Below the pieces are notes generated by a model, which worked only from the letters and a program-made list of their open reading frames with translations, had not been told where the DNA came from and searched no databases. Of a stretch of 64,000 nt of DNA, positions 1 to 64,000 are shown one piece after another. Each line of letters starts with the position of its first letter. Within the stretch, counting starts at the first letter, position 1. The position numbers were made by a program, and so were the translations under genes. Source of the DNA: an uncultured Bacilli bacterium (GTDB taxonomy: Bacteria; Bacillota_I; Bacilli_A; RF39; UBA660); assembly GCA_944373145.1 (NCBI GenBank), contig CALWAL010000003.1, positions 1 through 64,000 on the forward strand, given 5' to 3'.

Positions 1-1071
1 GAACAAGCACTTGAAATTGACGACTTTAGAAAAGAATATAAAGAACAATATGACATTATGCTTGATGTCTATAAAACGCTTATAACTTTAAATAACATCT
101 TTTTTGCTGATAGCAATAAAAATAAAAAAGAAAAAACTGACGAGATAATAGACACTATCGAGAAAGTCATTTATAAAAGCATAGACGACGACCGAGCAAA
201 ATATAGTGTTCGCATTATTAAGGCTTTAGTTGATAGCAATACGAGGCTCTTATACAATAAATATAGCGAGTGGTATGAAAAACTATCTTATAACGAAAAT
301 TACTTTGATACATTGAAAAATGAAATAGAACAAGAAATGACAACACTTGAAAATATTGGTTTTGATAATGTTGTCAAAGGTAGCCTACTTTATGAAAAAA
401 ACAAAAATAGTGATTATAAAATCTTTGTGAGTAAATTAGATTATCTATACCCTAACAATAAAGATGTATGGAAAGAATACAAGCAAAAATTTTATGATAC
501 ATACGGAATCCAACTAACGGATCGAGAGAAGAATGATATTTACTTAATATTTAAGTTAATTGCCTATGCTAACAATGGTATTGTAAAACTATTATTTCAA
601 GACGAAATAAAAGACTTTGAATTGACCGTGCAAGATAATGCTGAGGACTATTTCAAAGCCTATCTAACATCTTTAAATATAGATATAAAAGACAATAAAA
701 AGTTTATGAATAAAGCCGATAACTTTTTAAATGAGTTGCTGATAACTAACAATGTGATTATGGAACAATTAGAAAATGACACTAAAAACGAGCATATTAT
801 CGAAATATCACACATTGAAATTGAGCCTTTTATTGCTAACTATGACTTATATTTTTTCTATGTAAATATGGAAAAGATAACAACGGGCTTATATGAATTT
901 ACTATTAAGGCTGATGTTGTTGTTAAGCTAGTCAATGACTTAAAAGAAATCTATAATCTTATGTATGACAATGTGCCTACTATCACGGACGAAAAACAAG
1001 TGCAAGAGGCTTTTGGTAAAGTGCAAAATATCATTGATAGAAATAAAAATATGTTTGAGAGGTTGAGTTAA
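1..1071 (+). CDS. Unknown protein, C-terminal part (runs off window start)
   Basis: The reading frame is open from base 1, so the true start lies upstream; the ATG at 58 is probably internal. The visible 356 residues are charged, rich in Lys, Asp and Glu, and look alpha-helical, with no signal peptide or membrane segment. I recognise no family or catalytic motif. Its TAA shares one base with the ATG of the next gene (TAATG), so the two are probably translationally coupled and their products may work together. The use of GAC, CGA and AAC codons is somewhat unlike the housekeeping genes to the right, which fits a transferred element. Function unknown. Confidence 0.75.
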   Translation, partial: EQALEIDDFRKEYKEQYDIMLDVYKTLITLNNIFFADSNKNKKEKTDEIIDTIEKVIYKSIDDDRAKYSVRIIKALVDSNTRLLYNKYSEWYEKLSYNENYFDTLKNEIEQEMTTLENIGFDNVVKGSLLYEKNKNSDYKIFVSKLDYLYPNNKDVWKEYKQKFYDTYGIQLTDREKNDIYLIFKLIAYANNGIVKLLFQDEIKDFELTVQDNAEDYFKAYLTSLNIDIKDNKKFMNKADNFLNELLITNNVIMEQLENDTKNEHIIEISHIEIEPFIANYDLYFFYVNMEKITTGLYEFTIKADVVVKLVNDLKEIYNLMYDNVPTITDEKQVQEAFGKVQNIIDRNKNMFERLS

Positions 1072-1790
1072 TGAAATCAATAAATGTTGTTAAGATGTTA
1101 GAGGAAGAAGAAAAAGCAAAGGCAAAGGAGCGAAAAAGCACGGATGCTGAAACAATACTAAAAGATAAAATATGGAATTGTATTGATAACTTTATAATGC
1201 CCTATGTGAAATCAAAAATTGAAATGACGGAACACGAGCAAGTCGTATATGAAGATAACCTTTTTAATTTATTAGTTAAGCATAATGACTTTACGGAAGA
1301 AGATAGTATCGCCTTTGACGAGGAAGAAAGAAACTTTTTAAATACAAGCAATAGGAAAGTTAAAGTTGATATGGGCAAGCGATATGCTGAAACAATTATA
1401 AGAACACATACACTTGACGAAAAAGTGGAAGAATATTATATCAAGTATGCAAAGCCTATGCTTAAGGAATTACACAAGCAAAATGTTATTATCTATGATA
1501 CTGAAGCATTAGACAATAAAACAAAAAGTGCTACCACTAAAATAGATAAATTAGTAAAAAAGATTATTACTGATAAAGCCAAAGAAAGCAAGATGTATTC
1601 ACTTTTTAAAAAAATATTCGGTAATGAGTTTATAGAAAAAAATGATGTTATCTTTAGTGATAACAAAGAACAAAAGGAAAAATTTTGTAATTGTATCAAG
1701 GCATACATTGAAAATAACTACGATAATATTGACTATAAAGCCATTGATAACATTGACTTTGCTGATATGGACGAGTTTAAACTCGATTAG
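1071..1790 (+). CDS. Unknown charged protein coupled to the preceding gene
   Basis: This 239-residue, Lys/Glu-rich, probably helical protein has no membrane segment or motif I can name. Its ATG overlaps the stop of the previous gene by one base, so the two form a coupled pair, and a rho-independent hairpin follows directly. Paired unknown cytoplasmic proteins near the end of an integrated element are often accessory (defence, plasmid-maintenance or transfer) genes, but nothing in the sequence decides which. Function unknown. Confidence 0.75.
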   Translation: MKSINVVKMLEEEEKAKAKERKSTDAETILKDKIWNCIDNFIMPYVKSKIEMTEHEQVVYEDNLFNLLVKHNDFTEEDSIAFDEEERNFLNTSNRKVKVDMGKRYAETIIRTHTLDEKVEEYYIKYAKPMLKELHKQNVIIYDTEALDNKTKSATTKIDKLVKKIITDKAKESKMYSLFKKIFGNEFIEKNDVIFSDNKEQKEKFCNCIKAYIENNYDNIDYKAIDNIDFADMDEFKLD

Positions 1791-1813
1791 AGGTGTTTTA
1801 AGCCTCTTTTTTG
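1789..1813 (+). terminator. Rho-independent terminator after the unknown pair
   Basis: AGAGG (1789-1793) pairs with CCTCT (1803-1807), followed by a T run. It overlaps the stop codon of the upstream gene and should end that transcript. Confidence 0.7.
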
Positions 1814-1919
1814 ATGTTTTAAACTTTGGTATATACAATAATACCCCTAACATAAATCACTTAAATAGTAGGCAAAAATGGGTTATTTTAGGCAAATAAA
1901 AAGATGTAATCAATACACC

Positions 1920-2171
1920 TTACTTGTTTTCATCTATGGGAGCAAATAACTCTCTTATGTCTATATTTAAAATCTTTGCTAAATGGTAAAGACTACCTAC
2001 TGAAATAGTTTGAAACACTTTGTCGCTTTCTAAATTGCCGATAAAACTTAAAGCATAGTTGCTTGCTTCGGCTAGTCGTTCTTGGGTAAAGCCTTTGTCT
2101 TTTCGTAATTTTTTCAAGTTTTGACCTATTACATAGTAGATATAGTTTTCGTCGTTTTTATCGTCGTTCAT
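1920..2171 (-). CDS. XRE-family helix-turn-helix repressor
   Basis: This 83-residue protein consists of one Cro/C1-type helix-turn-helix domain. The core reads LKKLRKDKGFTQERLAEAS, followed by FIGNLESDKVFQTISV and LYHLAKILNIDIRELF, the usual five-helix XRE pattern. It is transcribed divergently from the membrane-protein gene at 2276. On its own strand the AGGTGGTGAGG just before the ATG is a strong ribosome binding site. Single-domain XRE proteins of this size usually regulate themselves and the divergent operon of mobile elements. The palindrome at 2218-2240 is the likely operator. Confidence 0.88.
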   Translation of the reverse strand: MNDDKNDENYIYYVIGQNLKKLRKDKGFTQERLAEASNYALSFIGNLESDKVFQTISVGSLYHLAKILNIDIRELFAPIDENK

Positions 2172-2217
2172 AGCCTCACCACCTATATAATAATTATCTC
2201 AAAAATAAAGTTTTCTA

Positions 2218-2252
2218 TTTATCTATCGTTCGTAGATAAAATGTGCTATAAT
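2218..2252 (+). promoter_or_regulatory. Palindromic operator and -10 box of the divergent membrane-protein operon
   Basis: TTTATCTA (2218-2225) and TAGATAAA (2233-2240) form a perfect 8-bp inverted repeat with a 7-base spacer (TCGTTCG). A TATAAT -10 box lies at 2247-2252, so the palindrome covers the -35 region of the promoter for the gene at 2276. It is the best candidate site for the divergent XRE protein; binding is inferred. Confidence 0.6.
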
Positions 2253-2275
2253 GTTATAGAAAGGAGTTTGACTTT

Positions 2276-2926
2276 ATGAACATTTCGTTTGACCAAATAT
2301 TTTTAAATCACTTGCCACCATTAGCACTAATTTACATTATTTTAATAACAATTTTTTTCTTAATTGATAGAAAAAAAGAAATCAAAAGAAATAGTGCTTA
2401 CATTATATTTATTTCTATTACTTTTCTTTTTAATCTCATAGTAGGATTAAATGTTTTAGGGACTATTGGAGCAGTTCTTATGGTGTTGGGAATAGCATTA
2501 TTTATTATGTGGTTAATAAAAGTAATAAAAAGCAATAAAAAATATACCAAAAAAGATAATAAAATATACTCAATAATTAAAATAAGCATATTGATTTTAT
2601 ATACTATATTTATTGGTATTTTCATATTTATAATAATTAACAAAAGTAGTAATGTATTAGGTCATTATGAGTATGATGGGAAATTAAATACATTAAAATA
2701 TACACAATATATAAGACTATTTGATAATAATTTATGTGAAGTTAATAGTGGTGTATATACATATACGGAATGCAATTATATAGTAAGGGATACTTTATTA
2801 TACTTGACCATTGAAAACAACAAAGGTAAAAAAATAGTGCAAACTTATACTTTTAACAATGATAGAACAACGATAACAGACAATGATGATGAAAAAATAA
2901 TTTATTTAAAAAAATATGATTATTAA
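2276..2926 (+). CDS. Unknown membrane protein with extracytoplasmic C-terminal domain
   Basis: This 216-residue protein has about four hydrophobic segments in its first 125 residues (roughly 15-31, 43-61, 65-84 and 102-122). A soluble beta-rich tail of about 90 residues follows, containing GVYTYTEC and a repeated YTF/TIT pattern. The start has a good AAAGGAGTTTGA ribosome site. The same AAAGGAGTTTGA-T-TTTATG leader recurs ahead of the next gene, which suggests duplication within this small operon. It lies directly downstream of the XRE palindrome. The family is not recognised; it may be an element-encoded envelope protein. Confidence 0.75.
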   Translation: MNISFDQIFLNHLPPLALIYIILITIFFLIDRKKEIKRNSAYIIFISITFLFNLIVGLNVLGTIGAVLMVLGIALFIMWLIKVIKSNKKYTKKDNKIYSIIKISILILYTIFIGIFIFIIINKSSNVLGHYEYDGKLNTLKYTQYIRLFDNNLCEVNSGVYTYTECNYIVRDTLLYLTIENNKGKKIVQTYTFNNDRTTITDNDDEKIIYLKKYDY

Positions 2927-2947
2927 AAATGAAAGGAGTTTGATTTT

Positions 2948-3385
2948 ATGGCTTTAATTAAGTGTAGCGAGTGTGGGAAAGAAATAAGCGACAAAGCCGA
3001 AATATGTGTTAATTGTGGCAACCCCATACAAAAAGAAATAAAAAAAGAAAAATTAAAAAATAGAAAAAGTTTTGACGATTTAACAAAAGAAGAAAAAAAA
3101 CAATTACTTGATATTATGAATAGCGAGGGAGCATATCATAACGGCTTTACAATAATTATTACTCTATTGGGTATTCTTGCTATTATAGGTTTTTTTATCG
3201 GTGTATTTGGTGGTTTAATATCTTCAAATAGTTTCTTAACTATGTTTGGAATAGGTTGTTTAATTTCAGTTGTAATAATATCAATATGTAGCAATACATA
3301 TAATACAAGTAAATTAAAACAATACTATAAAGAAAATGAAGATATTGAAATAATGGAAGCCGAAGAAGAAACTTGGAAATTATAA
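2948..3385 (+). CDS. Zinc-ribbon membrane protein
   Basis: An N-terminal zinc ribbon (CSECGKEISDKAEICVNCG, four cysteines in two CxxC knuckles, about residues 6-24) leads to a charged linker. Two hydrophobic segments follow (about 66-88 and 96-113), then an acidic tail. The first 17 codons are almost identical at DNA level to those of the following gene, so these are tandem paralogues. Such zinc_ribbon_2/DUF-type membrane proteins are common in Firmicutes and have no defined role. It is likely co-transcribed with the genes on either side. Confidence 0.8.
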   Translation: MALIKCSECGKEISDKAEICVNCGNPIQKEIKKEKLKNRKSFDDLTKEEKKQLLDIMNSEGAYHNGFTIIITLLGILAIIGFFIGVFGGLISSNSFLTMFGIGCLISVVIISICSNTYNTSKLKQYYKENEDIEIMEAEEETWKL

Positions 3386-3403
3386 GAAAGTGAGGTTATA
3401 AAT

Positions 3404-4351
3404 ATGGCTTTAATTAAATGTAGTGAGTGTGGAAAAGAGATAAGTGACAAAGCAAAACAATGTCCTCATTGTGGCTTTGAGAATAATATAATTACTTGTC
3501 CCGAGTGTAAAAAAGAAATAGAAAATAATATAAATACTTGCCCTAATTGTGGTTTTGAAATACAAAAAGAAAATAAACAAGTAAAAAACAAGTTCAATAC
3601 TGGTACAATTATATGGCTTGTTATATGTATAATTGCTTGTTTTGGTATGGCTTTTCTAAATGGTTTTGGCGATTCAATTTTAGGTATAATAGTAGACAAA
3701 AGTATAGGTTATTTGGCAATATTGTTAGGAATATCTTATGTAGTTTTATTGGTAAACCAAAATAAAATGAGTTTATATATTCTTTTAGGGATAAATGCCA
3801 TTATTTTGGTTTTTAGTCTATTTCCTATGATAACGGTTATTAGTTTGTTAAATATATTTTGTGCTATAGTAAATGCAACTATAACCTCTTTAGTTGTTAG
3901 GAAAAGTTTATGTAGTAATAAATTAAACTTGTTTGGAATTGTTAGTTACATTGCTACAATTATCATTCTAATTGTTGTATTTATTTTTAATTTTTCAAAT
4001 AATACCAACAATAGCAATAACAATAATTTAAGTAGTGAAGAACAACAAATATTTAATACAATTATATCTTTTATAGAAAGAAACGATTTTTATAATCCAA
4101 GTGCTTTAAAAGTTATGAAATTAAGAATAGAAGATGACGGAAAAGATTACCCTATGCTATGGGTTAGAATGAGTGGAACAAATAAAATCGGTGGAACAAT
4201 AAATAAATGCTATAAAATATATTATAATGATAGAGGAATGGGCGAAGAAGTAAACAATGATAGTTGTGATTTAATTTTCGAGTATGCTGATGGGAATGTA
4301 GATAGAGAAACGATAAAAAAAATCAATGCAGAGTTAGAAAACTATTGGTAA
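3404..4351 (+). CDS. Double zinc-ribbon multipass membrane protein
   Basis: This 315-residue protein has two zinc ribbons at the N-terminus (CSECG...CPHCG and CPECK...CPNCG, within the first 51 residues). About five membrane segments follow between residues 68 and 198. An Asn-rich linker then leads to a C-terminal soluble domain of about 105 residues with two cysteines (NKCYKIYYN and NDSCDLIFEY), which could form a disulfide outside the cell. The N-terminal sequence MALIKCSECGKEISDKA is shared with the preceding gene. It is the last gene of the XRE-linked operon. No function is known. Confidence 0.8.
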   Translation: MALIKCSECGKEISDKAKQCPHCGFENNIITCPECKKEIENNINTCPNCGFEIQKENKQVKNKFNTGTIIWLVICIIACFGMAFLNGFGDSILGIIVDKSIGYLAILLGISYVVLLVNQNKMSLYILLGINAIILVFSLFPMITVISLLNIFCAIVNATITSLVVRKSLCSNKLNLFGIVSYIATIIILIVVFIFNFSNNTNNSNNNNLSSEEQQIFNTIISFIERNDFYNPSALKVMKLRIEDDGKDYPMLWVRMSGTNKIGGTINKCYKIYYNDRGMGEEVNNDSCDLIFEYADGNVDRETIKKINAELENYW

Positions 4352-4731
4352 ATCTATATACGAGGTGGCGACCGATTTTTGAAAAGTCAAGCCCCTAATT
4401 ACTTAACCCCACCCGTATTGCTCGGTAGTGGTGGAAATATAGAAGTTGTGCAACGCACAACTTTTTTATATTGTCAATAGGTTTCAAGCTGGAATATATG
4501 GACTTGGTGCAACTTTAAGCACTACCATAGCAATTACACTATGCTTTCGATAACACTTGTTAAATGCCTTATATTGCCTTTATATAGGGTATTTTTTGTT
4601 TGCCTTAAAAGGTGGTTGCTACCTTATGAATTGATACAAGTATCTTTTGTATATTTTTGGTTGTTCTTGTTTCCTCTTAAGTAAGGGTAAGTGTTTGTTG
4701 CTACCCTATAATACACGGGAGGTATGTATCA
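4352..4731 (+). other. 380-bp non-coding region with hairpins (element control or transfer region?)
   Basis: There is no convincing gene here. The region holds CCACC...GGTGG arms around 4409-4435, a strong terminator at 4443-4467, and an imperfect hairpin with a T run (CCTTATAT...TATATAGGGTATTTTTT, about 4570-4599). There are also two copies of TTGCTACC (near 4616 and 4698), each able to pair with nearby GGTAGC/GGGTA-like sequence. Such a run of alternative hairpins ahead of the small HTH gene suggests a regulated leader or an origin of transfer. This is inference only. Confidence 0.45.
4443..4467 (+). terminator. Strong rho-independent terminator
   Basis: AAGTTGTGC and GCACAACTT form a perfect 9-bp stem with an AAC loop, followed by a run of T. 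It would end transcription of the zinc-ribbon operon. Confidence 0.85.
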
Positions 4732-4896
4732 ATGAATTATTACACTACAAAGGAAATAAGCGAGATTTTAGGGCTTTCAATTAAGACTATTCAAAAGTTA
4801 ATTAGAACGAAGCAACTACAAGCATTTAAAATTGGTAATCGTTTCATAGTTGAGGAAAGCACTCTAAAAGACTACATCAATGCAAGACAAGTATAG
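4732..4896 (+). CDS. Small excisionase-like helix-turn-helix DNA-binding protein
   Basis: This 54-residue protein reads through TTKEISEILGLSIKTIQKLI and KIGNRFIVEESTLKDYI, a complete MerR-like winged helix of the excisionase/HTH_17 family (helix-turn-helix then an arginine-containing wing). The GGGAGGTATGTATCAATG context gives a good ribosome site. Proteins of this type in integrative elements act as recombination directionality factors (Xis) or as plasmid regulators. It lies about 1.6 kb from the tRNA-Lys integration boundary, consistent with an Xis or regulatory role; the integrase itself is not inside the window. Confidence 0.75.
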   Translation: MNYYTTKEISEILGLSIKTIQKLIRTKQLQAFKIGNRFIVEESTLKDYINARQV

Positions 4897-4970
4897 ACTT
4901 AACAAAGACTACTTGCAATTTTTATAATTGTATCAATGAAAGGAAAAAATAATCTTATGGGGGTTACATT

Positions 4971-5315
4971 ATGAGGAAAACGGACAAGATAGGTTTTGAG
5001 GACATCTTTGACTTAGTCGACATTGAGAAGATTTTCGAGCAAACACTCGAGGGCGATATTTTAAAACTTATGACACAATGGGAAAAAGAAAGTAAAGAAA
5101 AAGAACAAAAGACAACTACATTTCAAAAAGACGAACAAGAGTTATACATTGAGAAAATAGTTCGTCGAGTAATACAAGAAGAAATAGGAATAATGGCTCG
5201 TGGAAGTGGCTTGTTTGGGGAAAGATTTTGTCGAGGTTTAGAAAGTCAAGGAGTAGAAAGAAATTGTCCTACTTGTATGTATAATGCAAATAAGCACTAT
5301 TGCAAAGTTGAATAA
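4971..5315 (+). CDS. Unknown small protein with C-terminal cysteine cluster
   Basis: This 114-residue soluble protein has an acidic, helical N-terminal half (IFDLVDIEKIFEQTL) and a C-terminal NCPTCMYN-ANKHYCK cluster (CxxC then C after nine residues), which may bind zinc. The cluster is preceded by GSGLFGERFCRGLESQG. A GGGGGT ribosome site lies 5' of the ATG. Ten bases separate it from the HTH gene downstream, so they are one operon. I do not recognise the family; such proteins are typical of ICE and plasmid accessory regions. Confidence 0.65.
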   Translation: MRKTDKIGFEDIFDLVDIEKIFEQTLEGDILKLMTQWEKESKEKEQKTTTFQKDEQELYIEKIVRRVIQEEIGIMARGSGLFGERFCRGLESQGVERNCPTCMYNANKHYCKVE

Positions 5316-5324
5316 GGGGAAACA

Positions 5325-5885
5325 ATGGAAATGGAAAAGGAGTTATTTTTAAAGGTATCTAAAAATAGATATTTTGACAACAAAGATTTAAGTCCTATTG
5401 ATATGCTGATTTTATCACAAATTGAGGAGTTTGAAAGAAACGAAAAGTCTTGCTTTATGGCGAGTAAGACTTTTGCCTCTAATTTCAATGTTAGTGAAGA
5501 AACAATAAATCGTTCTATCAAAAAGTTAGTAGGTATGCAATATATAAATAGCACTTCACATAACGAACACAAAGACGGAAAAATACAAACAATACGAGAA
5601 TTATCTATAATCAAAAATAAAACATCAAATCAAAATGACAACTCACAAGACGAAAACGCGTCTTGTCAAAATGACGAATTGCTGACTTGTCAAAATGATA
5701 GTCAAAAAGATAATTATATTTTAAAAGATAACTTAAAAGAAAATATAAAAGATAATAACAATGAGCAAATAGAAAAAGATAAATATACGGAAGATAATAT
5801 TCGCATACCAAAAATAGAAGAAGAAATAATCACTATAAAATATGATCCTAAAAAAAGTTTAGTAAGTTCTTTACTTGGCGAATAA
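5325..5885 (+). CDS. Winged-helix (replication-initiator-like) protein
   Basis: The first 85 residues form a winged helix-turn-helix like those of RepA/DnaD-type phage and plasmid proteins. LSPIDMLILSQIEEF opens it, followed by CFMASKTFASNFNVSEETINRSIKKL and the wing MQYINS. The C-terminal 100 residues are charged and low in complexity (KDNLKENIKDNNNEQIEKDK), probably disordered, ending in SLVSSLLGE. An internal run of QNDNSQDE/SCQNDE/TCQND repeats suggests slippage-driven expansion. It probably acts in replication or regulation of the element. Family level only. Confidence 0.7.
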   Translation: MEMEKELFLKVSKNRYFDNKDLSPIDMLILSQIEEFERNEKSCFMASKTFASNFNVSEETINRSIKKLVGMQYINSTSHNEHKDGKIQTIRELSIIKNKTSNQNDNSQDENASCQNDELLTCQNDSQKDNYILKDNLKENIKDNNNEQIEKDKYTEDNIRIPKIEEEIITIKYDPKKSLVSSLLGE

Positions 5886-5886
5886 G

Positions 5887-5923
5887 AAAAGAGATAAACT
5901 TTTACTTGTCTATCTCTTTTTTG
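5887..5923. terminator. Bidirectional terminator between convergent genes
   Basis: AAAAGAGATA (5887-5896) pairs with TATCTCTTTT (5911-5920). A-rich and T-rich flanks on each side allow termination of both the HTH gene and the convergent minus-strand gene, whose stop codon lies inside it. Confidence 0.7.
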
Positions 5924-6159
5924 CTACTTAAATAATTTCTTATAAACATTACTTGCACGGGGTTTTGTTCTTGCAACTCTTTTGCGAATTGTTGCTTTAA
6001 TTTTTCAAAATGCTTTTCTAAAAGTTTTCTATCTTTTTTTGAGAGTTCGCACTCGTCAAGCATTTGTCTTATAGTTAGCATTTCAATAGATGTGTCTTTC
6101 ATATTTTCCGTGATAGTAAATTGTAAGTCTTTTAAGTTTTTTATATCGTTTTCGTCCAT
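5902..6159 (-). CDS. Unknown small coiled-coil protein
   Basis: This 85-residue acidic and lysine-rich protein is probably entirely helical (heptad-like spacing in LLEKHFEKLKQQFAKELQEQ). It has no cysteine, signal or membrane segment. It is convergent with the HTH gene and is the last gene before the tRNA-Lys boundary. The usual integrase position is occupied by this gene, so the integrase is likely at the other end of the element. Function unknown. Confidence 0.6.
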   Translation of the reverse strand: MDENDIKNLKDLQFTITENMKDTSIEMLTIRQMLDECELSKKDRKLLEKHFEKLKQQFAKELQEQNPVQVMFIRNYLSSKKEIDK

Positions 6160-6250
6160 TCTCTTTGCTCCTATCTTATATTTTATAATTGGTTGGTTCC
6201 TTTATCAATGTTTTATCAAATTATTGTTTATAGATAGAGATTTTAGAAAA
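6160..6250. other. Start of the boundary region, AT-rich, no gene
   Basis: There is no coding sequence between the minus-strand gene and the tRNA. This stretch holds the upstream region of that gene and repeated TTATCAA words (about 6201 and 6211). It leads directly into the GGTGCCG repeats and is interpreted as the non-coding end of the integrated element. Confidence 0.4.
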
Positions 6251-6355
6251 GGTGCCGAACGGGTGCCGTAATTGGTGCCGTCTTATGATAAATTGTGATA
6301 CTTTATGATAGTTTTATAAATTTCTCAAAAAGTTAAATTTTTCTCAAAGGTGCCG
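6251..6355. repeat. Four GGTGCCG repeats (putative integrase arm sites)
   Basis: GGTGCCG occurs at 6251-6257, 6262-6268, 6274-6280 and 6349-6355, all in the same orientation with 11-, 12- and 75-base steps. They sit in otherwise very AT-rich DNA. TTATGATA also recurs (about 6283 and 6303). Short directly repeated GC-rich words beside the 3' end of a tRNA gene are typical of arm-binding sites of tyrosine integrases. The identity of the protein that binds is inferred. Confidence 0.5.
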
Positions 6356-6411
6356 TTTTTTACATCAAAATTTGATGTCATTTTTTCATTAAAATTTTAA
6401 AATCAAAAAAT

Positions 6412-6450
6412 AAAAAAGTCTAGCAAACCCTTATAATTGCTAGGCTTTTT
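6412..6450 (-). terminator. Terminator of the tRNA-Lys transcript
   Basis: On the minus strand, AAAAAGCCTAGCAA and TTGCTAGACTTTTTT form a stable hairpin with a T run, placed 12 bases beyond the tRNA 3' end. Confidence 0.8.
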
Positions 6451-6461
6451 AATATTCAACA

Positions 6462-6537
6462 TGGTGGGGCGTTAGGGATTCGAACCCTAGACCCAATGAT
6501 TAAGAGTCATTTGCTCTACCAACTGAGCTAACGCCCC
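6462..6537 (-). tRNA. tRNA-Lys (anticodon CTT)
   Basis: A complete cloverleaf is read on the minus strand. The acceptor GGGGCGT pairs with ACGCCCC, the D arm is GCTC...GAGC, and the anticodon loop is CTCTTAA with anticodon CTT (lysine AAG). The T arm is TAGGG-TTCGAAT-CCCTA, the discriminator is A, and CCA is encoded. Its 3' end faces the element on the left, the standard arrangement when a tRNA gene is used as an attachment site. Confidence 0.95.
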
Positions 6538-6545
6538 ATGTTTTA

Positions 6546-6607
6546 GGCTTCTTAACTCGAGGCAACCGATTAAGAGTCAGTTGCTCTACCAACTGAGCTA
6601 AGAAGAC
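6546..6607 (-). pseudogene. tRNA-Lys relic lacking the T arm
   Basis: Read on the minus strand, this has acceptor GTCTTCT, a normal D arm, an anticodon arm ACTGA-CTCTTAA-TCGGT with the same CTT anticodon, and a 3' acceptor AGAAGCC that pairs except for one mismatch. Between anticodon stem and acceptor only 12 bases (TGCCTCGAGTTA) remain instead of about 22, so the T stem-loop is gone, and no CCA is encoded. It lies 8 bases upstream of the intact tRNA-Lys and would be co-transcribed. It is most likely a decayed duplicate, less likely a functional tRNA-like leader. Confidence 0.75.
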
Positions 6608-6629
6608 ATAATTTTCTTTGACGTTTTTA

Positions 6630-6657
6630 ATTATAACACATCTTTTAAATTTTTCAA
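6630..6657 (-). promoter_or_regulatory. Promoter of the tRNA-Lys unit
   Basis: On the minus strand, TTGAAA (6657-6652) and TATAAT (6635-6630) are spaced by 16 bases. They lie about 20 bases before the T-arm-less tRNA and drive it and the intact tRNA-Lys together. Confidence 0.6.
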
Positions 6658-6682
6658 ATAGTTTTTACAAAAAAAATCAAAT

Positions 6683-6711
6683 GCATAAAAATAATTATCC
6701 ATTCCATAATA
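6683..6711 (+). promoter_or_regulatory. Candidate sigma-G/F promoter of the spoVA operon
   Basis: GCATA (6683-6687) and CATAATA (6705-6711) are separated by 17 bases, close to the sigma-G consensus (GHATR and CATHNTA). They lie just before the ribosome site of spoVAC. In Bacillus the spoVA operon is read by sigma-G in the forespore, so the match fits the gene. Confidence 0.5.
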
Positions 6712-6728
6712 GAAATGGAGGATTTTTT

Positions 6729-7169
6729 ATGGATAAAAATAAATATAATCTGTTAGTTAAAAAATATACGCCTAAAGAGTCGCGGCTATATAATGGTTTA
6801 ATTGCTTTTATTGTTGGCGGTTTAATGGGGTGCTTAGGACAACTTTTGTTGACTTTATATTCGTATTTTTTAGAAATACCAACTAAACAGGCTAGTGTAT
6901 TTATGATTATTACATTGGTTTTTCTAGGCTGTTTATTGACTGCTTTAGGGGTGTTTGATAAAATGGTTTCTTTTTCTAGGTGTGGTTTAATTATTCCTAT
7001 TACTGGTTTTGCTCATTCAATGCAAAGTGCAGCATTGGAATATAAACGTGAGGGATTAGTAACAGGGATAGGTGCTAATATTTTTAAATTAGCTGGTACA
7101 GTTATTATGTTTGGTGTGGTTAGTGCTTATTTTTTTGGTATAATTCGCCTTATTTTTATGGGAGGTTAA
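6729..7169 (+). CDS. spoVAC: Stage V sporulation protein AC
   Basis: SpoVAC is a membrane protein of the forespore inner membrane. It is part of the SpoVA channel that moves dipicolinic acid with calcium into the spore and releases it at germination; in B. subtilis it behaves as a mechanosensitive channel. The 146-residue protein matches the family in length and sequence, with an N-terminal YNLLVKKYTPKESRLYNGLIAF and four to five membrane segments. FSRCGLIIPITGFAHSMQSAA, the family hallmark, lies near residue 85. The ATG at 6729 follows AATGGAGGA; an in-frame ATG further upstream has no ribosome site and is rejected. It begins the spoVAC-AD-AE operon. Confidence 0.95.
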   Translation: MDKNKYNLLVKKYTPKESRLYNGLIAFIVGGLMGCLGQLLLTLYSYFLEIPTKQASVFMIITLVFLGCLLTALGVFDKMVSFSRCGLIIPITGFAHSMQSAALEYKREGLVTGIGANIFKLAGTVIMFGVVSAYFFGIIRLIFMGG

Positions 7170-7170
7170 T

Positions 7171-8169
7171 ATGACTTTTACTTATGATAATGTATATTTG
7201 AATGCAACTAGTACTATTACTGGCCCTTACGAAGCACAAGGACCTTTTAATAAACTTTATGATAAAAGTTATAATGATCTTTATATGGGAATGAAGACAT
7301 GGGAACAAGCAGAGAGTAAAATTTTAGTTGAGAGTGTTGATTTTGTTTTAAATAAAGTCGGTAAAGAAAAAAATAATATTGATATTCATATTTCTGGAGA
7401 TTTGCTTAATCAAATTGTTGCAACTAATTATGCCAGTGTTGCAATTGGTATTCCTTTAATTGGCATTTACTCAGCTTGTTCAACAAGTGTTTTAGGACTA
7501 ATTTTAGGTAGTAATATGATTTCTTCTAAGCAGATTAAGAATTGCATTGTTAGTACTTCTTCGCACAATAATGGCAGTGAAAAACAATTTAGACAACCTG
7601 TGGAGTATGGAGGACCAAAGCGAAAAACTGCAACTTTTACAGTAACAGGAGCTGCTAGTGCTTATTTAAGTAATGATAAAGGATTAATAAGAGTAGAAAG
7701 TGCAACTATTGGTAAAACAATTGATTTAGGTATAACAGATTCTTCACATATGGGAGCAGTAATGGCTCCATCAGCGGCATCAACTATTTATCAGCATTTG
7801 AAAGACACAAATCGCGATATTAGTTATTATGATTTAATTTTAACTGGTGATTTAGGGATATACGGTAAAAAAATTTTAAAAGAATATATGCAAGTTGAAT
7901 ATCACATAAATTTGCCTAATTATGATGATACAGCTTGTATGATTTATGATTTAGAACGCCAACCGGTTTTTGCAGGAGGATCAGGACCAGCTTGTATGCC
8001 ATTAGTTGTTTATAGTTATATTTTAGCGCGCATGCGAAAAGGTGAGTTAAAAAGGGTTCTTTTAGTAGCAACAGGAGCTTTACTATCGCAGACAATGGTC
8101 AATCAAAAAAAATCAATTCCAAGCATTTCACATGCGATTAGTTTGGAGGTAGGCAATGATTTATCTTAA
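7171..8169 (+). CDS. spoVAD: Stage V sporulation protein AD
   Basis: SpoVAD is the soluble, thiolase-fold subunit of the SpoVA complex that binds dipicolinic acid at the outer face of the spore inner membrane. The 332-residue protein has the expected length. It contains the thiolase-like stretch IGIYSACSTSVLGLILGSNM (about 98-117), DSSHMGAVMAPSAASTI and GDLGIYGKKIL, all typical of SpoVAD. The start is one base after the spoVAC stop with GGAGGT before it, and the end overlaps spoVAE by 14 bases, so the three genes are one coupled operon. Confidence 0.95.
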   Translation: MTFTYDNVYLNATSTITGPYEAQGPFNKLYDKSYNDLYMGMKTWEQAESKILVESVDFVLNKVGKEKNNIDIHISGDLLNQIVATNYASVAIGIPLIGIYSACSTSVLGLILGSNMISSKQIKNCIVSTSSHNNGSEKQFRQPVEYGGPKRKTATFTVTGAASAYLSNDKGLIRVESATIGKTIDLGITDSSHMGAVMAPSAASTIYQHLKDTNRDISYYDLILTGDLGIYGKKILKEYMQVEYHINLPNYDDTACMIYDLERQPVFAGGSGPACMPLVVYSYILARMRKGELKRVLLVATGALLSQTMVNQKKSIPSISHAISLEVGNDLS

Positions 8170-8506
8170 TTCATTTTTATTTGCTGGTACAGTTTGCTTA
8201 ATTGGTCAATTAATTCTTGATAACACTAAATTAACACCAGGACATATTACGAGTATATTTGTAGTTGTTGGATCTTTTTTAGATGTGTTTGATATTTATG
8301 ATAAATTTGTTTTATGGGCCGGTGGAGGTGCTTTAGTGCCTATAACAAGTTTTGGCCATTTGCTTATTCATGGAGCAATGGATACAGTTAATAATTTTGG
8401 AATAATGGGTTTATTTACAGGTATGTTTGATTTAACATCATCAGGTATAGTTGCAGCTATTATTTTTTCTTTTGTATTTGCTCTTATTTTTGCACCCAAA
8501 GACTAA
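8156..8506 (+). CDS. spoVAE: Stage V sporulation protein AE (SpoVAEb type)
   Basis: This 116-residue membrane protein has three to four hydrophobic segments and the family signature TPGHITSIFVVVGSFLDVFD. WAGGGALVPITSFGHLLIHGA follows, closely parallel to the GFAHS region of SpoVAC. Together with SpoVAC and SpoVAD it forms the minimal SpoVA module found in most spore formers (C, D, Eb), needed for dipicolinate uptake. Its ATG lies inside the end of spoVAD. A terminator overlaps its stop, so the operon is only these three genes; no spoVAA, AB, Ea or AF is present. Confidence 0.94.
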   Translation: MIYLNSFLFAGTVCLIGQLILDNTKLTPGHITSIFVVVGSFLDVFDIYDKFVLWAGGGALVPITSFGHLLIHGAMDTVNNFGIMGLFTGMFDLTSSGIVAAIIFSFVFALIFAPKD

Positions 8507-8524
8507 TTATAGTCTTTTTTTTGT
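8498..8524 (+). terminator. Terminator of the spoVA operon
   Basis: AAAGACTA and TAGTCTTT form a stem with a short AT loop, followed by a long T run. It overlaps the spoVAE stop codon. Confidence 0.8.
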
Positions 8525-8555
8525 TTGCTATAAATAAAATAGAATAGGTGGTGTG

Positions 8556-8783
8556 ATGAATTTAAGAAGTTATTTATTCGATAATCAATTTAAAATAACA
8601 GTTGTGAACCATAAAGTTAATGTTGTTAATTACCAAGAAATAGATTCTTTTGATGATGAAAAAATTATCGTTAGACATAAAGATGGAATTGCTATTATTG
8701 TAGGTAATAATTTGACAATTACTAAATTATTAGATGAGGAATTATTAATTAATGGTGATATTTTAAAACTAGAATTTAGGTGA
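8556..8783 (+). CDS. yqfC: Sporulation protein YqfC (YabP/YqfC family)
   Basis: This 75-residue soluble protein is built of short beta-strands (VNVVNYQEIDSF, IIVRHKDGIAIIVGNNLTI, LINGDILKLEF). It matches the YabP/YqfC family, small sporulation proteins made in the mother cell under sigma-E; yqfC is a conserved neighbour of yqfD. Start choice: AGGTGG at 8546-8551 is well placed for the ATG at 8556 but too close to the in-frame GTG at 8553. It is followed three bases later by yqfD, as in Bacillus. Confidence 0.9.
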   Translation: MNLRSYLFDNQFKITVVNHKVNVVNYQEIDSFDDEKIIVRHKDGIAIIVGNNLTITKLLDEELLINGDILKLEFR

Positions 8784-8786
8784 TTT

Positions 8787-9986
8787 ATGAAAAATAAGAG
8801 TATTGAAAGTATTAGGAGTAAAGTTAAAATTGCGATTAAGGGAAAAAACGTTAATCGATTTCTTTTAAGGCTATATAAACATAAAATTGCTATTTTAGAT
8901 TTATCTAAAGTTAGTAAGGATGAAGCATATGCTTTAATTTATTTTAAAGATTATGAACAGGTATTAAAATTAAGTACAATTTATGATATTTACATTGTTA
9001 GTTATGGAGGATGGGAAAAAAATAAAAATAAAATACGATATAATCGCATTTTATTACTTTCTCTTTTTTTCGCTTTTGCTACTCTTTTTATTTTATCTAA
9101 ATTAATTTTTAAAGTTGAAGTTATTACTAACGATAGTGAGATGCGCGAACAATTATTGTATGATTTAGGACTATATAAAATTGAAAAATTCAAATTTCAA
9201 AAAAGTTATTCAGAAATTCAAAAAATAAAAGAAGAATTATTAATAAAATATAAAGAAGAGATTGAGTGGCTAGAAATTGAATTAGTTGGTACTAAATATA
9301 TTTTGAAGTATGAACCTCGAATTATCAATGAAGAAGAAAATAAGAGTAAACCACGCCATATCATTGCTAATAAAAATGCCATTATTTATTCGGTGATAAG
9401 TTCTAAAGGGCAAGTTATACGATATAAAAATGATTATGTAAAAAAAGGTGATGTAGTAATTAGTGGTTATATTTATTTAAATGATGAAATTAAAGATACG
9501 GTAAGTGCTGAAGGAAAAATTTTTGGTGAAACGTGGTATGAAGTTGAGGTTTTTTATCCATTTGGATATTATGAACAAAAAAGAACAGGGAAGGAAAAAG
9601 ATGTTTATACCGTAAAGTTTCTGAATCATAAATGGGAATTGTTTAATTTTAATAAGTTTTATGATAAAATAGTAGAAGAAAAAGTAATTTTAGCAAGTCG
9701 TGTGATACCTTTGCAGTTAGTAAAAGAACATCAAATCGAGGTTAAAACAAAGTCAGCTATTCAGACTCCGGAAGAAGCTAAAGAAGAAGCTGTTGCTTTA
9801 GGCGTTTCCAAAATGGAAAATAAATTGGCCGATAATGAGTATATTATTAAATACAAAGTACTTGATGAAAATTTAAAACAAGACGGTGTACTGGTAAGAA
9901 TGTTTTTTAGTGTTTGTGAAGATATTACAGCTTATGAAGAAATAAAAGAGGAGAAAGATGCGGAAGACAATGATAGAGGTACTTAA
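8787..9986 (+). CDS. yqfD: Sporulation protein YqfD
   Basis: YqfD is a sigma-E-controlled sporulation membrane protein distantly related to SpoIV-type proteins; its molecular role is unsettled. The 399-residue protein has the usual length and layout. A cytoplasmic N-terminal domain (about 1-85) leads to a single membrane segment near 88-107 (ILLLSLFFAFATLFILSKLI). A large extracytoplasmic domain follows, with YSVISSKGQVIRYKNDYVKKGDVVISG and a C-terminal TPEEAKEEAVALG helix. It is coupled to yqfC, and its end overlaps the VanZ-like gene by 29 bases. Confidence 0.92.
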   Translation: MKNKSIESIRSKVKIAIKGKNVNRFLLRLYKHKIAILDLSKVSKDEAYALIYFKDYEQVLKLSTIYDIYIVSYGGWEKNKNKIRYNRILLLSLFFAFATLFILSKLIFKVEVITNDSEMREQLLYDLGLYKIEKFKFQKSYSEIQKIKEELLIKYKEEIEWLEIELVGTKYILKYEPRIINEEENKSKPRHIIANKNAIIYSVISSKGQVIRYKNDYVKKGDVVISGYIYLNDEIKDTVSAEGKIFGETWYEVEVFYPFGYYEQKRTGKEKDVYTVKFLNHKWELFNFNKFYDKIVEEKVILASRVIPLQLVKEHQIEVKTKSAIQTPEEAKEEAVALGVSKMENKLADNEYIIKYKVLDENLKQDGVLVRMFFSVCEDITAYEEIKEEKDAEDNDRGT

Positions 9987-10479
9987 TCAAACTTTTCCAA
10001 CTATTGTGATTTGTTTGGTTATTTATATTTCACTTAGAATAACATATTTAACCAAGAATAAACAAAAATTTCATTTTTTTAATGAAATGCTTTTAATTGT
10101 CTTTATAAGTTATGTTATGTGCTTATTTTATGTGGTTACTTATCAAGATGTTAGTGGTATAGGAACGTTTAACATCACACCGTTTCAAGAAGTTTTTCGC
10201 TATGAATTTGGTAGTCATTTGTTTATTAAAAATGTTGTTGGAAATATTCTCCTTTTAGCGCCATATGGTTTTTTTGTTTCTTATTTGCTTAAAGAAAAAA
10301 GAACTTTGATTGTCGTTTTTTTAACCTTTTTGGTTTCAATTACAATTGAATATATTCAACTTAAAATAGGTAGAGTTTTTGATGTTGATGATATTTTTTT
10401 AAATTTAGTTGGTGGAATGTTGGGATCATTTTTATATTTAATCTTTCTTAAAATTAAAGCTGTTTTTAAGCATGAGTAA
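9958..10479 (+). CDS. VanZ-like membrane protein
   Basis: This 173-residue protein has about five membrane segments and the VanZ-family pattern: FNITPFQEVFR near residue 71, NVVGNILLLAPYGFF near 90, SITIEYIQL near 122 and DVDDIFLNLVGGMLGS near 140. VanZ homologues are widespread envelope proteins; VanZ itself gives low-level teicoplanin resistance. It sits where Bacillus carries phoH and yqfF (pgpH) between yqfD and ybeY, so both those genes are missing here. The start overlaps yqfD; the AGAGGAGAAAG just before it is a good ribosome site. Confidence 0.88.
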   Translation: MRKTMIEVLNQTFPTIVICLVIYISLRITYLTKNKQKFHFFNEMLLIVFISYVMCLFYVVTYQDVSGIGTFNITPFQEVFRYEFGSHLFIKNVVGNILLLAPYGFFVSYLLKEKRTLIVVFLTFLVSITIEYIQLKIGRVFDVDDIFLNLVGGMLGSFLYLIFLKIKAVFKHE

Positions 10480-10535
10480 TTATTGTAAAAGTAAGTAATA
10501 TTCGTTATAATATAGCTAGAGAGAAGTTGGTTTTT

Positions 10536-10988
10536 TTGTGTAATTATGAAATTGTTAATAAAGTTGATGAGGATATTACAGAATTAAAAGATTTATTTGG
10601 ATTATTAGATTATAGCCTAAATTATTTAAAATTAGATAATGTTGTATTTAATGTTATTATCATTAATAATGATGAAATTCATGAGATTAATCGAAAATAT
10701 CGCGGTGTTGATCGCGCAACAGATGTTATCTCGTTTGCTTTGGAAGATGATAAGACATTTGAAGTGGTAGAAACAAATATGCGTATTTTGGGAGATATAT
10801 ATATATCTATTGATAAGGCGCGTGAACAAGCAGAAAATTATGGCCATAGTTTAAAAAGGGAATTATCCTTTTTAGCAGTTCACGGGTTGTTACATCTTTT
10901 AGGTTACGATCATATGAATGAAGAGGAAGAAAAAGAAATGTTTAAATTACAGGAGTTGATTTTAGATGGATATGGAATTAAAAGATAA
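10536..10988 (+). CDS. ybeY: Endoribonuclease YbeY
   Basis: YbeY is a zinc-dependent single-strand endoribonuclease needed for 16S rRNA 3'-end maturation and ribosome quality control. The metal site AVHGLLHLLGYDH (three His, H-x3-H-x5-H) lies near residue 115, and NRKYRGVDRATDVISFAL near residue 48 is the other family signature. There is no ATG in the N-terminal region. GAGAGAAG at 10519-10526 is correctly spaced for TTG at 10536, while TTG at 10527 is too close. The gene ends inside dgkA (23-base overlap). Length is normal. Confidence 0.92.
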   Translation: MCNYEIVNKVDEDITELKDLFGLLDYSLNYLKLDNVVFNVIIINNDEIHEINRKYRGVDRATDVISFALEDDKTFEVVETNMRILGDIYISIDKAREQAENYGHSLKRELSFLAVHGLLHLLGYDHMNEEEEKEMFKLQELILDGYGIKR

Positions 10989-11400
10989 AAAAAATGAAGT
11001 GCCAAGAAAATCTAGCCGTCATGATTTTAGTTTTAAAAGTTTATTTAGCGTTGTTAAAAATTCATATAATGGCTTAAAATATTTTTTTAAATATGAACGT
11101 AGCTCATTAGTTTATTTAACTGCAGCTGCTTTTTCGGTCGGAGCTGGAGTTATTTTACAAATGGATATGATGGAATGGATTGTTATTTTCTTTGTTCTTT
11201 TTTCGATGTTAGCTTCTGAATTGTTAAATACAGCCATTGAAGCAGTTTGCGATTTAGTAAGTCCTGAATATAATCCATATGTAAAAATTGCTAAAGATAC
11301 AGCTAGTGCGGCGACCGGAGTGCTATCTATCCTTTGGAGTTTTGTTATATTAGTGATTTATGTCCCAAAGGTAATTGAGGTTATTGAGAAAATGTTTTAG
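10966..11400 (+). CDS. dgkA: Undecaprenol/diacylglycerol kinase DgkA family
   Basis: Gram-positive DgkA homologues phosphorylate undecaprenol to supply the lipid carrier for wall synthesis. The 144-residue protein has an N-terminal cytoplasmic tail, SVVKNSYNGLKYFFKYERSS, three membrane segments, and the active-site helix ASELLNTAIEAVCDLV (E and N of the ExxNTAIE motif). SPEYNPYVKIAKDTASAATG follows, the signature for nucleotide and metal binding. It lies between ybeY and cdd exactly as in Bacillus, with translational overlap to ybeY. Confidence 0.93.
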   Translation: MDMELKDKKNEVPRKSSRHDFSFKSLFSVVKNSYNGLKYFFKYERSSLVYLTAAAFSVGAGVILQMDMMEWIVIFFVLFSMLASELLNTAIEAVCDLVSPEYNPYVKIAKDTASAATGVLSILWSFVILVIYVPKVIEVIEKMF

Positions 11401-11408
11401 GAGGATTT

Positions 11409-11795
11409 ATGAAAGATAAATTGGTTGAATTACTTAATAATAGTTATAGCCCTTATTCGCATTTTCGCGTTGCCGCTATTGCTGTTATGAAGGATGGAGC
11501 AGAATTTAAAGGAGTTAATGTTGAAAATGCTTCTTATGGTGCTAGCATATGTGCTGAGCGTAGTGCTATTTTAAGTGCCATTAGTAATGGCTATAAACGC
11601 TATGACTTTGATAAATTGTATGTGATGTGTGATAATGATAAAATAGGAATGCCTTGTTTTGTATGCCGAATGACAATAAGCGAACTTTTTGAAAAAAATT
11701 GTGAAATTATATGTATGAATCCTAGCGGTGAAAGTAAAATTCATACAGTGTCTGAACTTTGTCCTTATCCTTTTAGTGATGAAGATTTGAAATAG
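11409..11795 (+). CDS. cdd: Cytidine deaminase
   Basis: This zinc enzyme converts cytidine and deoxycytidine to uridine and deoxyuridine in pyrimidine salvage. The 128-residue homotetramer-type protein has YSPYSHFRVAA near residue 14, the catalytic ASICAERSAI (Cys ligand and Glu proton shuttle, about residue 45-54) and the second zinc site PCFVCRM (usually PCGxCRQ). The loss of the usual Gly and Gln here is a conservative variant. GGAGG precedes the ATG. It is in the ybeY-dgkA-cdd-era operon. Confidence 0.93.
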   Translation: MKDKLVELLNNSYSPYSHFRVAAIAVMKDGAEFKGVNVENASYGASICAERSAILSAISNGYKRYDFDKLYVMCDNDKIGMPCFVCRMTISELFEKNCEIICMNPSGESKIHTVSELCPYPFSDEDLK

Positions 11796-11802
11796 GTGAG
11801 AT

Positions 11803-12690
11803 ATGCGTAGTGGATTTGTTGGTATAATTGGTCGACCAAATGTTGGTAAAAGTACATTATTGAATAGTATTATAGGCAAAAAAGTTGCCATAACAACTTC
11901 TAAACCGCAGACAACTCGTAATATTATTCAAGGAATTTATAATGAAGACGATGTACAAATTGTTTTTGTTGATACACCTGGTATTCATAAACCAAACGAT
12001 AAATTGGGGCAAACTTTAAATAAGCAGGCTTATTATAGCATGGAAGATACGGATATCATTTTATGGATTGTAGATGCAAAAGAACCTTATGGTAAAGGTG
12101 ATGAATTTGTTGTTGAAAAGCTGAAAAATGTTAATAAACCAGTTATTTTAGTCCTTAATAAAATTGATAAATTAAAAAAAGAAGAAATTATGACTAAAAT
12201 CATTGAATACAAAGATTTATATAATTTTAAAGAAATAATACCCGTTTCGGCTTTAAGGAAAAATAATATTGGAGAATTAATTAAAGTAATAAAAAATTAT
12301 TTACCTGATCAATTTCAATATTATGATAAAAATGATATAACGAATAAATCATTGGAATTTTTAATGGCTGAAGTAGTTCGTGAAAAAGTCTTTGAGTTAA
12401 CTGAACAAGAAGTCCCACATTCACTTACCTGTATAACTACAGCTGTTGAAGTGGGCAAAGTAAGTTATACTATTTATATTGATATCGTTGTTGACCGCGA
12501 ATCATTAAAAAAGATTATCATTGGTTCGCGTGGTTCAAAAATTAAAGAGATTGGAATTAGGGCACGCAAAGATTTAGAAAATTTACTTAATAAACGTGTT
12601 TATCTAGATTTGAATGTTAAAACGGTAAAAAATTGGCGTGATAAAGATAAATATTTACAAGAGTATGGTTTTAAAGATTTTGAAGCTTAA
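11803..12690 (+). CDS. era: GTPase Era
   Basis: Era is an essential GTPase that binds the 3' end of 16S rRNA and checks 30S maturation at the membrane. The 295-residue protein has G1 GRPNVGKST near residue 10, switch I with TTRNIIQGIY, G3 DTPGIHKP near 62, G4 NKIDKL near 122 and G5 SALRKNN near 150. A C-terminal KH domain contains IIIGSRGSKIKEIG. Its length equals that of Bacillus Era (about 300). It works with the YbeY encoded upstream in the same operon. Confidence 0.96.
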   Translation: MRSGFVGIIGRPNVGKSTLLNSIIGKKVAITTSKPQTTRNIIQGIYNEDDVQIVFVDTPGIHKPNDKLGQTLNKQAYYSMEDTDIILWIVDAKEPYGKGDEFVVEKLKNVNKPVILVLNKIDKLKKEEIMTKIIEYKDLYNFKEIIPVSALRKNNIGELIKVIKNYLPDQFQYYDKNDITNKSLEFLMAEVVREKVFELTEQEVPHSLTCITTAVEVGKVSYTIYIDIVVDRESLKKIIIGSRGSKIKEIGIRARKDLENLLNKRVYLDLNVKTVKNWRDKDKYLQEYGFKDFEA

Positions 12691-12736
12691 TGAATAAATT
12701 TTGATTTATTATCACAATATTATAGTAGGTGATACT

Positions 12737-12859
12737 ATGAAAGAATTATTGTGGCAGTTATTTGTTAAGACAGGAAAAATTGAATATTATTTGAAATATA
12801 AAGAATTATTGAGGAGTGAAACGAGTGGAAAGGGATATAATCGTCGGGAAGATATATAG
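12737..12859 (+). CDS. yqzL: YqzL-like small protein
   Basis: This 40-residue protein begins MKELLWQLFVKTGKIEYYL-KYKEL, the pattern of the YqzL family (W-x-x-F-x-x-TG-x-I-x-x-YL-x-x-KE). YqzL is normally found between era and recO, exactly where this lies. TAGGTGATACT precedes the ATG at 12737. It overlaps the next gene by 35 bases in a different frame. The family has no known function. Confidence 0.8.
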   Translation: MKELLWQLFVKTGKIEYYLKYKELLRSETSGKGYNRREDI

Positions 12860-13091
12860 GCATGTAAGTGGTAATTATTATCGTGTTATTTGTATTGCAA
12901 AAGATTCAGAACAATATCAAGGAGTAGAACCACGCCCATTAGTTATTTATGAATCTTTAGGATCTGATCATAGTATTTGGTCGCGTTCTTATGATTTGTT
13001 TAATACAAAAGTTGATAAAAAGTTAAATCCTGATGAGGTACAAGAATATCGCTTTGAATTAGTCGATGATGAAATAAAATTTGGTGATTAG
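12825..13091 (+). CDS. DUF1653 family protein
   Basis: This protein of about 88 residues contains VGKIYRHVSGNYYRVICIAKDSE, VEPRPLVIYES and a C-terminal YRFELV strand. This is the DUF1653 domain (KYRHFKGNYYEVL...YRAL type), a small beta-barrel of unknown role. Start: GAGGAG at 12811-12816 is well spaced for GTG 12825, whereas GTG 12816 overlaps it. It is inserted between yqzL and recO, overlapping the former and one base from the latter, so it is co-translated with repair and ribosome genes. Confidence 0.8.
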   Translation: MERDIIVGKIYRHVSGNYYRVICIAKDSEQYQGVEPRPLVIYESLGSDHSIWSRSYDLFNTKVDKKLNPDEVQEYRFELVDDEIKFGD

Positions 13092-13823
13092 ATGGTTGAA
13101 GAAGTAGAAGGAATCATCATTAATGAAAGACCGTATGGTGAAACAAGTAAAATCTTAAATATTTTAACGGGTAAATATGGACTAATTGGCGTTATGGCGA
13201 AGGGGTGTCGAACGATGAAAAGCTCTCTTCGTAGCGTCACAGGTAAATTAACTTATGGTAAATTTATTCTTTATTATAAAAAAGATAAATTATCATTATT
13301 ATCTGAGGTTACAGTTTTAAATAATTTTAATAATATAAAAAAAGATATTATTAAAATTAGCTATGCTTCTTTTTTAATAGAGTTATCAGAACAAGTTTAT
13401 CGCCAAAATCCTAATTATACAATTTATCAGTTACTTATTAATGGTTTAATTAAAATTAACGATAATTTTGATCCGTTAATAATTACAAATATTATTGAAT
13501 TAAAATATTTAGATTTTTTGGGTGTGTTACCAGTTTTAGATGGTTGCGCGGGGTGTGGTTCTCAAATTAATATCGTTACTTTATCAAGTAAAGTTGGTGG
13601 GTATCTTTGTAGTCGATGTCGAGTAAATGAACCTATTATTGATATAAAAACGATTAAACTTATTCGTATGTATTATTATGTTGATATTTCAAAAATTGAA
13701 AAGTTGACAGTAAATGATGTTTCAAAAAAAGAAATTAATCAATTTTTAGATAATTATTATGATTGTTATACGGGTCTTTATTTAAAAAGCAAGTTATTCG
13801 TTAACGATATAAGTAAATTTTAA
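13092..13823 (+). CDS. recO: DNA repair protein RecO
   Basis: RecO anneals single strands and loads RecA on SSB-coated DNA with RecR and RecF. The 243-residue protein shows an N-terminal OB fold (EGIIINERPYGETSKILNILT and GLIGVMAKGCRTMKSSL), a helical core, and a zinc ribbon (CAGCG near residue 154 and CSRCR near 176). The size is normal for Bacilli. The ATG follows the preceding stop directly, showing coupling. This ends the yqfC-to-recO block. Confidence 0.94.
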   Translation: MVEEVEGIIINERPYGETSKILNILTGKYGLIGVMAKGCRTMKSSLRSVTGKLTYGKFILYYKKDKLSLLSEVTVLNNFNNIKKDIIKISYASFLIELSEQVYRQNPNYTIYQLLINGLIKINDNFDPLIITNIIELKYLDFLGVLPVLDGCAGCGSQINIVTLSSKVGGYLCSRCRVNEPIIDIKTIKLIRMYYYVDISKIEKLTVNDVSKKEINQFLDNYYDCYTGLYLKSKLFVNDISKF

Positions 13824-13840
13824 TTATTGTGAGGTGTATG

Positions 13841-14824
13841 ATGGAAAAAGATTTAAAAATGAGGTTTATAGTAATATTATTAGCGCTAATGCTTATATTG
13901 ATTGCTGTAGTGGGATATTGGTTTATTAATGAGAAAAAAGTTGAAAAGAAGTCTGACCAGGTAAGAGAATATCAAACTTATGACGTTTGCAGTTATGAAG
14001 ATATTAAAGTTGAAGATGGTAATGTTTATGTAAATGATAAAAAAATATATGCATGTAATGACAAGAAAAATTGTTTATCTGTATATGAGGGAGCCTTTTT
14101 CTACTGTAATAAAACCGATAAAATTATTACAATCGCTGATGGTGATAGTCGCATTTTATATGATTATGGAAATGAAGAAATTTTGCTTGAAGCTGATAAT
14201 ATTTATAGTACTATTTACCAAGATGATTCATACGAAAAATATGCTTATTTAGTTTATCGAAAAAATGGTCTTGAAGGATTAGTTAGTATTTATGGTGATA
14301 TTATTACGGAACCTATCTACGAAAATATTGGCTTGTATAATCCGGTATATTTTGGTGAATATTCTATATCTAATGGAACGATAGCGGCACGCAAAGATGG
14401 AAAAGTTGGCGTTATTGCGCTAAAGGATGGCAAGGAAGTAATATCATTTTTATATGATGATGTTAGAATATATGATGATTATTATATTTTGGTATCTGAT
14501 GATGAAATAAGTTTAGTAGATTTACATCAAAATCAGTTATTAAAGGGCGATTTTGATAATATGGTTATTTTAGAAGGATATCTTTTTGTAGAACAAAATA
14601 ATCAATTATATATTTATGACACTAATGGTAATAAATTGTTAGATGATAGTATTGCTATATATAATTCTTTTGAAAATAACTTAGAAAATGGATATGTAGT
14701 TGATTCGGATAGCGAAAACTTAATTATTACCGTTTTTGAATATACTAATAATGAAGTTAATAGTTATTGTTATACATTTGATACTTTAAATAATAAAATT
14801 AGTGAAGCTACATGTACAAATTAA
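13841..14824 (+). CDS. Membrane-anchored WG-repeat protein
   Basis: One N-terminal membrane anchor (about residues 6-26, FIVILLALMLILIAVVGYWF) is followed by an extracytoplasmic beta-rich domain. It contains WG (KWG-leptospira type) repeats: YRKNGLEGLVSIYGDIITEP and ARKDGKVGVIALKDGKEVIS, each of the form G-x-x-G-v-i...G...i...Y. Such repeats form beta-propeller-like scaffolds and their ligands are unknown. Cysteines near residues 50, 71 and 78 could pair. The ATG at 13841 is best placed after GAGGTG (13831-13836). It is separate from the T-box operon that follows. Confidence 0.75.
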   Translation: MEKDLKMRFIVILLALMLILIAVVGYWFINEKKVEKKSDQVREYQTYDVCSYEDIKVEDGNVYVNDKKIYACNDKKNCLSVYEGAFFYCNKTDKIITIADGDSRILYDYGNEEILLEADNIYSTIYQDDSYEKYAYLVYRKNGLEGLVSIYGDIITEPIYENIGLYNPVYFGEYSISNGTIAARKDGKVGVIALKDGKEVISFLYDDVRIYDDYYILVSDDEISLVDLHQNQLLKGDFDNMVILEGYLFVEQNNQLYIYDTNGNKLLDDSIAIYNSFENNLENGYVVDSDSENLIITVFEYTNNEVNSYCYTFDTLNNKISEATCTN

Positions 14825-14835
14825 TGAAAAAATGA

Positions 14836-14864
14836 TTGACAAACATTTAAAATTATATTAGAAT
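14836..14864 (+). promoter_or_regulatory. Sigma-A promoter of the T-box/glyS operon
   Basis: TTGACA (14836-14841) and TAGAAT (14859-14864) are spaced by 17 bases. Transcription should begin near 14871, which leaves only about 115 bases of leader before the terminator run. Confidence 0.8.
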
Positions 14865-14870
14865 GTAACT

Positions 14871-14984
14871 ATCAATGCAATGACGGGCTTGGCAACCTCG
14901 AGCAATATATTAAAGAGTGATTCTTCTAGAATAAATAAGGTGGAACCGTCCTCAAGGACCCTTATATGTTTTAGAAGTTTTTTT
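14871..14984 (+). promoter_or_regulatory. Compact glycine T-box riboswitch
   Basis: The antiterminator is clear. AAGG (14937-14940) pairs with CCTT, and GTCC-TCAA-GGAC forms the upper helix. The bulge TGGA (14941-14944) would pair with the U-CCA end of uncharged tRNA-Gly, whose discriminator base is U. The competing terminator pairs CTTCTAGAA (14923-14931) with TTTTAGAAG (14969-14977), ending in T7. GGC glycine codons that could act as specifier lie at 14886-14888 and 14891-14893 (the latter followed by A). Uncharged tRNA-Gly should turn on the unknown gene and glyS. The part available for stem I is under about 55 bases, unusually short. Confidence 0.85.
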
Positions 14985-15004
14985 ATTATAGGAGGGTTAT
15001 GCAT

Positions 15005-15742
15005 ATGAGAGTAAAAGGAATGTCTTATTTAAGAAAAAATGATTATCAATCAATTAGTATTAATAAAGGTGCTATTAATGTTTATGGCTCAAGCGATTAT
15101 AAGACAATGCGTTTATCATATAATATAGAAGATGATTTAAAGAAACTTGATGAAGAAGGGAAACGTAAACGGGTAGTTGAATATTTTTTAGATTATAGTC
15201 GTATTAACCATTTAAATGAATGCTATTTACAAAATGGCCGCATTTATCTTTATGTAGGTGCAAGACATAATCGTTCACTTAAGTTTAGTGTTCAACCTAG
15301 TTCGGATATTTTGAAAAAAATTATAGCTAAATATCAACGTGATCGTTTAACTTTTTTTGGCCAAGAGGATATATTAGGTTATAAATTTGGTACTACTAGC
15401 CGATCTTCATCATATGATTTTGATATTGAAGGTTATGCAGAAATCAACCTTTGCACTAAAAACGGTAAATTGGTTGAATTTGAACAAAAATTTTTAAGCG
15501 AGTTATTGCCAACTATTTTTGGAGATTCTATTGTTTCACTTAAAACCGTTTATGACGATGATGAATATGGTCGGCGTTTAATAGGATATTTTATAGTAGG
15601 TGCTAACAAATCTATTAAAGTTGATTATAATTTGCTTAATGTGGTGTCAATTATCATTTTAAATCATAATAGTGCCGTTCAAAGAAAATTAGAAGAAGAA
15701 AGTCATTATAAGCAATTAATGTTAAGAATGGAGGAAATATAA
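15005..15742 (+). CDS. Unknown protein in the glycine T-box operon
   Basis: This soluble protein of about 245 residues lies between the T-box and glyS; its TAA shares a base with the glyS ATG. It begins [18 protein letters not shown] and contains [37 protein letters not shown] and a helical charged C-terminus ([18 protein letters not shown]). No membrane segment, cysteine cluster or known catalytic motif is visible. GGAGGG at 14991-14996 favours the ATG at 15005 over 14999. Control by glycine tRNA charging and coupling to GlyRS suggest a role linked to glycine, translation or wall synthesis, but the family is not recognised. Confidence 0.8.
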
Positions 15743-17115
15743 TGGAAAAATTAACAATGGAAAAATTAGTGAGCTTATGTAAAAATTATGGATTTATTTT
15801 TCAAGGAAGTGAAATTTATGGAGGTTTGGCTAATACTTGGGATTTTGGTCCCGTTGGTGCAGAATTAAAAAATAATGTCAAAAAAGCTTGGTTGAAAAAA
15901 TTTGTGCAGGAAGATCCAAATAATGTTGGTCTTGATAGCGCTATTTTAATGAATCCTAAAACATGGGAAGCAAGTGGGCATTTAGCAACTTTCTCTGATC
16001 CACTAATTGATTGTAGAGCTTGTAAAACACGTCATCGTGCTGATAAATTAGTTGAAGATAGTGGTGTAGTTGATGCCGGTGGTATGAGTAACGAAGAATT
16101 AATTAAATATATCAATGAGCATAATATTGTATGCCCTAATTGTGGCAAATTAGACTATACGGATATTCGTCAATTTAACTTAATGTTTAAAACATTTCAA
16201 GGTGTTACAGAAGATAATAAAAATACGATTTATTTAAGACCTGAAACAGCACAAGGAATTTTTGCAGATTTCTTAAATGTTCAACGCTCTATGCGATTAA
16301 AAGTACCATTTGGAATTGGTCAAGTTGGTAAAAGTTTTAGAAATGAAATCACGCCAGGTAATTTTATTTTTAGAGTTCGTGAATTTGAACAGATGGAGTT
16401 AGAATTTTTCTGTAAACCAGGCACAGAATTAGAATGGTTTAAATATTATAAAGACTATTGTAAAAACTTTTTAACTAGTTTAGGAATTAAGGAAGAAAAT
16501 TTACGATTAAGAGATCATTCTAAGGAAGAACTTAGTTTTTATAGTAATGCGACAACTGATATTGAATATAAATTTCCGTTTGGTTGGGGGGAACTATGGG
16601 GAATAGCTAGTCGGACAGATTATGATTTATCTCAACATCAAAAATTTTCTGGTGAAAGTATGAATTATCTAGATCCAGAAACAAACGAGAAATATATTCC
16701 ATATGTTATAGAACCTAGTGTTGGTGTAGAACGTATGGTTTTAACTGTTTTATGCGATTCATATCGTGTTGAAACCTTAGAAGATGGTAGTGAGCGAGAA
16801 GTTATGGGCTTCCATCCTTATTTAGCGCCTTATAAAGTTGCTGTTTTACCACTTATGAAAAAATATCATACTGAAAAAGCACGTGAGATTTATACAATGT
16901 TATCTAAAAACTTTATGACTTCTTATGATGAATCAGGTAATATTGGTAAACGTTATCGTCGCCAAGATGTTATTGGTACACCGTTTTGTGTTACAATTGA
17001 TGAAAACACTTTAGAGAGTAATACTGTAACAGTTAGAGATCGTGATACAATGGAACAAATAACGTTAAATATCTCTGAGTTAGAGAATTATATTCGTGAA
17101 AAGACACAATTTTAA
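15742..17115 (+). CDS. glyS: Glycyl-tRNA synthetase (single-chain, alpha2 type)
   Basis: This class II aminoacyl-tRNA synthetase joins glycine to tRNA-Gly. The 457-residue protein begins at the class II core. [20 protein letters not shown] lies near residue 23, motif 2 is [21 protein letters not shown] near 198, and motif 3 GVERMVL is near 329. The anticodon-binding domain is C-terminal ([14 protein letters not shown]). A zinc-binding insert is visible as CRAC...CPNCG (about residues 92-134). This is the homodimeric type, not the GlyQ/GlyS heterotetramer. Bacilli near Mollicutes often have it. Expression is under the upstream T-box. Confidence 0.96.
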
Positions 17116-17117
17116 AC

Positions 17118-17146
17118 AAAAAAAGTAAACGGTGGTTTACTTTTTT
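17118..17146. terminator. Bidirectional terminator between glyS and sspI
   Basis: AAAAAAGTAAAC and GTTTACTTTTTT form a perfect 12-bp stem around GGTG, serving the convergent glyS and sspI genes. It overlaps the 3' end of sspI. Confidence 0.88.
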
Positions 17147-17346
17147 AAATTGTTTTCTATATTCTTTAAAATAGTTTGTTTTAACTCTTCATTGCTATTT
17201 TGCCAATTTAATTCAAATAATACTCCAAGGCCTGGTAATCCTATTTCATCATGATCACTGATGATACCATCAATAGCCTCCTTAATTTCTTCGGTATTTG
17301 AATCTTTAAAATTGTTAATAATACTCTTTCTAATATCTATATTCAT
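17137..17346 (-). CDS. sspI: Small acid-soluble spore protein SspI
   Basis: This 69-residue protein starts MNIDIRKSIINNFKD and carries the family signature LPGLGVLFELNWQ near residue 37, matching SspI of Bacillus (about 71 residues). SspI is a minor forespore protein expressed under sigma-G. The helical, acidic sequence and lack of membrane segments fit. AAGGATGATCTT before the ATG supplies the ribosome site. A sigma-G-like -10 (CATAATA on the minus strand) lies about 20 bases upstream of the start. Confidence 0.92.
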   Translation of the reverse strand: MNIDIRKSIINNFKDSNTEEIKEAIDGIISDHDEIGLPGLGVLFELNWQNSNEELKQTILKNIENNLKK

Positions 17347-17365
17347 AAGATCATCCTTTCATCTA

Positions 17366-17395
17366 TATTATGGATGTTTTTTAAAGTTCTATAAC
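17366..17395 (-). promoter_or_regulatory. Candidate sigma-G promoter of sspI
   Basis: On the minus strand, CATAATA (17372-17366) matches the sigma-G -10 exactly. GTTATA (17395-17390) sits 17 bases upstream as a weak -35. It overlaps the stop of the coat-like gene. Its position and target gene fit forespore expression. Confidence 0.45.
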
Positions 17396-17655
17396 ATATA
17401 ATAATTAGAATCACTATATTTAGTTGAGTAATTATTTGAAGATTTTCCTTCTAATTTATTAATTCTATTTTCTAACATATTTATTTGTTGCTGCATATTA
17501 TTAATTTGCTCTTCAATATTATTATAAGATGTTGAATAACCTGCTGGATACATCATATTAGGTGTTGGTAATGGTTGAGGTGGCATCATCATAGGCATAT
17601 TATTTTGATACATCGGCATTCCTATATTTCCACCACAATTTCGTTCTTTTTTCAT
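17389..17655 (-). CDS. Coat-like protein: Met/Pro-rich head and coiled-coil tail
   Basis: The 88-residue protein has a Cys-Gly-Gly near the N-terminus and a Met-, Pro- and Asn-rich segment (NNMPMMMPPQPLPTPNMMYP). A coiled coil follows (IEEQINNMQQQINMLENRIN, near residue 48), then a Ser/Tyr-rich end. This composition resembles small spore-coat morphogenetic proteins, and it lies directly upstream of sspI on the same strand. AGGAGGT precedes the ATG. No specific family is recognised; coat function is inferred from composition and neighbourhood. Confidence 0.65.
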   Translation of the reverse strand: MKKERNCGGNIGMPMYQNNMPMMMPPQPLPTPNMMYPAGYSTSYNNIEEQINNMQQQINMLENRINKLEGKSSNNYSTKYSDSNYYML

Positions 17656-17738
17656 AAATACCTCCTAGTCTAATTAATTATATGTTAAAAAATATGATAT
17701 GTGCATAATTAATGTGGTATAATGTTTTTGGTGAAATT

Positions 17739-18371
17739 ATGAGATTAAGAAATGTTAGAGGAGCTAATGAGCGAATTGAAGCGTCACAATATATGATTTT
17801 AGACTATAAAAAAATGAAAGGTAATTATAAACAACTATTTAATAACAATAACCCGATTCATATCGAAATAGGAATGGGAAAAGGAATGTTTATTTTAAAT
17901 AAAGCTAAGGCTAATCCAGATATTAATTTTATTGGCATTGAAAAATTTGATAGTGTGATTGTTCGAGCTATTGAAAAAATTGAACACGAAGATTTACCAA
18001 ATTTACGTTTGATTAGAATGGATGCTACAGAAATAGCAGATATTTTTGATCATGAAATTGATACAATATATTTGAATTTTTCTGATCCGTGGCCTAAGGC
18101 TCGCCATGAACATCGACGCTTATCGAGTCAACGCTTTTTGCAGAGATATGATACTATTTTCAAAGATAAGAAAAAAATTATAATGAAGACGGACAATCGT
18201 CATTTATTTGAGTTTTCAGTTAAAGAATTCACTAGATATGGTTATCAAATTGATGATTTGTGTCTCAATATTTATGATGAAAAAGTTGCGGACAATATTC
18301 CAACTGAATATGAACTTAAATTTGCTAGTCGTGGTTTTCCAATATATTCAATTGCAGTAAGCAAAAGATAA
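17739..18371 (+). CDS. trmB: tRNA (guanine-N7-)-methyltransferase
   Basis: TrmB methylates G46 in the variable loop of tRNAs using S-adenosylmethionine. The 210-residue protein starts MRLRNVRGANERIEAS. It has the SAM motif HIEIGMGKGMFI near residue 43, GIEKFDSVIVRAI, the catalytic-loop LNFSDPWPKARHEHRRL near 117, and DNRHLFEFSVKEF. Length is normal. ATG at 17739 is chosen because it matches the conserved N-terminus and follows GGTGA. TATAAT at 17718-17723 is a likely -10 box. Confidence 0.95.
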   Translation: MRLRNVRGANERIEASQYMILDYKKMKGNYKQLFNNNNPIHIEIGMGKGMFILNKAKANPDINFIGIEKFDSVIVRAIEKIEHEDLPNLRLIRMDATEIADIFDHEIDTIYLNFSDPWPKARHEHRRLSSQRFLQRYDTIFKDKKKIIMKTDNRHLFEFSVKEFTRYGYQIDDLCLNIYDEKVADNIPTEYELKFASRGFPIYSIAVSKR

Positions 18372-18431
18372 ATATATAAAAAGGCTAGAAATTGTTAATC
18401 GTTTTTGCTATAATAATTATAGAGGTGAGAT

Positions 18432-19040
18432 ATGAAAAAGATTTTAATCTTTATTCTTGTCTTATTTGTAAGTGGTTGTACAGTTGTTAGAATTGATACG
18501 ACGAGCATTGATACAATTATTAATGTTGTTTTAGTCAATGATAATAATTTATATAATCACGTTGGAAGTGGATATAAATACTATATACCTAGAGGCGTTA
18601 GTTATATAGACACAAATAATTTAAACGACAAGTTATATTCTAATGGTGATTATTATTATTTATATGTTGATGTTATAGGTTATACTAATGCTGTTAAATT
18701 AGACTATGAAGTAAAGGATAATGTTTATTATTATCGCGAAATAAAACAAGAAGATGGCTTTGATAGTGATGGCTATTTAGAGATTACTGAGAGAGAAGAT
18801 GGCTTATACTATTTAAAGTTCTTATATAATTATGCTAAAATTGAAACAATTGTTGAGAAAAAAAATTTAAATTCGGCTGTTTTAAATTCAGCTTATATTT
18901 TGTCAACAATTAAATTTAATACCGATGTCATTGATTTGATGCTTGATGACGACTATTTTACTAATAAAGAGGAACAATATAATGTTTTTTCTAAAAAAGA
19001 AGATTCAGACAATGGTTTTGGTACTCAAGATAATAGTTAA
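18432..19040 (+). CDS. Putative lipoprotein of unknown function
   Basis: A short signal peptide (KKILIFILVLF) ends in the lipobox VSGC, so Cys16 should be lipidated and the protein anchored outside the membrane. The mature part of about 185 residues is rich in Asp, Tyr and Asn. It has beta-strand character (YKYYIPRGVSYID, YYYLYVDVIGY, LEITEREDGLYYLKFLYNYA) and an acidic, disordered tail. TATAAT near 18409 is a possible -10. No family is recognised. It is first of a run of envelope genes up to 23226. Confidence 0.78.
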   Translation: MKKILIFILVLFVSGCTVVRIDTTSIDTIINVVLVNDNNLYNHVGSGYKYYIPRGVSYIDTNNLNDKLYSNGDYYYLYVDVIGYTNAVKLDYEVKDNVYYYREIKQEDGFDSDGYLEITEREDGLYYLKFLYNYAKIETIVEKKNLNSAVLNSAYILSTIKFNTDVIDLMLDDDYFTNKEEQYNVFSKKEDSDNGFGTQDNS

Positions 19041-19057
19041 AAGGAAAAAGGTGTATT

Positions 19058-19921
19058 ATGGGATTAATGGATAAATTAAAGAATATATTTACAGAGGAAG
19101 TTGAGGATGATGAAGTTAAGGTTGAAGAAATAAAAAAAGAGGTACGTAGTGTTCCAATTTCTTCACCAACAGTAGAGCGTAGAGAAACGAAAAAAACTCC
19201 TAAAAAAATTATTTCAACAGACGTTGAAGAAAACGACAAACTTGAACCGATTGGAAAAAAGGAGGAAACAAAATCATCTCCTGTTTTCTTTACCGAACGT
19301 GATTTTGAAGATATGATAGAACCTCGAAGAAGAGTCGATAAATACGAGAAAACAGAGCGACACATTGAAGAAAAAAGAAAAGAAGAGGAAAAACCAAAAC
19401 CATATGGTGGAAACTACAACAATAACACAATTATTCAAAAAGAAAAGATTACTTTTAAACCAACACCAATAATTTCCCCAGTTTATGGCATTTTGGATAA
19501 AAATTATCATAAAGAGGACATTGTAGAACGCAAAGAAAACAGTTATGAAGTGGCTGATGGCTTAAGTGTTGATAGTATTCGCAATAAAGCTTATGGCACT
19601 TTAGAAGATGAGATTGAAGAAGTTATGACCTCTACCCCTAAGAAAAAGAGCGAAGCAGTTGAAGATGTTGACTTATTTGATGAATTAGAAGAAGCGAACG
19701 CTAAAGATGATTCAAAAACAAAAAAGGAGTTTAAAGATAAAAAAATCAAAGAAATTGAGGATACAACAATTGATTTAACACAAGAATTGGACAACTTATT
19801 GATGTCAAAGAAAAAATATAATTCAGTTAAAGATGATGATAATGATAAGGCAACTAAAGAAAAATTAGCTGAAGACGATTTGTTTAATTTAATTGATTCA
19901 ATGTATGAGGAAGGAGAATAA
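19058..19921 (+). CDS. Charged, largely disordered protein with a conserved central motif
   Basis: This 287-residue protein opens with a short amphipathic helix (MGLMDKLKNIF), reminiscent of the membrane-binding N-terminus of SepF-type division proteins. It then runs through long Lys/Glu-rich, low-complexity segments. A compact central stretch stands out near residues 135-155 (ITFKPTPIISPVYGILDKNY) and looks like a conserved short linear binding motif. An acidic C-terminus contains DLTQELDNLLM. There is no SepF fold. It is cotranscribed with two small envelope proteins (gap of 2 bases). A division or envelope-scaffold role is only a guess. Confidence 0.7.
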   Translation: MGLMDKLKNIFTEEVEDDEVKVEEIKKEVRSVPISSPTVERRETKKTPKKIISTDVEENDKLEPIGKKEETKSSPVFFTERDFEDMIEPRRRVDKYEKTERHIEEKRKEEEKPKPYGGNYNNNTIIQKEKITFKPTPIISPVYGILDKNYHKEDIVERKENSYEVADGLSVDSIRNKAYGTLEDEIEEVMTSTPKKKSEAVEDVDLFDELEEANAKDDSKTKKEFKDKKIKEIEDTTIDLTQELDNLLMSKKKYNSVKDDDNDKATKEKLAEDDLFNLIDSMYEEGE

Positions 19922-19923
19922 TA

Positions 19924-20211
19924 ATGACAATTGAAGTAGCTGAATTTTTGCCTATATTACTATATATTGTACTTATCGCCCTTGTTATCGCCCTTATTGC
20001 TTTAGTTGTTAAAATGATTAATACACTTAAAAAAGTTGATGTGATTTTAGATGATGTTAATCAAAAGATGATTAAAGTTGATGGCCTATTTAATGTTATT
20101 GATAATATGACTGATTATGCAGCTAGCATAAGTGATAAAATAATTGGTGGTATTACGAATATGATTAATTTAGTATTTAGAAGAAAGAAAGGAAAAGATG
20201 ATTATGAGTAA
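19924..20211 (+). CDS. DUF948-like membrane-anchored small protein
   Basis: The 95-residue protein has one long N-terminal membrane segment (LLYIVLIALVIALIALVVKMI). A helical cytoplasmic part follows with TLKKVDVILDDVNQKMIKVDGLF, the YtxG/DUF948 pattern. In Bacilli such genes stand beside a ytxH gene, as here, and are linked to general stress. It overlaps the ytxH-like gene by a few bases, indicating coupled translation. Confidence 0.78.
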   Translation: MTIEVAEFLPILLYIVLIALVIALIALVVKMINTLKKVDVILDDVNQKMIKVDGLFNVIDNMTDYAASISDKIIGGITNMINLVFRRKKGKDDYE

Positions 20212-20620
20212 GAAAAAAGATTTAGGAAAATTTATTGCTGGTTTGGCCATTGGTGCTGGTTTGGGTGTTTTATTTGCTCCAAAAAAAGGTAGTGAGACAA
20301 GAGCTGAATTGAAAGCTAAAATTGAAGAATTATATCTTAAAGCTAAAGAGTTAGATATGGATGATGTTAAAGAGACTATTGAAATTAAAATTGGAGAATT
20401 AAAAGAAAGTCTTGCTGAATTGGATAAAGAAAAAGTGTTAGATTATGCTAAAGAAAAAGCGGAACAAATTAAAGTTAAATGCGATGAATTAGTTAAATAT
20501 GTTGTTGAAAAAGGAACTCCTGTAATGGAAAAGACAGCAAATACAGTTCGTGAAAAAGCTGTAGAAGTTTCTAAAGATATTATAGCTAAATTAGAAAATA
20601 AGAAGAATGAAGAAGCTTAA
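20204..20620 (+). CDS. YtxH-like protein
   Basis: The N-terminus KKDLGKFIAGLAIGAGLGVL followed by FAPKKGSETR is the YtxH (gas-vesicle-like, DUF/PF12732) signature: a glycine-rich membrane segment followed by APKKG. The rest is a long Lys/Glu helix of about 100 residues, probably coiled coil. ATG at 20204 is preferred to 20198 by spacing to AAGGAAAAG. YtxH proteins belong to stress regulons in Bacillus; the molecular role is unknown. It is paired with the DUF948-like gene. Confidence 0.85.
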   Translation: MSKKKDLGKFIAGLAIGAGLGVLFAPKKGSETRAELKAKIEELYLKAKELDMDDVKETIEIKIGELKESLAELDKEKVLDYAKEKAEQIKVKCDELVKYVVEKGTPVMEKTANTVREKAVEVSKDIIAKLENKKNEEA

Positions 20621-20682
20621 ATGCTTTTTCTTTTTATTTACTAACCATAAAAAATATAGTATAATGAATAAAGAGGTGGATT

Positions 20683-21168
20683 ATGGATAAGTTCATAGTT
20701 TTTGTAAAAAAGTATAGAAAAAAAATTATTGTATGCGCAATTTTGTTAATTATATTGGCTATTTTTCTTTTTAGTGCTTATCGCTTATACAAATTTTTGA
20801 CGCCAGATACAAGAAATAGTGTTTATGGAGATCGTTGCGAATTAACAGATGATATTGATATTACAAAAGAACGCGAAGAAATGGTTAAAGATGTTATTAA
20901 CGAAAATGAAGGAATGACTCTTTCCAAAATTAATGTTAAATGTAATTTAATAGATATTACTGTTAAGGTAGAAGATGATGTTAAAGTTGATGATGTTAAA
21001 AAAATGGCGGATAAAATTTTAACTGTTTTTACAGAAGAAGAATTGAAATATTATGATATTGAATTAATGGTAGATAGTACGTCTGAAGAAAGTGAAGTGT
21101 ACCCAATTATTGGCACTAGACATAAAACCAATATTGATGGCAATGCTGAAGCCAAGTTTGTGTGGTAG
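20683..21168 (+). CDS. Unknown single-pass membrane protein
   Basis: The 161-residue protein has a basic N-terminus (VKKYRKK), one membrane segment at about residues 14-36 and an extracytoplasmic domain of about 120 residues. That domain has two cysteines (GDRCELTD and VKCNLID) that may form a disulfide. Its strand-helix pattern (LIDITVKVEDDVKVDDVKKMADKIL) looks like a small ferredoxin-like fold. It ends at a 12-base gap to the GGDEF gene, so the two may be co-transcribed. Function unknown. Confidence 0.7.
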   Translation: MDKFIVFVKKYRKKIIVCAILLIILAIFLFSAYRLYKFLTPDTRNSVYGDRCELTDDIDITKEREEMVKDVINENEGMTLSKINVKCNLIDITVKVEDDVKVDDVKKMADKILTVFTEEELKYYDIELMVDSTSEESEVYPIIGTRHKTNIDGNAEAKFVW

Positions 21169-21180
21169 TTAGGAGAAGGT

Positions 21181-23226
21181 ATGAAAAAAAAGATTATTAT
21201 TATTGTCCTCTCGTTAGTATTACTAGCAGGGATAGGAGCTGGAATATTTGTTTATATCAATAGTACACAGGAAACTGAATTTACCCCGACAGAAGAACAA
21301 TGGATTGATAAAAATAAAAGCTATGCTTTAGATTTTTATATGCCAAGTGAAATTGCTGGCTTAACTTATATGGGTCAAGGTGTTTTCTTTGATTTCCTTG
21401 CTGATATGGAAAAGCGTACTGGTCTTGATTTTAACGAATTTGCTTATCAAGTTATGACTCCTTTAGAAGATAAAGATTATGCAATTGAGTTGGTTAGTGA
21501 AGTAGCTGATAATCAAATTTTAATGTTCACAGATAATTATGTTATTGTCACACCAAATAAAAAATTTTATACATCACCGGATGAAATAAAAAATTTGAAA
21601 TTAGGTGTTCTTGCTAGCAATCAAGAAATGGTTACGAAGGCTTTAACTGGTGCAACCGTTGAATATATTACATATGAGACAGAAGATGAATTAAATGCAG
21701 CATTAATTGCCAATGATGGAACTATAGATGGCGCTGTAGTAGTAAAAAGTTTATATTTAGATGAACTTTTAATTAATAATTTACACATAGCTTATCAAAT
21801 CCCAGAGTTGAAAATGAATTACGTTTTAACGCTAAATGGTGATAAGACTTTAAATAGTATTGTAAAGAAAAGTTATAACAAATGGGCAAGCAATTTAGAA
21901 TTATCTTATGATCAGAATTTATTAAACACATATTTTACATTTAAAGGAACAACAGAAAAAGAAATTACAACATTACATGATAAAGATTATACTTATGCCT
22001 TCGTTAATAATGGTGCTTATGATAATCTTAATGGTTCAACTTTGAATGGTATCAATTATTTTATTATCAAAGATTTTGCAGAATTTGCAAATATCGATAT
22101 GGAATATACGGATGAATATGATAATGTTGTGTCAATGGTAAGTGCATTTAATAATGGAGATGTTGATTTCTTTTTTGGAAATATAAATGCTTCTTATGAC
22201 AATGAAACTTATGAAACAGGAGCACCAATCCCTGCTGATATTGTTATTTTATCAAATATTAATTATAGTAATGTAATTAATAATCTTTATTCACTTCATA
22301 ATAAACAGGTTAATGTTGTTAGTGGTACAAAAGTTGAAGCTTATTTGAAAAAAAATGGTATAAAAGTGGTGTCACATGACTCCTTAAATGATTTAATGGG
22401 TAAATTAAAAAATAATAGTATTATTGCTATTGATATGGAAAATTATGAATATTATAAGAGTAAAGAATTATTGAATTTTAAAATTGATTATGTTTTTGGA
22501 TTAGATGAAAATTATAATTATGTTATTAATGCTGATAATAAGATATTTGCTGAGTTATTTGATTTTTATTTAGAATATACCTCAGTTGCTGATGTTATTA
22601 GCGGTAGTTATTCTAAAATATTTGAAGTTAAAGATAATCAATTGTATTTAATTATCATTATTATTGTTTTATCGCTTATTGTTTTAATGTATTTCTTATA
22701 CACTATAAAACGTGTTATATCATATTTTAAAAGGAACCGTAATAAGACTAATAAGTCATTGACAAAAACTGAAAAAATTAGATATATTGATTCATTGACA
22801 TCATTAAAAAATAGAGCATATTTAAATGATAATATTGAAAAGTGGGATGATTCAGAAGTTTATCCACAAATTATTATCGTTGTTGATTTAAATAATATAG
22901 CATACATTAATGATAATTTTGGTCACGAAGAAGGAGATAAAGTTATTACTGAGGCTGCTAATATTTTAATTCAAACTCAGTTGCCAAAAACAGAAATTAT
23001 TCGTACAGACGGTAATGAATTTTTGATTTATATGGTTGAGTATGAAGAAAAACAAGCAGTATCTTATATTAAAAAATTAAATAAAGAGTTTAAAGAATTA
23101 AGTCATGGTTTTGGAGCTGCAACTGGTTATAGCATTATTAATGATGCAATTAAAACGATTGATGATGCTGTTAACGAGGCTACGTTAGATATGCGTACAA
23201 ATAAAGAAGCACAACAAGAAGATTAG
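21181..23226 (+). CDS. Twin solute-binding-domain GGDEF membrane protein (degenerate DGNEF)
   Basis: This 681-residue protein starts with a membrane helix (residues 3-26). Two tandem periplasmic-binding-like modules follow (about 40-250 and 255-465). A second membrane helix lies near 485-508, and a C-terminal GGDEF domain near 535-670 contains DSLTSLKNRAYLND and VVDLNNIAYINDNFGHEEGD. The signature is DGNEF (D610-F614) rather than GGDEF; the second Gly and the Glu remain, and no RxxD inhibitory site is seen. It probably senses an amino-acid-like ligand outside and signals through a cyclic dinucleotide, but catalytic activity is uncertain. No EAL, HD-GYP or PilZ gene is in the window. Confidence 0.85.
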   Translation: MKKKIIIIVLSLVLLAGIGAGIFVYINSTQETEFTPTEEQWIDKNKSYALDFYMPSEIAGLTYMGQGVFFDFLADMEKRTGLDFNEFAYQVMTPLEDKDYAIELVSEVADNQILMFTDNYVIVTPNKKFYTSPDEIKNLKLGVLASNQEMVTKALTGATVEYITYETEDELNAALIANDGTIDGAVVVKSLYLDELLINNLHIAYQIPELKMNYVLTLNGDKTLNSIVKKSYNKWASNLELSYDQNLLNTYFTFKGTTEKEITTLHDKDYTYAFVNNGAYDNLNGSTLNGINYFIIKDFAEFANIDMEYTDEYDNVVSMVSAFNNGDVDFFFGNINASYDNETYETGAPIPADIVILSNINYSNVINNLYSLHNKQVNVVSGTKVEAYLKKNGIKVVSHDSLNDLMGKLKNNSIIAIDMENYEYYKSKELLNFKIDYVFGLDENYNYVINADNKIFAELFDFYLEYTSVADVISGSYSKIFEVKDNQLYLIIIIIVLSLIVLMYFLYTIKRVISYFKRNRNKTNKSLTKTEKIRYIDSLTSLKNRAYLNDNIEKWDDSEVYPQIIIVVDLNNIAYINDNFGHEEGDKVITEAANILIQTQLPKTEIIRTDGNEFLIYMVEYEEKQAVSYIKKLNKEFKELSHGFGAATGYSIINDAIKTIDDAVNEATLDMRTNKEAQQED

Positions 23227-23247
23227 AATTAAATTCTAATCTTTTTT
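23220..23247 (+). terminator. Terminator after the GGDEF gene
   Basis: AGATTAGAA and TTCTAATCT form a 9-bp stem followed by T6, overlapping the stop codon. Confidence 0.85.
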
Positions 23248-23296
23248 GTACTTGTAAAACGAACTTTTGTTTGCTATAATGTATGTGGTGATTAGT

Positions 23297-24070
23297 GTGA
23301 AAATAGAAAAAATTAAAAAGACAAAATCTGGTAAGTATAAAATAAAAATCGATGGCAAAGATATTATAACTTATGATGATGTTATTTTAAAGAATAAACT
23401 TTTATACCAAAAGGAAATCGATAATGAAACTTATAAACAAATCGGTATTGATAGTATTTATTATGATAATTATCACAAAGCTTTAAATTATATTTTAAGA
23501 AAATTAAGAAGTGAATTGGAGGTTCGATTATATTTAGAAGAATTGGGAACAAGTAATCAAGACACGGAAAAAATTATTAAAAGGTTGAAAGAAATTGGCT
23601 TTATTAATGATTTAGTGTATACTAAAGCATATATTTCAGACAGTATTTATTTGAAAAATGATGGGCCGAAAAAGATTAAACAATATTTATTGAGCCAAGA
23701 AATTGATGAATTTGTCATTGATGAAGAATTGAATTTAATTGAACGTGAAGTTATTTATGATAAATTAGAAAAATTAATTGTAAAAAAATTAAAAGGTGAC
23801 CGTAAAAATTCAGCTTATCAATTGCGCCAAAAAATTATTATTGAGATGGTTAATTTGGGTTATGATAAAGATATGATTTTAGAAATATTAGCTAATTATG
23901 ATATCGACGATAGTGATAAAATGGCAAAAGAATACGGTAAATTATATATTAAATATTCTCGTAAATTCCATGATTATGAATTAATAAAGAAGATTAAAGA
24001 TAAATTGTATGCCAAAGGCTTTGATATTCATGATATTGAAAATTTTATAGCAACAAAAAAAACAGATTAA
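23297..24070 (+). CDS. recX: Regulatory protein RecX
   Basis: RecX binds RecA filaments and modulates recombination. The protein of about 257 residues has repeated three-helix RecX modules. The hallmark is LRSELEVRLYLEELG near residue 75, GFINDLVYTKAYISDSI and GPKKIKQYLLSQEI. The long N-terminal extension (about 60 residues, KTKSGKYKIKIDGKDIITYDD) is typical of Bacilli. GTG 23297 is chosen by homology to the usual N-terminus and the preceding GGTGATTA; TATAAT at 23275-23280 is a likely -10. Confidence 0.9.
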   Translation: MKIEKIKKTKSGKYKIKIDGKDIITYDDVILKNKLLYQKEIDNETYKQIGIDSIYYDNYHKALNYILRKLRSELEVRLYLEELGTSNQDTEKIIKRLKEIGFINDLVYTKAYISDSIYLKNDGPKKIKQYLLSQEIDEFVIDEELNLIEREVIYDKLEKLIVKKLKGDRKNSAYQLRQKIIIEMVNLGYDKDMILEILANYDIDDSDKMAKEYGKLYIKYSRKFHDYELIKKIKDKLYAKGFDIHDIENFIATKKTD

Positions 24071-24088
24071 CTCTGCTTTTTTTATTCT
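24057..24088. terminator. Terminator between convergent recX and prsA
   Basis: An imperfect hairpin, AAAACAGA-TTAAC-TCTGCTTTT, is flanked by A and T runs on either side and is shared by both genes. Confidence 0.6.
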
Positions 24089-25044
24089 TCAAGAGATTTG
24101 TTGTATGAAGTTTCAATATCTTTGTCATAAATTTTTAAATTATATTTTTTTCTTAATTCTGCTTTAGCTTGATTTACGTAAATACCACTTTGCATATTGT
24201 TAGCAGTTAAAGTTTCTTTAATTTCTTCAGTAGCATCTTCTAATGTTTCTTTTTCTTTTTCAGAAACTTTATATATAATGTGATATCCGTAATCTGTTTT
24301 AACTGGCTCAGTTGTATATTCACCAATTTTTAAGTCTTTAGAAGCATCCCAGAATTCTTCAACTACACCACTAGCCATGAAGTCTTCAATTAATCCACCA
24401 TCAGAGTAACTAGAATCGTCGGAATATTCTTCAGCTAATTTGCTAAATTTGTCTTCTAATTCATCTTTGTCAACTTTGTTTAACTCCTTAATTAAATCTT
24501 CAGCTTGCTTTTTAGCTTTTTCTCCATTTGTATCATTTTCTGCAGCTTCAATTAGAATATGTCTAACTGTAATTTTTTCTGTATAACTTTCATCATAGTA
24601 ATCTTTAATTTCATCTTCTGTAATCATATCGCGAATTTGTTGTTCAACAGCTAAAGACAATTTGTAATCACTCATAACGAAATCGTAGAATTCATCTTCA
24701 GTACTAATACCATATATTTGCATATAACCAGATAAGAAATCTTCTAATGATTCAGCACCAGTTGACTCACTATAAGAAACCCAGTATTCAACAACTTCAT
24801 TAACATAATCTTCAATTTCTTTTGTTGTCTCTATTTCTTTTTCGGCAATGTATGTGTCAATCATTGTTAATAAAGCATTTTCTCCATAATTTTTCTTTAA
24901 ATCGTTATATAAATCGTCAACAGAAAATTCTTTTCCATCGATTGAAGCAATAACTTCTTTTCCATCTTTTAATTTGGGATTACCACAAGCTGTCAAAACT
25001 AACATTAAAAAACAGCATGTAATAATCATAAACTTTTTTTTCAT
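24082..25044 (-). CDS. prsA: PrsA-like peptidyl-prolyl isomerase lipoprotein
   Basis: PrsA is the post-translocation foldase at the outer face of the membrane. The 320-residue protein has a signal peptide with lipobox LTAC (Cys20) and a SurA-type helical N-terminal domain. The parvulin domain at about residues 155-255 is marked by VRHILIEA, YSDDSSYSDGGLIEDF and YGYHIIYKV. A helical C-terminus follows. The minus-strand GAAAGGAGAAAA before ATG is a strong ribosome site. It is convergent with recX and divergent from the coat-like small genes. Length is usual for Bacilli. Confidence 0.92.
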   Translation of the reverse strand: MKKKFMIITCCFLMLVLTACGNPKLKDGKEVIASIDGKEFSVDDLYNDLKKNYGENALLTMIDTYIAEKEIETTKEIEDYVNEVVEYWVSYSESTGAESLEDFLSGYMQIYGISTEDEFYDFVMSDYKLSLAVEQQIRDMITEDEIKDYYDESYTEKITVRHILIEAAENDTNGEKAKKQAEDLIKELNKVDKDELEDKFSKLAEEYSDDSSYSDGGLIEDFMASGVVEEFWDASKDLKIGEYTTEPVKTDYGYHIIYKVSEKEKETLEDATEEIKETLTANNMQSGIYVNQAKAELRKKYNLKIYDKDIETSYNKSLEE

Positions 25045-25131
25045 TGTTTTCTCCTTTCAAAATTAAATTATGACCATCATCATACAAAACAATAATAACA
25101 AATATAAAAACAAAATTCAACGATTTCTTTC

Positions 25132-25158
25132 ACATCTTCACAAAATATTCATAAAATA
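25132..25158 (+). promoter_or_regulatory. Candidate sigma-K promoter of the small coat genes
   Basis: AC (25132-25133), 16 bases, then CATAAAATA (25150-25158) fits the sigma-K consensus AC-N16-CATANNNTA exactly. It lies about 33 bases upstream of the first YjcZ-like gene, consistent with late mother-cell expression of coat proteins. Confidence 0.55.
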
Positions 25159-25190
25159 ACTGTGAAAAGACAAGAAGGAGGAATGATTTT

Positions 25191-25277
25191 ATGTGTTGTA
25201 ATTCTGGAATATCTTCAGCTGCCATCGTACTTGTATTATTTATTCTTTTAATTATTATACTTGGAGCTTGGATCTAA
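25191..25277 (+). CDS. YjcZ-like tiny sporulation membrane protein
   Basis: This 28-residue peptide has a Cys-Cys N-terminus (MCCNSG) followed by one hydrophobic helix (AAIVLVLFILLIIILGAW). It matches the YjcZ family of very small sporulation proteins, whose members read G(F/Y)ALIVVLFILLIIVG. AAGGAGGA ahead of the ATG is a near-perfect ribosome site, which supports translation despite the small size. It is followed 14 bases on by a second small gene of similar type. Confidence 0.85.
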   Translation: MCCNSGISSAAIVLVLFILLIIILGAWI

Positions 25278-25291
25278 GGAGGTGAAGTACT

Positions 25292-25438
25292 ATGGCTTGC
25301 GGAAATGCTTGTAATAAAAAAGAAACAGTTACTAGTACTGTAGAAGTTTGCCCAAATAGAGGTTCCAATAATGCCTACATTATTATGATTGTTTTATATA
25401 TTTTATTGGCAATTATTGTAGGTTCATGTTTATTATAA
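25292..25438 (+). CDS. YjcZ-like small Cys-rich sporulation membrane protein
   Basis: The 48-residue peptide has a soluble Cys-containing head (MACGNACNKK and VEVCPN) and a C-terminal membrane helix (AYIIMIVLYILLAIIVGSCL). Its ribosome site, TAAGGAGGTGA, overlaps the end of the previous small gene. The helix resembles that of YjcZ proteins, while the four cysteines suggest cross-linking or metal binding. It is likely a spore coat or outer forespore membrane component; the exact family is uncertain. Confidence 0.75.
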   Translation: MACGNACNKKETVTSTVEVCPNRGSNNAYIIMIVLYILLAIIVGSCLL

Positions 25439-25458
25439 AGAGGTTATCCTCTTTTTTT
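25437..25458 (+). terminator. Terminator of the small coat genes
   Basis: AAAGAGG-TTAT-CCTCTTT followed by T7, beginning at the stop codon. Confidence 0.85.
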
Positions 25459-25490
25459 GTAAAATTTTTGTCTAATTTATAGAAAAGGGG

Positions 25491-25520
25491 TTTACAAAAA
25501 GAATGATTTGAGGTTATAAT
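25491..25520 (+). promoter_or_regulatory. Sigma-A promoter of the mraZ operon
   Basis: TTTACA (25491-25496) and TATAAT (25515-25520) with an 18-base spacer; the start is expected near 25527, just before the MraZ boxes. Confidence 0.75.
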
Positions 25521-25531
25521 TATGGTACAGA

Positions 25532-25555
25532 GTGGATAGAAGTGGTTTGAAGTGG
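25532..25555 (+). promoter_or_regulatory. MraZ operator: three GTGG boxes
   Basis: GTGG recurs at 25532, 25542 and 25552, an exact 10-bp period, each preceded by A. MraZ binds three to four such repeats ahead of its own gene in E. coli and mycoplasmas. The boxes lie in the transcribed leader immediately after the promoter, which suits autorepression of the division cluster. Confidence 0.85.
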
Positions 25556-25565
25556 GGTGATTTTT

Positions 25566-25994
25566 ATGTTTATGGGTGAGTTTCATCATACCGTAGATAA
25601 TAAAGGTCGATTGATTATTCCTTCTAGAGTAAGAGAAGATTTAGGAGATCAATTTATTGTTACGCGTGGCTTAGAAAAATGTTTATTTATTTATCCTAAA
25701 CCAGAGTGGAATAACATTATTCAAAAATATAAACAATTACCAGACACAAAAGACCGACGTTACTTCATGAGAATATTTTTATCGGGTGCTACTATGTGTG
25801 AGTTAGATAAACAGGGTAGAATTAATATTCCAATGCCACTTTTAGAGTATGCTAATCTAGAGAAAGATTGTATTATTATTGGTGTAGACGATCGATTAGA
25901 GGTTTGGAGTAAAGATCGTTGGGATAATTTTATTAATGAAAACGAAGAAAATCTTTCTGATATTGCTGATAACTTATTTGCAACCGAGGTGTAG
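25566..25994 (+). CDS. mraZ: Transcriptional regulator MraZ
   Basis: MraZ is a ring-forming AbrB-fold protein that controls the division and wall (dcw) cluster. The 142-residue protein has the duplicated fold: MFMGEFHHTVDNKGRLIIPSRVR at the start, and ATMCELDKQGRINIPMPLLEYA in the second half, each with the DKxGRI signature. The ATG at 25566 gives the family N-terminus; the ATG a few codons downstream is less likely. Its stop is two bases before rsmH. It likely binds the three GTGG boxes just upstream. Confidence 0.96.
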   Translation: MFMGEFHHTVDNKGRLIIPSRVREDLGDQFIVTRGLEKCLFIYPKPEWNNIIQKYKQLPDTKDRRYFMRIFLSGATMCELDKQGRINIPMPLLEYANLEKDCIIIGVDDRLEVWSKDRWDNFINENEENLSDIADNLFATEV

Positions 25995-25996
25995 TC

Positions 25997-26905
25997 ATGC
26001 ATAAAAGTGTTTTATTGGACGAGTCTATTGCATATCTAAATATTCACGATGAGAGTAACATTGTGGATTGCACTTTAGGTTATGGTGGACATAGTAGTGA
26101 AATTTTAAAAAGAATTAAAAGGGGCTTCCTTTTTGCTTTTGATCAAGATGAGAAGGCAATTACTAGTAGTAAAGCACGTTTAAGTGCTATTGGTGATAAT
26201 TATGAAATTATTTATTCTAATTTTTCAAATTTGGAAGCTGAGTTAAACAAGAGAAATGTTAAACATGTTGATGGCGTTTTATATGATTTAGGTGTATCAA
26301 GCCCACAATTAGATGAAGGTGATAGAGGTTTTAGCTTTCATCAAGATGCAAAATTAGATATGCGTATGAATCAAAATAATTCCTTATCAGCATGGAACGT
26401 TGTTAATGAATATTCATATAAACAGTTAGTTGATATTTTTTATCGCTATGGTGAAGAAAAGTTTGCACCTTCAATAGCTAAGAAGATTATTTCTTCACGG
26501 CCCATTGAAACAACTTTGGATTTAGTTGAAGTGATTAAAAGTGCTGTTCCAGAAAAATATCGTCGTGAAAAACATCCGGCTCGTAAGGTATTCCAAGCAA
26601 TTAGAATTGAAGTTAATGATGAACTAAATGTTTTTGAACAAAGTTTAAGGCAAGCGTTAAAAATGATTTCAAAGAATGGTCGTATTTGCGTAATTACTTT
26701 CCATTCTTTAGAAGATAAAATATGCAAAGATATTTTTAAAGAAGTGACCTCCCTTGATCCTTCTTTTAAGAATTTACCAGTTATTCCAGAGGAATATCTG
26801 CCAAAATATAAGGTGATAAAGACTATATCACCGAGTGCTGAAGAATTAACTTTAAATCCTCGCGCTCGCAGTGCTAAATTAAGAGTAATAGAAAGAATAG
26901 GTTGA
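25997..26905 (+). CDS. rsmH: 16S rRNA (cytosine1402-N4)-methyltransferase RsmH
   Basis: RsmH (MraW) methylates N4 of C1402 in 16S rRNA. The 302-residue protein has HKSVLLDESIAYL at the start and the SAM site VDCTLGYGGHSSEIL near residue 23. DLGVSSPQLDEGDRGFSF lies near 97, AFRVRR-type HPARKVFQAIRIEVNDEL near 194, and VITFHSLEDKICK near 233. It is the standard second gene of dcw clusters. It ends five bases before ftsL. Confidence 0.96.
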   Translation: MHKSVLLDESIAYLNIHDESNIVDCTLGYGGHSSEILKRIKRGFLFAFDQDEKAITSSKARLSAIGDNYEIIYSNFSNLEAELNKRNVKHVDGVLYDLGVSSPQLDEGDRGFSFHQDAKLDMRMNQNNSLSAWNVVNEYSYKQLVDIFYRYGEEKFAPSIAKKIISSRPIETTLDLVEVIKSAVPEKYRREKHPARKVFQAIRIEVNDELNVFEQSLRQALKMISKNGRICVITFHSLEDKICKDIFKEVTSLDPSFKNLPVIPEEYLPKYKVIKTISPSAEELTLNPRARSAKLRVIERIG

Positions 26906-26909
26906 TTTT

Positions 26910-27203
26910 ATGAAAAAGAAAAAAAGGGCAATTAAATTTAATAAAAAAGAAAGATTTATTTATACCTTGGGGATATTGTCTTTTACTGCTCTTTTTGCAA
27001 CCACTATTTTCTTTGAAACGCAAATTAGTAATTTAAAGATGGATATTGAAAAAATAAATTATGAAATTGAAAATCAAGAAAAGAAAAATCAATCTTTAAC
27101 AATGCAAGTTAATGAATTAACTTCATATGAAAATGTTAGTGCAGTTATTGATAATTTAGGCCTTGCTTACAATAATGAAAATATAATTGTTGTTAATAAA
27201 TAA
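26910..27203 (+). CDS. ftsL: Cell division protein FtsL
   Basis: The 97-residue bitopic protein has a basic cytoplasmic tail (KKKKRAIKFNKKER), one membrane helix at about residues 14-33, and an extracytoplasmic coiled coil (ISNLKMDIEKINYEIENQEK). It ends in AVIDNLGLAYNNENIIVV. Sequence identity within FtsL is low, but size, topology and position between rsmH and pbpB identify it. FtsL forms the FtsQLB-type subcomplex with DivIC and DivIB that activates FtsW and PBP2B. Confidence 0.88.
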   Translation: MKKKKRAIKFNKKERFIYTLGILSFTALFATTIFFETQISNLKMDIEKINYEIENQEKKNQSLTMQVNELTSYENVSAVIDNLGLAYNNENIIVVNK

Positions 27204-27231
27204 TTTATGTTATAATAGTTTAGGTGATAAT

Positions 27232-29400
27232 ATGAAGAAGGAAACAAATACAGACATCGTAAAAAATTGGCGTCAACCAAAATTTGTCTTGTTAGGTTTC
27301 CTTTTTATTTTTTTAATTTTATTGGGACAATTTGCTTATTTATCATTATCTCCTACAATTTATGGGCGTGATTTAAAGGAATTTTCTAAAAAGCGTATTA
27401 CAGTAGAAAAGGAATTACTAGCTAAGAGAGGAACCATTTATGATATTGAAGGAAATATTTTGGCTATTGATGTAGCGTCATATACTTTAGTAGCTTATTT
27501 AGATTCTTCTAGAACTACTGATGAGGAAAATCCTGAACATGTTGTAGATAAAGAATATACGGCGGAAGCATTAGCTAAAGAATTAAATGCTCCTTATGAA
27601 TACATTTTAGAAAGGTTAGAAAAAGAGGGCGTTTATCAAGTCGAATTTGGTTCTTATGGTTCTAAATTAACAGAACTTGATAAGATTGCAATTGAATCTT
27701 TGGAATTACCAGGCATTGATTTTATTGAATCTAGTAAAAGATTTTATCCAAATGGAACTTTTGCTTCTTATATTATTGGCTATGCACGTATGAATGAAGA
27801 TGGTCAAATTCAAGGATATTTAGGAGTTGAAAGTGAATATAATGATTTATTAAGTGGAACAAATGGTAAACTTTTGTATCAAAAAGATCCCTCTGGTTTT
27901 CAGATTCCAGATACTGAGGAAACACGTATTGATGCTATAGACGGATCCGATATATATTTAACGATTGATTCAAATATACAGCGATTTTTAGAAACTGCAG
28001 TTAATGATGGTGTTGAGAATTACGATCCAGAATGGATGATTTTAGCTGTTATGGATGCTAAAACTGGTGAGATTTTAGGAAGTGCTACTTATCCGTCATT
28101 TGATGCTAATAGTTTGCCAGATAATATGAGTTACTTAAATCCATTGATATCGTATCCTTATGAACCTGGTTCAGTTATGAAAACCTATACCTATATGTGT
28201 GCTATTGAAACAGGTTTATATGACGGAGATCAAACATATAAATCAGGAAGGTATAAAGTAGGACCTGATACTGTTAGCGATTGGAAGCCGGCTGGTTGGG
28301 GTAAAATCAGTTATGACACGGGATACATGTATTCTAGTAATGTTGGCTCAATTAATGTTGCTAAAGAATATTTATCGGCTGAAAAATTGCGTAATTGTTT
28401 GAAATCATACGGTTTCGGGGCGCCAACGGGGATTGAACTTAGTGGTGAAGCGGATGTTAAACTTAATTTTAATGGTAATGTTGAGTTGGATTGGTTATCC
28501 GTTAGTTATGGTCAAGGGCTATATACAACGGCTATTCAGCAATTACAGGCTTTAACAATTATTGCTAATGATGGTGTGATGGTTAAACCTCATATTATAA
28601 AAAAGATTGTGAATACTTCAACCGGCGAGGAACAAATTACTCCTATTCAAAAAAGTGAACAAATTGTATCAAAATCAACAACTGACAAGATGCGAGAGTT
28701 GATGGACGGAGCTATCAATAATACTTGGACTCCAGGATACACTTATTCTGTTAAAGGTTATGATTTAATAGGAAAAACAGGAACGGCTCAAATATTTGAA
28801 AATGGTCATTACTTAACAGGGGATGGCAATTATCTTATATCTTTCGCTGGTATGTATCCTAAAGATGATCCTGAAATTATTATCTATGCTGCAATGTTTA
28901 AGCCTTCTACTTATTCAGCTAGAGCTTTAGCACCTTCTGTTCAGTCAGTTGTTAAGAATATTTCTAAATATCGTAATATTTTTTCAACTATTAAAGAAGA
29001 GTCTTCGGTTAATAGCTATGAATTGCCATCATATATTAATCAAAATAAAGATGCTGTCGTAAGTAGTCTTAAAAAGGATGGCTTAGATGTGATTGTTATA
29101 GGAAATGGTAGTGTCGTTACTAACCAGTATCCGACTAAAGGAACAAAAGTTATCACTAACGACAAAGTATTTTTGATTACAAATGGTAATGAAATAAAAA
29201 TGGAAAATGTTATTGGCTGGTCGCGTAATGATTTTATTAAATATGCTGATTTAATAAATTTGAAATACGAAATAAATGGTTATGGATATATAACTAAACA
29301 AAGTATTAAGCAAAACACAATTTTAAAAGATGATAGTGTCATAGAAGTGAATTTAAGTAATAAATATAATATAGATGGTAAGGAAGAAGTTATTGAATAA
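27232..29400 (+). CDS. pbpB: Penicillin-binding protein 2B (division transpeptidase)
   Basis: This 722-residue class B transpeptidase cross-links septal peptidoglycan. It has a membrane anchor near residues 17-38 and a dimerisation/pedestal domain starting with KRGTIYD. The transpeptidase domain has SVMK (Ser314), SSN (368-370) and KTGT (Lys515). Two C-terminal PASTA domains occupy roughly 600-720. B. subtilis PBP2B is 716 residues with two PASTA domains; SpoVD has one. The third ftsL-linked position also fits pbpB. It stays intact, so vegetative division should not depend on the split spoVD. The ATG at 27232 follows TAGGTGATAAT; TATAAT at 27211-27216 may give an extra promoter. Confidence 0.93.
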   Translation: MKKETNTDIVKNWRQPKFVLLGFLFIFLILLGQFAYLSLSPTIYGRDLKEFSKKRITVEKELLAKRGTIYDIEGNILAIDVASYTLVAYLDSSRTTDEENPEHVVDKEYTAEALAKELNAPYEYILERLEKEGVYQVEFGSYGSKLTELDKIAIESLELPGIDFIESSKRFYPNGTFASYIIGYARMNEDGQIQGYLGVESEYNDLLSGTNGKLLYQKDPSGFQIPDTEETRIDAIDGSDIYLTIDSNIQRFLETAVNDGVENYDPEWMILAVMDAKTGEILGSATYPSFDANSLPDNMSYLNPLISYPYEPGSVMKTYTYMCAIETGLYDGDQTYKSGRYKVGPDTVSDWKPAGWGKISYDTGYMYSSNVGSINVAKEYLSAEKLRNCLKSYGFGAPTGIELSGEADVKLNFNGNVELDWLSVSYGQGLYTTAIQQLQALTIIANDGVMVKPHIIKKIVNTSTGEEQITPIQKSEQIVSKSTTDKMRELMDGAINNTWTPGYTYSVKGYDLIGKTGTAQIFENGHYLTGDGNYLISFAGMYPKDDPEIIIYAAMFKPSTYSARALAPSVQSVVKNISKYRNIFSTIKEESSVNSYELPSYINQNKDAVVSSLKKDGLDVIVIGNGSVVTNQYPTKGTKVITNDKVFLITNGNEIKMENVIGWSRNDFIKYADLINLKYEINGYGYITKQSIKQNTILKDDSVIEVNLSNKYNIDGKEEVIE

Positions 29401-29412
29401 CTACTTCTTTTT
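29383..29412 (+). terminator. Terminator after pbpB
   Basis: GAAGTTAT and ATAACTACTTC form a bulged stem followed by a T-rich run, overlapping the pbpB stop. Confidence 0.7.
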
Positions 29413-29414
29413 AA

Positions 29415-29443
29415 TTGACATTAAGGTATTATTGATATAAAAT
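29415..29443 (+). promoter_or_regulatory. Sigma-A promoter of pgsA-like gene
   Basis: TTGACA (29415-29420), 17-base spacer, TAAAAT (29438-29443). It lies directly after the pbpB terminator and starts the lipid gene cluster. Confidence 0.65.
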
Positions 29444-29484
29444 ATTTATTCAGAGGGTATTGTTTGACTGGCGGGTGAATTATT

Positions 29485-30099
29485 ATGCATGAAGATAGAA
29501 TGGTGCATTTAAAGAAATATTACAAGAAATTATTTATAGAAAGCTTAAATGATTTAAAGACTAAAAGTCAAAGAGCAAGGCAAATACCAAATATCTTAAC
29601 GGTAATGCGTCTTTTCGCACCATTTTTTATTATTCCGGCAGCGTTCATTCACAATGTTAATTTGATTTTTGCTTTTGTACTTTTTTTTAGTATAACAGAT
29701 GCTTTAGATGGCTTTATTGCTCGTAAGTATAATTTTGTTAGCGAACTTGGAAAAGATTTGGATGCTGTTTGCGATAAAGCCTTTGCAATTACTTTATTAA
29801 TAGCGGCTAGTTTTTTTGAACCAATTTTAGTGCTTAATTTTTTGTTGGAACTAGCTATTGCTTCTGTTAATATGAAGGCTAAGATAAATGATTATAATAC
29901 AAATTCGCATATAGTTGGTAAAATTAAAACGTGTTTTTTGTATCCTTTAATAGGTATTGGCCTATTAAATGTTTATATGGAAAGTGATAATTTATTTCTT
30001 TTTATGTTTTTTATAACTACAATAATGCAAGTTGTAACAACTATTGTTTATATGTTTAGATATAGAGATAGTGAAGCTTATCATAGAGAGCAATATTAA
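29485..30099 (+). CDS. CDP-alcohol phosphatidyltransferase (PgsA-like)
   Basis: This 204-residue integral membrane enzyme carries the family motif D-x2-DG-x2-AR-x8-G-x3-D-x3-D as DALDGFIAR...GKDLDAVCD (about residues 72-97). It is preceded by IPNILTVMRLFAPFFIIP. It most likely transfers a phosphatidyl group from CDP-diacylglycerol to glycerol-3-phosphate in phosphatidylglycerol synthesis. An N-terminal soluble extension of about 30 residues precedes the usual start. A palindromic terminator follows directly. Confidence 0.87.
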   Translation: MHEDRMVHLKKYYKKLFIESLNDLKTKSQRARQIPNILTVMRLFAPFFIIPAAFIHNVNLIFAFVLFFSITDALDGFIARKYNFVSELGKDLDAVCDKAFAITLLIAASFFEPILVLNFLLELAIASVNMKAKINDYNTNSHIVGKIKTCFLYPLIGIGLLNVYMESDNLFLFMFFITTIMQVVTTIVYMFRYRDSEAYHREQY

Positions 30100-30112
30100 T
30101 ATTGCTCTTTAT
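30087..30112. terminator. Terminator after the phosphatidyltransferase gene
   Basis: AGAGCAATATT and AATATTGCTCT form a perfect palindromic stem followed by TTTATTTT, spanning the stop codon. Confidence 0.75.
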
Positions 30113-30165
30113 TTTGGAAAAATATTTAATATATGATAAAATAGATACGTATGGGATGTGAATTT

Positions 30166-30747
30166 ATGAAAGAACCAATATTTTATCGTACTGTAAGACC
30201 AATTATTAAGATGTTTGTTAAAATTGTTTACCGTCCCAAAATAATTGGAGCAGAATACATTCCTAAAAAAGGTGGAATTGTATTGGCTGGTAATCATACT
30301 AACAATTTTGATAGCATCTTACTTATATCTTGTACTAAACGAACTGTTCACTTTTTAGCAAAGCAAGAACTATTAGAAGGTCCTTTTAAATTTATTTTTA
30401 AATGGATGGGAATTATTCCTGTTAATCGAAAGCAGAAAGATCCTAAAGCTTTAAGTAGTGCAATTTCGGTTTTAGCGAGTGATAAAGTTATTGGTATTTT
30501 CCCTGAAGGTACGATTAATCGCACAAATGATATTACAATGCCTTTTAAGTATGGAGCAGTAAAAATGTGTCAAGATACACATGCTACTATGATACCATTT
30601 GTTATAACTGGTAATTACAAAGCATTTAAAAAAGGTTTGAGTATTGAATTTTTTAAACCATATAAATTAAAAGATGATTTGAATAAAGAAAATACTAAAT
30701 TGCGTAAAATTATTGAGAATGGTATTATAAAACAGGAGGAAAAATGA
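30166..30747 (+). CDS. plsC: 1-acylglycerol-phosphate acyltransferase, PlsC family
   Basis: PlsC-type enzymes acylate lysophosphatidic acid at sn-2. The 193-residue protein has the catalytic NHTNNFDS (H-x4-D) near residue 43, a GIIPVNRKQKDP acceptor loop near 85, and FPEGTINR near 111. This is the standard LPLAT motif set. Start: GGGATGTGA before ATG 30166. The stop overlaps the next gene by four bases (ATGA type), so it is coupled to the acyl-activating enzyme. Confidence 0.9.
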   Translation: MKEPIFYRTVRPIIKMFVKIVYRPKIIGAEYIPKKGGIVLAGNHTNNFDSILLISCTKRTVHFLAKQELLEGPFKFIFKWMGIIPVNRKQKDPKALSSAISVLASDKVIGIFPEGTINRTNDITMPFKYGAVKMCQDTHATMIPFVITGNYKAFKKGLSIEFFKPYKLKDDLNKENTKLRKIIENGIIKQEEK

Positions 30748-32471
30748 AATTATTTGATAGATTAAAAAGAAATAAAACATGGGATAAATTATATACAAAA
30801 GAAGAAATGAAGTTGGAAATACCTGATACATCGATATATGATTTATTTACAGAGCAAGTAGCTAAGTTTGATAAATTACCAGCAATCGATTATTTTGGTA
30901 AGAATATATCTTATCATCACTTAAAAGAATTAGTTGATAAATGTGCTAGATCTTTACAGTATGAAGGTATTGAAGAAAATGATGTTGTGACCATTTGTAT
31001 GCCTAATGTACCAGAAGCTTTAATTGCCTTTTTTGCAATTAACAAAGTGGGAGCAATCGCTAATATGATTCATCCATTATCTGGTGAAGAAGAGATTAGC
31101 CATTATTTGACAAGTACAAATAGTAAAATGTTATTTATGATTGATATTAGCTATGAAAAAGTAAAAAAAGTTATTAGTAGAACTAATGTTAATCGTGTTA
31201 TTGTTGTTTCTGCTAAAGATTCAATGCCATTTTGGATTAGTGTAGGATATTTTGTAACACAAGGATACAAGGTCAAAAAACCTAAAGGTGCTCGTTATTT
31301 AACTTGGGAAGATTTTATGTTAAAAAGCTATCATTATCCTAAAAACGCCGGCGTTGTCCGTAAAAAAGAAGATATTGCAGCAATTTTGCATAGTGGTGGG
31401 ACAACAGGTAATCCTAAAGGTATTTTAATTACTAATCAATCTTTTAATTATATTACTTCGTATATAACTCATGTTGTTCCTAATGTTAAAACAGGGGACT
31501 CCCTATTAGCAATAATGCCAAATTTTCATGGTTTTGGCCTAGCAGTTTGTTTGGTTGGCCCTTTATCATTAGGAGCAAAAATTATTATGATACCACAATT
31601 TAGTCCTAAAACTTTTGGTGGATTAATTACTAAGCATAAACCAAACATTATTGTAGGTGTACCAACTTTATTTGGAGCTTTGATTGATTCTAAATTAAAA
31701 AATGAAGATCTGTCATATGTAAAATATTGTGTATCAGGCGGAGATAGTCTGAGTGAAGCATTATATTATCGTTTGAAAGATTTTTTAAGAGAGCATGGAG
31801 CTGGCAATGCAGATGTTTTGCAAGGCTATGGAATGACCGAATGTTTAGCTGTATGTTCAGTTATGCGTGGCAAAACCAAAGATATATTTAGTATTGGTGT
31901 TCCTCTTTATGGTAATGATATGAAAATTGTAGTACCGGGGACGCAGGAAGAAGTTAAAACTGGTGAGTCTGGTGAAATTTGCTTAAGTGGGCCAAGTGTT
32001 ATGGTAGGGTATTTAAATAATAAGAAAGAAACAAATGAAGTTTTACAAATCCATAAAGATAAAAAAATTTGGCTACACACAGGTGACTCTGGATATATGA
32101 CTAAAGATGGCATTTTTCATTTTGAATTGCGCATTAAAAGAATGATTGTATCGTCAGGATATAATGTTTACCCAAGTCATATTGAAGAAGTTTTAGAACG
32201 CCACCCAGCTGTTTTGAAAAGCACAGTTATTGGTATACCACATAAATATAAAGTACAAGTCGCTAAAGCCTATATTGTCTTAGATGAAGGATTTGATGAT
32301 TCTTGGAGTGTTAAAAAGAGTATTAAAGAGCATTGTGAAAAATATTTAGCATCTTATTCTGTACCATATGACTATGAATTTCGTAAATCATTACCGACAA
32401 CACGTCTAGGTAAAATTAATTTTAAACAGCTTGAAGATGAAGCTTTAGAGAATATGAAAAATGGTGATTAA
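30744..32471 (+). CDS. AMP-forming acyl-CoA/acyl-ACP synthetase-like enzyme
   Basis: This 575-residue ANL-superfamily enzyme activates a carboxylate with ATP. Visible motifs are the P-loop HSGGTTGNPKGI (about 211-222), GYGMTEC near 366, HTGDSGYMTKDG near 448, and a C-terminal LPTTRLGKINF with the catalytic Lys. It is fatty-acid-like by neighbourhood: it sits between two lysophospholipid acyltransferases with overlaps on both sides. That suggests that exogenous or recycled fatty acids are activated and handed directly to phospholipid synthesis or repair, like a split Aas system. Substrate is inferred. Confidence 0.85.
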   Translation: MKLFDRLKRNKTWDKLYTKEEMKLEIPDTSIYDLFTEQVAKFDKLPAIDYFGKNISYHHLKELVDKCARSLQYEGIEENDVVTICMPNVPEALIAFFAINKVGAIANMIHPLSGEEEISHYLTSTNSKMLFMIDISYEKVKKVISRTNVNRVIVVSAKDSMPFWISVGYFVTQGYKVKKPKGARYLTWEDFMLKSYHYPKNAGVVRKKEDIAAILHSGGTTGNPKGILITNQSFNYITSYITHVVPNVKTGDSLLAIMPNFHGFGLAVCLVGPLSLGAKIIMIPQFSPKTFGGLITKHKPNIIVGVPTLFGALIDSKLKNEDLSYVKYCVSGGDSLSEALYYRLKDFLREHGAGNADVLQGYGMTECLAVCSVMRGKTKDIFSIGVPLYGNDMKIVVPGTQEEVKTGESGEICLSGPSVMVGYLNNKKETNEVLQIHKDKKIWLHTGDSGYMTKDGIFHFELRIKRMIVSSGYNVYPSHIEEVLERHPAVLKSTVIGIPHKYKVQVAKAYIVLDEGFDDSWSVKKSIKEHCEKYLASYSVPYDYEFRKSLPTTRLGKINFKQLEDEALENMKNGD

Positions 32472-32472
32472 G

Positions 32473-33279
32473 ATGGGCTATAAAATAATTAGATTCCTTT
32501 TAAAACCAATTTTTAAATTATATTACAATCCAAAAATAGAAAATATGGAAGTTATTCCACGCGAAGGTCCGATTATTGTTTGCGGACATCACAAACATTT
32601 ATTTGATCAATGTTTACCTATTATGGCGACGCCTCGCGTTTTATGTTATATGGCAAAGAAAGAATATTTTGATAATAAAAAAATAGCATGGTTTTTTAAA
32701 ATGGCTGGATGTATTCCAGTTGATCGTAGTAAAAAAGACGAACATGCTACCTCTTCAGCCCTTGCAGTTTTAAATGATGGAAGAGCAATAGGAATATTCC
32801 CTGAGGGTACTAGAAATGCATTAAAAGATGAACGAATTAAAGAATTATATGATTTTTTAAAAATAGAAACAATTATGCCATATAAAAAATTTCGTAAGCA
32901 AATAAAAAAATCAAATCCTAAAAATTCTCAAATTATGCTTTTAGAACAACTCTATCATGATAAAAAAATTAAATTTAAAGATTTTCAGGCTAATGTAATC
33001 AAACCAGATCCGTATTTAATTTCTTTAAGAGATAAAAAGGTTATTAGTGCAGATACATACGAAAGATCAATTTTATTACCTCTTAAATTTGGAACTGTTT
33101 CCATGGCTAAAAAAACAAATGCTACCATTGTACCATTTGGTATTGTTGGAAATTACACATTTAGAAGTAAAGATTTGAAGGCTAAGTTTGGTGAGCCATT
33201 CAAGGTTGGAGATATGGATTTAGAAGAAGCTAATGAAAAGTTATTTCAAGCTATTAAAGATTTATCATGCGAAGATTAA
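32473..33279 (+). CDS. PlsC-family acyltransferase with an internal insertion
   Basis: This 268-residue LPLAT protein has GHHKHLFDQ (H-x4-D) near residue 40, GCIPVDRSKKDE near 83, and FPEGTRN near 111. A lysine-rich insert of about 80 residues (ELYDFLKIETIMPYKK...ISADTYERS) then separates FPEGTRN from LKFGTVSMA, which is adjacent in typical PlsC. Similar insertions occur in some Bacilli acyltransferases, but the role is not known. Start 32473 follows GGTGATTAAG; it begins two bases after the synthetase stop. It differs from the first LPLAT in the same operon, so substrates probably differ. Confidence 0.85.
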   Translation: MGYKIIRFLLKPIFKLYYNPKIENMEVIPREGPIIVCGHHKHLFDQCLPIMATPRVLCYMAKKEYFDNKKIAWFFKMAGCIPVDRSKKDEHATSSALAVLNDGRAIGIFPEGTRNALKDERIKELYDFLKIETIMPYKKFRKQIKKSNPKNSQIMLLEQLYHDKKIKFKDFQANVIKPDPYLISLRDKKVISADTYERSILLPLKFGTVSMAKKTNATIVPFGIVGNYTFRSKDLKAKFGEPFKVGDMDLEEANEKLFQAIKDLSCED

Positions 33280-33302
33280 GGTACAATTTATGTACCTTTT
33301 TA
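33278..33302 (+). terminator. Terminator of the lipid operon
   Basis: AAGGTACA and TGTACCTT form an 8-bp stem followed by T and TTATT, at the stop codon. Confidence 0.8.
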
Positions 33303-33333
33303 TTATTTTTAATATTTTTTTAAATAAAATTTC

Positions 33334-33362
33334 TTGATATTTCAAAATAATAACTATATAGT
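33334..33362 (+). promoter_or_regulatory. Sigma-A promoter before the RDD gene
   Basis: TTGATA (33334-33339), 17-base spacer, TATAGT (33357-33362). Confidence 0.55.
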
Positions 33363-33379
33363 ATAAGTAGGTGATTAAA

Positions 33380-34135
33380 ATGAAAGAAGCTTTGCGTAGG
33401 CTAAGTGCTTACTTTATTGATTTGGTGGTTATATACCTGATTTCTGCTTTTATATCATCGTTTATTATTGGCATTATGGGTGCTGATGATTATCTTAATG
33501 GTTATAATGCTTATATTGCCTTTGAAGATAAGTATCAAAACTTCTTTGATGATTTTAAGGCATCTTTTAAGGATAATGAGTTAGCTAAAAACGAGTATAA
33601 TCAAATAAAGAACAACTATGCAGATATTATCACAGGTTTAGACGAGGCCTATGAGGATGAAAAATTGACAAAAAAAGAGTATAACGAAATCGAAAAATTA
33701 GTTAAAGATAAATATAGTGAACAACTTATTGCGCACAATTACAATTTATCTAAATTAAATTTAACCAATATGATTGTGACATTAATTTTAACTTTTGGAT
33801 ATTTTGTTATAATTCAATATTTGACTAATGGTCAAACTTTAGGTAAAAAGATATTAAAAATTAAAGTTATAGATGAACGTCGTACTCATATAACTTTAAA
33901 CTCATTATTACTTCGTAGTCTAGTCATTACAGATATTATTTGGGCAAGTATCCGCATATATTGTTTATATACAATGAAAGATTATCAATACTTTCAAGCT
34001 TCCCAAGTATTAAATAATATAATGTATTTAATTTTATTCATTTCATTGTTATGTATTGTTTTTAGAAAAGATCGGCGAGCTTTGCAAGACCTTGTTGCTG
34101 GTACAAAGGTAGTTCAAGTAGGAGAAGATAAATAA
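33380..34135 (+). CDS. RDD-family membrane protein
   Basis: The 251-residue protein begins EALRRLSAYFIDLVVIYLIS, the classic R-x-x-A-x-x-I-D RDD start. Two hydrophobic segments are separated by a helical, acidic loop of about 90 residues. NGQTLGKKILKIKVID and RRALQDLVAGTKVV follow, both RDD hallmarks. RDD proteins are thought to be small-ion transport proteins; evidence is limited. The ATG at 33380 follows GTAGGTGATTAAA. It overlaps the next gene by one base. Confidence 0.85.
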   Translation: MKEALRRLSAYFIDLVVIYLISAFISSFIIGIMGADDYLNGYNAYIAFEDKYQNFFDDFKASFKDNELAKNEYNQIKNNYADIITGLDEAYEDEKLTKKEYNEIEKLVKDKYSEQLIAHNYNLSKLNLTNMIVTLILTFGYFVIIQYLTNGQTLGKKILKIKVIDERRTHITLNSLLLRSLVITDIIWASIRIYCLYTMKDYQYFQASQVLNNIMYLILFISLLCIVFRKDRRALQDLVAGTKVVQVGEDK

Positions 34136-34587
34136 TGTCAAATAGAATATATCGATTTTTTATAGGAAGATATGGCGTTGATGATTTATATTATTTTAAC
34201 TTAATTGTTTATTTAATGTTATTTATTTGTAACATATTTTTACAAAGTACAATTATTTTAGTTTTAGAAGGAATCATTGTTTTAGTGACATTTTGTAGGG
34301 CTTTATCTAAAAATATTGTGAGAAGGCGAAAAGAAAATAACTTCTATTTAAAAATAAAAAATAATATTTTAAAATTTTTTATATTATTGAGTAAAAGGTT
34401 TAAAGATCGTCATACTCATATGTACAAAAAATGTCGTTACTGCAAAACAACATTAAGATTACCTTTAAAAAAAGGTAATCATACAGTAAAATGTCCAAAT
34501 TGTCAAAAGAGATTTGATGTTAAATGCCGCCGTGATGAGAAAATTAAAGTTGAAGTAATTAAAAAGAAAGGGTTAAAAGGTTCATAA
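34135..34587 (+). CDS. Zinc-ribbon membrane protein
   Basis: The 150-residue protein has two membrane segments in the first 65 residues. A basic region and a C-terminal four-cysteine ribbon follow: CRYCKTTLRLP near residue 101 and CPNCQKRFDVKC near 121. The ribbon resembles zinc-finger/MJ0042-type domains. The ATG overlaps the RDD stop by one base, so both are one unit. Function unknown. Confidence 0.75.
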   Translation: MSNRIYRFFIGRYGVDDLYYFNLIVYLMLFICNIFLQSTIILVLEGIIVLVTFCRALSKNIVRRRKENNFYLKIKNNILKFFILLSKRFKDRHTHMYKKCRYCKTTLRLPLKKGNHTVKCPNCQKRFDVKCRRDEKIKVEVIKKKGLKGS

Positions 34588-34607
34588 AACTTTTAATCTT
34601 TTTTTTT
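34571..34607 (+). terminator. Terminator overlapping the end of the zinc-ribbon gene
   Basis: GGTTAAAAG (34571-34579) pairs with CTTTTAATC (34590-34598), followed by T9. Confidence 0.75.
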
Positions 34608-34644
34608 CACTTTTTTTAGGATATAATGAATTATAGGTGATTTC

Positions 34645-35490
34645 ATGAACAAAATTGGGCTAGTTTTAGAAGGTGGCGCGATGCGTGGTATGTATACGGC
34701 TGGTGTTTTAGATGTTTTTTTAGATTATAAAATTAAAGTTGATGGTATAATTGGCGTATCCGCTGGTGTTTTATTTGGATGCAATTATATTTCTAGACAA
34801 CGTGGAAGAGCTTTGCGTTATAATTTAAAATATTTAAATGATAAACGTTATATTAGTTTAAAATCTTATTTAAAAACAGGAAATATTATTAATAAACAAT
34901 TTGCCTTTTATGAACTTCCTCAAAAATTAGATGTTTTTGATAACAATAAATTTAAAAAAGCTAAAACGAAGTTTTATGCAACTGTGACTAATGTGGAAAC
35001 AGGAAAACCAGAATATTTGCAAATTAAAGATTCTATTAAAGATATTGAAATATTTAGAGCAACATCAGCTATGCCTTTTTTAAGTAAAATTGTTGAAATT
35101 AATCACAAAAAGTATTTAGATGGTGCTATTGCTGATAGTATCCCAATTAAACAATGTCAAAAAATGGGTTATGATAAAATTATTGTAATTTTAACAAGAC
35201 CCATTACTTATAGACGTAAAAAGCCTAAAAAAATATTAGCTAAACTTTATTATAAAAAATATCCTAAGTTTGCTAATGCATTTAATACACGTTATCTTCG
35301 TTACAATAAAACGGTTGAAGATATTATTGAATTGGAAAAAAATAAAGAAATTTTTGTTGTTCGGCCAACTATTAGTTATCCAATTAAACGTTTAGAAAAA
35401 AATCCCCAAAAATTACAAGAAATGTATGATTTAGGTGTTAAAGACGCTAAAATGGCAATAGAGAAATTAAAAAGATATCTTGAGGTGTAA
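34645..35490 (+). CDS. Patatin-like phospholipase
   Basis: The 281-residue protein has the oxyanion loop LEGGAMRGMYTAGVL near residue 7, the nucleophile GVSAG (Ser41 in G-x-S-x-G) and the catalytic Asp in LDGAIADS near 165. This is the full patatin catalytic dyad. Such bacterial enzymes hydrolyse acyl chains from lipids; this one has no signal peptide. The C-terminal basic tail (RPTISYPIKRLEKNPQKLQ) matches the YjjU/YlbK-like branch. It overlaps nothing and is followed two bases later by a flavoprotein gene. Confidence 0.88.
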   Translation: MNKIGLVLEGGAMRGMYTAGVLDVFLDYKIKVDGIIGVSAGVLFGCNYISRQRGRALRYNLKYLNDKRYISLKSYLKTGNIINKQFAFYELPQKLDVFDNNKFKKAKTKFYATVTNVETGKPEYLQIKDSIKDIEIFRATSAMPFLSKIVEINHKKYLDGAIADSIPIKQCQKMGYDKIIVILTRPITYRRKKPKKILAKLYYKKYPKFANAFNTRYLRYNKTVEDIIELEKNKEIFVVRPTISYPIKRLEKNPQKLQEMYDLGVKDAKMAIEKLKRYLEV

Positions 35491-35491
35491 A

Positions 35492-36712
35492 ATGAAAATA
35501 GGAATTATAGGTGGAGGTGCCGCCGGCTTGATGGTCGCTTCTTTATTACAAAATAATGATTATGAAGTAATTATTTTCGAGCGCAATCAAGAATGCGGTA
35601 AAAAAATTTTAGCAACCGGTAATGGTCGCTGTAATTATTGGAATAGTAATCAAGACCTTTGTCATTATCAAAGTAGTACGCCTGAATTAATTTCATCATT
35701 TATTGATATTAAAGATGAACAATTAATTTTGTCATTTTTTGCTAAATTAGGTATTATTCCTAGAATAAAAGAAGGTTATTATTATCCTTTTTCTAATCAA
35801 GCCAGTACGATTAGAAATGTTTTATTAAATAAAGTAAAAGCTAATCAAGTGATTATCAAAAATAATTTTTTAGTTAAACAAATAAAAAGAAAAGATGATA
35901 AATTTATCATTATTAGTAATAGTGAGAGAATAGTTGTTGATAGGCTTATTTTAGCTAGTGGATCATATGCTAGTCCTAAAACAGGTTCAGATGGCATGGG
36001 ATATGATTTTCTTAAATCTTTTGGACATACAATTATTAAACCGTTACCGGCACTTGTTCAGTTAAAGGGTGATGGTAATTATTTTAAAAGTTGGAATGGT
36101 ATTAGAACTCATGTTAAAGTATCGTTATATGAAAATAATTTTTTAGTAAGAGAAGAAGAAGGAGAAATTCAATTGACTGATTATGGTGTTAGTGGAATTT
36201 GTGTTTTTAATCTTTCTAATTATATTGCCCGTGGTTTAGAAGAAAAGAAAAGAGAATATATATCCATTAATTTTTTACCATTTGTTACTAGTAATTTTAA
36301 TAATTGGTTTTTAGAACAGACTAAATTAACTAATAAAAATATCTTAGAATTGTTATCCTCTATTTTAAATTTAAAATTAGTCAACGTTCTTTTGAAACTT
36401 ATAAAAATAGATAGTTGTAAGAAATTTAATGAATTAAATTATGATGAGAAAAATCGACTTGTTGATGTTTTAACTAATTTTAAGGTGTTAATTAATGGTA
36501 CTAAAACATATAATGAAGCTCAAGTTTGTAGTGGAGGTGTATCTCTTAAAGAAATAAATTTATCAACGATGGAATCAAAGTTAGTAAAAAATTTATATGT
36601 TATTGGTGAATTATTAGATATTACAGGTGATTGTGGTGGATATAATTTAGGGATTGCATGGCGTAGTAGTTTGAGACTGGTGCGGGCTTTGGGGGGAGAG
36701 CAAAATGATTAG
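35492..36712 (+). CDS. NAD(P)/FAD-dependent oxidoreductase, HI0933/BaiN family
   Basis: The 406-residue flavoprotein has the Rossmann FAD motif IIGGGAAGLMVASLL near residue 4. GKKILATGNGRCNYWN near 38 is diagnostic of the HI0933-like family. GSYASPKTGSDGMGYDFL and a C-terminal GELLDITGDCGGYNLGIAWRSS complete the set. Members include BaiN-like bile-acid-region enzymes, but most are of unknown substrate. It overlaps the next flavoprotein gene by eight bases, so the two are co-expressed. Confidence 0.88.
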   Translation: MKIGIIGGGAAGLMVASLLQNNDYEVIIFERNQECGKKILATGNGRCNYWNSNQDLCHYQSSTPELISSFIDIKDEQLILSFFAKLGIIPRIKEGYYYPFSNQASTIRNVLLNKVKANQVIIKNNFLVKQIKRKDDKFIIISNSERIVVDRLILASGSYASPKTGSDGMGYDFLKSFGHTIIKPLPALVQLKGDGNYFKSWNGIRTHVKVSLYENNFLVREEEGEIQLTDYGVSGICVFNLSNYIARGLEEKKREYISINFLPFVTSNFNNWFLEQTKLTNKNILELLSSILNLKLVNVLLKLIKIDSCKKFNELNYDEKNRLVDVLTNFKVLINGTKTYNEAQVCSGGVSLKEINLSTMESKLVKNLYVIGELLDITGDCGGYNLGIAWRSSLRLVRALGGEQND

Positions 36713-38288
36713 ATTGCGGCAAGTAAAAGTACCTTTAGAACATAAAAATAATTTATTAAGGAAAGTTAGTCAGATTCTTCATATCCATGAACATGATATT
36801 TTAAATTACAAAATTGTGAAAGAATCAGTTGATGCTAGGCGTAAAGATAATATCTTGTTTATTTATGAGATTGATGTCGAAGTAGTTAATGAAACTAAAA
36901 TATTAAGCAAATATCAATCAAAAGATGTTTTTTTAAGCCCAACTGAAAATTTTAAATTTGTTATTACCGGTCAAAAAAATTTAAAAAGTCGTCCTATAAT
37001 TATTGGAGCGGGACCAGCTGGTTTATTTTGTGCATATTTATTAGCGGAAAACGGATATCGACCATTGATAATTGAGCGAGGTCAGCGAGTTGAAGAACGA
37101 GTTAAAACAATTGAACATTTTTGGCAAACAGGTGAATTAAATGTTAATTCTAATGTTCAATTTGGTGAAGGAGGAGCCGGAACTTTTTCTGATGGAAAAT
37201 TAAATACGCTGGTTAAAGATAAAGAATTTATTGGCAAAAAGGTGTTTGAAATATTTGTTTTAAATGGTGCACCTAGTGAAATAATGTATTTAAATAAGCC
37301 TCATATTGGTACAGATCTTTTAAGACAAGTGATTATAAATATGCGAAATAAAATTATTGAAATGGGAGGAAGTTTTCAATATAACACAACTTTAACGGAT
37401 TTAAAAGTTGAACAAAATAGATTAGTAGCAATTGAAATTAATAATCATGAAGTAATTCCTTGCCATTATCTTTTTTTAGCGCTTGGTCATAGTGCACGTG
37501 ATACTTTTAAAATGCTCTATAATCATAATTTGAAAATGGAAGCTAAGCCGTTCGCAGTAGGCTTGCGAATTGAGCATCCACAAAAGATGATTAATGAAGC
37601 TCAATATGGAATGGAACAACATCCATATTTAAAAAGCGCTAGTTATAAGCTAACGTATAAAGCTTCAAATGGCCGTGGTGTTTATTCTTTTTGCATGTGT
37701 CCAGGTGGATATGTTGTTAATGCTTCATCAGAACTAAAACATTTAGTTATCAATGGTATGAGTAATCATGCAAGGGAATCAGAAAATGCTAATAGCGCTT
37801 TGGTTGTAACGGTGACGCCAAAAGATTTTGGAAATCACCCACTTGATGGAATAGAATACCAACGCAAGTTAGAATCATTAGCCTATAATCTATGTGATGG
37901 AAAAATTCCTGTTCAACTATATCGTGATTTTAAGAATAATTTAAAAACTAGTTTAGTTGGTTCTACTGCTATTTTAACTAAAGGAGTTTATGAATATGCT
38001 AATCTCAATGAAATTTTACCGCAATATGTTAGTGATTCTTTGAAAGAAGCAATACCTTATTTTGGAAAAAAGATTAAAGGTTTTGATAGTGAAGATGCTG
38101 TTTTATTGGGTATTGAAACACGAACATCATCCCCAGTACGTATTTTACGTAATGAAAATTTTAAGAGTAGTATTGATGGCATATATCCTTTAGGCGAAGG
38201 CGCTGGCTATGCCGGTGGTATTACTACTTCTGCAATTGATGGTATCAGAGGTGCAATGAAATTTGCAGGTGAGTATAAAGGGTTTTAA
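36705..38288 (+). CDS. FAD-dependent dehydrogenase (COG2509 type)
   Basis: This 527-residue protein has an N-terminal RNA-binding-like region of about 90 residues, followed by IIGAGPAGLFCAYLLAENG (FAD binding, near 97). NVQFGEGGAGTFSDGKLNT near 150, CPGGYVVNASSE and a C-terminal PLGEGAGYAGGITTSAIDGI follow. These identify the widespread but uncharacterised COG2509 flavoprotein family. The adjacency of two unrelated FAD proteins recurs in Firmicutes genomes. No partner or substrate can be named. Confidence 0.87.
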   Translation: MIRLRQVKVPLEHKNNLLRKVSQILHIHEHDILNYKIVKESVDARRKDNILFIYEIDVEVVNETKILSKYQSKDVFLSPTENFKFVITGQKNLKSRPIIIGAGPAGLFCAYLLAENGYRPLIIERGQRVEERVKTIEHFWQTGELNVNSNVQFGEGGAGTFSDGKLNTLVKDKEFIGKKVFEIFVLNGAPSEIMYLNKPHIGTDLLRQVIINMRNKIIEMGGSFQYNTTLTDLKVEQNRLVAIEINNHEVIPCHYLFLALGHSARDTFKMLYNHNLKMEAKPFAVGLRIEHPQKMINEAQYGMEQHPYLKSASYKLTYKASNGRGVYSFCMCPGGYVVNASSELKHLVINGMSNHARESENANSALVVTVTPKDFGNHPLDGIEYQRKLESLAYNLCDGKIPVQLYRDFKNNLKTSLVGSTAILTKGVYEYANLNEILPQYVSDSLKEAIPYFGKKIKGFDSEDAVLLGIETRTSSPVRILRNENFKSSIDGIYPLGEGAGYAGGITTSAIDGIRGAMKFAGEYKGF

Positions 38289-38314
38289 TAACTCTTTTTC
38301 TTTTTGCATACATA
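38288..38314 (+). promoter_or_regulatory. Candidate sigma-E promoter of spoVD
   Basis: ATA (38288-38290), 16 bases, then CATACATA (38307-38314), one mismatch from the sigma-E -10 CATACANT. It lies 16 bases upstream of the spoVD start. In Bacillus spoVD is transcribed by sigma-E in the mother cell, so this fits. Confidence 0.45.
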
Positions 38315-38329
38315 TAAACAGGTGATACT

Positions 38330-39586
38330 ATGTTTGTCAAAAAAATGAATGAAAGAATGAAATTAGTTTTGGTAATTATTTTATTTTTATTTATTGTAAT
38401 TATTATTAAAGTGTTTTATATTCAAGTTATAAGTTATGATAAATTAAATAGTTCTGCTAATAGTTTATGGAGTCGTAATCTTCCTTTAGAAGCTAATCGA
38501 GGAATTATTTATGATATTGACGGAGAGGTTTTAGCTGGTAATATTACTACAACTTCCTTAATTTTAATACCTAATCAGATTGTAGATAAGGAGCATACTG
38601 CACAAGAATTAGCACGTATTTTAGATGTTTCATACGATGACATGTATAATCATGTATCGAAAAAAACGTCTATTGAAAGAGTTCATCCTGAAGGTAGAAG
38701 ACTTAGTAATGACATTGCTGATCAAATTAATGATTTAAATTTGAGTGGTGTTTATTTAGTAAAAGAAGCTAAAAGAAATTATCCATATGATACATTACTT
38801 TCTAATACGCTAGGCTTTGTTGGTATTGATAATCAAGGTTTAAGTGGGTTAGAACTAATTTATGATGATTATTTAACAGGAATTTATGGCGCAATAAAAT
38901 ATTATAGTGATGCAAAGGGCAACACTTTAAATTTAAGTCAGGTTTATGAAAAACCTCAAGATGGTATTAATATTACCTTAACAGTAGATTATGAATTGCA
39001 AGAAGCTTTAGAAAGAGAGTTGGATAATGCTATGACAATGTATTCAGCCGATCAAGCTTTTGGAATAGCGATGAATCCCAATACTGGTGAGATTTTAGCG
39101 ATTGCCTCTCGTCCTGATTTTTCTCCTTCAAATTATCAAGATTATAGCATTGAAGATATTAATCGTAATTTACCGATTTGGATGACTTATGAGCCCGGTT
39201 CAACTTTTAAAATTATTTCTTTAGCAGCTGCTTTAGAAGAAGATTTAATTGATTTAGAAGAAGATCACTTTTATGATTCGGGGGTTGTAACAGTAGAATC
39301 AGCTAAACTTCATTGTTGGAAACATGGTGGGCACGGTGAACAAACTTATTTACAAGTCGTTGAAAATTCTTGTAATACAGGATTTGTTAATATTGGTTTA
39401 AAACTTGGCAAAGAAAAATTATTTAATTATATAGATTTATTTGGTTTTGGCAAAAAAACAGGTATTGAATTAAGTGGTGAAGCTCAAGGAATTATATTTG
39501 ATGTTGATAAGATAGGCGATTTAGAGACGGCTACTACGGCTTTTGGTCAAGGTGTATCAGTAACAGCTATTCACCTTGTTGTCTAA
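38330..39586 (+). CDS. spoVD: SpoVD, N-terminal part (gene interrupted by the element)
   Basis: SpoVD is the mother-cell transpeptidase that makes spore cortex peptidoglycan with SpoVE. This part has a membrane anchor at about residues 11-32, the pedestal start NRGIIYD and the transpeptidase motifs STFK (Ser291) and SCN (347-349). It then runs across the insertion at 39572 and stops as HLVV. KTG is missing, so this 418-residue product alone cannot be active. Joining 38330-39571 to 50017-50679 gives 635 codons (634 residues; Bacillus SpoVD is 646) and reads VTAIQQITAVSAAINGG across the junction, parallel to TTAIQQLQALTIIANDG in pbpB. Confidence 0.92.
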   Translation: MFVKKMNERMKLVLVIILFLFIVIIIKVFYIQVISYDKLNSSANSLWSRNLPLEANRGIIYDIDGEVLAGNITTTSLILIPNQIVDKEHTAQELARILDVSYDDMYNHVSKKTSIERVHPEGRRLSNDIADQINDLNLSGVYLVKEAKRNYPYDTLLSNTLGFVGIDNQGLSGLELIYDDYLTGIYGAIKYYSDAKGNTLNLSQVYEKPQDGINITLTVDYELQEALERELDNAMTMYSADQAFGIAMNPNTGEILAIASRPDFSPSNYQDYSIEDINRNLPIWMTYEPGSTFKIISLAAALEEDLIDLEEDHFYDSGVVTVESAKLHCWKHGGHGEQTYLQVVENSCNTGFVNIGLKLGKEKLFNYIDLFGFGKKTGIELSGEAQGIIFDVDKIGDLETATTAFGQGVSVTAIHLVV

Positions 39587-39594
39587 TAAATGAT
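39552..39594 (+). other. attL: left junction of the element in spoVD
   Basis: spoVD sequence ends at 39571 (codons GTA ACA GCT ATT). CA at 39572-39573 is the predicted crossover dinucleotide. From 39574 the element begins with CCTTGTTGTCTAATAAATGA, the right half of attP. The assignment rests on restored reading frame and on symmetry with the other end. Confidence 0.88.
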
Positions 39595-39831
39595 ACCCTT
39601 ACTATTACTAGAGGAATAAATAGTAAATACACAAAAAAATACGATGTGGAGTATGAATATAAGTGTTTGATAAATATATAGATTTAAATACTACTTTTAA
39701 TAAAATATGCCAAAAATCTATGGTATAATAATATATGTAAGTGATAAATTATGGGTATGTTTGAAAAAACAAAAATAATTATCTAAAAGTAATTATATTA
39801 AAAAATGTTTTCATTAAAAAGGGAGTATGAA
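39587..39831 (+). other. Left-end non-coding region of the element
   Basis: No supported gene lies here in the integrated form. In the excised circle 39574-39681 would extend the recombinase reading frame by 35 codons to TAG at 39679-39681. A TATAAT (39724-39729) is a plausible -10 for the ABC exporter; no good -35 is visible. A short open frame at 39751-39786 (11 codons plus stop) has no ribosome site. Confidence 0.6.
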
Positions 39832-40770
39832 ATGAAAAATGTAATTGAAGTTAAAAATTTAATAAAAGAATATAAAGAAATAAAAGCAGTAGATAATTTA
39901 TCTTTTGAAGTTCATGAAGGAGAAATTCTAGGTCTTTTAGGTCCAAATGGAAGTGGCAAAACAACAACAATAAATTGTCTATTATCACTATTGAATTATA
40001 GTAGTGGAAGTATAAAAATATTTGGTAAAGAGATGAAACCCGATTCTTACGATATAAAATCTAAAATAGGTGTTGTATTTCAAGAAGTAGCAGTTTTTGA
40101 TGAATTAACTGTTTACGAAAATGTAGATTATTTTTGTGGACTATATATTGATAATAAAGAAACAAGAAAAAAGTATATTGAAGATGCAATAAACTTAGTA
40201 GGTTTGGAAAGTTTTAAAAACTTTTATCCCAAAAAATTATCTGGTGGTTTGTTAAGACGATTAAATATTGCTTGTGGTATAGCTCATAAACCTAAACTTA
40301 TTTTTTTAGACGAACCAACTGTTGCAGTAGATCCACAAAGTAGAAATAATATTCTAGATGGAATAAAAAAATTGCGAGATAATGGAGCAACAATCGTATA
40401 TACAACACATTACATGGAAGAAGTTGAAATACTTTGTGATAGAGTTATTATACTCGATAAAGGTAAAATTTTAGCAACTGGTACAACTGATGAATTAAAA
40501 GAATTAGCTAAAATAGAAGAAAAAATATCGATAGAAATAAATGACTTAGATATTAATTACATAGATAAAATAAAAGAATTAAAAAATGTAGATTATGTTA
40601 AATATAGTAGTAATATATTGGTTGTTACATATAAAAAAGGTAAAAATAATTTAGTTGAAATAATGGAGTATTTAAAGAAAAATAATATTAAATATAATAA
40701 AATATATTCAGAAAGACCAACACTTAACGATGTGTTTCTTGAATTAACTGGAAAGGAACTTAGAGATTAA
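39832..40770 (+). CDS. ABC transporter ATP-binding protein (ABC-2/DrrA type)
   Basis: The 312-residue ATPase has Walker A GPNGSGKTTT near residue 39, a Q-loop VVFQE, signature LSGGLLRRLNIA (usually LSGGQ), Walker B LIFLDEPTVAVDP near 150 and the H-loop TTHYMEE. A C-terminal extension of about 90 residues resembles DrrA-type exporters. ATG 39832 follows GGGAGT; an upstream ATG is less likely. It energises the two permeases encoded directly downstream. Substrate unknown: drug, peptide or lipid export are all possible. Confidence 0.93.
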   Translation: MKNVIEVKNLIKEYKEIKAVDNLSFEVHEGEILGLLGPNGSGKTTTINCLLSLLNYSSGSIKIFGKEMKPDSYDIKSKIGVVFQEVAVFDELTVYENVDYFCGLYIDNKETRKKYIEDAINLVGLESFKNFYPKKLSGGLLRRLNIACGIAHKPKLIFLDEPTVAVDPQSRNNILDGIKKLRDNGATIVYTTHYMEEVEILCDRVIILDKGKILATGTTDELKELAKIEEKISIEINDLDINYIDKIKELKNVDYVKYSSNILVVTYKKGKNNLVEIMEYLKKNNIKYNKIYSERPTLNDVFLELTGKELRD

Positions 40771-41952
40771 ATGTTTATTCATAATTTTAAATATTCTTTA
40801 AAAACTCTTTTTAGAAACAAAGAATTAATATTTTGGACTTTTGCATTTCCAATAATATTAGCAACTTTCTTTAATATGGCGTTTTCAGATATAGAAAATA
40901 GTGAAAAATTAGACATTATAAATATAGCAATTATTCAAAATGATGATTTTAATAATAACGAAGTTTTTAAATCAGCCTTTGAAGAAATGAGTGATAAAAA
41001 TAATAAGGATAGATTATTCGAAACCAAATACACTACAAAAGAAGAAGCACAAAAATTACTAGAAGAAGAAAAAATAGTTGGTTATATGGAATTAGTAGAT
41101 AATAAACCTAAATTAACTTTTATAACAAGTGGTATTAATGAAACTATATTTAAATATGTATCAGAAGAAATTATGCAAACAAGTAATATTATAAATAACC
41201 TTACTGAAGAAGAAATACAAAACCAAATTATGACAGGAAATTTCAATGTTGACTATGAAAGTATTTATAATAAAGTAATAGAGATTACAACTGAAGAAAA
41301 TGTTAAACTTAAGAATATTTCGAGTGATAATCTAAGTTATACAATGATAGAATTTTATACACTTATTGCAATGGTTTGTTTATATGGTGGGATACTTGGA
41401 ACTGTTTCTATAAATCAAAATTTAGCTAATATGTCTAATCAAGGAAAAAGAGTATCAGTAGCACCCACAACAAAAGGTAAAGTAATTTTAAGTAGTGTTC
41501 TTGCAAGCTATATTACTCAATTAATAGGAGTTGCATTATTATTTATTTATACTATCTTTGTATTAAATGTTGATTATGGTAATAATTTAGGATTAATTAT
41601 TATTTTAGCAATGGTAGGAAGTCTAGCAGGATTATCATTAGGTACTATGGTAGCAACTACAATTAAATCAAATGAAAATGTTAAAACTGGCATAATTTTA
41701 TCTATAACAATGTTAGGTTGTTTTTTATCAGGAATGATGGGAATAACAATGAAATACATAATTGATAAAAATATTCCAATTATTAATAAATTAAATCCTG
41801 CAAATATGATAACAGATGGTTTATATTCTTTATATTACTATGAAACATTAGATAGATATATATTTAATGTTATAAGTTTGCTTATTTTTGCTTTCATATT
41901 AATTACAGTTTCCTATATCAGTTTAAGGAGGCAAAAATATGACAGTATTTAA
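40771..41952 (+). CDS. ABC-2 type permease (first subunit)
   Basis: The 393-residue permease has one N-terminal membrane helix (about residues 20-37) and a large extracytoplasmic domain (about 40-200). A bundle of five helices follows at the C-terminus, including GCFLSGMMGITMKYI and NPANMITDGLYSLYYYE, the ABC-2 (YhgE/NatB-like) layout. It starts on the base after the ATPase stop and overlaps the second permease by 14 bases. It likely forms a heterodimeric channel with that subunit. Confidence 0.9.
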   Translation: MFIHNFKYSLKTLFRNKELIFWTFAFPIILATFFNMAFSDIENSEKLDIINIAIIQNDDFNNNEVFKSAFEEMSDKNNKDRLFETKYTTKEEAQKLLEEEKIVGYMELVDNKPKLTFITSGINETIFKYVSEEIMQTSNIINNLTEEEIQNQIMTGNFNVDYESIYNKVIEITTEENVKLKNISSDNLSYTMIEFYTLIAMVCLYGGILGTVSINQNLANMSNQGKRVSVAPTTKGKVILSSVLASYITQLIGVALLFIYTIFVLNVDYGNNLGLIIILAMVGSLAGLSLGTMVATTIKSNENVKTGIILSITMLGCFLSGMMGITMKYIIDKNIPIINKLNPANMITDGLYSLYYYETLDRYIFNVISLLIFAFILITVSYISLRRQKYDSI

Positions 41953-43087
41953 AACATTTTTAAAAATATTAAACAAAAATAAATTCATTATAATATTGTA
42001 TACATTATTTTTAATATTCTTTGGTGGATTTAATATGCAAACAAGTGAACATAATACAAACTTTGTTGCAAGTAAACCTGATATAATGATAGTAAATTAT
42101 GATGAAGAAAAAGGAATTACAAAAGATTTAATAAAATATATAGAAGAAAATAGTAATGTAGTAGATTTAAAGAATAATGAAGATGCAATTAATGATGCCT
42201 TATTTTATAGAGATGTAAATTATGTAGTATATATTCCTAAAAATTATAATAAAGATTTTATGGATGGAAAAAATCCTGAAATAGAAATTAAAAGTACAGG
42301 AGATTATCAATCATCATTTGCCGAAATGTTGTTATCAAGATACATTAAAGTAGCAAATATTTATCAAAAAAGTATTAATAGTGAAGAAGAATTAATTAGT
42401 AAAATAAATGAAACTTTATCTAAAAAAAGTGAAGTCGAAATAACATCCAAATTAGATACTAATATTTTATCAAAAGCAACGTTTTATTATAATTTTGCTA
42501 ATTATAGTATAATGGCATGTTTGATATATGTTATATGTTTAATTTTAGCAAGTTTTAAAGATATAAAAATTCAAAAAAGAACAATTATTAGTAGTACTAA
42601 TTATAAAACTTTAAATAGAAAAATATTGTTATCAAATAGTTTGTTTTCCATAATTTTGTGGATGATATATGTTGTATTAAGTTTCATTTTAGTAGGGGAT
42701 ATAATGTTTTCTATTCATGGCATTTTTTACTTAATAAATTCATTTGTATTTACAATATGTGCTACCACAATTGCATTATTTATTGGTAATATAGTTTCAA
42801 ATAAAAATACAATAAGTGGAATAGTTAATGTAATAGCTCTGGGATCAAGTTTCTTATGTGGAGCATTTGTTCCAATGGAGTGGCTACCAGATGGAGTTAT
42901 AAAAATTGCTCATATTTTACCTTCATATTACTATATAAGTAATAATGAAGTTTTAAAAACATTAGAACTTATTAATTTAAATACTATAAAACCAATATTA
43001 TTAAATATTATAATTGTATTATCTTTTTCTATTATGTTTATTATTCTAACTAATATAGTATCAAAAAGAAAACAAAAAATAGGTTAA
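41939..43087 (+). CDS. ABC-2 type permease (second subunit)
   Basis: The 382-residue permease has the same plan as the first. One N-terminal helix leads to an extracytoplasmic domain (PDIMIVNYDEEKG...DVNYVVYIPKNYN) and a C-terminal helix bundle with SSFLCGAFVPMEWLPDG and HILPSYYYISNNEVLKT. The two permeases are paralogues but clearly different in sequence. Coupled translation to the first permease indicates fixed stoichiometry. Together with the ATPase it forms the cargo exporter of the element. Confidence 0.9.
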   Translation: MTVFKTFLKILNKNKFIIILYTLFLIFFGGFNMQTSEHNTNFVASKPDIMIVNYDEEKGITKDLIKYIEENSNVVDLKNNEDAINDALFYRDVNYVVYIPKNYNKDFMDGKNPEIEIKSTGDYQSSFAEMLLSRYIKVANIYQKSINSEEELISKINETLSKKSEVEITSKLDTNILSKATFYYNFANYSIMACLIYVICLILASFKDIKIQKRTIISSTNYKTLNRKILLSNSLFSIILWMIYVVLSFILVGDIMFSIHGIFYLINSFVFTICATTIALFIGNIVSNKNTISGIVNVIALGSSFLCGAFVPMEWLPDGVIKIAHILPSYYYISNNEVLKTLELINLNTIKPILLNIIIVLSFSIMFIILTNIVSKRKQKIG

Positions 43088-43116
43088 AAATAGAAATATG
43101 AAAGAGAGTTGTGGAT

Positions 43117-43869
43117 ATGGAAATATTAGAATATGGTGATCCTAAAAATAAAAAAATTATTTTAATTCATGGTTTTCAATGCCCATATCAAATTTGGAAT
43201 GATTATATCGAGTATTATAAAAACAATTATTTTGTAATTGTTCCAATTCTTGAGGGCCATAATGTAAATGATAAAGAAAATTTTATTTCTTTTGATATAT
43301 GCGCTAAAGATATAGAAGAATATTATATTAAAAGATATGGTAATAAAGTTTTTGCTGTTTATGGTATGAGTATGGGAGGAATTTTAGCAAGCTACATTTG
43401 GAAGAATAAAAATATAGAAATAGAAAAATTAATATTAGAAAGTTCTCCTCTCTTATCTTGGAATAATTTTATTATAAGATATTTTACAAATTGGTATTTA
43501 GATATTACTCATAAAACGCAAAATAGAGATAAAAAAACTATAAATCATGCAGTTGGTACTATTATTAGCAAGGACAAATTAAATATATTTTTAGAACTAT
43601 GTGATCATCTGTCAGATGAAACAATAATCAATTGTGTTAAGGAAGTTGGTAGGTTTAATTTACCAAAGGATATTGATACACCTGATACAGAGGTTTATTA
43701 TTTGTATGGTAGTAAAATAAATGAAATTTTATTTAGAAAAGTAGCAAGATATTTGAAAAAAAATTATAATGCAACGACTATTTGTTTGAAAGGAAAAGGC
43801 CATTGTGAGGATACACTAACTAATTCTAAAGAACATATTAAAACTTTAAATAAAGTACTAAAAAAATAA
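43117..43869 (+). CDS. Alpha/beta hydrolase
   Basis: The protein of about 250 residues has LIHGFQCPYQIWNDY (oxyanion HG), the nucleophile elbow GMSMGG (Ser near residue 89), and a C-terminal GKGHCED that carries the catalytic His. This is a serine hydrolase of the esterase/lipase type with no signal peptide. The ATG at 43117 is better spaced from AGAGAG than the GTG at 43111. It follows the exporter by about 30 bases and is likely in that operon; it may process or detoxify the exporter's substrate. Confidence 0.85.
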   Translation: MEILEYGDPKNKKIILIHGFQCPYQIWNDYIEYYKNNYFVIVPILEGHNVNDKENFISFDICAKDIEEYYIKRYGNKVFAVYGMSMGGILASYIWKNKNIEIEKLILESSPLLSWNNFIIRYFTNWYLDITHKTQNRDKKTINHAVGTIISKDKLNIFLELCDHLSDETIINCVKEVGRFNLPKDIDTPDTEVYYLYGSKINEILFRKVARYLKKNYNATTICLKGKGHCEDTLTNSKEHIKTLNKVLKK

Positions 43870-44015
43870 ATCAAGTTATCTAAACGTCAATCGTTTGATA
43901 ATAAATATATTTTTTAAAATAAAGCATTAATTTTTACATTATTGTTAATAAATTTAATACTTATTTAAAAACATTAATGTTAAAATAATGTTTTTTTAAT
44001 TATGATATTTTCAAA

Positions 44016-44045
44016 CACGATTAAATGTGATATAATTTAATCGTG
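44016..44045 (+). promoter_or_regulatory. AbiE operator: perfect 11-bp inverted repeat over the -10 box
   Basis: CACGATTAAAT (44016-44026) and ATTTAATCGTG (44035-44045) are perfect inverted repeats with an 8-base spacer. TATAAT (44031-44036) is embedded between and into the arms. AbiEi antitoxins are known to autorepress through inverted repeats at their promoter, so this is the likely site. Confidence 0.8.
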
Positions 44046-44060
44046 AAAGGAAATGATGAT

Positions 44061-44648
44061 ATGGAATATGAAAATAAAATTTTAAATTTATTTAAAAATG
44101 GTTATCTAACTACTAAAGATGTTAATGATAATAATATTCCTAGATTTTATTTAACTAAACTTATTAAAGAAAACAAAATAGAAAGAGTAAGTCGAGGAGT
44201 ATATATTAAGAAAAATGAACTAGTCGATGAGTTTGTGATTTTACAAAGCAAAAGTAAAAATTCTATTTACTCAAATACAACCGCTTTATATTTACACGGT
44301 TTTTCTAATAGAATTCCTATTAAATATGATATTACTATCAATAGTGGTTATAATGGCTCTCTCCAAAAGGAAGATAATGTTAATTTATTTTATACAAAAA
44401 GAGAATTATTAGAGTTAGGAGTAATTGACTATAAATTGGATTCTGGTAATATTATCAGAGTTTACGATTTAGATAAAACTATTTGTGATATTATTAAAAA
44501 TAAGAAGAAAATAGATGCTGAAATTTTTAATAAGGCTATTAGAGAGTATTTTTATAGTAAAAAGAAAAACACTTTAAAACTATATGAATACGCTAAAAAG
44601 ATGAATATTTATAATAAAGTAAGAGATACTTTTGAGGTGTTTGGATGA
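44061..44648 (+). CDS. AbiEi-like antitoxin / transcriptional regulator (type IV TA)
   Basis: The 195-residue protein has an N-terminal winged helix (FKNGYLTTKDVNDNNIPRFYLTKLI) followed by IERVSRGVYIKKN. The AbiEi core comes next: SIYSNTTALYLHGFSNRIP near 80, then RVYDLDKTICDIIKNKKKID. In type IV AbiE systems the antitoxin represses the operon and counteracts the toxin without binding it. The start at 44061 is spaced nine bases from AAAGGA; the upstream GTG lies in the operator. The stop overlaps the toxin start by four bases. Confidence 0.87.
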   Translation: MEYENKILNLFKNGYLTTKDVNDNNIPRFYLTKLIKENKIERVSRGVYIKKNELVDEFVILQSKSKNSIYSNTTALYLHGFSNRIPIKYDITINSGYNGSLQKEDNVNLFYTKRELLELGVIDYKLDSGNIIRVYDLDKTICDIIKNKKKIDAEIFNKAIREYFYSKKKNTLKLYEYAKKMNIYNKVRDTFEVFG

Positions 44649-45496
44649 TTAAAAATAGAGATAGTCTAAAAGCCAAAGCATCTAACTTATCTAAAAAGAC
44701 TAACATACCTAATAAATATTTAATTCAAAACTTTATGTTTGAAGCCTTATTAAAAAGAATATCAAAATCTAAGTATAAAAATAAATTTGTCATTAAAGGT
44801 GGACTTTTATTATCGTCTGTCTTTGGTGTTAATTTGAGAAGTACTATGGATTTAGACACTACTATAAAAGGATTACCACTAGATAGAGATACTATTACTA
44901 AAGTTATTAATGAAATTATAAGTATTGATGTAGAGGATAATGTCAGACTTGAAATAGAAAATATGAAAGATATCAGAGAAGAAGAATTATATTCCGGATT
45001 TGAAGTTAATTTAAAAGCAGAATTTGACGGTTTAAAAACTAATTTAATGATTGATATAACTACTGGAGATATTATCACTTATAAAGAAGTCGAGTTTAAA
45101 TATAGTACCTTATTTGATAATGAAACCATTAATATTATGACTTATAATTATGAAACAATTATTGCTGAAAAATTTGAATCAATTATTAGTAGAAATATCG
45201 ATAATACTAGAATGAAAGATTACTATGATTTATATATGTTCGTTAATTTAAAATGGAATGACATTAATAAAGACACTTTAAGAAAAGCCATTATCAATAC
45301 ATCCAAAGCACGAGAAACATTAGACTATATTGATAATGCTAGCAAATATATAGAATTAATTAGTGATGATGAAAGATTAAAAGCTTTATGGAATAGTTAT
45401 CAAAATAACTATGAATATGCAAAAGATATAAAGTTTGTTGATACAATAAATGCCATTAAAGTAATTAGTGAAATTGTTGTACCAGTTGCAATTTAA
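44645..45496 (+). CDS. AbiEii-like nucleotidyltransferase toxin
   Basis: This 283-residue protein has the nucleotidyltransferase fold motif KGGLLLSSVFG near residue 50 followed by LRSTMDLDTTIKG (the D-x-D metal site, near 68). EKFESIISRNIDNTRMKDYYDLYM near 175 is another AbiEii/DUF1814 hallmark. Such toxins add nucleotides (to tRNA ends in the studied relatives), blocking translation, and can serve in phage abortive infection. The ATGA overlap with the antitoxin is typical. The pair would select against loss of the excised circle. Confidence 0.88.
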   Translation: MIKNRDSLKAKASNLSKKTNIPNKYLIQNFMFEALLKRISKSKYKNKFVIKGGLLLSSVFGVNLRSTMDLDTTIKGLPLDRDTITKVINEIISIDVEDNVRLEIENMKDIREEELYSGFEVNLKAEFDGLKTNLMIDITTGDIITYKEVEFKYSTLFDNETINIMTYNYETIIAEKFESIISRNIDNTRMKDYYDLYMFVNLKWNDINKDTLRKAIINTSKARETLDYIDNASKYIELISDDERLKALWNSYQNNYEYAKDIKFVDTINAIKVISEIVVPVAI

Positions 45497-45546
45497 AGTA
45501 GAAGGAAGTAAGAATGACTAACAGATAAATTAAAATAAGAGTTGTT

Positions 45547-45651
45547 ATGATAAATTCTGCTTTATGGAGGATACTGGAAAAATTAGGCTTCATTAGACAA
45601 AATAAAACTAGTTTAACATATTTTTTAGATGTGCTAATTGAAGATTATTAA
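45547..45651 (+). CDS. Possible small protein or gene remnant
   Basis: An open frame of 34 codons encodes INSALWRILEKLGF and TSLTYFLDVLIEDY, a helical, protein-like sequence. It has no good ribosome site and no long upstream frame. It may be a remnant of a longer gene or a small peptide. It lies in the 220-base gap between the AbiEii gene and the peptidase-like gene; the rest of the gap shows nothing clear. Confidence 0.25.
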   Translation: MINSALWRILEKLGFIRQNKTSLTYFLDVLIEDY

Positions 45652-45717
45652 TAGACTATTACTAAAGAACAATAGTTTACACTTTAAGAAATAATAAAAA
45701 TATAAGGAGATGATTTT

Positions 45718-46440
45718 ATGCAATTAATACTTTGTGGTGGAGGTTCTGGTGATCAAAATACATTAGCAAATCAAAAGCTTAATGAAATCATTGATCATAC
45801 AAGACCAATATTATATATACCACTTGCTATGAACGAAGAAGAGCATTCTTATGATAGTTGTTATGAGTGGATTCAAGGAGAGTTAGCAAATGTAGATATT
45901 CCATATATTGAAATGGTTAGAACATTTGAAGAACTTGCCTCTAAAGATTTTAAACATTATGCAGCATTATTTATTGGTGGTGGGAATACCTATAAATTAT
46001 TATTAGGTTTAAAGCAAAGTGGGGCTTTTAATAATATTAGGAATTATATCAATAACGATGGGATAGTAATAGGTGGAAGTGCAGGTGCAGTTATATTTGG
46101 ATATGATATAAATATTATTGCAAGTATGGATAGAAATGATGTTAATTTAACTGATACTAGAGGGTTTGATGTATTGTCAGGAATTTCTATTTTTCCACAC
46201 TATACTAATAAAAAGTCTAAACTTACTGATGATGAAAATGAAGAAAGATTAAATAAATTTACAAATTCAATTATTAATTTTTCAAAATCAATAGGGAAAG
46301 TAATTGCTATACCAGAAGAAGATGCAATTTATGTAAATAATAATAGCATTGAATTGTTAGGAACTAGAGATTATTTTACATTTGAAAATGGATTGATAAA
46401 TAAATTTGACATTGAAGATAACAAACAAATAAAAAGATGA
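45718..46440 (+). CDS. Peptidase E-like (S51, class I glutamine amidotransferase fold) protein
   Basis: The 240-residue protein starts LILCGGGSGDQNT and contains FIGGGNTYKLLLGLKQSG near residue 83. The nucleophile elbow IGGSAGAVIFG near 117 (Ser119 in G-x-S-A-G) follows, then GISIFPHYTNKK with the catalytic-region His. Peptidase E relatives cleave Asp-X dipeptides or act on cyanophycin-like substrates. AAGGAGATGA precedes the ATG. It lies between the AbiE pair and the hairpin region, alone in its own transcript. Its benefit to the element is unclear. Confidence 0.87.
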   Translation: MQLILCGGGSGDQNTLANQKLNEIIDHTRPILYIPLAMNEEEHSYDSCYEWIQGELANVDIPYIEMVRTFEELASKDFKHYAALFIGGGNTYKLLLGLKQSGAFNNIRNYINNDGIVIGGSAGAVIFGYDINIIASMDRNDVNLTDTRGFDVLSGISIFPHYTNKKSKLTDDENEERLNKFTNSIINFSKSIGKVIAIPEEDAIYVNNNSIELLGTRDYFTFENGLINKFDIEDNKQIKR

Positions 46441-46524
46441 TGTAGAGCATTACTCAACTCACTCAACATTGTTTTTTTAGTAAAAAGATAATAAGATTAT
46501 TAATAAATAATTAAAAATTTTATC

Positions 46525-46563
46525 CGACATGAAAAAAGCATAAAACGACATGAATTAGGCATA
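46525..46563 (+). repeat. Two iteron-like 18-bp repeats
   Basis: CGACATGAA-N4-GCATA occurs at 46525-46542 and again at 46546-46563, a 21-bp step (two helical turns). The conserved halves are identical and only the four internal bases differ. It lies just upstream of a strong promoter and is likely a protein-binding site (regulator, replication initiator or directionality factor). Confidence 0.65.
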
Positions 46564-46570
46564 GAATAAG

Positions 46571-46599
46571 CTTGACCTAGTTTTGTCAAGTGCTATAAT
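46571..46599 (+). promoter_or_regulatory. Strong promoter with overlapping inverted repeat
   Basis: TTGACC (46572-46577) and TATAAT (46594-46599) have a 16-base spacer. CTTGAC (46571-46576) and GTCAAG (46585-46590) form a perfect 6-bp inverted repeat across the -35 and spacer, so a repressor could bind there. Transcription would enter the hairpin region that follows. Confidence 0.7.
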
Positions 46600-46605
46600 A
46601 TAGTA

Positions 46606-46890
46606 AAATATTAAGAAATTACGCAGAGAGGAACTAGATTCTTCTCTTTTTCTTTTGAAAGAAGGTGTTATATAAAATAAAATTAAAGGAAGCGCATATT
46701 TTTAATGAATTAGTAATAAGTGGTCACTATTTATAAAAGTAGTAGCCACTTTTTTAATTAGTATTAAAAGAACTTTTATACATGAGTAGTCACTTCTACT
46801 TATAAAAGTAGTCATTTTTGCAAGTGCAAAAATAGTAAGACACCATTACTTCATCCTTATTTTATCAAGGATCAATAAATTTATGGTGTC
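46606..46890 (+). ncRNA. Structured non-coding transcript or origin region in the element
   Basis: The region after the promoter has no gene but at least four hairpins. AGAGAGGAA...TTCTTCTCT with a T run lies near 46625-46652 (terminator-like). AAGTGGTCACTA...TAGTAGCCACTT plus T6 is near 46718-46756. ATTTTTGC-AAGT-GCAAAAAT is at 46813-46832. GACACCAT (46839-46846) pairs with ATGGTGTC (46883-46890), enclosing a CCTT...AAGG stem. Options are a small regulatory RNA, an attenuator leader for the HTH gene, or a replication/transfer origin. Non-coding nature is clear; which of these is not. Confidence 0.5.
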
Positions 46891-46994
46891 GTTCTTCTTA
46901 TGCCCATTAAAAATATGCAGTATTTTTACTATAAAAAACACCCCCAAAATAGCAAAAGTGGCTACTCATAATTTTAAGAAAGGAAAAATAAATA

Positions 46995-47311
46995 TGATAT
47001 TTAGAACAAATAAAATTACAAATTATACGAAGATTGATAATAGATATTTGGAAGATAAAAACATTTCTTTAAAGGCTAAAGGATTATTAACTTTAATGTT
47101 ATCTTTACCAGATAATTGGAAATTTAATGTTAATGGTTTATGCCTTTTATGTAAAGAAAGTAAAAATGCAGTTAATAGCGCAATAAAAGAATTAAAGGAT
47201 AATAAATATTTAGAGGTGGAAAAAACTTACGATGAAAGTGGAAGATTTATTTATGTATATATCATTTATGAATATCCAGATGACCCGAAAGGACATCTCG
47301 ATTTACCATAA
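46995..47311 (+). CDS. Helix-turn-helix protein (replication/regulatory type)
   Basis: The 105-residue protein begins MIFRTNKITNYTKID-NRYL and contains ISLKAKGLLTLMLSLPDNWKF followed by CKESKNAVNSAIKELKDNKYL. This is a winged helix common in phage and plasmid replication-initiation and transfer-region proteins of Firmicutes (helix-turn-helix domain, RepL/DnaD-like). AAGAAAGGAAAAATAAAT precedes the ATG; the open frame further upstream runs through the hairpins and is rejected. The usual longer C-terminal part is absent, so it may be a shortened relative. Confidence 0.75.
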
Positions 47312-47576
47312 CTGGATAATTAGATACTATTAATAACTAATATATTAATAAACTAAAAATAAATAGATAAAGTTGATAAAACAAAATAAATTTTTTTGTA
47401 AAAATCTCTTGCAAAATTCACTTTTTTAAGTGATAAATATTAAAACCAAAAAATTTGTTTATTAATGTTTAATTTAACTTATAAGAGGTTTTAATATCAT
47501 TCATAATCAGTTATTAGTATAAAAAATTAAAGCTTCTTAAAATGGCTTAAATTAAAAATGAAAGGATGTGTTTAAT
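47312..47576 (+). other. AT-rich intergenic region in the element
   Basis: About 265 bases with no supported gene. It holds runs of A and T and repeated TTAATAA/ATATTAAT words. AAAGGATGTG near 47561 is the ribosome site of the following gene. No clear terminator or promoter pair is seen. Confidence 0.4.
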
Positions 47577-48002
47577 ATGTATTTAAAAAATACAAGTGAT
47601 GAGGTTAAAAAAATAACAGAAAAAATAATTGAACTGGATAATGAAAATAAACTTAAATTTATCAGTTATATTTTAAGTTTATGGGATAATGGCCAAATTA
47701 ATAGTTTAAATGAAACTAACCCTTATTTATTAGATGACAGTATCTGTATCGATATATTTAATCCAAGTAGTATTGGTTACCGTTATTTAGTAACTAAATT
47801 AAAAGAATATTGGAATCATACATATAAACTTTATCATCTTTATCAAGAGGAATATAAAAGAATGATACCTTTATTTGAAAAGTTATCTTTTAAAGAAAAG
47901 ATAGATGTACTTGCAGAAATATTTTTAATTTTAGAACATGATAAATTACTACCAGATAATGTTGATGGCTATGAAATTGCTAGAATGATTATAAAATATT
48001 AA
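47577..48002 (+). CDS. Unknown element protein upstream of the recombinase module
   Basis: The 141-residue protein is helical and acidic: TSDEVKKITEKIIELDNENKLKFISYILSLWDNG, then SICIDIFNPSSIGYRYLVTKLKEYWNHTYKLYH and FEKLSFKEKIDVLAEIFLILEHDK. It has no membrane segment, cysteine cluster or known motif. The ATG at 47577 follows AAAGGATGTG. It lies just ahead of the attenuator and could be a regulator or an accessory recombination factor. Family not recognised. Confidence 0.65.
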   Translation: MYLKNTSDEVKKITEKIIELDNENKLKFISYILSLWDNGQINSLNETNPYLLDDSICIDIFNPSSIGYRYLVTKLKEYWNHTYKLYHLYQEEYKRMIPLFEKLSFKEKIDVLAEIFLILEHDKLLPDNVDGYEIARMIIKY

Positions 48003-48025
48003 ATATTTGAAAACTAAATTGTTAT

Positions 48026-48128
48026 TTGAAAACTTAATATTTTCGGATAATAATTTAGTCTAATTTTGTCCTTATAAGGTATTAAGTTTTCAATTTTTGT
48101 AGAACTTATTACCTTAAGTTCTTTTTTA
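48026..48128 (+). promoter_or_regulatory. Predicted transcription attenuator ahead of the recombinase module
   Basis: Four segments can pair in exclusive ways. A (48026-48039, TTGAAAACTTAATA) is fully complementary to B (48080-48093). B's 48076-48088 (AAGGTATTAAGTT) pairs 12 of 13 with C (48103-48115, AACTTATTACCTT). AGAACTT (48101-48107) pairs with AAGTTCT (48116-48122) followed by T6, a terminator. So A:B permits termination, while B:C blocks it. The signal that chooses is not evident; no clear leader peptide is seen. Confidence 0.65.
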
Positions 48129-48168
48129 GTTTTTATAAAAATAAACTTAAAAGAAAGGACAAAAATAT

Positions 48169-48375
48169 ATGGAAAAGGTAAATAAAATTCCATCTAGAAT
48201 AATTGAAATAGAAACAAGTATCAAATTGCTAGAATACTTAAAAAGAAAAAATGTTATAGATGATGGAATGTATAACTTTTGTATTAACAAATTAATGAAT
48301 AAACTTACATTAGAAAAAAGTAAGATTGATGAAGATTATATAAATAATACCAATAATTATAAAATATTAACTTAG
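48169..48375 (+). CDS. Small protein, candidate recombination directionality factor
   Basis: The 68-residue protein (IPSRIIEIETSIKLLEYLKRK, DDGMYNFCINKLMNKLTLE) is helical, with basic and acidic patches. Its stop is 11 bases before the recombinase start, and GAAAGGAC precedes its ATG, so the two are co-expressed downstream of the attenuator. Small unrelated proteins beside serine integrases often act as directionality factors that switch integration to excision. There is no sequence-family proof; the role is inferred from position only. Confidence 0.65.
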   Translation: MEKVNKIPSRIIEIETSIKLLEYLKRKNVIDDGMYNFCINKLMNKLTLEKSKIDEDYINNTNNYKILT

Positions 48376-48386
48376 GAGGCGTTACT

Positions 48387-50036
48387 ATGGACTTATATAC
48401 AGTTAGGAATAACATTATGAAAGGCATTCCCTTGCAAGAATTAAAATTAAGAGTATGTTTCTATGCAAGAGTATCAACGGATAAAGATGAGCAATTACAC
48501 TCTCTATCTGCTCAAGTATCTTTTTTTAATGATTATATAAGTAAAGTTCCTAACTGGCAGTTTATAGGTTCATATATTGATGAAGGTATTAGTGGCACAT
48601 CAGTTAATAAACGTGAAGAATTTTTAAAAATGATCGAAGATGCCAAAAAGCATAAATTTGATTTAATATTAACAAAAGAAATATCAAGATTTTCAAGAAG
48701 TACTTTAGACAGCATCAAATATACACAAGAGTTACTGCAAGATGGTGTTGGTGTCTATTTTTTAAATGATAATATTAATACTATCTTACCTGATTCTGAA
48801 CTTAGACTTACAATAATGTCTTCGATTGCTCAAGATGAAGTTAGAAAACTATCAGAAAGAGTATCTTTTGGCATGAAAAGAAGTATTGATAGTGGTACTG
48901 TGCTAGGTTGTTCTAATATCTATGGTTATGTAAAAGATAAAGGAAAATTAGTGATTGATGAAAAAGAGGCAGAAATGATTAAAATTATATTTGATAGATA
49001 TGCCAATACTACAGATGGTTTATCTAAAGTATCAAAGTATTTATATGAATTAGGTTACAAAAATAAAAAAGGTAAAAGAATAGATACAACAATACTAACT
49101 AGAATTATTGAAAACCCTAAATATAAAGGATACTATTGTGGCCATAAAACGAAAGTATTAGATTACCGTACTAAAAAGAAGAAAAAATTAAATGAATCGG
49201 ATTGGATTATTTATAAAGATAACGAAAATGTCCCACCGATAGTATCAGAAGAACTATGGGATAGAGCTAACAAAAAATTAAAGGAAAGGCAAGATAGTTT
49301 TACAAACAGGGCAGTAAATAAAAAAGTGTTTCAAAATAGATATACTTATTCCGGCAAAATTTACTGTGGTAGACATGGCTTAACTTATCATAGATCATCT
49401 GCTGGTAAAAGAAAAAATAATCCCGTATGGGAATGCCAAGTATACCGGAAAGAAAGTTTAAAGGGTTGCTCTAATCCTAGAGTATTTGAGTATGAATTAG
49501 ATATAGTTTTTAAAGATATGTTTAAAAAATTATTGAAACGAAGAAAGCATATTTTTGATGATATATTAAATGACTGTAAAAATTATTTAGAAACCAATAA
49601 TAATGAGTCTGAAATAAAAAATATAGAATCCAAAATTTTAATGTTTAATAATAAAAAAGATAAATTACTAGAACTTGTTATGGAGGAGTATTTATCTAAA
49701 GAGGACTATAAAAAACAGGTGGATTTAATTAATGAAGAAATAATTACTAATCAAAACAGATTAAATGAATTACAAAATAACAAGCAAGATAAAAACTATA
49801 TAGAAAATAAAATTAATGAACTAAAAGAAATGTTAGATAATTGTTTAACTGATGATGAGTGTTTCAGTGATGTATTTAATGAATTAATTGATAGAATCTA
49901 TGTTTATAAAGAAGAGAATAAAAAGATAAAACTAGATATTTATATAAAAACAGGAGAAAGCATAAATATATTCTCTGATAACTTGGATAGAAAGTTTCAT
50001 TTAATAGACGACGTTACAGCAAATTACGGCTGTTAG
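48387..50036 (+). CDS. Large serine recombinase (integrase/excisionase of the spoVD element)
   Basis: The 549-residue recombinase has the resolvase catalytic domain with YARVSTD (nucleophile Ser30), FDLILTKEISRFSRST near residue 91, and DEVRKLSERVSFGMKRSI near 151. A Recombinase domain follows (about 175-290). The zinc ribbon is YCGRHGLTYH...WECQ...GCSNP (about 325-370), and a coiled coil spans about 405-470. AGGAGGCG precedes the ATG. The stop codon at 50034-50036 lies beyond the crossover, in spoVD DNA. In the excised circle the frame would replace the last five residues (ANYGC) with 35 others, to 579 residues. It is the most likely enzyme for insertion and excision here. Confidence 0.95.
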   Translation: MDLYTVRNNIMKGIPLQELKLRVCFYARVSTDKDEQLHSLSAQVSFFNDYISKVPNWQFIGSYIDEGISGTSVNKREEFLKMIEDAKKHKFDLILTKEISRFSRSTLDSIKYTQELLQDGVGVYFLNDNINTILPDSELRLTIMSSIAQDEVRKLSERVSFGMKRSIDSGTVLGCSNIYGYVKDKGKLVIDEKEAEMIKIIFDRYANTTDGLSKVSKYLYELGYKNKKGKRIDTTILTRIIENPKYKGYYCGHKTKVLDYRTKKKKKLNESDWIIYKDNENVPPIVSEELWDRANKKLKERQDSFTNRAVNKKVFQNRYTYSGKIYCGRHGLTYHRSSAGKRKNNPVWECQVYRKESLKGCSNPRVFEYELDIVFKDMFKKLLKRRKHIFDDILNDCKNYLETNNNESEIKNIESKILMFNNKKDKLLELVMEEYLSKEDYKKQVDLINEEIITNQNRLNELQNNKQDKNYIENKINELKEMLDNCLTDDECFSDVFNELIDRIYVYKEENKKIKLDIYIKTGESINIFSDNLDRKFHLIDDVTANYGC

Positions 50037-50040
50037 CGCA
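49995..50040 (+). other. attR: right junction of the element in spoVD
   Basis: Element sequence ends ...TTTAATAGACGACGTTA at 50016. CA at 50017-50018 is the crossover, and spoVD resumes with GCAAATTACGGCTGTTAGC. Counting outward from CA, element positions 5-20 on this side match the complement of positions 5-20 on the attL side in 14 of 16 places. This is the two-fold symmetry of an attP site. Confidence 0.88.
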
Positions 50041-50679
50041 GCAATTAATGGGGGAATTCTTTATAAGCCTTATATTGTTTCAAGTTTAAATGATCCTGAA
50101 ACTAATCAGGTTATTTTAAAAAATGAACCAACAGTAGTGCGTAAAGTTATTAGTGAAACGACTAGTGAAAAAGTTAGATATGCTTTAGAAAGCGTAGTTG
50201 CTAATGGGACTGGACATAATGCATACATTGCGGGATATCGTGTTGGTGGTAAGACTGGTACTGCTCAGAAAGTTGAAGATGGTAAATATTTAGTAGGTAA
50301 TTATATAACTTCTTTTATTGGATTTATGCCAGCTGATGATCCTGAAATTGTTATTTATATTGCTGTTGATAATGCTAAAGGAGTTAGTCAATATGGAGGA
50401 ACTGTAGCAGCTCCATTAGCGCGTAATTTTCTACTTTCAGCAATTCCTATTTTAGGATTAGAATATGATGAAGAGGGAATGGATAAGGAGTATGTGTATC
50501 CAGATAAAAAATATTATACAATACCCGATGTATCCGGTTTAGAATTGAAAGATGCTTTAAAGCAATTAAAAAATTTTAAAGTTGAATATGAGGGAGAAGG
50601 TAAAGTAATAGAACAATCACCTAAAGCGGGAATTGATATTTATGAAGGAGAAACGATTCGTTTATATTTAAGTGAATAG
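50017..50679 (+). CDS. spoVD: SpoVD, C-terminal part (beyond the insertion)
   Basis: This fragment has no start of its own. In the rejoined frame it begins at CAG CAA ATT ACG GCT (QQITA). It carries the third transpeptidase motif KTGTAQ (Lys493 of the joined protein), MPADDPEIVIYIAVDNAKG, and one C-terminal PASTA domain (TIPDVSGLELKDALKQLKN...EGETIRLYLSE). A single PASTA domain is the SpoVD pattern. An internal GTG at 50137 could give a short open frame but would be non-functional. It is followed by a small membrane protein gene and mraY-spoVE. Confidence 0.92.
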   Translation, partial: QQITAVSAAINGGILYKPYIVSSLNDPETNQVILKNEPTVVRKVISETTSEKVRYALESVVANGTGHNAYIAGYRVGGKTGTAQKVEDGKYLVGNYITSFIGFMPADDPEIVIYIAVDNAKGVSQYGGTVAAPLARNFLLSAIPILGLEYDEEGMDKEYVYPDKKYYTIPDVSGLELKDALKQLKNFKVEYEGEGKVIEQSPKAGIDIYEGETIRLYLSE

Positions 50680-50811
50680 ATAAAATGTTGATACTATAAA
50701 TATTTATCTAAATGTTTATAAATAAAAAAGTTGAGTCAAAAATAAAAATTTTCTTGTTTTTTATCTTCTAAATTTGCTATAATGAGAGTGACAATGATAG
50801 GGGGAAATCAT

Positions 50812-51201
50812 ATGATTAAAAGGTTTATTGTCATTTTTATACTATTTGCTATGTTATTACCAGTAGCTATTCAGGCAGCCGATACAGGTTATAATAAAGA
50901 TGGTAATCGTAATATATTTGAAGATTTTTATTATCGTTTAGTTTTAAAAGATAGTGATGAAAGAGATTTTTATGATTATGTTTTATTTGCATCTTTAAAT
51001 GTGGGTTTGTTAATTGTTATGATTTTTCAAAATACGAAAACTTATATTGTGATGGTGCCAATTAATAATAAAGATGATAAAAATGATATAAATAAGTCTA
51101 ATAATAAGGAAGTTATTAAAGAAGATAAAAATAAGCCAAAAAAATATTATCATAAAAAAAAGCCTTATCAAAGAAAGAAAAAAATTGAAGATACGAACTA
51201 G
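50812..51201 (+). CDS. Unknown small membrane protein between spoVD and mraY
   Basis: The protein of about 129 residues has an N-terminal signal or membrane helix (KRFIVIFILFAMLLPVAI followed by QAADTG). A short extracytoplasmic segment (NIFEDFYYRLVLKDSDERDFYDY) leads to a second helix (VLFASLNVGLLIVMIF), and the tail is highly basic (KYYHKKKPYQRKKK). The ATG at 50812 follows AGGGGGAAATC; TATAAT at 50778-50783 is a likely -10. It lies inside the spoVD-mraY-spoVE block, so a role in spore-wall synthesis is possible but unproven. Confidence 0.65.
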   Translation: MIKRFIVIFILFAMLLPVAIQAADTGYNKDGNRNIFEDFYYRLVLKDSDERDFYDYVLFASLNVGLLIVMIFQNTKTYIVMVPINNKDDKNDINKSNNKEVIKEDKNKPKKYYHKKKPYQRKKKIEDTN

Positions 51202-51220
51202 TTTAAAGACTAGTTTTTTT
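51196..51220 (+). terminator. Terminator before mraY
   Basis: AACTAGT and ACTAGTT form a 7-bp stem with T7, overlapping the end of the upstream gene. Confidence 0.75.
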
Positions 51221-51268
51221 GTGTTTTCTTATAACTTTTATGAATATATTTATGTAGGAGGAATAATT

Positions 51269-52258
51269 ATGCTGATATTTATCAAATGTATTATGGTGTT
51301 AATGTTAGGATTATTCTTTTCTCTTATTATGGGACTTTTATTATTACCTATTTTAAAAGAAAAAAAATTAAAGCAAAATTTAAGTATTTATTTAGAGAGG
51401 AAACATAGCAGTAAAAAAGATATTCCAACATTTGGTGGATTAATCTTTATTATTCCAACTATTATTATTATGTATATTTTACTAATATTTCATAAAATTG
51501 AAATGACATATAATTTATTTATTTGTATGTTTACATTTATTGGGTATGGATTGATTGGGTTAATTGATGATTATTTAATTATTTCTCGCCATAATAATAA
51601 GGGATTATCTGAATCATCTAAATTGTTTCTCCAAGTTCTTTTAGCACTTTTAATTTTTTATTTTTTCTTAAAGTCTGGTAATGAGCCATTATTATGGATT
51701 CATTCTTTAAATTTTAAACTGAACATTGGATGGTTATATGGATTATTTATTCTTTTGGTTCTTGTTAGTACGAGCAATGCTGTTAATATTACAGATGGAC
51801 TTGATGGTTTGGCTAGCGGTTTATCAATAATTGCTTTTGCCACTTTTGGGGTCATTACAACGACTACGGGCTGGCTTGAAGGATATGAAAGTATTAGTTT
51901 ATTTATTTTTACTTTAACCGGATCTTTAATAGGCTTTCTTTTCTTTAATGCTAATCCTGCCAAAGTCTTTATGGGTGATACTGGATCTTTATCACTTGGT
52001 GCTACTTTAGGAATTGTTGCTATTTTAACTCGGCACGAATTATTATTAATTGTAATTGGGTTTGTCTTTGTTATAGAAACATTGACTTGCATTATTCAGC
52101 GTTTTTATTATAAATTGACAAAAAAAAGATTATTTCCAATAACCCCAATTCATCATACTTTTGAAAGATATTTAGCTGAAAGAGAAGTAGTAAAAATATT
52201 TTGGATTATTGGACTTTTTACTTCACTTTTAGCACTCATATATGGGGTGTGGTTATGA
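51269..52258 (+). CDS. mraY: Phospho-N-acetylmuramoyl-pentapeptide transferase MraY
   Basis: MraY makes lipid I by joining the UDP-MurNAc-pentapeptide sugar to undecaprenyl phosphate in the membrane. The 329-residue protein has about ten membrane segments. The family motifs are KKDIPTFGGLIF near residue 50, GLIDDYLIISRHNNKGLS near 102, NAVNITDGLDGLASGL near 170 and FMGDTGSLSLGATLG near 235. ITPIHHTFE is close to the C-terminus. The ATG at 51269 follows AGGAGG. The ATGA overlap with spoVE indicates coupling. Confidence 0.95.
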   Translation: MLIFIKCIMVLMLGLFFSLIMGLLLLPILKEKKLKQNLSIYLERKHSSKKDIPTFGGLIFIIPTIIIMYILLIFHKIEMTYNLFICMFTFIGYGLIGLIDDYLIISRHNNKGLSESSKLFLQVLLALLIFYFFLKSGNEPLLWIHSLNFKLNIGWLYGLFILLVLVSTSNAVNITDGLDGLASGLSIIAFATFGVITTTTGWLEGYESISLFIFTLTGSLIGFLFFNANPAKVFMGDTGSLSLGATLGIVAILTRHELLLIVIGFVFVIETLTCIIQRFYYKLTKKRLFPITPIHHTFERYLAEREVVKIFWIIGLFTSLLALIYGVWL

Positions 52259-53319
52259 AAAAAGGTATAGAATGGACATTAGTTATTAGTATTATTTTAC
52301 TAGGCATTTTTGGCCTTATCATGATTTATTCAGCTTCATACATTTGGGCAGAATATAAGTATGACGATGCTTTAAAATATGTTAAAAATCAAGGCTTGTT
52401 TTTGATTGTTGGCTTATTTTTAATGTTTGCTATTAGTAAAATAGATTATTATCATTATTATAATAAATCCAAAATAATTATTATTGGATGTATTGTTTTA
52501 TTACTTCTTGTTTTAATACCTGGAGTGGGAACCGTTCGTAATGGTAGTCGTAGTTGGTTTGGAATTGGCTCTTTTGGTATTCAGCCAAGTGAATTCACAA
52601 AATTAGGATTAATTATTTTTACAGCAAAATATTTAACTAATCATAAAAAAATAATGCCAGTTTTAATTTTAACTTTACTAATATTTGGTATTATAATGTT
52701 TCAACCTGATTTTGGGACCGGTACAATAATTGTAATGTCAATTATGGGAATGTTATTTGCAAGTGGAAAAATGAGTTACAAATTTATTTTTCGTATGATT
52801 ATTCTTGGAATTGCGGGTGTTACCGGCTTAATTATTATTGCGCCATATCGTCTAGCACGTATTTTATCTTTTTTAAATCCGTGGAGTGATCCACTGGGCT
52901 CTGGTTTTCAAATTATTCAATCATTGTATGCAATAGGACCCGGAGGTTTATTTGGCCTGGGTTTTGGCAATTCAATTCAAAAACATTTTTATTTGCCGGA
53001 ACCACAAACTGATTTTATTTTTTCAATAATTAGTGAAGAATTTGGCTTTTTGGGAATTTTAATTATTTCCACTCTATTTATTACAATAATTGTACTTGGT
53101 TTTCGTATTGCTTTAAATTGTGAAGAATCTTTCGGGAAATATTTATGTTTTGGAATTATTTTTGGTTTTGCTTTTCAAACTTTAATGAATTTAATGGTAG
53201 TAGTAGGATTAATTCCGGTTACAGGAGTAACATTACCATTTCTTTCTTATGGTGGTTCTAGCTTACTTATTACTATGTGTAGTATGGGAGTTGTATTAAA
53301 TATAAGCAGATATGTTTAA
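52255..53319 (+). CDS. spoVE: SpoVE (FtsW/RodA/SpoVE-family glycan polymerase)
   Basis: This SEDS-family peptidoglycan polymerase has about ten membrane segments in 354 residues. Motifs include LGIFGLIMIYSASYIWAEYKY, the invariant IQPSEFTKLGLIIFTAKYL, FQPDFGTG, and SGFQIIQSLYAIGPGGLFGLG. PVTGVTLPFLSYGGSSLL is near the C-terminus. The split transpeptidase gene, mraY and this gene repeat the Bacillus spoVD-mraY-spoVE order (murE and murD absent), so SpoVE is the best call. FtsW is the alternative. SpoVE pairs with SpoVD in cortex synthesis. Confidence 0.8.
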   Translation: MKKGIEWTLVISIILLGIFGLIMIYSASYIWAEYKYDDALKYVKNQGLFLIVGLFLMFAISKIDYYHYYNKSKIIIIGCIVLLLLVLIPGVGTVRNGSRSWFGIGSFGIQPSEFTKLGLIIFTAKYLTNHKKIMPVLILTLLIFGIIMFQPDFGTGTIIVMSIMGMLFASGKMSYKFIFRMIILGIAGVTGLIIIAPYRLARILSFLNPWSDPLGSGFQIIQSLYAIGPGGLFGLGFGNSIQKHFYLPEPQTDFIFSIISEEFGFLGILIISTLFITIIVLGFRIALNCEESFGKYLCFGIIFGFAFQTLMNLMVVVGLIPVTGVTLPFLSYGGSSLLITMCSMGVVLNISRYV

Positions 53320-53417
53320 AAGTATATTAAAATTGTGTTATAATCTAAATATAGATAGAGCAGGACTTGTATTTAAATAAATTGTTGAAAACAAATATAA
53401 GTGTATAAGGTGAATTT

Positions 53418-55274
53418 ATGGAAGTTTATATTAATGATGTTTCTTTTACTATAAAAATGATTGAACAGTTGGAACAAGGTAATAAGTATAAAGTATCTAT
53501 AAAGATACCTATGAGTTATGGGTGGATAGATTCAATATATTACCATATTGAAAACAGTAGTTGCCAAAATTCTTTTCGTTTAGAGCATCAAAAAAATGAG
53601 GATGGTTATTGTTATTTTGATAGTGAAATTTTTTTAAAGAGTAGTGCTTTATATCGCTATTATTTTTCTTATAATGTTAACGGTAAAACTAAATTTGTAA
53701 AAAACACTAATCAAAATCAAGAGAATACTATTGATGCATCCGAAATGTGGAAAATGAGTGTTAATTTTAGTGTTCCAAAGTGGGCTCAAGGAAAAATTAT
53801 GTATCATATTTTTGTTGACCGATTTTATCGTGGTAGTACTAAACCCATGCCAGAGATGTTAAGAAGGCATATACATAAATCTTGGAATGAAGATGTTAAA
53901 ATAGGACCTGATGAAAACAATATTTGGAATAATGATTTTTTTGGTGGAGATTTGCGAGGAATTATCGACAAATTAGATTATATAAAATCATTAGGAGTTA
54001 GCATTTTATATTTGAGCCCAATTGTTTATAGTCAGTCTAATCATCGCTATGATACGGCTGATTATGAAAGAGTAGATCCTTATGTAGGGCAAAATGGAGA
54101 TTTAAAATTATTATGTGATGAAGCCCATAAAAGAGGAATGAAGGTAATTTTAGATGCTGTTTTTAATCATACTGGTAACGATAGTAAATATTTTAATGAA
54201 TATAATACTTTTGATGAATTAGGCGCATATCAAAGTTCTTCTTCACCGTATGCTTCTTTTTACAAGCATGAATTTGTTGATGGGTCCTCAACTTTTGCTT
54301 ATTGGTGGGGAATGAAAAATCTACCTGTTTGTGATGGCAATTCCATAACATGGCAAGAATATATAACTGGACCTAATGGAATTATTGATCAATGGTTTAG
54401 ATTAGGGATAGACGGATTGAGACTTGATGTAGCTGATGAATTAACGGATGAATTCATTGAACTTATAAAAAAAGCGGTTATTAGAAATAAAAAAGATGGA
54501 TTTATTATTGGTGAAGTTTGGAAAAATCCGATGCGCATGAATCGAGGTTATTTAGAAAATGGCAATGGAATGCATACTGTTATGAATTATAGTTTTATTA
54601 GTTCGCTATTGAAATATTTTCGTTATGGTGATATTGAAGATTTAATCAATAAAGTAAAAGAAATTCAAACAGAATATCCAGATCAAACAATATTTTCAGC
54701 AATGAATTTTACTTCAACTCATGATATTACTAGGGCAATTAATCAGTGGGATAATTCTATATTTGATTGTTATGGTGAATGGCCTTGGAATTTATTAAAT
54801 GATAGTCATGAGTTTTGTCGACGATACCAGTTGACTGAAGAACAGTATAAAATAGCAAAAAATATCTATATGGCGTATATTTTTGCTTTATCCTTTATGC
54901 CAGGAAATTTATCGATTTTTTATGGTGATGAAGTTGGTATTCAAGGTATAGGAAATCTCAACAATCGTAAACCGTTTCCGTGGGATAATTTGGATAATAA
55001 ATTGTTAGATTTTTTTAGGTTTATTGGCTATATTAGAAATAATGAGAAGTTTTTAGAACAAGCAAATTTTAGATTAAGCAATGCAAGTAATAATATATTA
55101 TCTTTCGAGAGAATAAACGGTGAAGAACAAGCTTTTATAGCTATTAATCGAACAAATCAAGAACAATTATTTTATGTTCCAAGCGATTATCAAGAAGCAG
55201 AAAAGGTATATACTTTGAAAAAATCTAGGCCTGGTTTATTAGCACCTTATGGGGGTATTGCTATAAAGAAATAA
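53418..55274 (+). CDS. GH13 alpha-glucan hydrolase (neopullulanase/cyclomaltodextrinase-like)
   Basis: The 618-residue enzyme has an N-terminal beta domain of about 130 residues (CBM34-like). The GH13 barrel follows, with VFNHTG near 252, the nucleophile GLRLDVADE (Asp337), the acid/base GEVWKN (Glu366) and the third acid TSTHD (Asp436). MYHIFVDRFYRG near residue 129 opens the barrel. A C-terminal beta domain is present. There is no signal peptide, so it probably acts in the cytoplasm on maltodextrins, cyclodextrin or pullulan fragments. A TATAAT near 53339-53344 may be its -10. It is alone in its transcript. Confidence 0.9.
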   Translation: MEVYINDVSFTIKMIEQLEQGNKYKVSIKIPMSYGWIDSIYYHIENSSCQNSFRLEHQKNEDGYCYFDSEIFLKSSALYRYYFSYNVNGKTKFVKNTNQNQENTIDASEMWKMSVNFSVPKWAQGKIMYHIFVDRFYRGSTKPMPEMLRRHIHKSWNEDVKIGPDENNIWNNDFFGGDLRGIIDKLDYIKSLGVSILYLSPIVYSQSNHRYDTADYERVDPYVGQNGDLKLLCDEAHKRGMKVILDAVFNHTGNDSKYFNEYNTFDELGAYQSSSSPYASFYKHEFVDGSSTFAYWWGMKNLPVCDGNSITWQEYITGPNGIIDQWFRLGIDGLRLDVADELTDEFIELIKKAVIRNKKDGFIIGEVWKNPMRMNRGYLENGNGMHTVMNYSFISSLLKYFRYGDIEDLINKVKEIQTEYPDQTIFSAMNFTSTHDITRAINQWDNSIFDCYGEWPWNLLNDSHEFCRRYQLTEEQYKIAKNIYMAYIFALSFMPGNLSIFYGDEVGIQGIGNLNNRKPFPWDNLDNKLLDFFRFIGYIRNNEKFLEQANFRLSNASNNILSFERINGEEQAFIAINRTNQEQLFYVPSDYQEAEKVYTLKKSRPGLLAPYGGIAIKK

Positions 55275-55276
55275 GT

Positions 55277-55303
55277 AAACAATCTTAACGATTGTTTTTA
55301 TTT
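55277..55303 (+). terminator. Terminator after the GH13 gene
   Basis: AAACAATC and GATTGTTT form an 8-bp stem followed by TTATTTTT. Confidence 0.8.
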
Positions 55304-55342
55304 TTATTTAAATATGTTAGAATAAATAATGGGAGTGATAAT

Positions 55343-55927
55343 ATGAAAATACCATTAACTTTTCAAGTTACAGAATATGATTGTGGAACAACATCTTTGT
55401 TGAATGCTTTAATATATTTATTTGATCGGGAAGATATTCCCGTTGCTTTACTTAAAGCAATTTATAAATATACATTAGATGCTGAAGGTAGCAGTGGAGT
55501 TATAGGCGAAGCTGGGACCTCGAGAAATGCTATCGATAAGCTTTCTTATTGGATTGATAATTATTCTAAAAAGTTTGACTTTAATCTTTCTTGTACAGTT
55601 TTAGAAAAAGAAGAAGTAACTGAAAATAAGATTATAGAATGTTTAAACAAGGGTGGATGTGTTTTGGCACGCTGTTATCAAGAAACGGAACATTATGTAT
55701 TAATTACAAAATTGGATGATAATTTAGCATATATTTTTGACCCTTATTATGTTGAAGAAGATTATTATTATAAAGATGAAGAAGTAGCGGTTGTATTGAA
55801 TCAATTATTTACACATAATCGTGTAGTAAAGAAAGAACGCTTATTTAATGAAGAACATAAAGATTTTTCTCTAATGGAAAAAGAAAAAAGAGAAGTTGTT
55901 CTGATTAATAGAACAGTTGCCAGTTAA
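55343..55927 (+). CDS. C39-peptidase-like papain-fold protein
   Basis: The 194-residue protein has a papain-like layout. PLTFQVTEYDCGTTSLLNAL carries the probable nucleophile Cys14, TEHYVLITKL carries His117, and YIFDPYY carries Asp133. This matches stand-alone peptidase C39-like proteins rather than ABC-fused bacteriocin processing proteases. No signal peptide is visible. GGGAGTGA precedes the ATG at 55343. The stop touches the start of the SanA-like gene, so they are co-translated. Substrate unknown. Confidence 0.72.
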   Translation: MKIPLTFQVTEYDCGTTSLLNALIYLFDREDIPVALLKAIYKYTLDAEGSSGVIGEAGTSRNAIDKLSYWIDNYSKKFDFNLSCTVLEKEEVTENKIIECLNKGGCVLARCYQETEHYVLITKLDDNLAYIFDPYYVEEDYYYKDEEVAVVLNQLFTHNRVVKKERLFNEEHKDFSLMEKEKREVVLINRTVAS

Positions 55928-56584
55928 ATGAAAAAGTTGTTGAAATATATAATTTTATGTTTTATTTCTTTATTTATAATATTAATGGCTTTAAATTTTT
56001 ATGTGATTTTCTCAACTAAAAATAATATTGTAAGTATTAATTTCAATGCTGATAATATAGAATGTATTGTTGTTTTAGGAGCGGGTATTTGGGGAGATGA
56101 ACCAAGTCCAATGTTGCGTGATAGATTAGATACGGCGATTGAACTTTATATGAATGGGATTTCTAATAAAATTATTATGAGTGGCGATCATGGACAAGAT
56201 GATTATGATGAGGTTAACGTTATGAAAGATTATGCAATATTACATGGGGTTCCATCTGAAGATATTTTTATGGATCATGCTGGTTTTTCAACTTATGACA
56301 GTATATATCGCGCTAAGGAAATATTTGGTGTTGATAAGATGGTTATAGTTAGTCAGGAATACCATTTATATCGTGCTTTATATATAGCTAAGACTTTAGG
56401 TATTGAAGCATACGGGGTAAATGCTGATAAAAAAGAATATAAAGGTCAGTGGTATCGTGAATTAAGAGAAATTTTAGCACGCAATAAAGATATTGTGAAA
56501 ACAATATTTAAACCAGAGCCAATATATTTAGGCGATAAGATTTTGATTAGTGGTGATGGAAATATTACCAATGATAAGGAGTAG
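55928..56584 (+). CDS. SanA/YdcF-like DUF218 membrane protein
   Basis: The 218-residue protein has one N-terminal membrane helix (residues 6-25). A DUF218 domain follows: CIVVLGAGIWGDEPSPMLRDRLDTAIELY near 43, IIMSGDHGQDDYDEVNVM near 80, and VSQEYHLYRALYIAKTLGI near 139. The C-terminal LREILARNKDIV is typical of the SanA branch (vancomycin-sensitivity, envelope-barrier related). It likely acts outside the membrane on an envelope precursor. It is coupled to the C39-like gene and lies three bases before the next gene. Confidence 0.85.
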   Translation: MKKLLKYIILCFISLFIILMALNFYVIFSTKNNIVSINFNADNIECIVVLGAGIWGDEPSPMLRDRLDTAIELYMNGISNKIIMSGDHGQDDYDEVNVMKDYAILHGVPSEDIFMDHAGFSTYDSIYRAKEIFGVDKMVIVSQEYHLYRALYIAKTLGIEAYGVNADKKEYKGQWYRELREILARNKDIVKTIFKPEPIYLGDKILISGDGNITNDKE

Positions 56585-56587
56585 AAA

Positions 56588-57445
56588 ATGAAAAAAAAGT
56601 TTAATAAGGGAATTATTTTAACGTGTATAATGCATATAGGCCTAATAGGCTTTATCTTTATTTTAATCATGTTAGGAAAATCTTCATTACCTGATATTAT
56701 TGATCCTGATGATTTTATTAAATATTTAGAAAGTGAAGGTTGTAAAGTTCAAACGATAACTAATGATACTGATATTTCAAAAATGCTTCTTCATTTAGAA
56801 ACAGATAATGAAACTTGCCCTTATATCGTTAGTTATACAATTTATGAAACATCAAAAGATAGTCAAGCAATATTTTATCAGCATTATCCTTTTAATATGA
56901 AAAATAATTCTTCTTATTATCGTACATACTTTACTTTTGATATAGGAAATAAATCTTTTTTTAAAGAAGTAATTACGAGTGATATTTATGAAGGACGTGT
57001 TATCAATAACAATTCTGCTTTGGCTTTTGCTGCACCCAAAGAATATACTAAAGATATGAATGAAATGCTTGAATATTTCAATTATATTTTTGATTATGAA
57101 AAATATTTTTCACTTAGTATTAGTTGGTTTTTGTTAATCTTTAGTATTTCTTTAATTATAAGTATGTGGCTAATATTTAAAAAATTAGGTGAAAAAGGTT
57201 GGAAGTCAATTATTCCTATTTATAATTTATGGTGTTTATCACGTTTAACATTAGGTAGTCCTTGGTATTCTTTATTTATATTTATTCCGTTTTTTAATGT
57301 TATAATGATTTTGACTTTATTTTATTGCCTTGGCAGAAGATTTGAAAGGAAAAGACTTTATTGTGTTGCTTTAATGTTTTTTCCAACAGTTGTCTTACCT
57401 CTACTAGCTTTTTCTTTTAAAGATGAGGAAGTAAATAATAATTAA
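56588..57445 (+). CDS. DUF5684-like membrane protein
   Basis: The 285-residue protein has an N-terminal membrane helix (about 9-29) and an extracytoplasmic domain of about 140 residues with two cysteines (EGCKVQT and ETCPYIV). The C-terminal four-helix membrane region contains GEKGWKSIIPIYNLWCLSRLTLG, typical of DUF5684 (signal-peptidase-I-linked proteins). The start follows the previous stop by three bases. The role is unknown, but it belongs to the C39-like/SanA-like operon. Confidence 0.72.
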   Translation: MKKKFNKGIILTCIMHIGLIGFIFILIMLGKSSLPDIIDPDDFIKYLESEGCKVQTITNDTDISKMLLHLETDNETCPYIVSYTIYETSKDSQAIFYQHYPFNMKNNSSYYRTYFTFDIGNKSFFKEVITSDIYEGRVINNNSALAFAAPKEYTKDMNEMLEYFNYIFDYEKYFSLSISWFLLIFSISLIISMWLIFKKLGEKGWKSIIPIYNLWCLSRLTLGSPWYSLFIFIPFFNVIMILTLFYCLGRRFERKRLYCVALMFFPTVVLPLLAFSFKDEEVNNN

Positions 57446-57510
57446 ATAAAATTCTCATATAATATTTGTTAGATATTGTATTTTTAAAAAAAACATGATA
57501 TATTTGTTAA

Positions 57511-57637
57511 GTCGCTCGAGGGAGTAGTTACACAATATGTGCTTATATGGCGTCAACCGATAATTATTATCCGCTATATAAGAATACTTATAGTATTTTA
57601 ACGAGACTTGGGATATTATCCTAAGTCTCGTTTTTTT
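57511..57637 (+). promoter_or_regulatory. Probable Mn(2+) riboswitch (yybP-ykoY class) with terminator
   Basis: The leader contains GAGGGAGTAGT (near 57519) and GGCGTCAACCGAT (near 57549), which match the conserved GGGGAGUAG and GUCAAC blocks of yybP-ykoY manganese sensors. It ends with a strong terminator: ACGAGACTTGGGA (57601-57613) pairs with TCCTAAGTCTCGT (57619-57631), followed by T7. The gene directly downstream is a cation exchanger, a usual target. Metal-dependent antitermination is expected from the family. The aptamer match was judged by eye. Confidence 0.65.
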
Positions 57638-57652
57638 GTGAGGAGATGAATT

Positions 57653-58597
57653 ATGAGTATTATAGTTATTATTATAGGTATGGTTTTATTAATTAAATGT
57701 GCCGATATTTTTGTTGATGGCAGTTCTAATGTTGCTAAAAGCTTGGGAGTACCATCTTTGCTTATTGGTTTAACGATTGTTGCCTTTGGAACGAGTGCTC
57801 CAGAAGCAGCGGTTAGTGTTACAGCTTCAATTAAAGGGATGAACGACATTTCTTTAGGTAATGTTGTCGGTTCTAATATTTGCAATTTATTATTAGTTTT
57901 AGGGTTTAGTGGTTTGTTTGGCACTTTAAAAGCTAAGCGAAAGATAGTAACTCGTGATTTTGTTTATGCGATTTTTTCTGGTATTGTTATGTTAATATTG
58001 AGTTTTGGCTTTTTTCTTTCTGGGGGTACAAACGGAATTTTAACTCGTACAGACGGCTTAATTTTATTATGTTTTTTTAGCATTTATCTTTATGCTTTAA
58101 TTGGTGAAGCAATTAGAAGTTCAAGTAAAATGAAAAAAGAAAAATGTATTGAATTTAATATGAAAGATCTTGGACGGATTATTATTGGTATTTTTGGTAT
58201 TATTATAGGGGGACAATTAGTTGTCAATAGTGCTACTTCTTTAGCAGAAATGTTTAATGTTAGCCAAAATGTTATTGCTTTAACGGTAGTTGCTATTGGA
58301 ACTTCATTGCCAGAATTGGTAACTTCAATTGTTGCGGCAAAAAAAGGAGAAACAGATATTGCTATTGGTAATGTTGTTGGTTCTAATATTTTTAATATTT
58401 TCTTTATTTTAGGACTATCTAGTTCGGTTAGCCCAATATCTTATGGATTAAATTCATTTATTGATATTATTATTATGTTAGTTGCTAGTATTGTAGTTTA
58501 TTTATTAACGCTATACCATCAACGTATTGGAAATAAAAAGGGAGTATTATTACTTAGCTCATATGCATTATACATGATTTATATTTTAATGAGATAA
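57653..58597 (+). CDS. Ca2+/cation antiporter (CaCA family, YrbG-like)
   Basis: The 314-residue membrane protein has two homologous halves, each with an alpha-repeat. TIVAFGTSAPEAAVSV...GNVVGSNICNLLLVLG is in the first, and TVVAIGTSLPELVTSI...GNVVGSNIFNIFFILG in the second. The acidic residues (SAPEAA, SLPELV) coordinate the ion. About ten membrane helices are predicted. It exchanges Ca2+ (or Mn2+) for Na+ or H+. GAGGAGA precedes the ATG. The metal riboswitch upstream suggests that it exports or balances Mn2+. Confidence 0.92.
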   Translation: MSIIVIIIGMVLLIKCADIFVDGSSNVAKSLGVPSLLIGLTIVAFGTSAPEAAVSVTASIKGMNDISLGNVVGSNICNLLLVLGFSGLFGTLKAKRKIVTRDFVYAIFSGIVMLILSFGFFLSGGTNGILTRTDGLILLCFFSIYLYALIGEAIRSSSKMKKEKCIEFNMKDLGRIIIGIFGIIIGGQLVVNSATSLAEMFNVSQNVIALTVVAIGTSLPELVTSIVAAKKGETDIAIGNVVGSNIFNIFFILGLSSSVSPISYGLNSFIDIIIMLVASIVVYLLTLYHQRIGNKKGVLLLSSYALYMIYILMR

Positions 58598-58620
58598 CAG
58601 AACTTGTTTCTGTTTTTTTT
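58596..58620 (+). terminator. Terminator after the exchanger gene
   Basis: AACAGAA and TTTCTGTT form a hairpin followed by T8, at the stop codon. Confidence 0.8.
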
Positions 58621-58655
58621 GTTTGTATGATATAATGAGAAGGTAAGGAGGATGT

Positions 58656-59123
58656 ATGAACGTAACGGATTTATTAAAATTATTAAATTATGAAGAGTAT
58701 GATTATTTTTATCATGAAACAGGGACTGGAGTAGGGGAACAAATTATTGAAGAAGGATTGCTTGTTGATGGTAATAATATTATTGGAACGAATAATATAG
58801 CTTTTACAACTATTGCTTGTTTGACGCCTGATTTAACAGAAACACCTGAAAAATTTGTGTCTTTTTTACAAAATGAAAAAAGTGATAGTGCAATTCGCGA
58901 AGTCACTGAAATGGTTATTTTAAGTAGCCCAAAAGAAATTGAGGGAAAGATTGTTAGACCATATGGGAATTATCACGATGGGACACAATATGAAGGAATT
59001 ATTGATAGTAATTTTGTAATGGGTGTTATTAATTTAAATAATTTAACTTTTAGAATGAATGAAGAATTTGAATATGCTGATGATTTACTAGCCGGTGATG
59101 ATTATAAAGGATGGCATAATTGA
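58656..59123 (+). CDS. Unknown protein with YH-E-T-G motif (possible ADP-ribosyltransferase fold)
   Basis: The 155-residue soluble protein starts NVTDLLKLLNYEEYDYFYHETG, continues GVGEQIIEEGLLV and later has VMGVINLNNLTFRMN. The combination Y-H-x-T-x(7-10)-I-x-x-EGL recalls the NAD-binding entry motif of ADP-ribosyl- and RNA 2'-phosphotransferases, and the late FVMGVI segment could serve as a strand. The remaining catalytic residues are not recognisable, so this is only a fold-level suggestion. TAAGGAGG precedes the ATG. Single-gene transcript. Confidence 0.6.
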   Translation: MNVTDLLKLLNYEEYDYFYHETGTGVGEQIIEEGLLVDGNNIIGTNNIAFTTIACLTPDLTETPEKFVSFLQNEKSDSAIREVTEMVILSSPKEIEGKIVRPYGNYHDGTQYEGIIDSNFVMGVINLNNLTFRMNEEFEYADDLLAGDDYKGWHN

Positions 59124-59148
59124 CACATAAAAGTTAATGTTATATAAT
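59120..59148 (+). promoter_or_regulatory. Near-perfect sigma-A promoter of tagGH, with 110-base leader
   Basis: TTGACA (59120-59125), 17-base spacer, TATAAT (59143-59148), both boxes perfect. The leader of about 110 bases (59155-59264) has AAAACCA (59173-59179) pairing with TGGTTTT (59210-59216), and a T7 run near 59239; no clear riboswitch class is recognised. Confidence 0.85.
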
Positions 59149-59264
59149 TATGTTGTGCTTTGACAGTATGCTAAAACCATTAAGTTTATTTTGTATATTA
59201 TAAATAATTTGGTTTTCGAACTGATTACTTATAATATTTTTTTATTAAATTCAAGGAGTGGATT

Positions 59265-60053
59265 ATGAAAAGATTTTTTCGCGATTTAAGAAAATATTGG
59301 GATTATATCCAGTATGAGACGAGGGCATCTCTTAAATCAGAGATATCCGGTTCGTATTTAGGATGGATATGGCTTGTTCTTGAACCGTTATGCTTTATGC
59401 TTATTTATACATTTATAGCTGGAGTAGTTTTTGGTTCTAAAACAGATTATTTCCCTATTTTTGTCTTTGCAGGCTTATCAATTTGGAATTTCTTTAATAA
59501 AACAGTAACTTCTAGTGTTAAATTGGTTGCTGCTAATAGAGATATAGTTACAAAAGTTTATGTTCCAAAATTTATTTTGCTATTGGTAAGAATATTTGTT
59601 AACTTATTTAAAATGTTTGTTACATTTATCTTATTAATTGCCTTTATGATATTTTTCAAGGTACCAATTTCATGGAATATCTTATGGGTAATACCAATTA
59701 TTATTTGTACTATTATTGTTACTTTTGGTGTTAGTAGTATATTTATGCATTTTGGTGTCTTTATCGATGATTTAGTCAATGTAACTGCAATCGGATTAAA
59801 GTTTATGTTTTATTTATCAGGTATTTTTTATCAAATATCAACTAAAGTCCCAAAACCGTATAATACTATTTTATTATGTGGAAATCCAATTGCTTTCTTA
59901 ATTAAAAGTTTTAGGGACTCCCTTATTTATTGTAGTGGAGTACATATTATAATTCTTTTAGCTTGGTTTGGTATAGGAATTATCCTATCAATTATAGGTA
60001 TTAGAACTATCTATAAATACGAAAATACATATGTAAAGGTGATGAGAGGATAA
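59265..60053 (+). CDS. tagG: Wall polymer (teichoic acid) ABC exporter permease TagG-like
   Basis: The 262-residue ABC-2 permease has six membrane helices and the family start RDLRKYWDYIQYETRASLKSE followed by SYLGWIWLVLEPLCFMLIYT. Near residue 82 it reads SVKLVAANRDIVTKVYVPKF, the conserved cytoplasmic loop of polysaccharide exporters, then FMFYLSGIFYQIST. It exports undecaprenyl-linked polymers such as wall teichoic acid. It is preceded by GGAGTG and followed with a one-base overlap by the ATPase. Confidence 0.88.
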   Translation: MKRFFRDLRKYWDYIQYETRASLKSEISGSYLGWIWLVLEPLCFMLIYTFIAGVVFGSKTDYFPIFVFAGLSIWNFFNKTVTSSVKLVAANRDIVTKVYVPKFILLLVRIFVNLFKMFVTFILLIAFMIFFKVPISWNILWVIPIIICTIIVTFGVSSIFMHFGVFIDDLVNVTAIGLKFMFYLSGIFYQISTKVPKPYNTILLCGNPIAFLIKSFRDSLIYCSGVHIIILLAWFGIGIILSIIGIRTIYKYENTYVKVMRG

Positions 60054-60793
60054 TGGAAAATAATAAACGCGAAATTGCTATTACAATAGAAGATTTGCAT
60101 ATATACTATAAGGATATTAAACGTTTTTCTTTAAAGTCTAGTGGTTTGTCAGGATTTAATTCTACTGTTTTTAAAGCTGTTAAGGGGATTTCTTTTGAAG
60201 TTGAAAAAGGAGAAATTGTTGGAATTTGTGGTAAAAATGGTAGTGGTAAATCTACGACATTGAGAGCAATTGCCGGTATTTTTTCAGCCGATCATGGTAA
60301 AATTGATTTGCACGGAAATTCTATTTCTTTGTTGTCAATCGGTGTTGGTTTTCAACGCAAACTAACAGGGTATGAAAATATTTTTTTATCAGGTATGTTA
60401 TTAGGTTTTACGCGAAATCAAATTAAGGAAAAATTAGATGAAATTATAGAATTTTCAGAATTAGGAGATGCTGTATATAAACCTGTTCGCAGTTATTCAT
60501 CAGGCATGTATTCAAAATTAGCATTTGCTATTACAGCCATTTTAGAAACCGATATTATGCTGATTGATGAAGTATTTAGTGTTGGCGATATTAAATTTAA
60601 AGCTAAAAGTTATAATAAAATGAAAGAATTAATTAGTGATGATGATCGTACGGTAATTATTGTATCTCATAGTAGTAAAACGTTGCGTGAGTTATGTGAT
60701 CGCGTTATTTGGTTGCACGATGGTAAAATTAAGGAGATTGGTCCATCTGATGAAGTTGTTGATCATTATGAGGCTTTTATGGCCGAGGAATAA
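60053..60793 (+). CDS. tagH: Wall polymer (teichoic acid) ABC exporter ATPase TagH-like
   Basis: The 246-residue ATPase has the Walker A motif GICGKNGSGKSTT near residue 59. A polysaccharide-type segment (SLLSIGVGFQRKLTGYENIFLSG) and the signature SYSSGMYSKLAFAIT follow, then Walker B DIMLIDEVFSVGD near 170. RTVIIVSHSS carries the H-loop. The C-terminal polymer-recognition domain of full-length TagH is absent, as in many short homologues. It powers the TagG channel. Translation is coupled to tagG, and a terminator follows. Confidence 0.9.
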   Translation: MENNKREIAITIEDLHIYYKDIKRFSLKSSGLSGFNSTVFKAVKGISFEVEKGEIVGICGKNGSGKSTTLRAIAGIFSADHGKIDLHGNSISLLSIGVGFQRKLTGYENIFLSGMLLGFTRNQIKEKLDEIIEFSELGDAVYKPVRSYSSGMYSKLAFAITAILETDIMLIDEVFSVGDIKFKAKSYNKMKELISDDDRTVIIVSHSSKTLRELCDRVIWLHDGKIKEIGPSDEVVDHYEAFMAEE

Positions 60794-60820
60794 ACTTAAA
60801 GAAATCTTTAAGTTTTTTTG
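60791..60820 (+). terminator. Terminator of tagGH
   Basis: AAACTTAAAGA and TCTTTAAGTTT form a perfect 11-bp stem with an AA loop, followed by T run. Confidence 0.9.
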
Positions 60821-60882
60821 TTTATTTAACAACTTTACTTGCTAAGTTTATTGTGCTAGAATATAGTCTGTGGGTGAGGTAT

Positions 60883-61875
60883 ATGATTAAAAATCCTTTT
60901 TTAGGAAGAATAAAAAATTTGACTGTATATAATTTTACATCCAAAAAAGGATTGGTTTTAAGACGCTATATTAATCCTTTTGTTCGTGCTATTTTAAAAA
61001 TGGCAACTAAACGAAAAGTATTTATTCATCCTTTTCCTAATTCAAAAGGTAATGTCGTTAATGGGAAAAAAGTATATCCTAAATTAGAAAAAGGTATCCC
61101 ATATATTTTTGCGTCTACCCATTCTTTTGATGAAGACATTATCGCATCGTTGGCTAACATTGATCGTCATGCCTATGTTTTAATAGGTACCACTGATCAA
61201 ATTGACTATAATCCTCAAATGTATGCAGCTTGGGTTAACGGAATTATTTATGTAGATAGATTAAATCCAGTTAGTCGTAAAGAAGCTTTGTTAAAAATGC
61301 AATATGTTTTAGAACATGGAAGCAGCGTTTTAGTCTTTCCAGAAGGTGGTTGGAATAATACCGAAAATCTGTTGGTTCAAGAATTATTTGCTAGCCCATA
61401 TATTTTATCTAAAAATACTGGTTATCAAGTTGTTCCTATTGTGGCCTTTAATGAGCATGATTCGAAAGAAATTCATATGACTTTTGGAGATCCTTTGGAT
61501 TTAGGTAAAATGGAAAAACAAGCGGCACTAACTACTTTGCGCGATGCAATGGCTACTGGTATGTACAGTATGATTGAAAATTATTCGACACCATTAGTTA
61601 GGAGCGAACTAACTGGTGATATTCATATTAAATACATGCAAGCCCGTGTTAAAGAATATTTAAGAGTAAATTGGTCAACGGATGTATGGGACGAAGAATT
61701 AACTGTTTATCATAATAAAAAAACAGTTTATGCTAAGGATGTTTGGCAAGCATTTGCTAATGTCAAAGTTACACCACAAAATGCTAAAATTATTGCTCCT
61801 ATTTTAAAACAGATAGAAGAATATGAACGATATGATTTTAAGAAGTATATAAAAAATCATTGGCAAGAAAGATAA
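60883..61875 (+). CDS. PlsC-like acyltransferase beside tagGH
   Basis: This protein of 330 residues has an LPLAT catalytic site: STHSFDEDIIASL (H-x4-D near residue 81), a GIIYVDRLNPV acceptor loop near 120 and VFPEGGWNN near 150. A C-terminal extension of about 110 residues (YMQARVKEYLRVNW...IEEYERYDFKKY) is not part of PlsC. ATG at 60883 follows GGTGAGG. It is separated from tagH by a terminator. It could acylate a lipid or a wall-polymer linked substrate; the acceptor is unknown. Confidence 0.78.
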   Translation: MIKNPFLGRIKNLTVYNFTSKKGLVLRRYINPFVRAILKMATKRKVFIHPFPNSKGNVVNGKKVYPKLEKGIPYIFASTHSFDEDIIASLANIDRHAYVLIGTTDQIDYNPQMYAAWVNGIIYVDRLNPVSRKEALLKMQYVLEHGSSVLVFPEGGWNNTENLLVQELFASPYILSKNTGYQVVPIVAFNEHDSKEIHMTFGDPLDLGKMEKQAALTTLRDAMATGMYSMIENYSTPLVRSELTGDIHIKYMQARVKEYLRVNWSTDVWDEELTVYHNKKTVYAKDVWQAFANVKVTPQNAKIIAPILKQIEEYERYDFKKYIKNHWQER

Positions 61876-61912
61876 ATTGAATTTTAGATATTTATCTTTT
61901 TTTTTGTTTTTG
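61869..61912 (+). terminator. Terminator after the acyltransferase gene
   Basis: AAGATAAAT and ATTTATCTT form a stem with a long AT-rich loop, followed by T8. Confidence 0.65.
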
Positions 61913-61940
61913 TTATACTATATTAAGATAGTAGGTGATT

Positions 61941-63866
61941 ATGGTGTCAGTTGAGTTTGAAATGCCCTTAGTTTCTTTAATTTTTATATCAATGTTAATT
62001 ATTGTTTATGTTAGTAAGAAAAAAATTAAACTAGTAGAAAATAGGTATTATGAAATTATTTTAGGCGCTTCTTTTTTTGAAGTACTAATTGATACTATAG
62101 CACACTTGATATGCGCTATAAAAGGAATCGATGCTTTGCAAACTGTTTTTTATGTTCAACTATTTAATTGGCTAAATCGGTTTATGGTTATTTCTTTTAT
62201 AATAGTTTTAACATCTTTGTTTTGCTATATTTTATATATAAGCTATGAATCTATTCAAAAAAAGTATCACATTTTAGATTACTGTTTAATTGGATTTAAC
62301 GTGTTATCTTTCATTAGTTTACTTTTCTTTGATGTAGAAATATATTCAATAGGTACGGTAACTAATGTTAGAGGTGGTATTATAGATGTTGGTTATGCAA
62401 TTATAGCTTTTTTGATTTCTTGTTCAATAGTTGCAACAATATTTAATATCAAGAAGATTGATCGTCGTTACATAACTATTTTCTTAGTTTTGGGAATGAT
62501 TGTGGCTTTTTATTTTTTAACATTATATTTTCCAAGTTTAATTATTTATGATTTAATTTTAGCTGTTCTTTGTTATACAATGTATTTTACGATTGAAAAC
62601 CCTGATTTGCGTATGATTAATCAACTTAATGAAGCTAAGAATATAGCGGAAAAAGCTAATATGGCTAAAAGTGATTTTTTATCTAGTATGTCTCATGAAA
62701 TTCGTACTCCTCTTAATGCCATTGTTGGTTTAAGTGAAGATATTATTAAATATAAGGAACAATTACCCAAAGATGTTGTTGAGGATGCTGAAGATATAGT
62801 TAATGCTTCTAATACTTTACTTGAAATTGTTGGTAATATATTAGATATCAATAAAATTGAAAGTTCTAAATTAGAAATTGTAGATATTTTATATCATCCT
62901 AAAGAAGTTATTGAAACTGTTATTAAGGTTTTGAGTACTAGAATAGGAGAAAAACCGATTGATTTGTCTGTCAATATTGCTTCAGATATTCCATATGAAT
63001 TATACGGTGATAAAACCCGCATTAAACAAATTGTTAATAATTTATTTACGAATGCTATTAAATATACTGATAAAGGTTATATTAAAATAGATGTTAAATG
63101 TATAAATAAAAATGATAATTGTCTTTTATTTATAAGTGTCGAAGATAGTGGTAAAGGAATTAAAAGCGAAAACATTAGCCGTTTATTTACTAAGTTTGAC
63201 CGTCTTGATATAGATAGCAATTCCACTACTGAAGGAACTGGTTTAGGACTTGCTATTACTAAAAAACTTGTTGAAATGATGCATGGTAAAATTAATGTTG
63301 AAAGTCAATTTGGTAAAGGTTCTATTTTTATGGTTCAAATTCCTCAACGAATTAATAAAATGTTTAATACTACAATTTCTCCACACCCACTTTCAACGGT
63401 CAATAGAAATATAAATTATAGTGGAAAACGTGTTTTGATTGTTGACGATAATAAATTAAATATTAAAGTGGCTAAAAAAATTTTAGAAGAATTTAAATTT
63501 GATATTGAAACAGCTTATAATGGTAAAGAGTGCTTGGATTTGATTTATAGTGGCAACACTTATGATTTAATTCTAATGGATATTATGATGCCAGTTATGA
63601 GCGGAGAAACAGCTTTAAAAGAATTACAAAAAATAGAAGGTTTTAATACTCCAGTTATAGCACTCACAGCGGATGCCTTAGCTGGTGCCAAAGATAGATA
63701 CTTGTCAGCTGGTTTTGCTGACTATATTGCCAAACCGTTTAATCATAACCAAATTAGTCAAAAATTAGATAATTTATTTAAGACAAGTAAATTGGAAGAA
63801 GATTTAGATGACCGATTTAAAGATGTCCCGGTACATGTAATTGTGGATAATATAAACATGAAATAA
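61941..63866 (+). CDS. Hybrid sensor histidine kinase
   Basis: The protein of 641 residues has an N-terminal membrane region of about seven helices (to about residue 222) and a short coiled linker ([19 protein letters not shown]). HisKA follows with [11 protein letters not shown] (phosphorylated His252), and HATPase with [20 protein letters not shown] and [14 protein letters not shown]-terminal receiver domain has [14 protein letters not shown] (Asp547) and KPFN. No Hpt or separate response regulator is adjacent. It likely senses a membrane-soluble or envelope signal. The ATG at 61941 follows GTAGGTGATT. Confidence 0.93.
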
Positions 63867-63894
63867 AAGAAGATGATTTAAATCATCTTCTTTT
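63867..63894. terminator. Bidirectional terminator at the right end
   Basis: AAAAGAAGATGATT and AATCATCTTCTTTT form a perfect palindromic stem between the kinase gene and the convergent partial gene. Confidence 0.88.
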
Positions 63895-64000
63895 AAAAAA
63901 ATATATAATCGTTGATTTGATATATGTTTTCACCAGCAGGAAACTCAATGGTATAGTATACTCCCTTTTTAGGCCAAATAACTTTCCATGGCTTTATTTC
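63893..64000 (-). CDS. Partial unknown gene, C-terminal 35 residues
   Basis: On the minus strand the frame is open from the window edge to TAA at 63895-63893. It encodes KPWKVIWPKKGVYYTIEF, then PAGENIYQINDYIFF. The convergent position and shared terminator support a real gene. Too little is present to identify it. Confidence 0.5.
   Translation of the reverse strand, partial: EIKPWKVIWPKKGVYYTIEFPAGENIYQINDYIFF

Follow-up and report, generated by a model that had tools for sequence, protein, structure and literature searches.

Introduction

A few sporulation genes, in a small number of strains, are known to lose DNA by programmed excision. In skin (sigK), SP-beta (spsM), vfbin (spoVFB), vrin (spoVR), gin (gerE) and yin (yabG), a sporulation gene is interrupted by a recombinase element and rebuilt when that element is precisely removed, according to the available parts of the reports (PMC6957869, PMC5595907, PMC4191935, PMC10747680). 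Here we analyzed an element of the same principle that interrupts spoVD in a 64,000-nucleotide stretch of DNA (the window) from an uncultured Bacilli bacterium. spoVD is absent among the targets named in the available part of PMC6957869, and the literature searched gave no description of it as a target of such an element, which agrees with a preliminary description of this DNA that had proposed spoVD as a new target. Like gin, which its source, as far as available, reports without phage structural genes, the spoVD element has none among 10 proteins compared with PHROGs. The spoVD elements differ from the known ones in having four attachment sites within one gene, apparently up to three of them filled together, in recurring across a family, and in the reciprocal splitting of the recombinase gene. 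Moreover, excision during sporulation has been demonstrated for the known elements in the text available, whereas for the spoVD elements we infer it from sequence.

Three other systems show partial likeness. The fdxN element of Anabaena (XisF) embodies the same idea, developmental excision by a recombinase in a terminal cell type; however, its gene, host and developmental programme all differ, and the large serine recombinase (LSR) of the window matches NCBIfam XisF only weakly, at 98 bits against a cut-off of 375. SCC cassettes, which carry the recombinases CcrA/B/C, target rlmH. CcrB is the best NCBIfam match of the window LSR, yet at 120 bits it falls far below the cut-off of 900, and both the target gene and the cargo differ; the spoVD element is thus not an SCC cassette. 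The recombinase of ICEBs1 is of a class other than that of the spoVD LSR. The likeness lies in a mobile element within spoVD, since the available text of PMC3715440 reports a secondary insertion of ICEBs1 inside B. subtilis spoVD, at a laboratory secondary site where excision was undetectable.

Structure of the split spoVD locus

The window contains spoVD in two parts on either side of the LSR element, with the following features.

27187..29400, + strand: intact pbpB-like PBP outside the element
38330..39571, + strand: spoVD exon 1, codons 1-414, with the SxxK and SxN motifs
39560..39600, + strand: attL, crossover CA at 39572-39573; left end CCTTGTTGTCTAATAAATGATAC, similar in relatives
39572..50016, + strand: intervening element of site C type, 10,445 bp
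39574..39681, + strand: split 3' end of the LSR gene, 35 codons plus stop, continuing the LSR frame only via the circular junction (attP)
48387..50036, + strand: LSR with Resolvase, Recombinase and zinc-ribbon domains; the integrated form runs through attR into spoVD
50005..50030, + strand: attR, crossover CA at 50017-50018
50017..50679, + strand: spoVD exon 2, codons 415-634 plus stop, with the KTG motif and a PASTA domain

Given the crossover dinucleotide CA at both ends (39572-39573 and 50017-50018), the element spans 39572-50016. The reading frame of exon 1 runs past the split into a stop at 39584-39586. Joining the two exons in silico yields 634 amino acids plus stop with no frameshift, so that removal at this short common core rebuilds the frame exactly. 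The same exact rejoining was obtained in all 15 loci tested that hold both exons on one contig (6 at site C, 5 at B and 4 at A; products of 632-636 aa). The two halves align to the spoVD_pbp profile TIGR02214 at positions 4-414 and 453-635, the second ORF being taken from 50137 for this alignment, and the intact gene of a relative (L007) exceeds the cut-off of the profile (711 versus 688 bits). S291-TFK and SCN lie in exon 1, and KTG with a single PASTA domain in exon 2. These results bear out the preliminary description, which had placed a 10.4-kb LSR element at a 39572/50017 break, identified both halves as SpoVD from their motif layout, and predicted restoration of the gene by precise removal. 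Among the five transpeptidase matches of the window's own assembly, two are the spoVD halves and none is a second copy of spoVD.

The recombinase gene is itself divided by the insertion. In the joined attP, the arms flanking CA, TAGACGACGTTA and TAGACAACAAGG, are nearly symmetrical as judged by eye. The codons of the LSR tail at the opposite end of the element are conserved as protein, with a pN/pS of 0.42 (other frames, 2.0 and 1.1).

Cargo and class of the element

Between the two ends, the element encodes the following.

39805..40770, + strand: ABC transporter ATPase (domain match), cargo
40771..43087, + strand: two ABC-2 permeases (40771-41952 and 41939-43087; domain matches), cargo
43111..43869, + strand: alpha/beta hydrolase-like protein (match below the Pfam cut-off), cargo
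44043..45496, + strand: AbiEi (44043-44648) and AbiEii (44645-45496), an abortive-infection toxin-antitoxin pair, cargo
45718..46440, + strand: peptidase S51 family protein (family match), cargo
46883..47311, + strand: HTH_36 / phage or plasmid replication-initiator N-terminal remnant; a similar ORF in the L114 element
47568..48002, + strand: 144-aa protein without family match; similar ORFs in L114 and G211:C20
48169..48375, + strand: small ORF of 68 aa directly 5' of the LSR, conserved in site-C elements

The element is not a prophage: 10 of its 11 proteins were scanned against PHROGs and gave no phage structural or lysis gene, their matches being integrase, replication-initiator, ABC-transporter and weak esterase only. 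Nor is it an integrative conjugative element, given that relaxase and transfer genes had no Pfam match among the 11 proteins scanned. The product of the small ORF, for which profile searches found no family match, is a candidate directionality factor. An alignment of 10 regions upstream of the small ORF and the LSR revealed a hairpin plus T run and an RBS, and no sigma-E/K box was recognised in it by eye.

Recurrence at three sites in spoVD

The preliminary description had suggested a search of related genomes for the same insertion site and for intact spoVD, and both were found. Among 80 related loci from other species-representative genomes, 16 break at the same spoVD codon next to a similar left end (in one of them, L026, only the first 13 bases of this end are visible), and intact spoVD is also present, as in L007. 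In a wider sample of 386 genomes of the family, 86 of 99 first-exon ends fall into three narrow bins (15 A, 44 B and 27 C), located at the SxxK motif (A), SxN (B) and VTPIQQ (C); the bins were set after inspection of the data, so the clustering p-value is descriptive. Hence spoVD is broken at the three main sites in about one-fifth of the sampled species of this gut family (86/386). A fourth insertion site occurs in one genome. Some genomes have two sites occupied together, and in three genomes all three apparently are. The attL pattern was detected in 37 of the 386 genomes and 30 of 150 genera, against 0 for the reversed control. The LSRs form separate clades A, B and C, one for each main site. 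We do not claim a single origin of all spoVD-targeting LSRs; upon inclusion of outside LSRs, the placement of A had a support of 0.005 at the key node. No part of spoVD is present in the viral or phage relatives of the LSR (L263-L266), and the viral_contigs collection contained neither a match to the attP pattern nor relatives of intact spoVD.

Since the sources are metagenome bins, often fragmented and with some contigs stopping near the site, assembly or binning might have fused spoVD halves to unrelated mobile DNA. Such an artefact is highly improbable, however, given that dozens of species share the codon and the dinucleotide, that both exons share one contig in the 15 rejoined loci, and that three spoVD exons lie on a single contig in G003 and G269.

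Integrity of the gene pieces and the sporulation gene set

An insertion of this kind might simply have inactivated spoVD in lineages that have lost sporulation, with halves intact only through the youth of the insertions. The preliminary description had held that decayed halves in relatives would indicate such a plain disruption. All 49 exon or part alignments are free of stops, and all 13 second exons at site C are open as far as the native stop; a broken spoVD occurs once, in L065, where a deletion at site B shifts the frame. Element ends are 95-99.7% alike in the most similar pairs, against 66-79% for spoVD exon 1. As the ends are far more alike than the host exon, some insertions are recent, and the absence of decay is therefore weaker evidence than it appears. 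Furthermore, remnants of C elements without LSR adjoin an intact spoVD in two genomes (L028 and L055), which argues against plain disruption.

The sporulation gene set bears on the same alternative. Two carriers, the window's genome (G000) and its congener G002, lack SpoIVA in their assemblies, as a loss of sporulation would predict; against this, G000 has retained Spo0A, SpoIIGA and sigma-E/G/K-like genes. A search for SpoIIID found none in the G000 assembly; within the genus, 5 of 12 genomes have it, and some that contain SpoIVA lack it, so that it is a weak marker of sporulation. Across the family, a SpoIVA match is kept in 34 of the 37 carriers of the C-type left end and in 301 of the 349 other genomes (Fisher p 0.45), so that carriers show no loss of SpoIVA. 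Plain disruption, in favour of which the missing SpoIVA, the recent transfer of some elements and the broken gene of L065 speak, is on the whole a quite unlikely explanation.

Probable excision and its putative timing

In one relative (G022), a single metagenome bin from the gut, the occupied junction and the exact empty junction were both assembled (attL and attB), which could also reflect two strains. An empty junction was likewise assembled in G300, where the contig breaks at the core. The window's own genome yielded no excised junction or circle, its attL/attP pattern occurring once.

These alleles would also fit mobile islands that excise randomly or under stress during growth, for which spoVD is a convenient, highly conserved and growth-dispensable landing site, leaving the empty cells to sporulate. 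The cargo varies among the elements and includes defence and ABC genes, the elements have spread between species and accrete in tandem, and no mother-cell promoter was recognised, all of which speak for this alternative. However, three main sites used by distinct LSR clades all lie in one sporulation gene, and the chance loss of all two or three elements should be rare unless coordinated; we therefore regard non-developmental excision as unlikely. Our preferred reading, to which we assign a probability of about two-thirds, is that the LSR element is a reversible intervening sequence in spoVD, most likely excised in the sporulating mother cell. The sporulation intervening sequence proposed in the preliminary description is consistent with the exact frame-restoring insertion, the intact pieces, the G022 alleles and the SpoIVA of the carriers, its developmental timing being the conjectural part. 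Very probably, the elements form a new set of intervening sequences in a sporulation gene, one that recurs with unusual frequency, with a putative developmental timing.

A putative model of removal from spoVD can be proposed. Initially, the LSR would insert a circular element at attB, a conserved transpeptidase-domain codon with CA as the crossover, and spoVD would be split. The split gene is presumably tolerated in growing cells because division would use another PBP, as SpoVD biology suggests. Recombination of attL with attR would then remove the element exactly and restore spoVD, while the excised circle would regain a full-length recombinase gene for a 579-aa-like form, the last 35 codons of which sit at the opposite element end. 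This removal would most likely take place in the sporulating mother cell, where SpoVD is needed and the genome is not inherited. Catalysis of excision by the LSR, the timing of excision and what the 68-aa protein does are the steps that we infer.

More tentatively, spoVD may resemble a gene with several DNA introns, in which up to three elements of different clades, at codons of conserved catalytic-domain motifs, would all have to leave the mother-cell genome for the cortex transpeptidase to be made, and in which the site-C recombinase gene would be whole only on the excised circle. spoVD might then act as a sporulation recombination checkpoint across dozens of species, with spoIVA, whose product is matched in two pieces in G001 and twice in some other genomes, possibly a second split gene. 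If removal is developmental, spoVD would be the most heavily interrupted bacterial gene known to us. The natural series of one, two and three insertions bears on why mobile elements choose mother-cell genes and how several excisions are coordinated, and raises the question of whether sporeformers are undercounted because split sporulation genes go unrecognised in metagenome annotation. It also provides a resource of site-specific integrase families with defined attachment sites.

The contigs of G032 overlap by 127 bp away from a core, as in an ordinary assembly break. A free circle was rejected for G211:C20: its contig ends share no sequence, and in it the left end of one element type directly adjoins the LSR of another, which makes a tandem more likely. 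In G300, G316, G002, G193 and G326, contigs end or start exactly at a core, which favours the preferred reading.

Results and discussion

Joining the two parts of spoVD in the window yields a single frame of 634 amino acids, which confirms the coordinates of the preliminary description. Its assignment of both halves to SpoVD, the spore cortex transpeptidase, was also borne out, as the profile TIGR02214 matches them at positions 4–414 and 453–635; the spoVD of an intact relative passed the cut-off of this profile. The nucleophile S291-TFK and the SCN motif lie in exon 1. The genome of the window (G000) yielded no second spoVD; two of its five transpeptidase matches are the spoVD halves. The crossover dinucleotide CA lies at 39572–39573 and 50017–50018, thus defining the element between the exons.

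Features of the split spoVD in the window
38330–39571, spoVD exon 1, joins exon 2 in frame
39572–50016, intervening element, 10,445 bp
50017–50679, spoVD exon 2, with KTG and one PASTA domain

The large serine recombinase (LSR) gene is located at the right end of the element, which also carries an ABC-2 export operon, an AbiE pair, a peptidase, a replication-initiator remnant and a 68-aa ORF. A Pfam scan of 11 element proteins found no conjugation genes, and a PHROGs scan of 10 found no phage structural genes. At 48070–48170, directly before a small ORF and the LSR, there is a hairpin followed by a T run (AGAACTTA...TAAGTTCTTTTTT), conserved in elements at the same site and a candidate terminator or attenuator.

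Intact spoVD and the same insertion site were both recovered among relatives. Among the best 80 loci for the exon 1 query (genome_contigs scan), the gene is continuous in 58, stops at the codon of the window in 16, stops near codon 350 in three, is cut by a contig end in two and carries a frameshifting deletion in one (L065). In all 16 loci the codon break is followed by a left end resembling that of the window, seen over 13 bases only in L026. Within the genus, SpoVD was found in 10 of 12 genomes, intact in three (G001, G004, G010) and in pieces in seven. Reading of the junctions revealed three sites: A at codons 291–294 (SxxK), B at codon 349 (SxN) and C, the site of the window, at codon 415. 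One locus (L151, G293:C32) is split at yet another position, the FGQG codons (about 405–408), a fourth site with shared GGGCAAGGT and an LSR of a separate lineage.

We then took a family sample of 386 genomes, of which 115, picked by eye for a best SpoVD match too weak for a full-length protein, were re-searched; the near-threshold genomes G089 and G380 were outside this set, and one member, G389, has a full-length but divergent SpoVD. With one row per genome, 99 first-exon ends fell at A (15), B (44), C (27) or elsewhere (13), and 78 last-exon starts at A (7), B (33), C (25) or elsewhere (13). Exon 1 ends at one of the three sites in 86 of the 386 genomes, with junction DNA read for part of them, and in G000, G002 and G005 besides; in two of the 86 (G300, G316) this is because the contig itself stops at the core. 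The frequency of assembly breaks can be gauged roughly from the sporulation marker SpoIVA, itself possibly a target, which, counted by eye, gives at least two matches in about 33 of 335 genomes. The C-type left end, searched as a DNA pattern, occurs in 37 of 386 genomes and 30 of 150 genera, and its reversed control gave none among the rows listed. A stricter regular expression caught 27 of 30 loci returned, 26 of them in spoVD at the same codon. The exception (L121/L170, G300:C2, at a contig end) adjoins unrelated DNA outside spoVD, a candidate chimera or secondary integration site.

Excision at these ends would be exact. In all 15 singly split loci with both exons (leaving out L151, at the fourth site, and L148, whose exon 1 is cut), a dinucleotide common to both ends restores a frame of 632–636 residues. 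All six loci at site C share CA and no other dinucleotide, and all five at site B share only AA of codon 349; at site A, three (AC, TT and AA, around codons 292–294) are common to all four loci. The preliminary description regarded decay of both halves in relatives as the mark of a plain disrupting insertion. No stops occur in 49 alignments of exons or parts (four of them from G032 and G151, in which no element was observed), and the site-C second exons are open to the native stop in 13 of 13 cases, 12 with attR and one starting at the core. Some search rows carry stop flags; where the DNA was read, these stops sat in the element flank. On the other side stands L065, whose frame is broken near codon 346 at site B by a deletion (at 3572) estimated by eye at about 38 bp, a candidate for decay or an assembly fault; its bin holds a second, full-length spoVD-like gene.

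Occupied and empty alleles were both assembled in G022, as contig C54 joins exon 1 to the element and contig C48 begins in exon 1, repeats its last 77 bp before the core and then runs straight into exon 2. In G300, the B core is exactly where the exon 1 contig stops, and the contig that follows overlaps it by exactly 77 bp and crosses the empty site; no occupied allele was seen there. Among fetched stretches, contigs also start or end exactly at the core in G316, G002, G193 and G326, and one base off in G368. Such breaks fit what a mix of occupied and exactly empty alleles leaves in a short-read assembly, and both excision and strain mixture fit these patterns.

Some genes harbor several elements. 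Exon 1 directly precedes 30 of 38 distinct site-C left ends; seven are preceded only by a middle exon starting at codons 340–349 and one by an exon starting at 289, and these eight imply a second insertion, at B or A. L055, among the seven, is a relic next to an intact gene. In G003, spoVD lies in three pieces on one contig, and removal of both inserts gives a 633-codon frame. An 8.2-kb stretch of G269 runs from exon 1 through an A-type LSR to exon 2, and on through a B-type LSR to exon 3 and a C-type left end, implying four pieces, of which the last exon was not located; G087 and G375 repeat this pattern over two contigs. Immediately upstream of intact spoVD, L028 (52–6398) and L055 (4447–10001) carry a middle exon (349–414) and a C element lacking the LSR, with ABC and AbiE cargo in L028 that resembles that of the window element. 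This arrangement is a relic of a multiply split copy alongside the whole gene, and fits a need for intact spoVD after recombinase loss. In L068 (9758–10165), a spoVD piece (codons 364–414) follows an ABC ATPase start in frame, directly upstream of intact spoVD.

The recombinase gene is split as well. In site-C elements, the LSR frame crosses attR into spoVD, and over the predicted circular junction it would gain 35 more codons, encoded at the left end. This frame is open for 35–36 codons in 27 of the 32 left ends that are long enough and shorter in five, with the other two frames stopping by codon 6; across 26 different tails of 35 codons, the LSR frame has a pN/pS of 0.42 and the others 2.0 and 1.1. 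A full-length LSR (579 aa) is seen in G211 at the junction of two element types. Judged from these sequences, the host gene and the recombinase gene are each interrupted upon integration, and each would be made whole again by excision. In L177 (G210:C29) and L178/L188 (G211:C20), a site-C element borders, at its LSR end, on the left end of another type, which is tandem accretion; L178 has the full-length LSR frame at the tandem junction, and in L177 the LSR is broken into two ORFs.

In a tree of 29 LSRs (6 A, 11 B, 11 C and one from the fourth site), types A, B and C form separate clades, with identities of 70–96% among C-type LSRs and 32–45% between types; a tree with outside LSRs does not settle a single origin of the spoVD-targeting enzymes. 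Among the most closely matching pairs, the hosts differ far more than the ends of their elements do (for example, window versus G002: 99.3% over 403 bp of element ends, 78.9% for spoVD exon 1), so the elements move between species. G000 holds five more LSR ORFs, all distant from the spoVD LSR.

Further LSR ORFs in G000
L254, 3356–5083
L241, 7211–8779
L197, 2194–4128
L260, 14357–16210
L228, 11162–12655

The published targets of sporulation intervening elements that appear in the parts of the sources consulted are sigK, spoVFB/spoIVFB, spoVR, spsM and gerE, together with a prophage in kamA (PMC6957869), and yabG (PMC10747680). In accord with the preliminary description, which knew no precedent for this host gene, spoVD was not found as a target in the open-licence papers searched. 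ICEBs1 was placed in B. subtilis spoVD in the laboratory, where, according to a passage of PMC3715440, its excision was undetectable. What sets the present elements apart from the known ones is spoVD as the target, the presence of several sites within a single gene, their multiple occupancy and the recurrence across the family.

We propose a putative model in which the LSR would integrate the element at a conserved spoVD codon. Growing cells would tolerate the split gene, division having a PBP of its own. Afterwards, the LSR and a partner protein would remove the element precisely, most likely in the mother cell, because mother-cell genes are the hosts of other such elements, which are excised in that cell, as passages of PMC6957869, PMC4191935 and PMC5595907 describe. 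Of the sporulation intervening sequence put forward earlier, the exact, frame-restoring insertion stands and the mother-cell timing rests on analogy; visual inspection of 10 aligned elements revealed no recognisable sigma-E or sigma-K promoter upstream of the LSR operon.

SpoIVA (E up to 1e-20, partial matches counted) was matched in 335 of 386 family genomes. It is missing from three of 37 genomes with a C-type left end (G000, G002, G327) versus 48 of 349 others (Fisher p 0.45); therefore, these C-type carriers are not losing SpoIVA. In G000, neither SpoIVA, with the whole assembly read, nor SpoIIID was found; as this assembly is about 95% complete, a gap and a real SpoIVA loss are both possible. 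Spo0A is above its cut-off there, SpoIIGA above that of Pfam and below that of NCBIfam, and SigK above a subfamily cut-off; factors resembling SigE and SigG also occur, with scores under their cut-offs. In G001, SpoIVA itself lies in two pieces (codons 1–123 and 121–492), with kilobases of contig past each break.

SpoIVA pieces in G001
C20:5516–5881
C19:4503–5606

Many of the best SpoIVA E-values in the family resemble, by eye, that of the 121–492 fragment, and SpoIVA is possibly a second recurrent split sporulation gene.

Follow-up and report, generated by a model that had tools for sequence, protein, structure and literature searches.

What decides whether RNA polymerase enters the genes of a large serine recombinase carried by an integrative element? 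The question is raised by a leader in the contig CALWAL010000003.1 of an uncultured Bacilli bacterium, of which positions 1 to 64,000 were analysed (this whole stretch of 64,000 nucleotides is called the window), and for which an earlier note had read mutually exclusive RNA pairings ahead of a recombinase module as transcription attenuation. With a probability that we put at about 0.6, the leader is a transcription attenuator that decides whether RNA polymerase proceeds into the S68-recombinase genes of the element; that the module is gated by termination in the leader is very likely from its anatomy, and we infer the acting signal, the direction of its control and any consequence for excision. 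A small gene and the recombinase do form the module beyond the leader, as had been noted, and the leader stands directly before both in nearly every copy examined. The genes and the candidate promoter in the window are:

46572-46599 (+), promoter-like TTGACC-16 nt-TATAAT, read from the sequence, candidate start of a transcript that would cross the HTH gene and gene X and reach the leader
47577-48002 (+), gene X, 141 aa, conserved and unclassified, immediately upstream of the leader
48169-48375 (+), S68 small gene, 68 aa, unclassified
48387-50036 (+), large serine recombinase with Resolvase, Recombinase and zinc-ribbon domains, and its own AGGAGG ahead of the ATG

The S68 leader covers 48003-48168 (+), between the stop codon of gene X (48000-48002) and the start of S68 (48169), and comprises the following parts, with the basis of each in brackets where one applies:

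48013-48059 (+), P1 hairpin, 48013-48032 pairing with 48040-48059 over 20 bp and concealing segment A (fold, covariation)
48020-48034 (+), boxA-like core, TGTTATTTGAAAACT, with a purine at 48024 in place of the C of rRNA boxA (comparison with rRNA boxA)
48026-48039 (+), segment A, TTGAAAACTTAATA (exact pairing, retention in relatives)
48064-48073 (+), anti-Shine-Dalgarno (anti-SD) segment, TTTTGTCCTT (fold, covariation, per-leader test)
48076-48093 (+), segment B, partner of A through 48080-48093 or of C through 48076-48088 (pairing, covariation)
48102-48115 (+), segment C, partner of B or, with 48102-48108, 5′ arm of the terminator (covariation)
48115-48121 and 48122-48127 (+), segment D and T6 tract, which supply the 3′ arm of the intrinsic terminator and its tail (exact pairing, covariation)
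48154-48164 (+), Shine-Dalgarno (SD) region of S68, complementary to the anti-SD segment (fold, per-leader test)

The pairings on which attenuation had been proposed were recovered in full: A is complementary to B (48080-48093, TATTAAGTTTTCAA) at 14 of 14 positions, B (48076-48088) pairs with C (48103-48115) at 12 of 13, and the terminator GAACTTA/TAAGTTC (48102-48108/48115-48121) is an exact stem of 7 bp followed by T6 (48122-48127). A 14-bp Watson-Crick stem occurred in none of 300 dinucleotide shuffles of 48003-48168 (longest, 13), and the folding energy of the leader was -48 kcal/mol compared to -21.4 ± 3.3 kcal/mol in the shuffles (z = -8.1). The minimum-energy fold was not the A:B form; it contains P1, a B:C hairpin and a closing helix between 48064-48073 and 48155-48164, and P1 takes the 5′ half of A into its stem and the remainder into its loop. 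P1 and A:B are thus mutually exclusive, as are A:B and B:C, and B:C and C:D. The three-segment scheme therefore stood as to its pairings and was incomplete as to its parts, lacking P1 as the competitor of A:B, the anti-SD segment and the boxA-like core, the addition of which altered its predicted logic.

A scan with the recombinase gave 80 loci, from which 37 distinct leaders were aligned, and covariation was scored on an alignment (A2) of 16 diverse leaders, two of them from a pattern search of the class. The pairings are kept in related integrative elements whose recombinases are as little as about 45% identical. In A2, P1 was paired in 96.7% of the cells, with two-sided changes at 4 pairs; the corresponding values were 92.5% and 7 pairs for B:C, 98.1% and 1 pair for C:D, and 86.2% and 5 pairs for the SD helix, and in each of these four cases 0 of 500 shuffles reached the covariation score. 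For A:B, paired in 92.9% of the cells with two-sided changes at 2 pairs, the score was reached by 56 of 500 shuffles, so that this pairing rests mainly on its length and retention and not on covariation. Lack of conservation in relatives had been named beforehand as an outcome that would speak against an attenuator; the mutually exclusive pairings turned out to be conserved with compensatory changes, more weakly for A:B, which argues for a real terminator/antiterminator switch. As judged from these sequence comparisons, the attenuator is real and conserved across related elements: it has an intrinsic terminator before the genes, a covarying antiterminator (B:C) and an upstream deciding element (P1/A:B), the decision being predicted in silico.

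The same hairpins might act as passive insulation, a signal-free terminator for X and its neighbours that shields the recombinase from read-through, and the terminator is the most persistent part of the leader, being kept in X-less loci that lost A or B. However, a simple terminator needs neither conserved covarying competitors such as P1 and B:C nor an invariant boxA-like core, and we consider this explanation unlikely.

The logic of the switch was analysed by folding the RNA up to the terminator with chosen strands blocked, in 27 leaders. With P1 blocked and A free, the terminator probability P(C:D) was above 0.5 in 24 of the 27 (median 1.00), and with A blocked it was below 0.5 in 25 of them (median 0.00). 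When a block of 18 nt was shifted stepwise along six leaders, the same sign pattern resulted: termination in five of six with the block on the 5′ base of P1, termination also with the block on the 3′ strand of P1, and abolition of termination in all six with the block on A. For the window leader, the in silico model predicts that B:C forms and the terminator does not when P1 is intact or A is occupied, and that both A:B and the terminator form when P1 is opened and A is free. Unconstrained folding favoured read-through in some leaders and termination in others; thus, the default state either differs between elements or is not captured by such folds. The group L044-L048 is devoid of P1, and the two leaders folded from it (L044, L045) have A:B as default, with predicted termination.

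Beyond the terminator, the anti-SD segment is complementary to 48155-48164 at 10 of 10 positions and pairs with the S68 Shine-Dalgarno sequence in many leaders, with letters wholly different among groups (TTTTGTCCTT/AAGGACAAAA in the window, TATCTTAT/ATAAGATA in L044 and L045). The per-leader test of this pairing was significant in 12 of 27 leaders, and the SD helix is therefore less firm in the most distant group. Since A:B crosses the SD helix, the S68 SD would be masked in read-through RNA held by P1 and B:C, where its concealment under the anti-SD segment would provide a second, translational gate. With S68 hidden in this way and the recombinase having its own SD, independent setting of the S68:recombinase ratio would be possible.

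The core of A, TGTTATTTGAAAACT, equals the rRNA boxA of the host's family, TGTTCTTTGAAAACT, save at boxA position 4, where C is replaced by a purine; 14 of its 15 bases, TTTGAAAACT included, match, the host assembly itself having no 16S gene. Among 30 16S rRNA loci of the family, TG[A/T]TCTTTGAAAACT or a close variant preceded 16S by 64-96 bases and the 16S-23S spacer contained [A/T]GTTCTTTGAAAACT in all cases where these regions were readable, and the signal was also found in several other Bacilli families. Such a location is that of the boxA element bound by NusB-S10 (PMC5725501). In the leaders the core reads TGTT[A/G]TTTGAAAACT, and TTTGAAAACT is invariant in 42 of 43 distinct leaders, the sole exception being one X-less copy; that it does not change while its partners in P1 and B vary suggests that it is recognised by something other than its pairing strands. 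In the window leader, TTTGAAAACT is present a second time, about 17 nt upstream. A promoter within the leader, TTGAAA-17-AATAAT (48026-48054), was considered and rejected, its first hexamer being invariant and its second unconserved in relatives.

At position 4, 41 of the 43 leaders have A and the other 2 have G, whereas every rRNA boxA copy seen has C. Actinobacterial rRNA boxA probably has G at this position. The C, absent from the leader core, is critical in E. coli, where C4A has been used as an inactivating boxA mutation (PMC5725501). For these reasons we call the core boxA-like and not boxA, and regard NusB-S10 binding to it as no more than plausible. The host has a NusB gene, and no Rho RNA-binding domain was found in its assembly (95% complete), so that antitermination at the leader would act against an intrinsic terminator.

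A leader-peptide attenuator would read the same stretch as codons, a ribosome on NTG-TTA-TTT-GAA-AAC-TTA-ATA (M-L-F-E-N-L-I) inside P1 selecting the hairpin by its position. NTG, with A, T, G or C as first base, does precede the core in nearly all leaders, and most core changes keep the amino acids (TTA>TTG, TTA>CTA, ATA>ATT); yet no Shine-Dalgarno sequence lies ahead of the NTG, the frame has no conserved length and ends anywhere from codon 8 to about 35, and L008 has TCG instead of a start codon. Moreover, TTT, GAA and AAC are constant even at their third bases, which agrees better with an RNA element than with coding and makes translation of this frame an improbable basis for the switch.

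A further candidate for reading the core is gene X, whose length ranges from 141 to 183 aa. Neither X nor S68 belongs to a Pfam, PHROG or NCBIfam family. The AlphaFold2 model of X is confident and helical (pLDDT 91.7), and its fold gave no PDB or viral match and no Foldseek match at E ≤ 0.001; a relationship with NusB was ruled out, with an hhalign probability of 0.4% in addition to the lack of Foldseek matches at that threshold. In the 80 distinct loci, X occurred together with an intact boxA-like core in 41 and alone in none, the core occurred alone in 4, and neither was present in 35. X-less loci have mostly missing or damaged 5′ halves of the switch (L114, L126, L119, L123, L133, L033, L043); most of B is lost in L079, and the switch is intact in L083. 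The position of X next to the core explains part of this co-occurrence, so that the distribution can do no more than suggest a dependence between the two.

On these counts X itself, and not NusB-S10, might recognise the core and drive read-through of the neighbouring module, a reading favoured by the absence of loci with X alone and by the damaged switches of X-less loci. Against it, a single deletion takes both X and the adjoining core, L083 retains an intact core without X, and X is neither a NusB relative nor similar to a known fold; an antiterminator made of X is therefore possible, but rather doubtful.

Two of the X-less loci (L114, L126) lack gene X together with the 5′ half of P1, and segment A there follows immediately upon a promoter-like stretch similar to window 46580-46615. 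In L043 (3281-3373), sequence appears to have been deleted between strands A and C, which are alike, so that only the boxA-like core and the terminator are left.

Within the host's family, 45 of 386 genomes, from 35 genera, contained a match to a covariance model of the leader (R1), and a strict leader pattern run over 395 genomes of the class matched within the host's family exclusively. Of the loci inspected, nearly all have a recombinase directly behind the leader; L117, at a contig end, and L128 do not. When viral contigs were scanned with the core, two were found, both with the same module including X and the recombinase. The leader had no match above the gathering score in Rfam, where R1 has no counterpart and where chance matches to mir-1502, under the gathering score, were discarded as an identity; it had no match in the plasmid collection either, and no description of an attenuator of a serine recombinase was found in the open-access literature.

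Leaders of antisense-RNA attenuators typically combine long perfect stems with mutually exclusive pairings, and the S68 leader has both; as in plasmid copy control, a counter-transcript pairing with it could set the outcome. The resemblance to the antisense attenuators of plasmid rep genes (pT181/pIP501 type) extends to the competing hairpins before a gene of a mobile replicon, but the gene controlled here is not for replication, no minus-strand promoter-like site was seen within the leader and only weak ones in neighbouring genes, and the invariant core would be left unexplained, so that we hold an antisense mechanism to be very unlikely.

As regards the element itself, it interrupts a penicillin-binding-protein gene lying ahead of mraY and ftsW (window 38330-39586 and about 50017-50679). 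Where the recombinase is about 59% identical or more, nearly all relatives have their end at one and the same point of this gene, and the recombinase subfamily thus appears site-specific for it. In L018, L054 and L062 the flank just after the recombinase resembles the left end of the window element (39577 onward) and not the target gene, which may represent tandem elements or a captured circular form. Upstream of gene X, the region 46610-46990 holds a second complex leader before the HTH gene, with a hairpin and, behind it, T-rich sequence near 46630-46660, and with repeats (GTGGTCAC.../AGTAGCCAC.../GTGGCTACT) allowing several alternative pairings. The HTH gene (46994-47308) encodes a short protein that resembles phage replication initiators in their N-terminal part (phrog_4707, E 2.7e-25); in L076 this protein is 97% identical and the recombinase only 44%, so modules have been exchanged. 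The element also carries an AbiEi/AbiEii type toxin-antitoxin pair (44043-45496), adjoined by genes that by eye are ABC-transporter-like.

Among known systems, the trp-type attenuators of biosynthetic operons share with the leader at least three segments, mutually exclusive pairings and an intrinsic terminator before the controlled genes; in contrast to them, the leader would control the recombinase of a mobile element, has no convincing leader peptide and contains a boxA-like core, and it is not in Rfam. From the boxA/NusB-S10 antitermination of rRNA operons, whose boxA its core matches at 14 of 15 bases in the host's family, it differs in the purine at position 4 and in the placement of the core in a strand of an RNA switch. 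Outside rRNA, boxA is known from E. coli suhB and a C. koseri ParE-like gene (PMC5725501), and from CRISPR arrays (as cited in PMC7862264). Like phage lambda with N and nut, the mobile element may borrow boxA and have a protein of its own, X, encoded next to it; however, no boxB-like protein site was identified in the leader and X is folded and helical, unlike N. What appears to be new here is a boxA-like core within a conserved family of terminator/antiterminator switches absent from Rfam.

Returning to the attenuator, we propose that the core of A would be read as the RNA emerges, most likely by the host NusB-S10 module or a variant of it, possibly joined by protein X. This would be the most economical reader, the purine at position 4 being the main objection. 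An occupied A would allow B:C to form and give read-through, and opening of P1 while A stays free would allow A:B and give termination; a ribosome finishing gene X just upstream, or another occupant of the P1 base, would then favour termination. That the recombinase is coupled in this way to host rRNA antitermination, with NusB-S10 and X as a dedicated partner reading a variant boxA inside the attenuator and the element being mobilised according to host growth or ribosome supply, is a tentative idea that may well prove wrong.

Large serine recombinases are widely used tools, and the control of their expression in natural elements is poorly known. With a conserved, covarying attenuator containing a near-copy of the rRNA boxA, the recombinase decision can be approached by experiment in a short RNA. 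Should Nus factors read the core, a mobile element would join the small set of targets known for that machinery outside rRNA, and there would be a concrete link from host physiology to excision of the element. If the coupling to rRNA antitermination holds, antitermination would here be directed at an intrinsic terminator, in a host whose assembly yielded no Rho.
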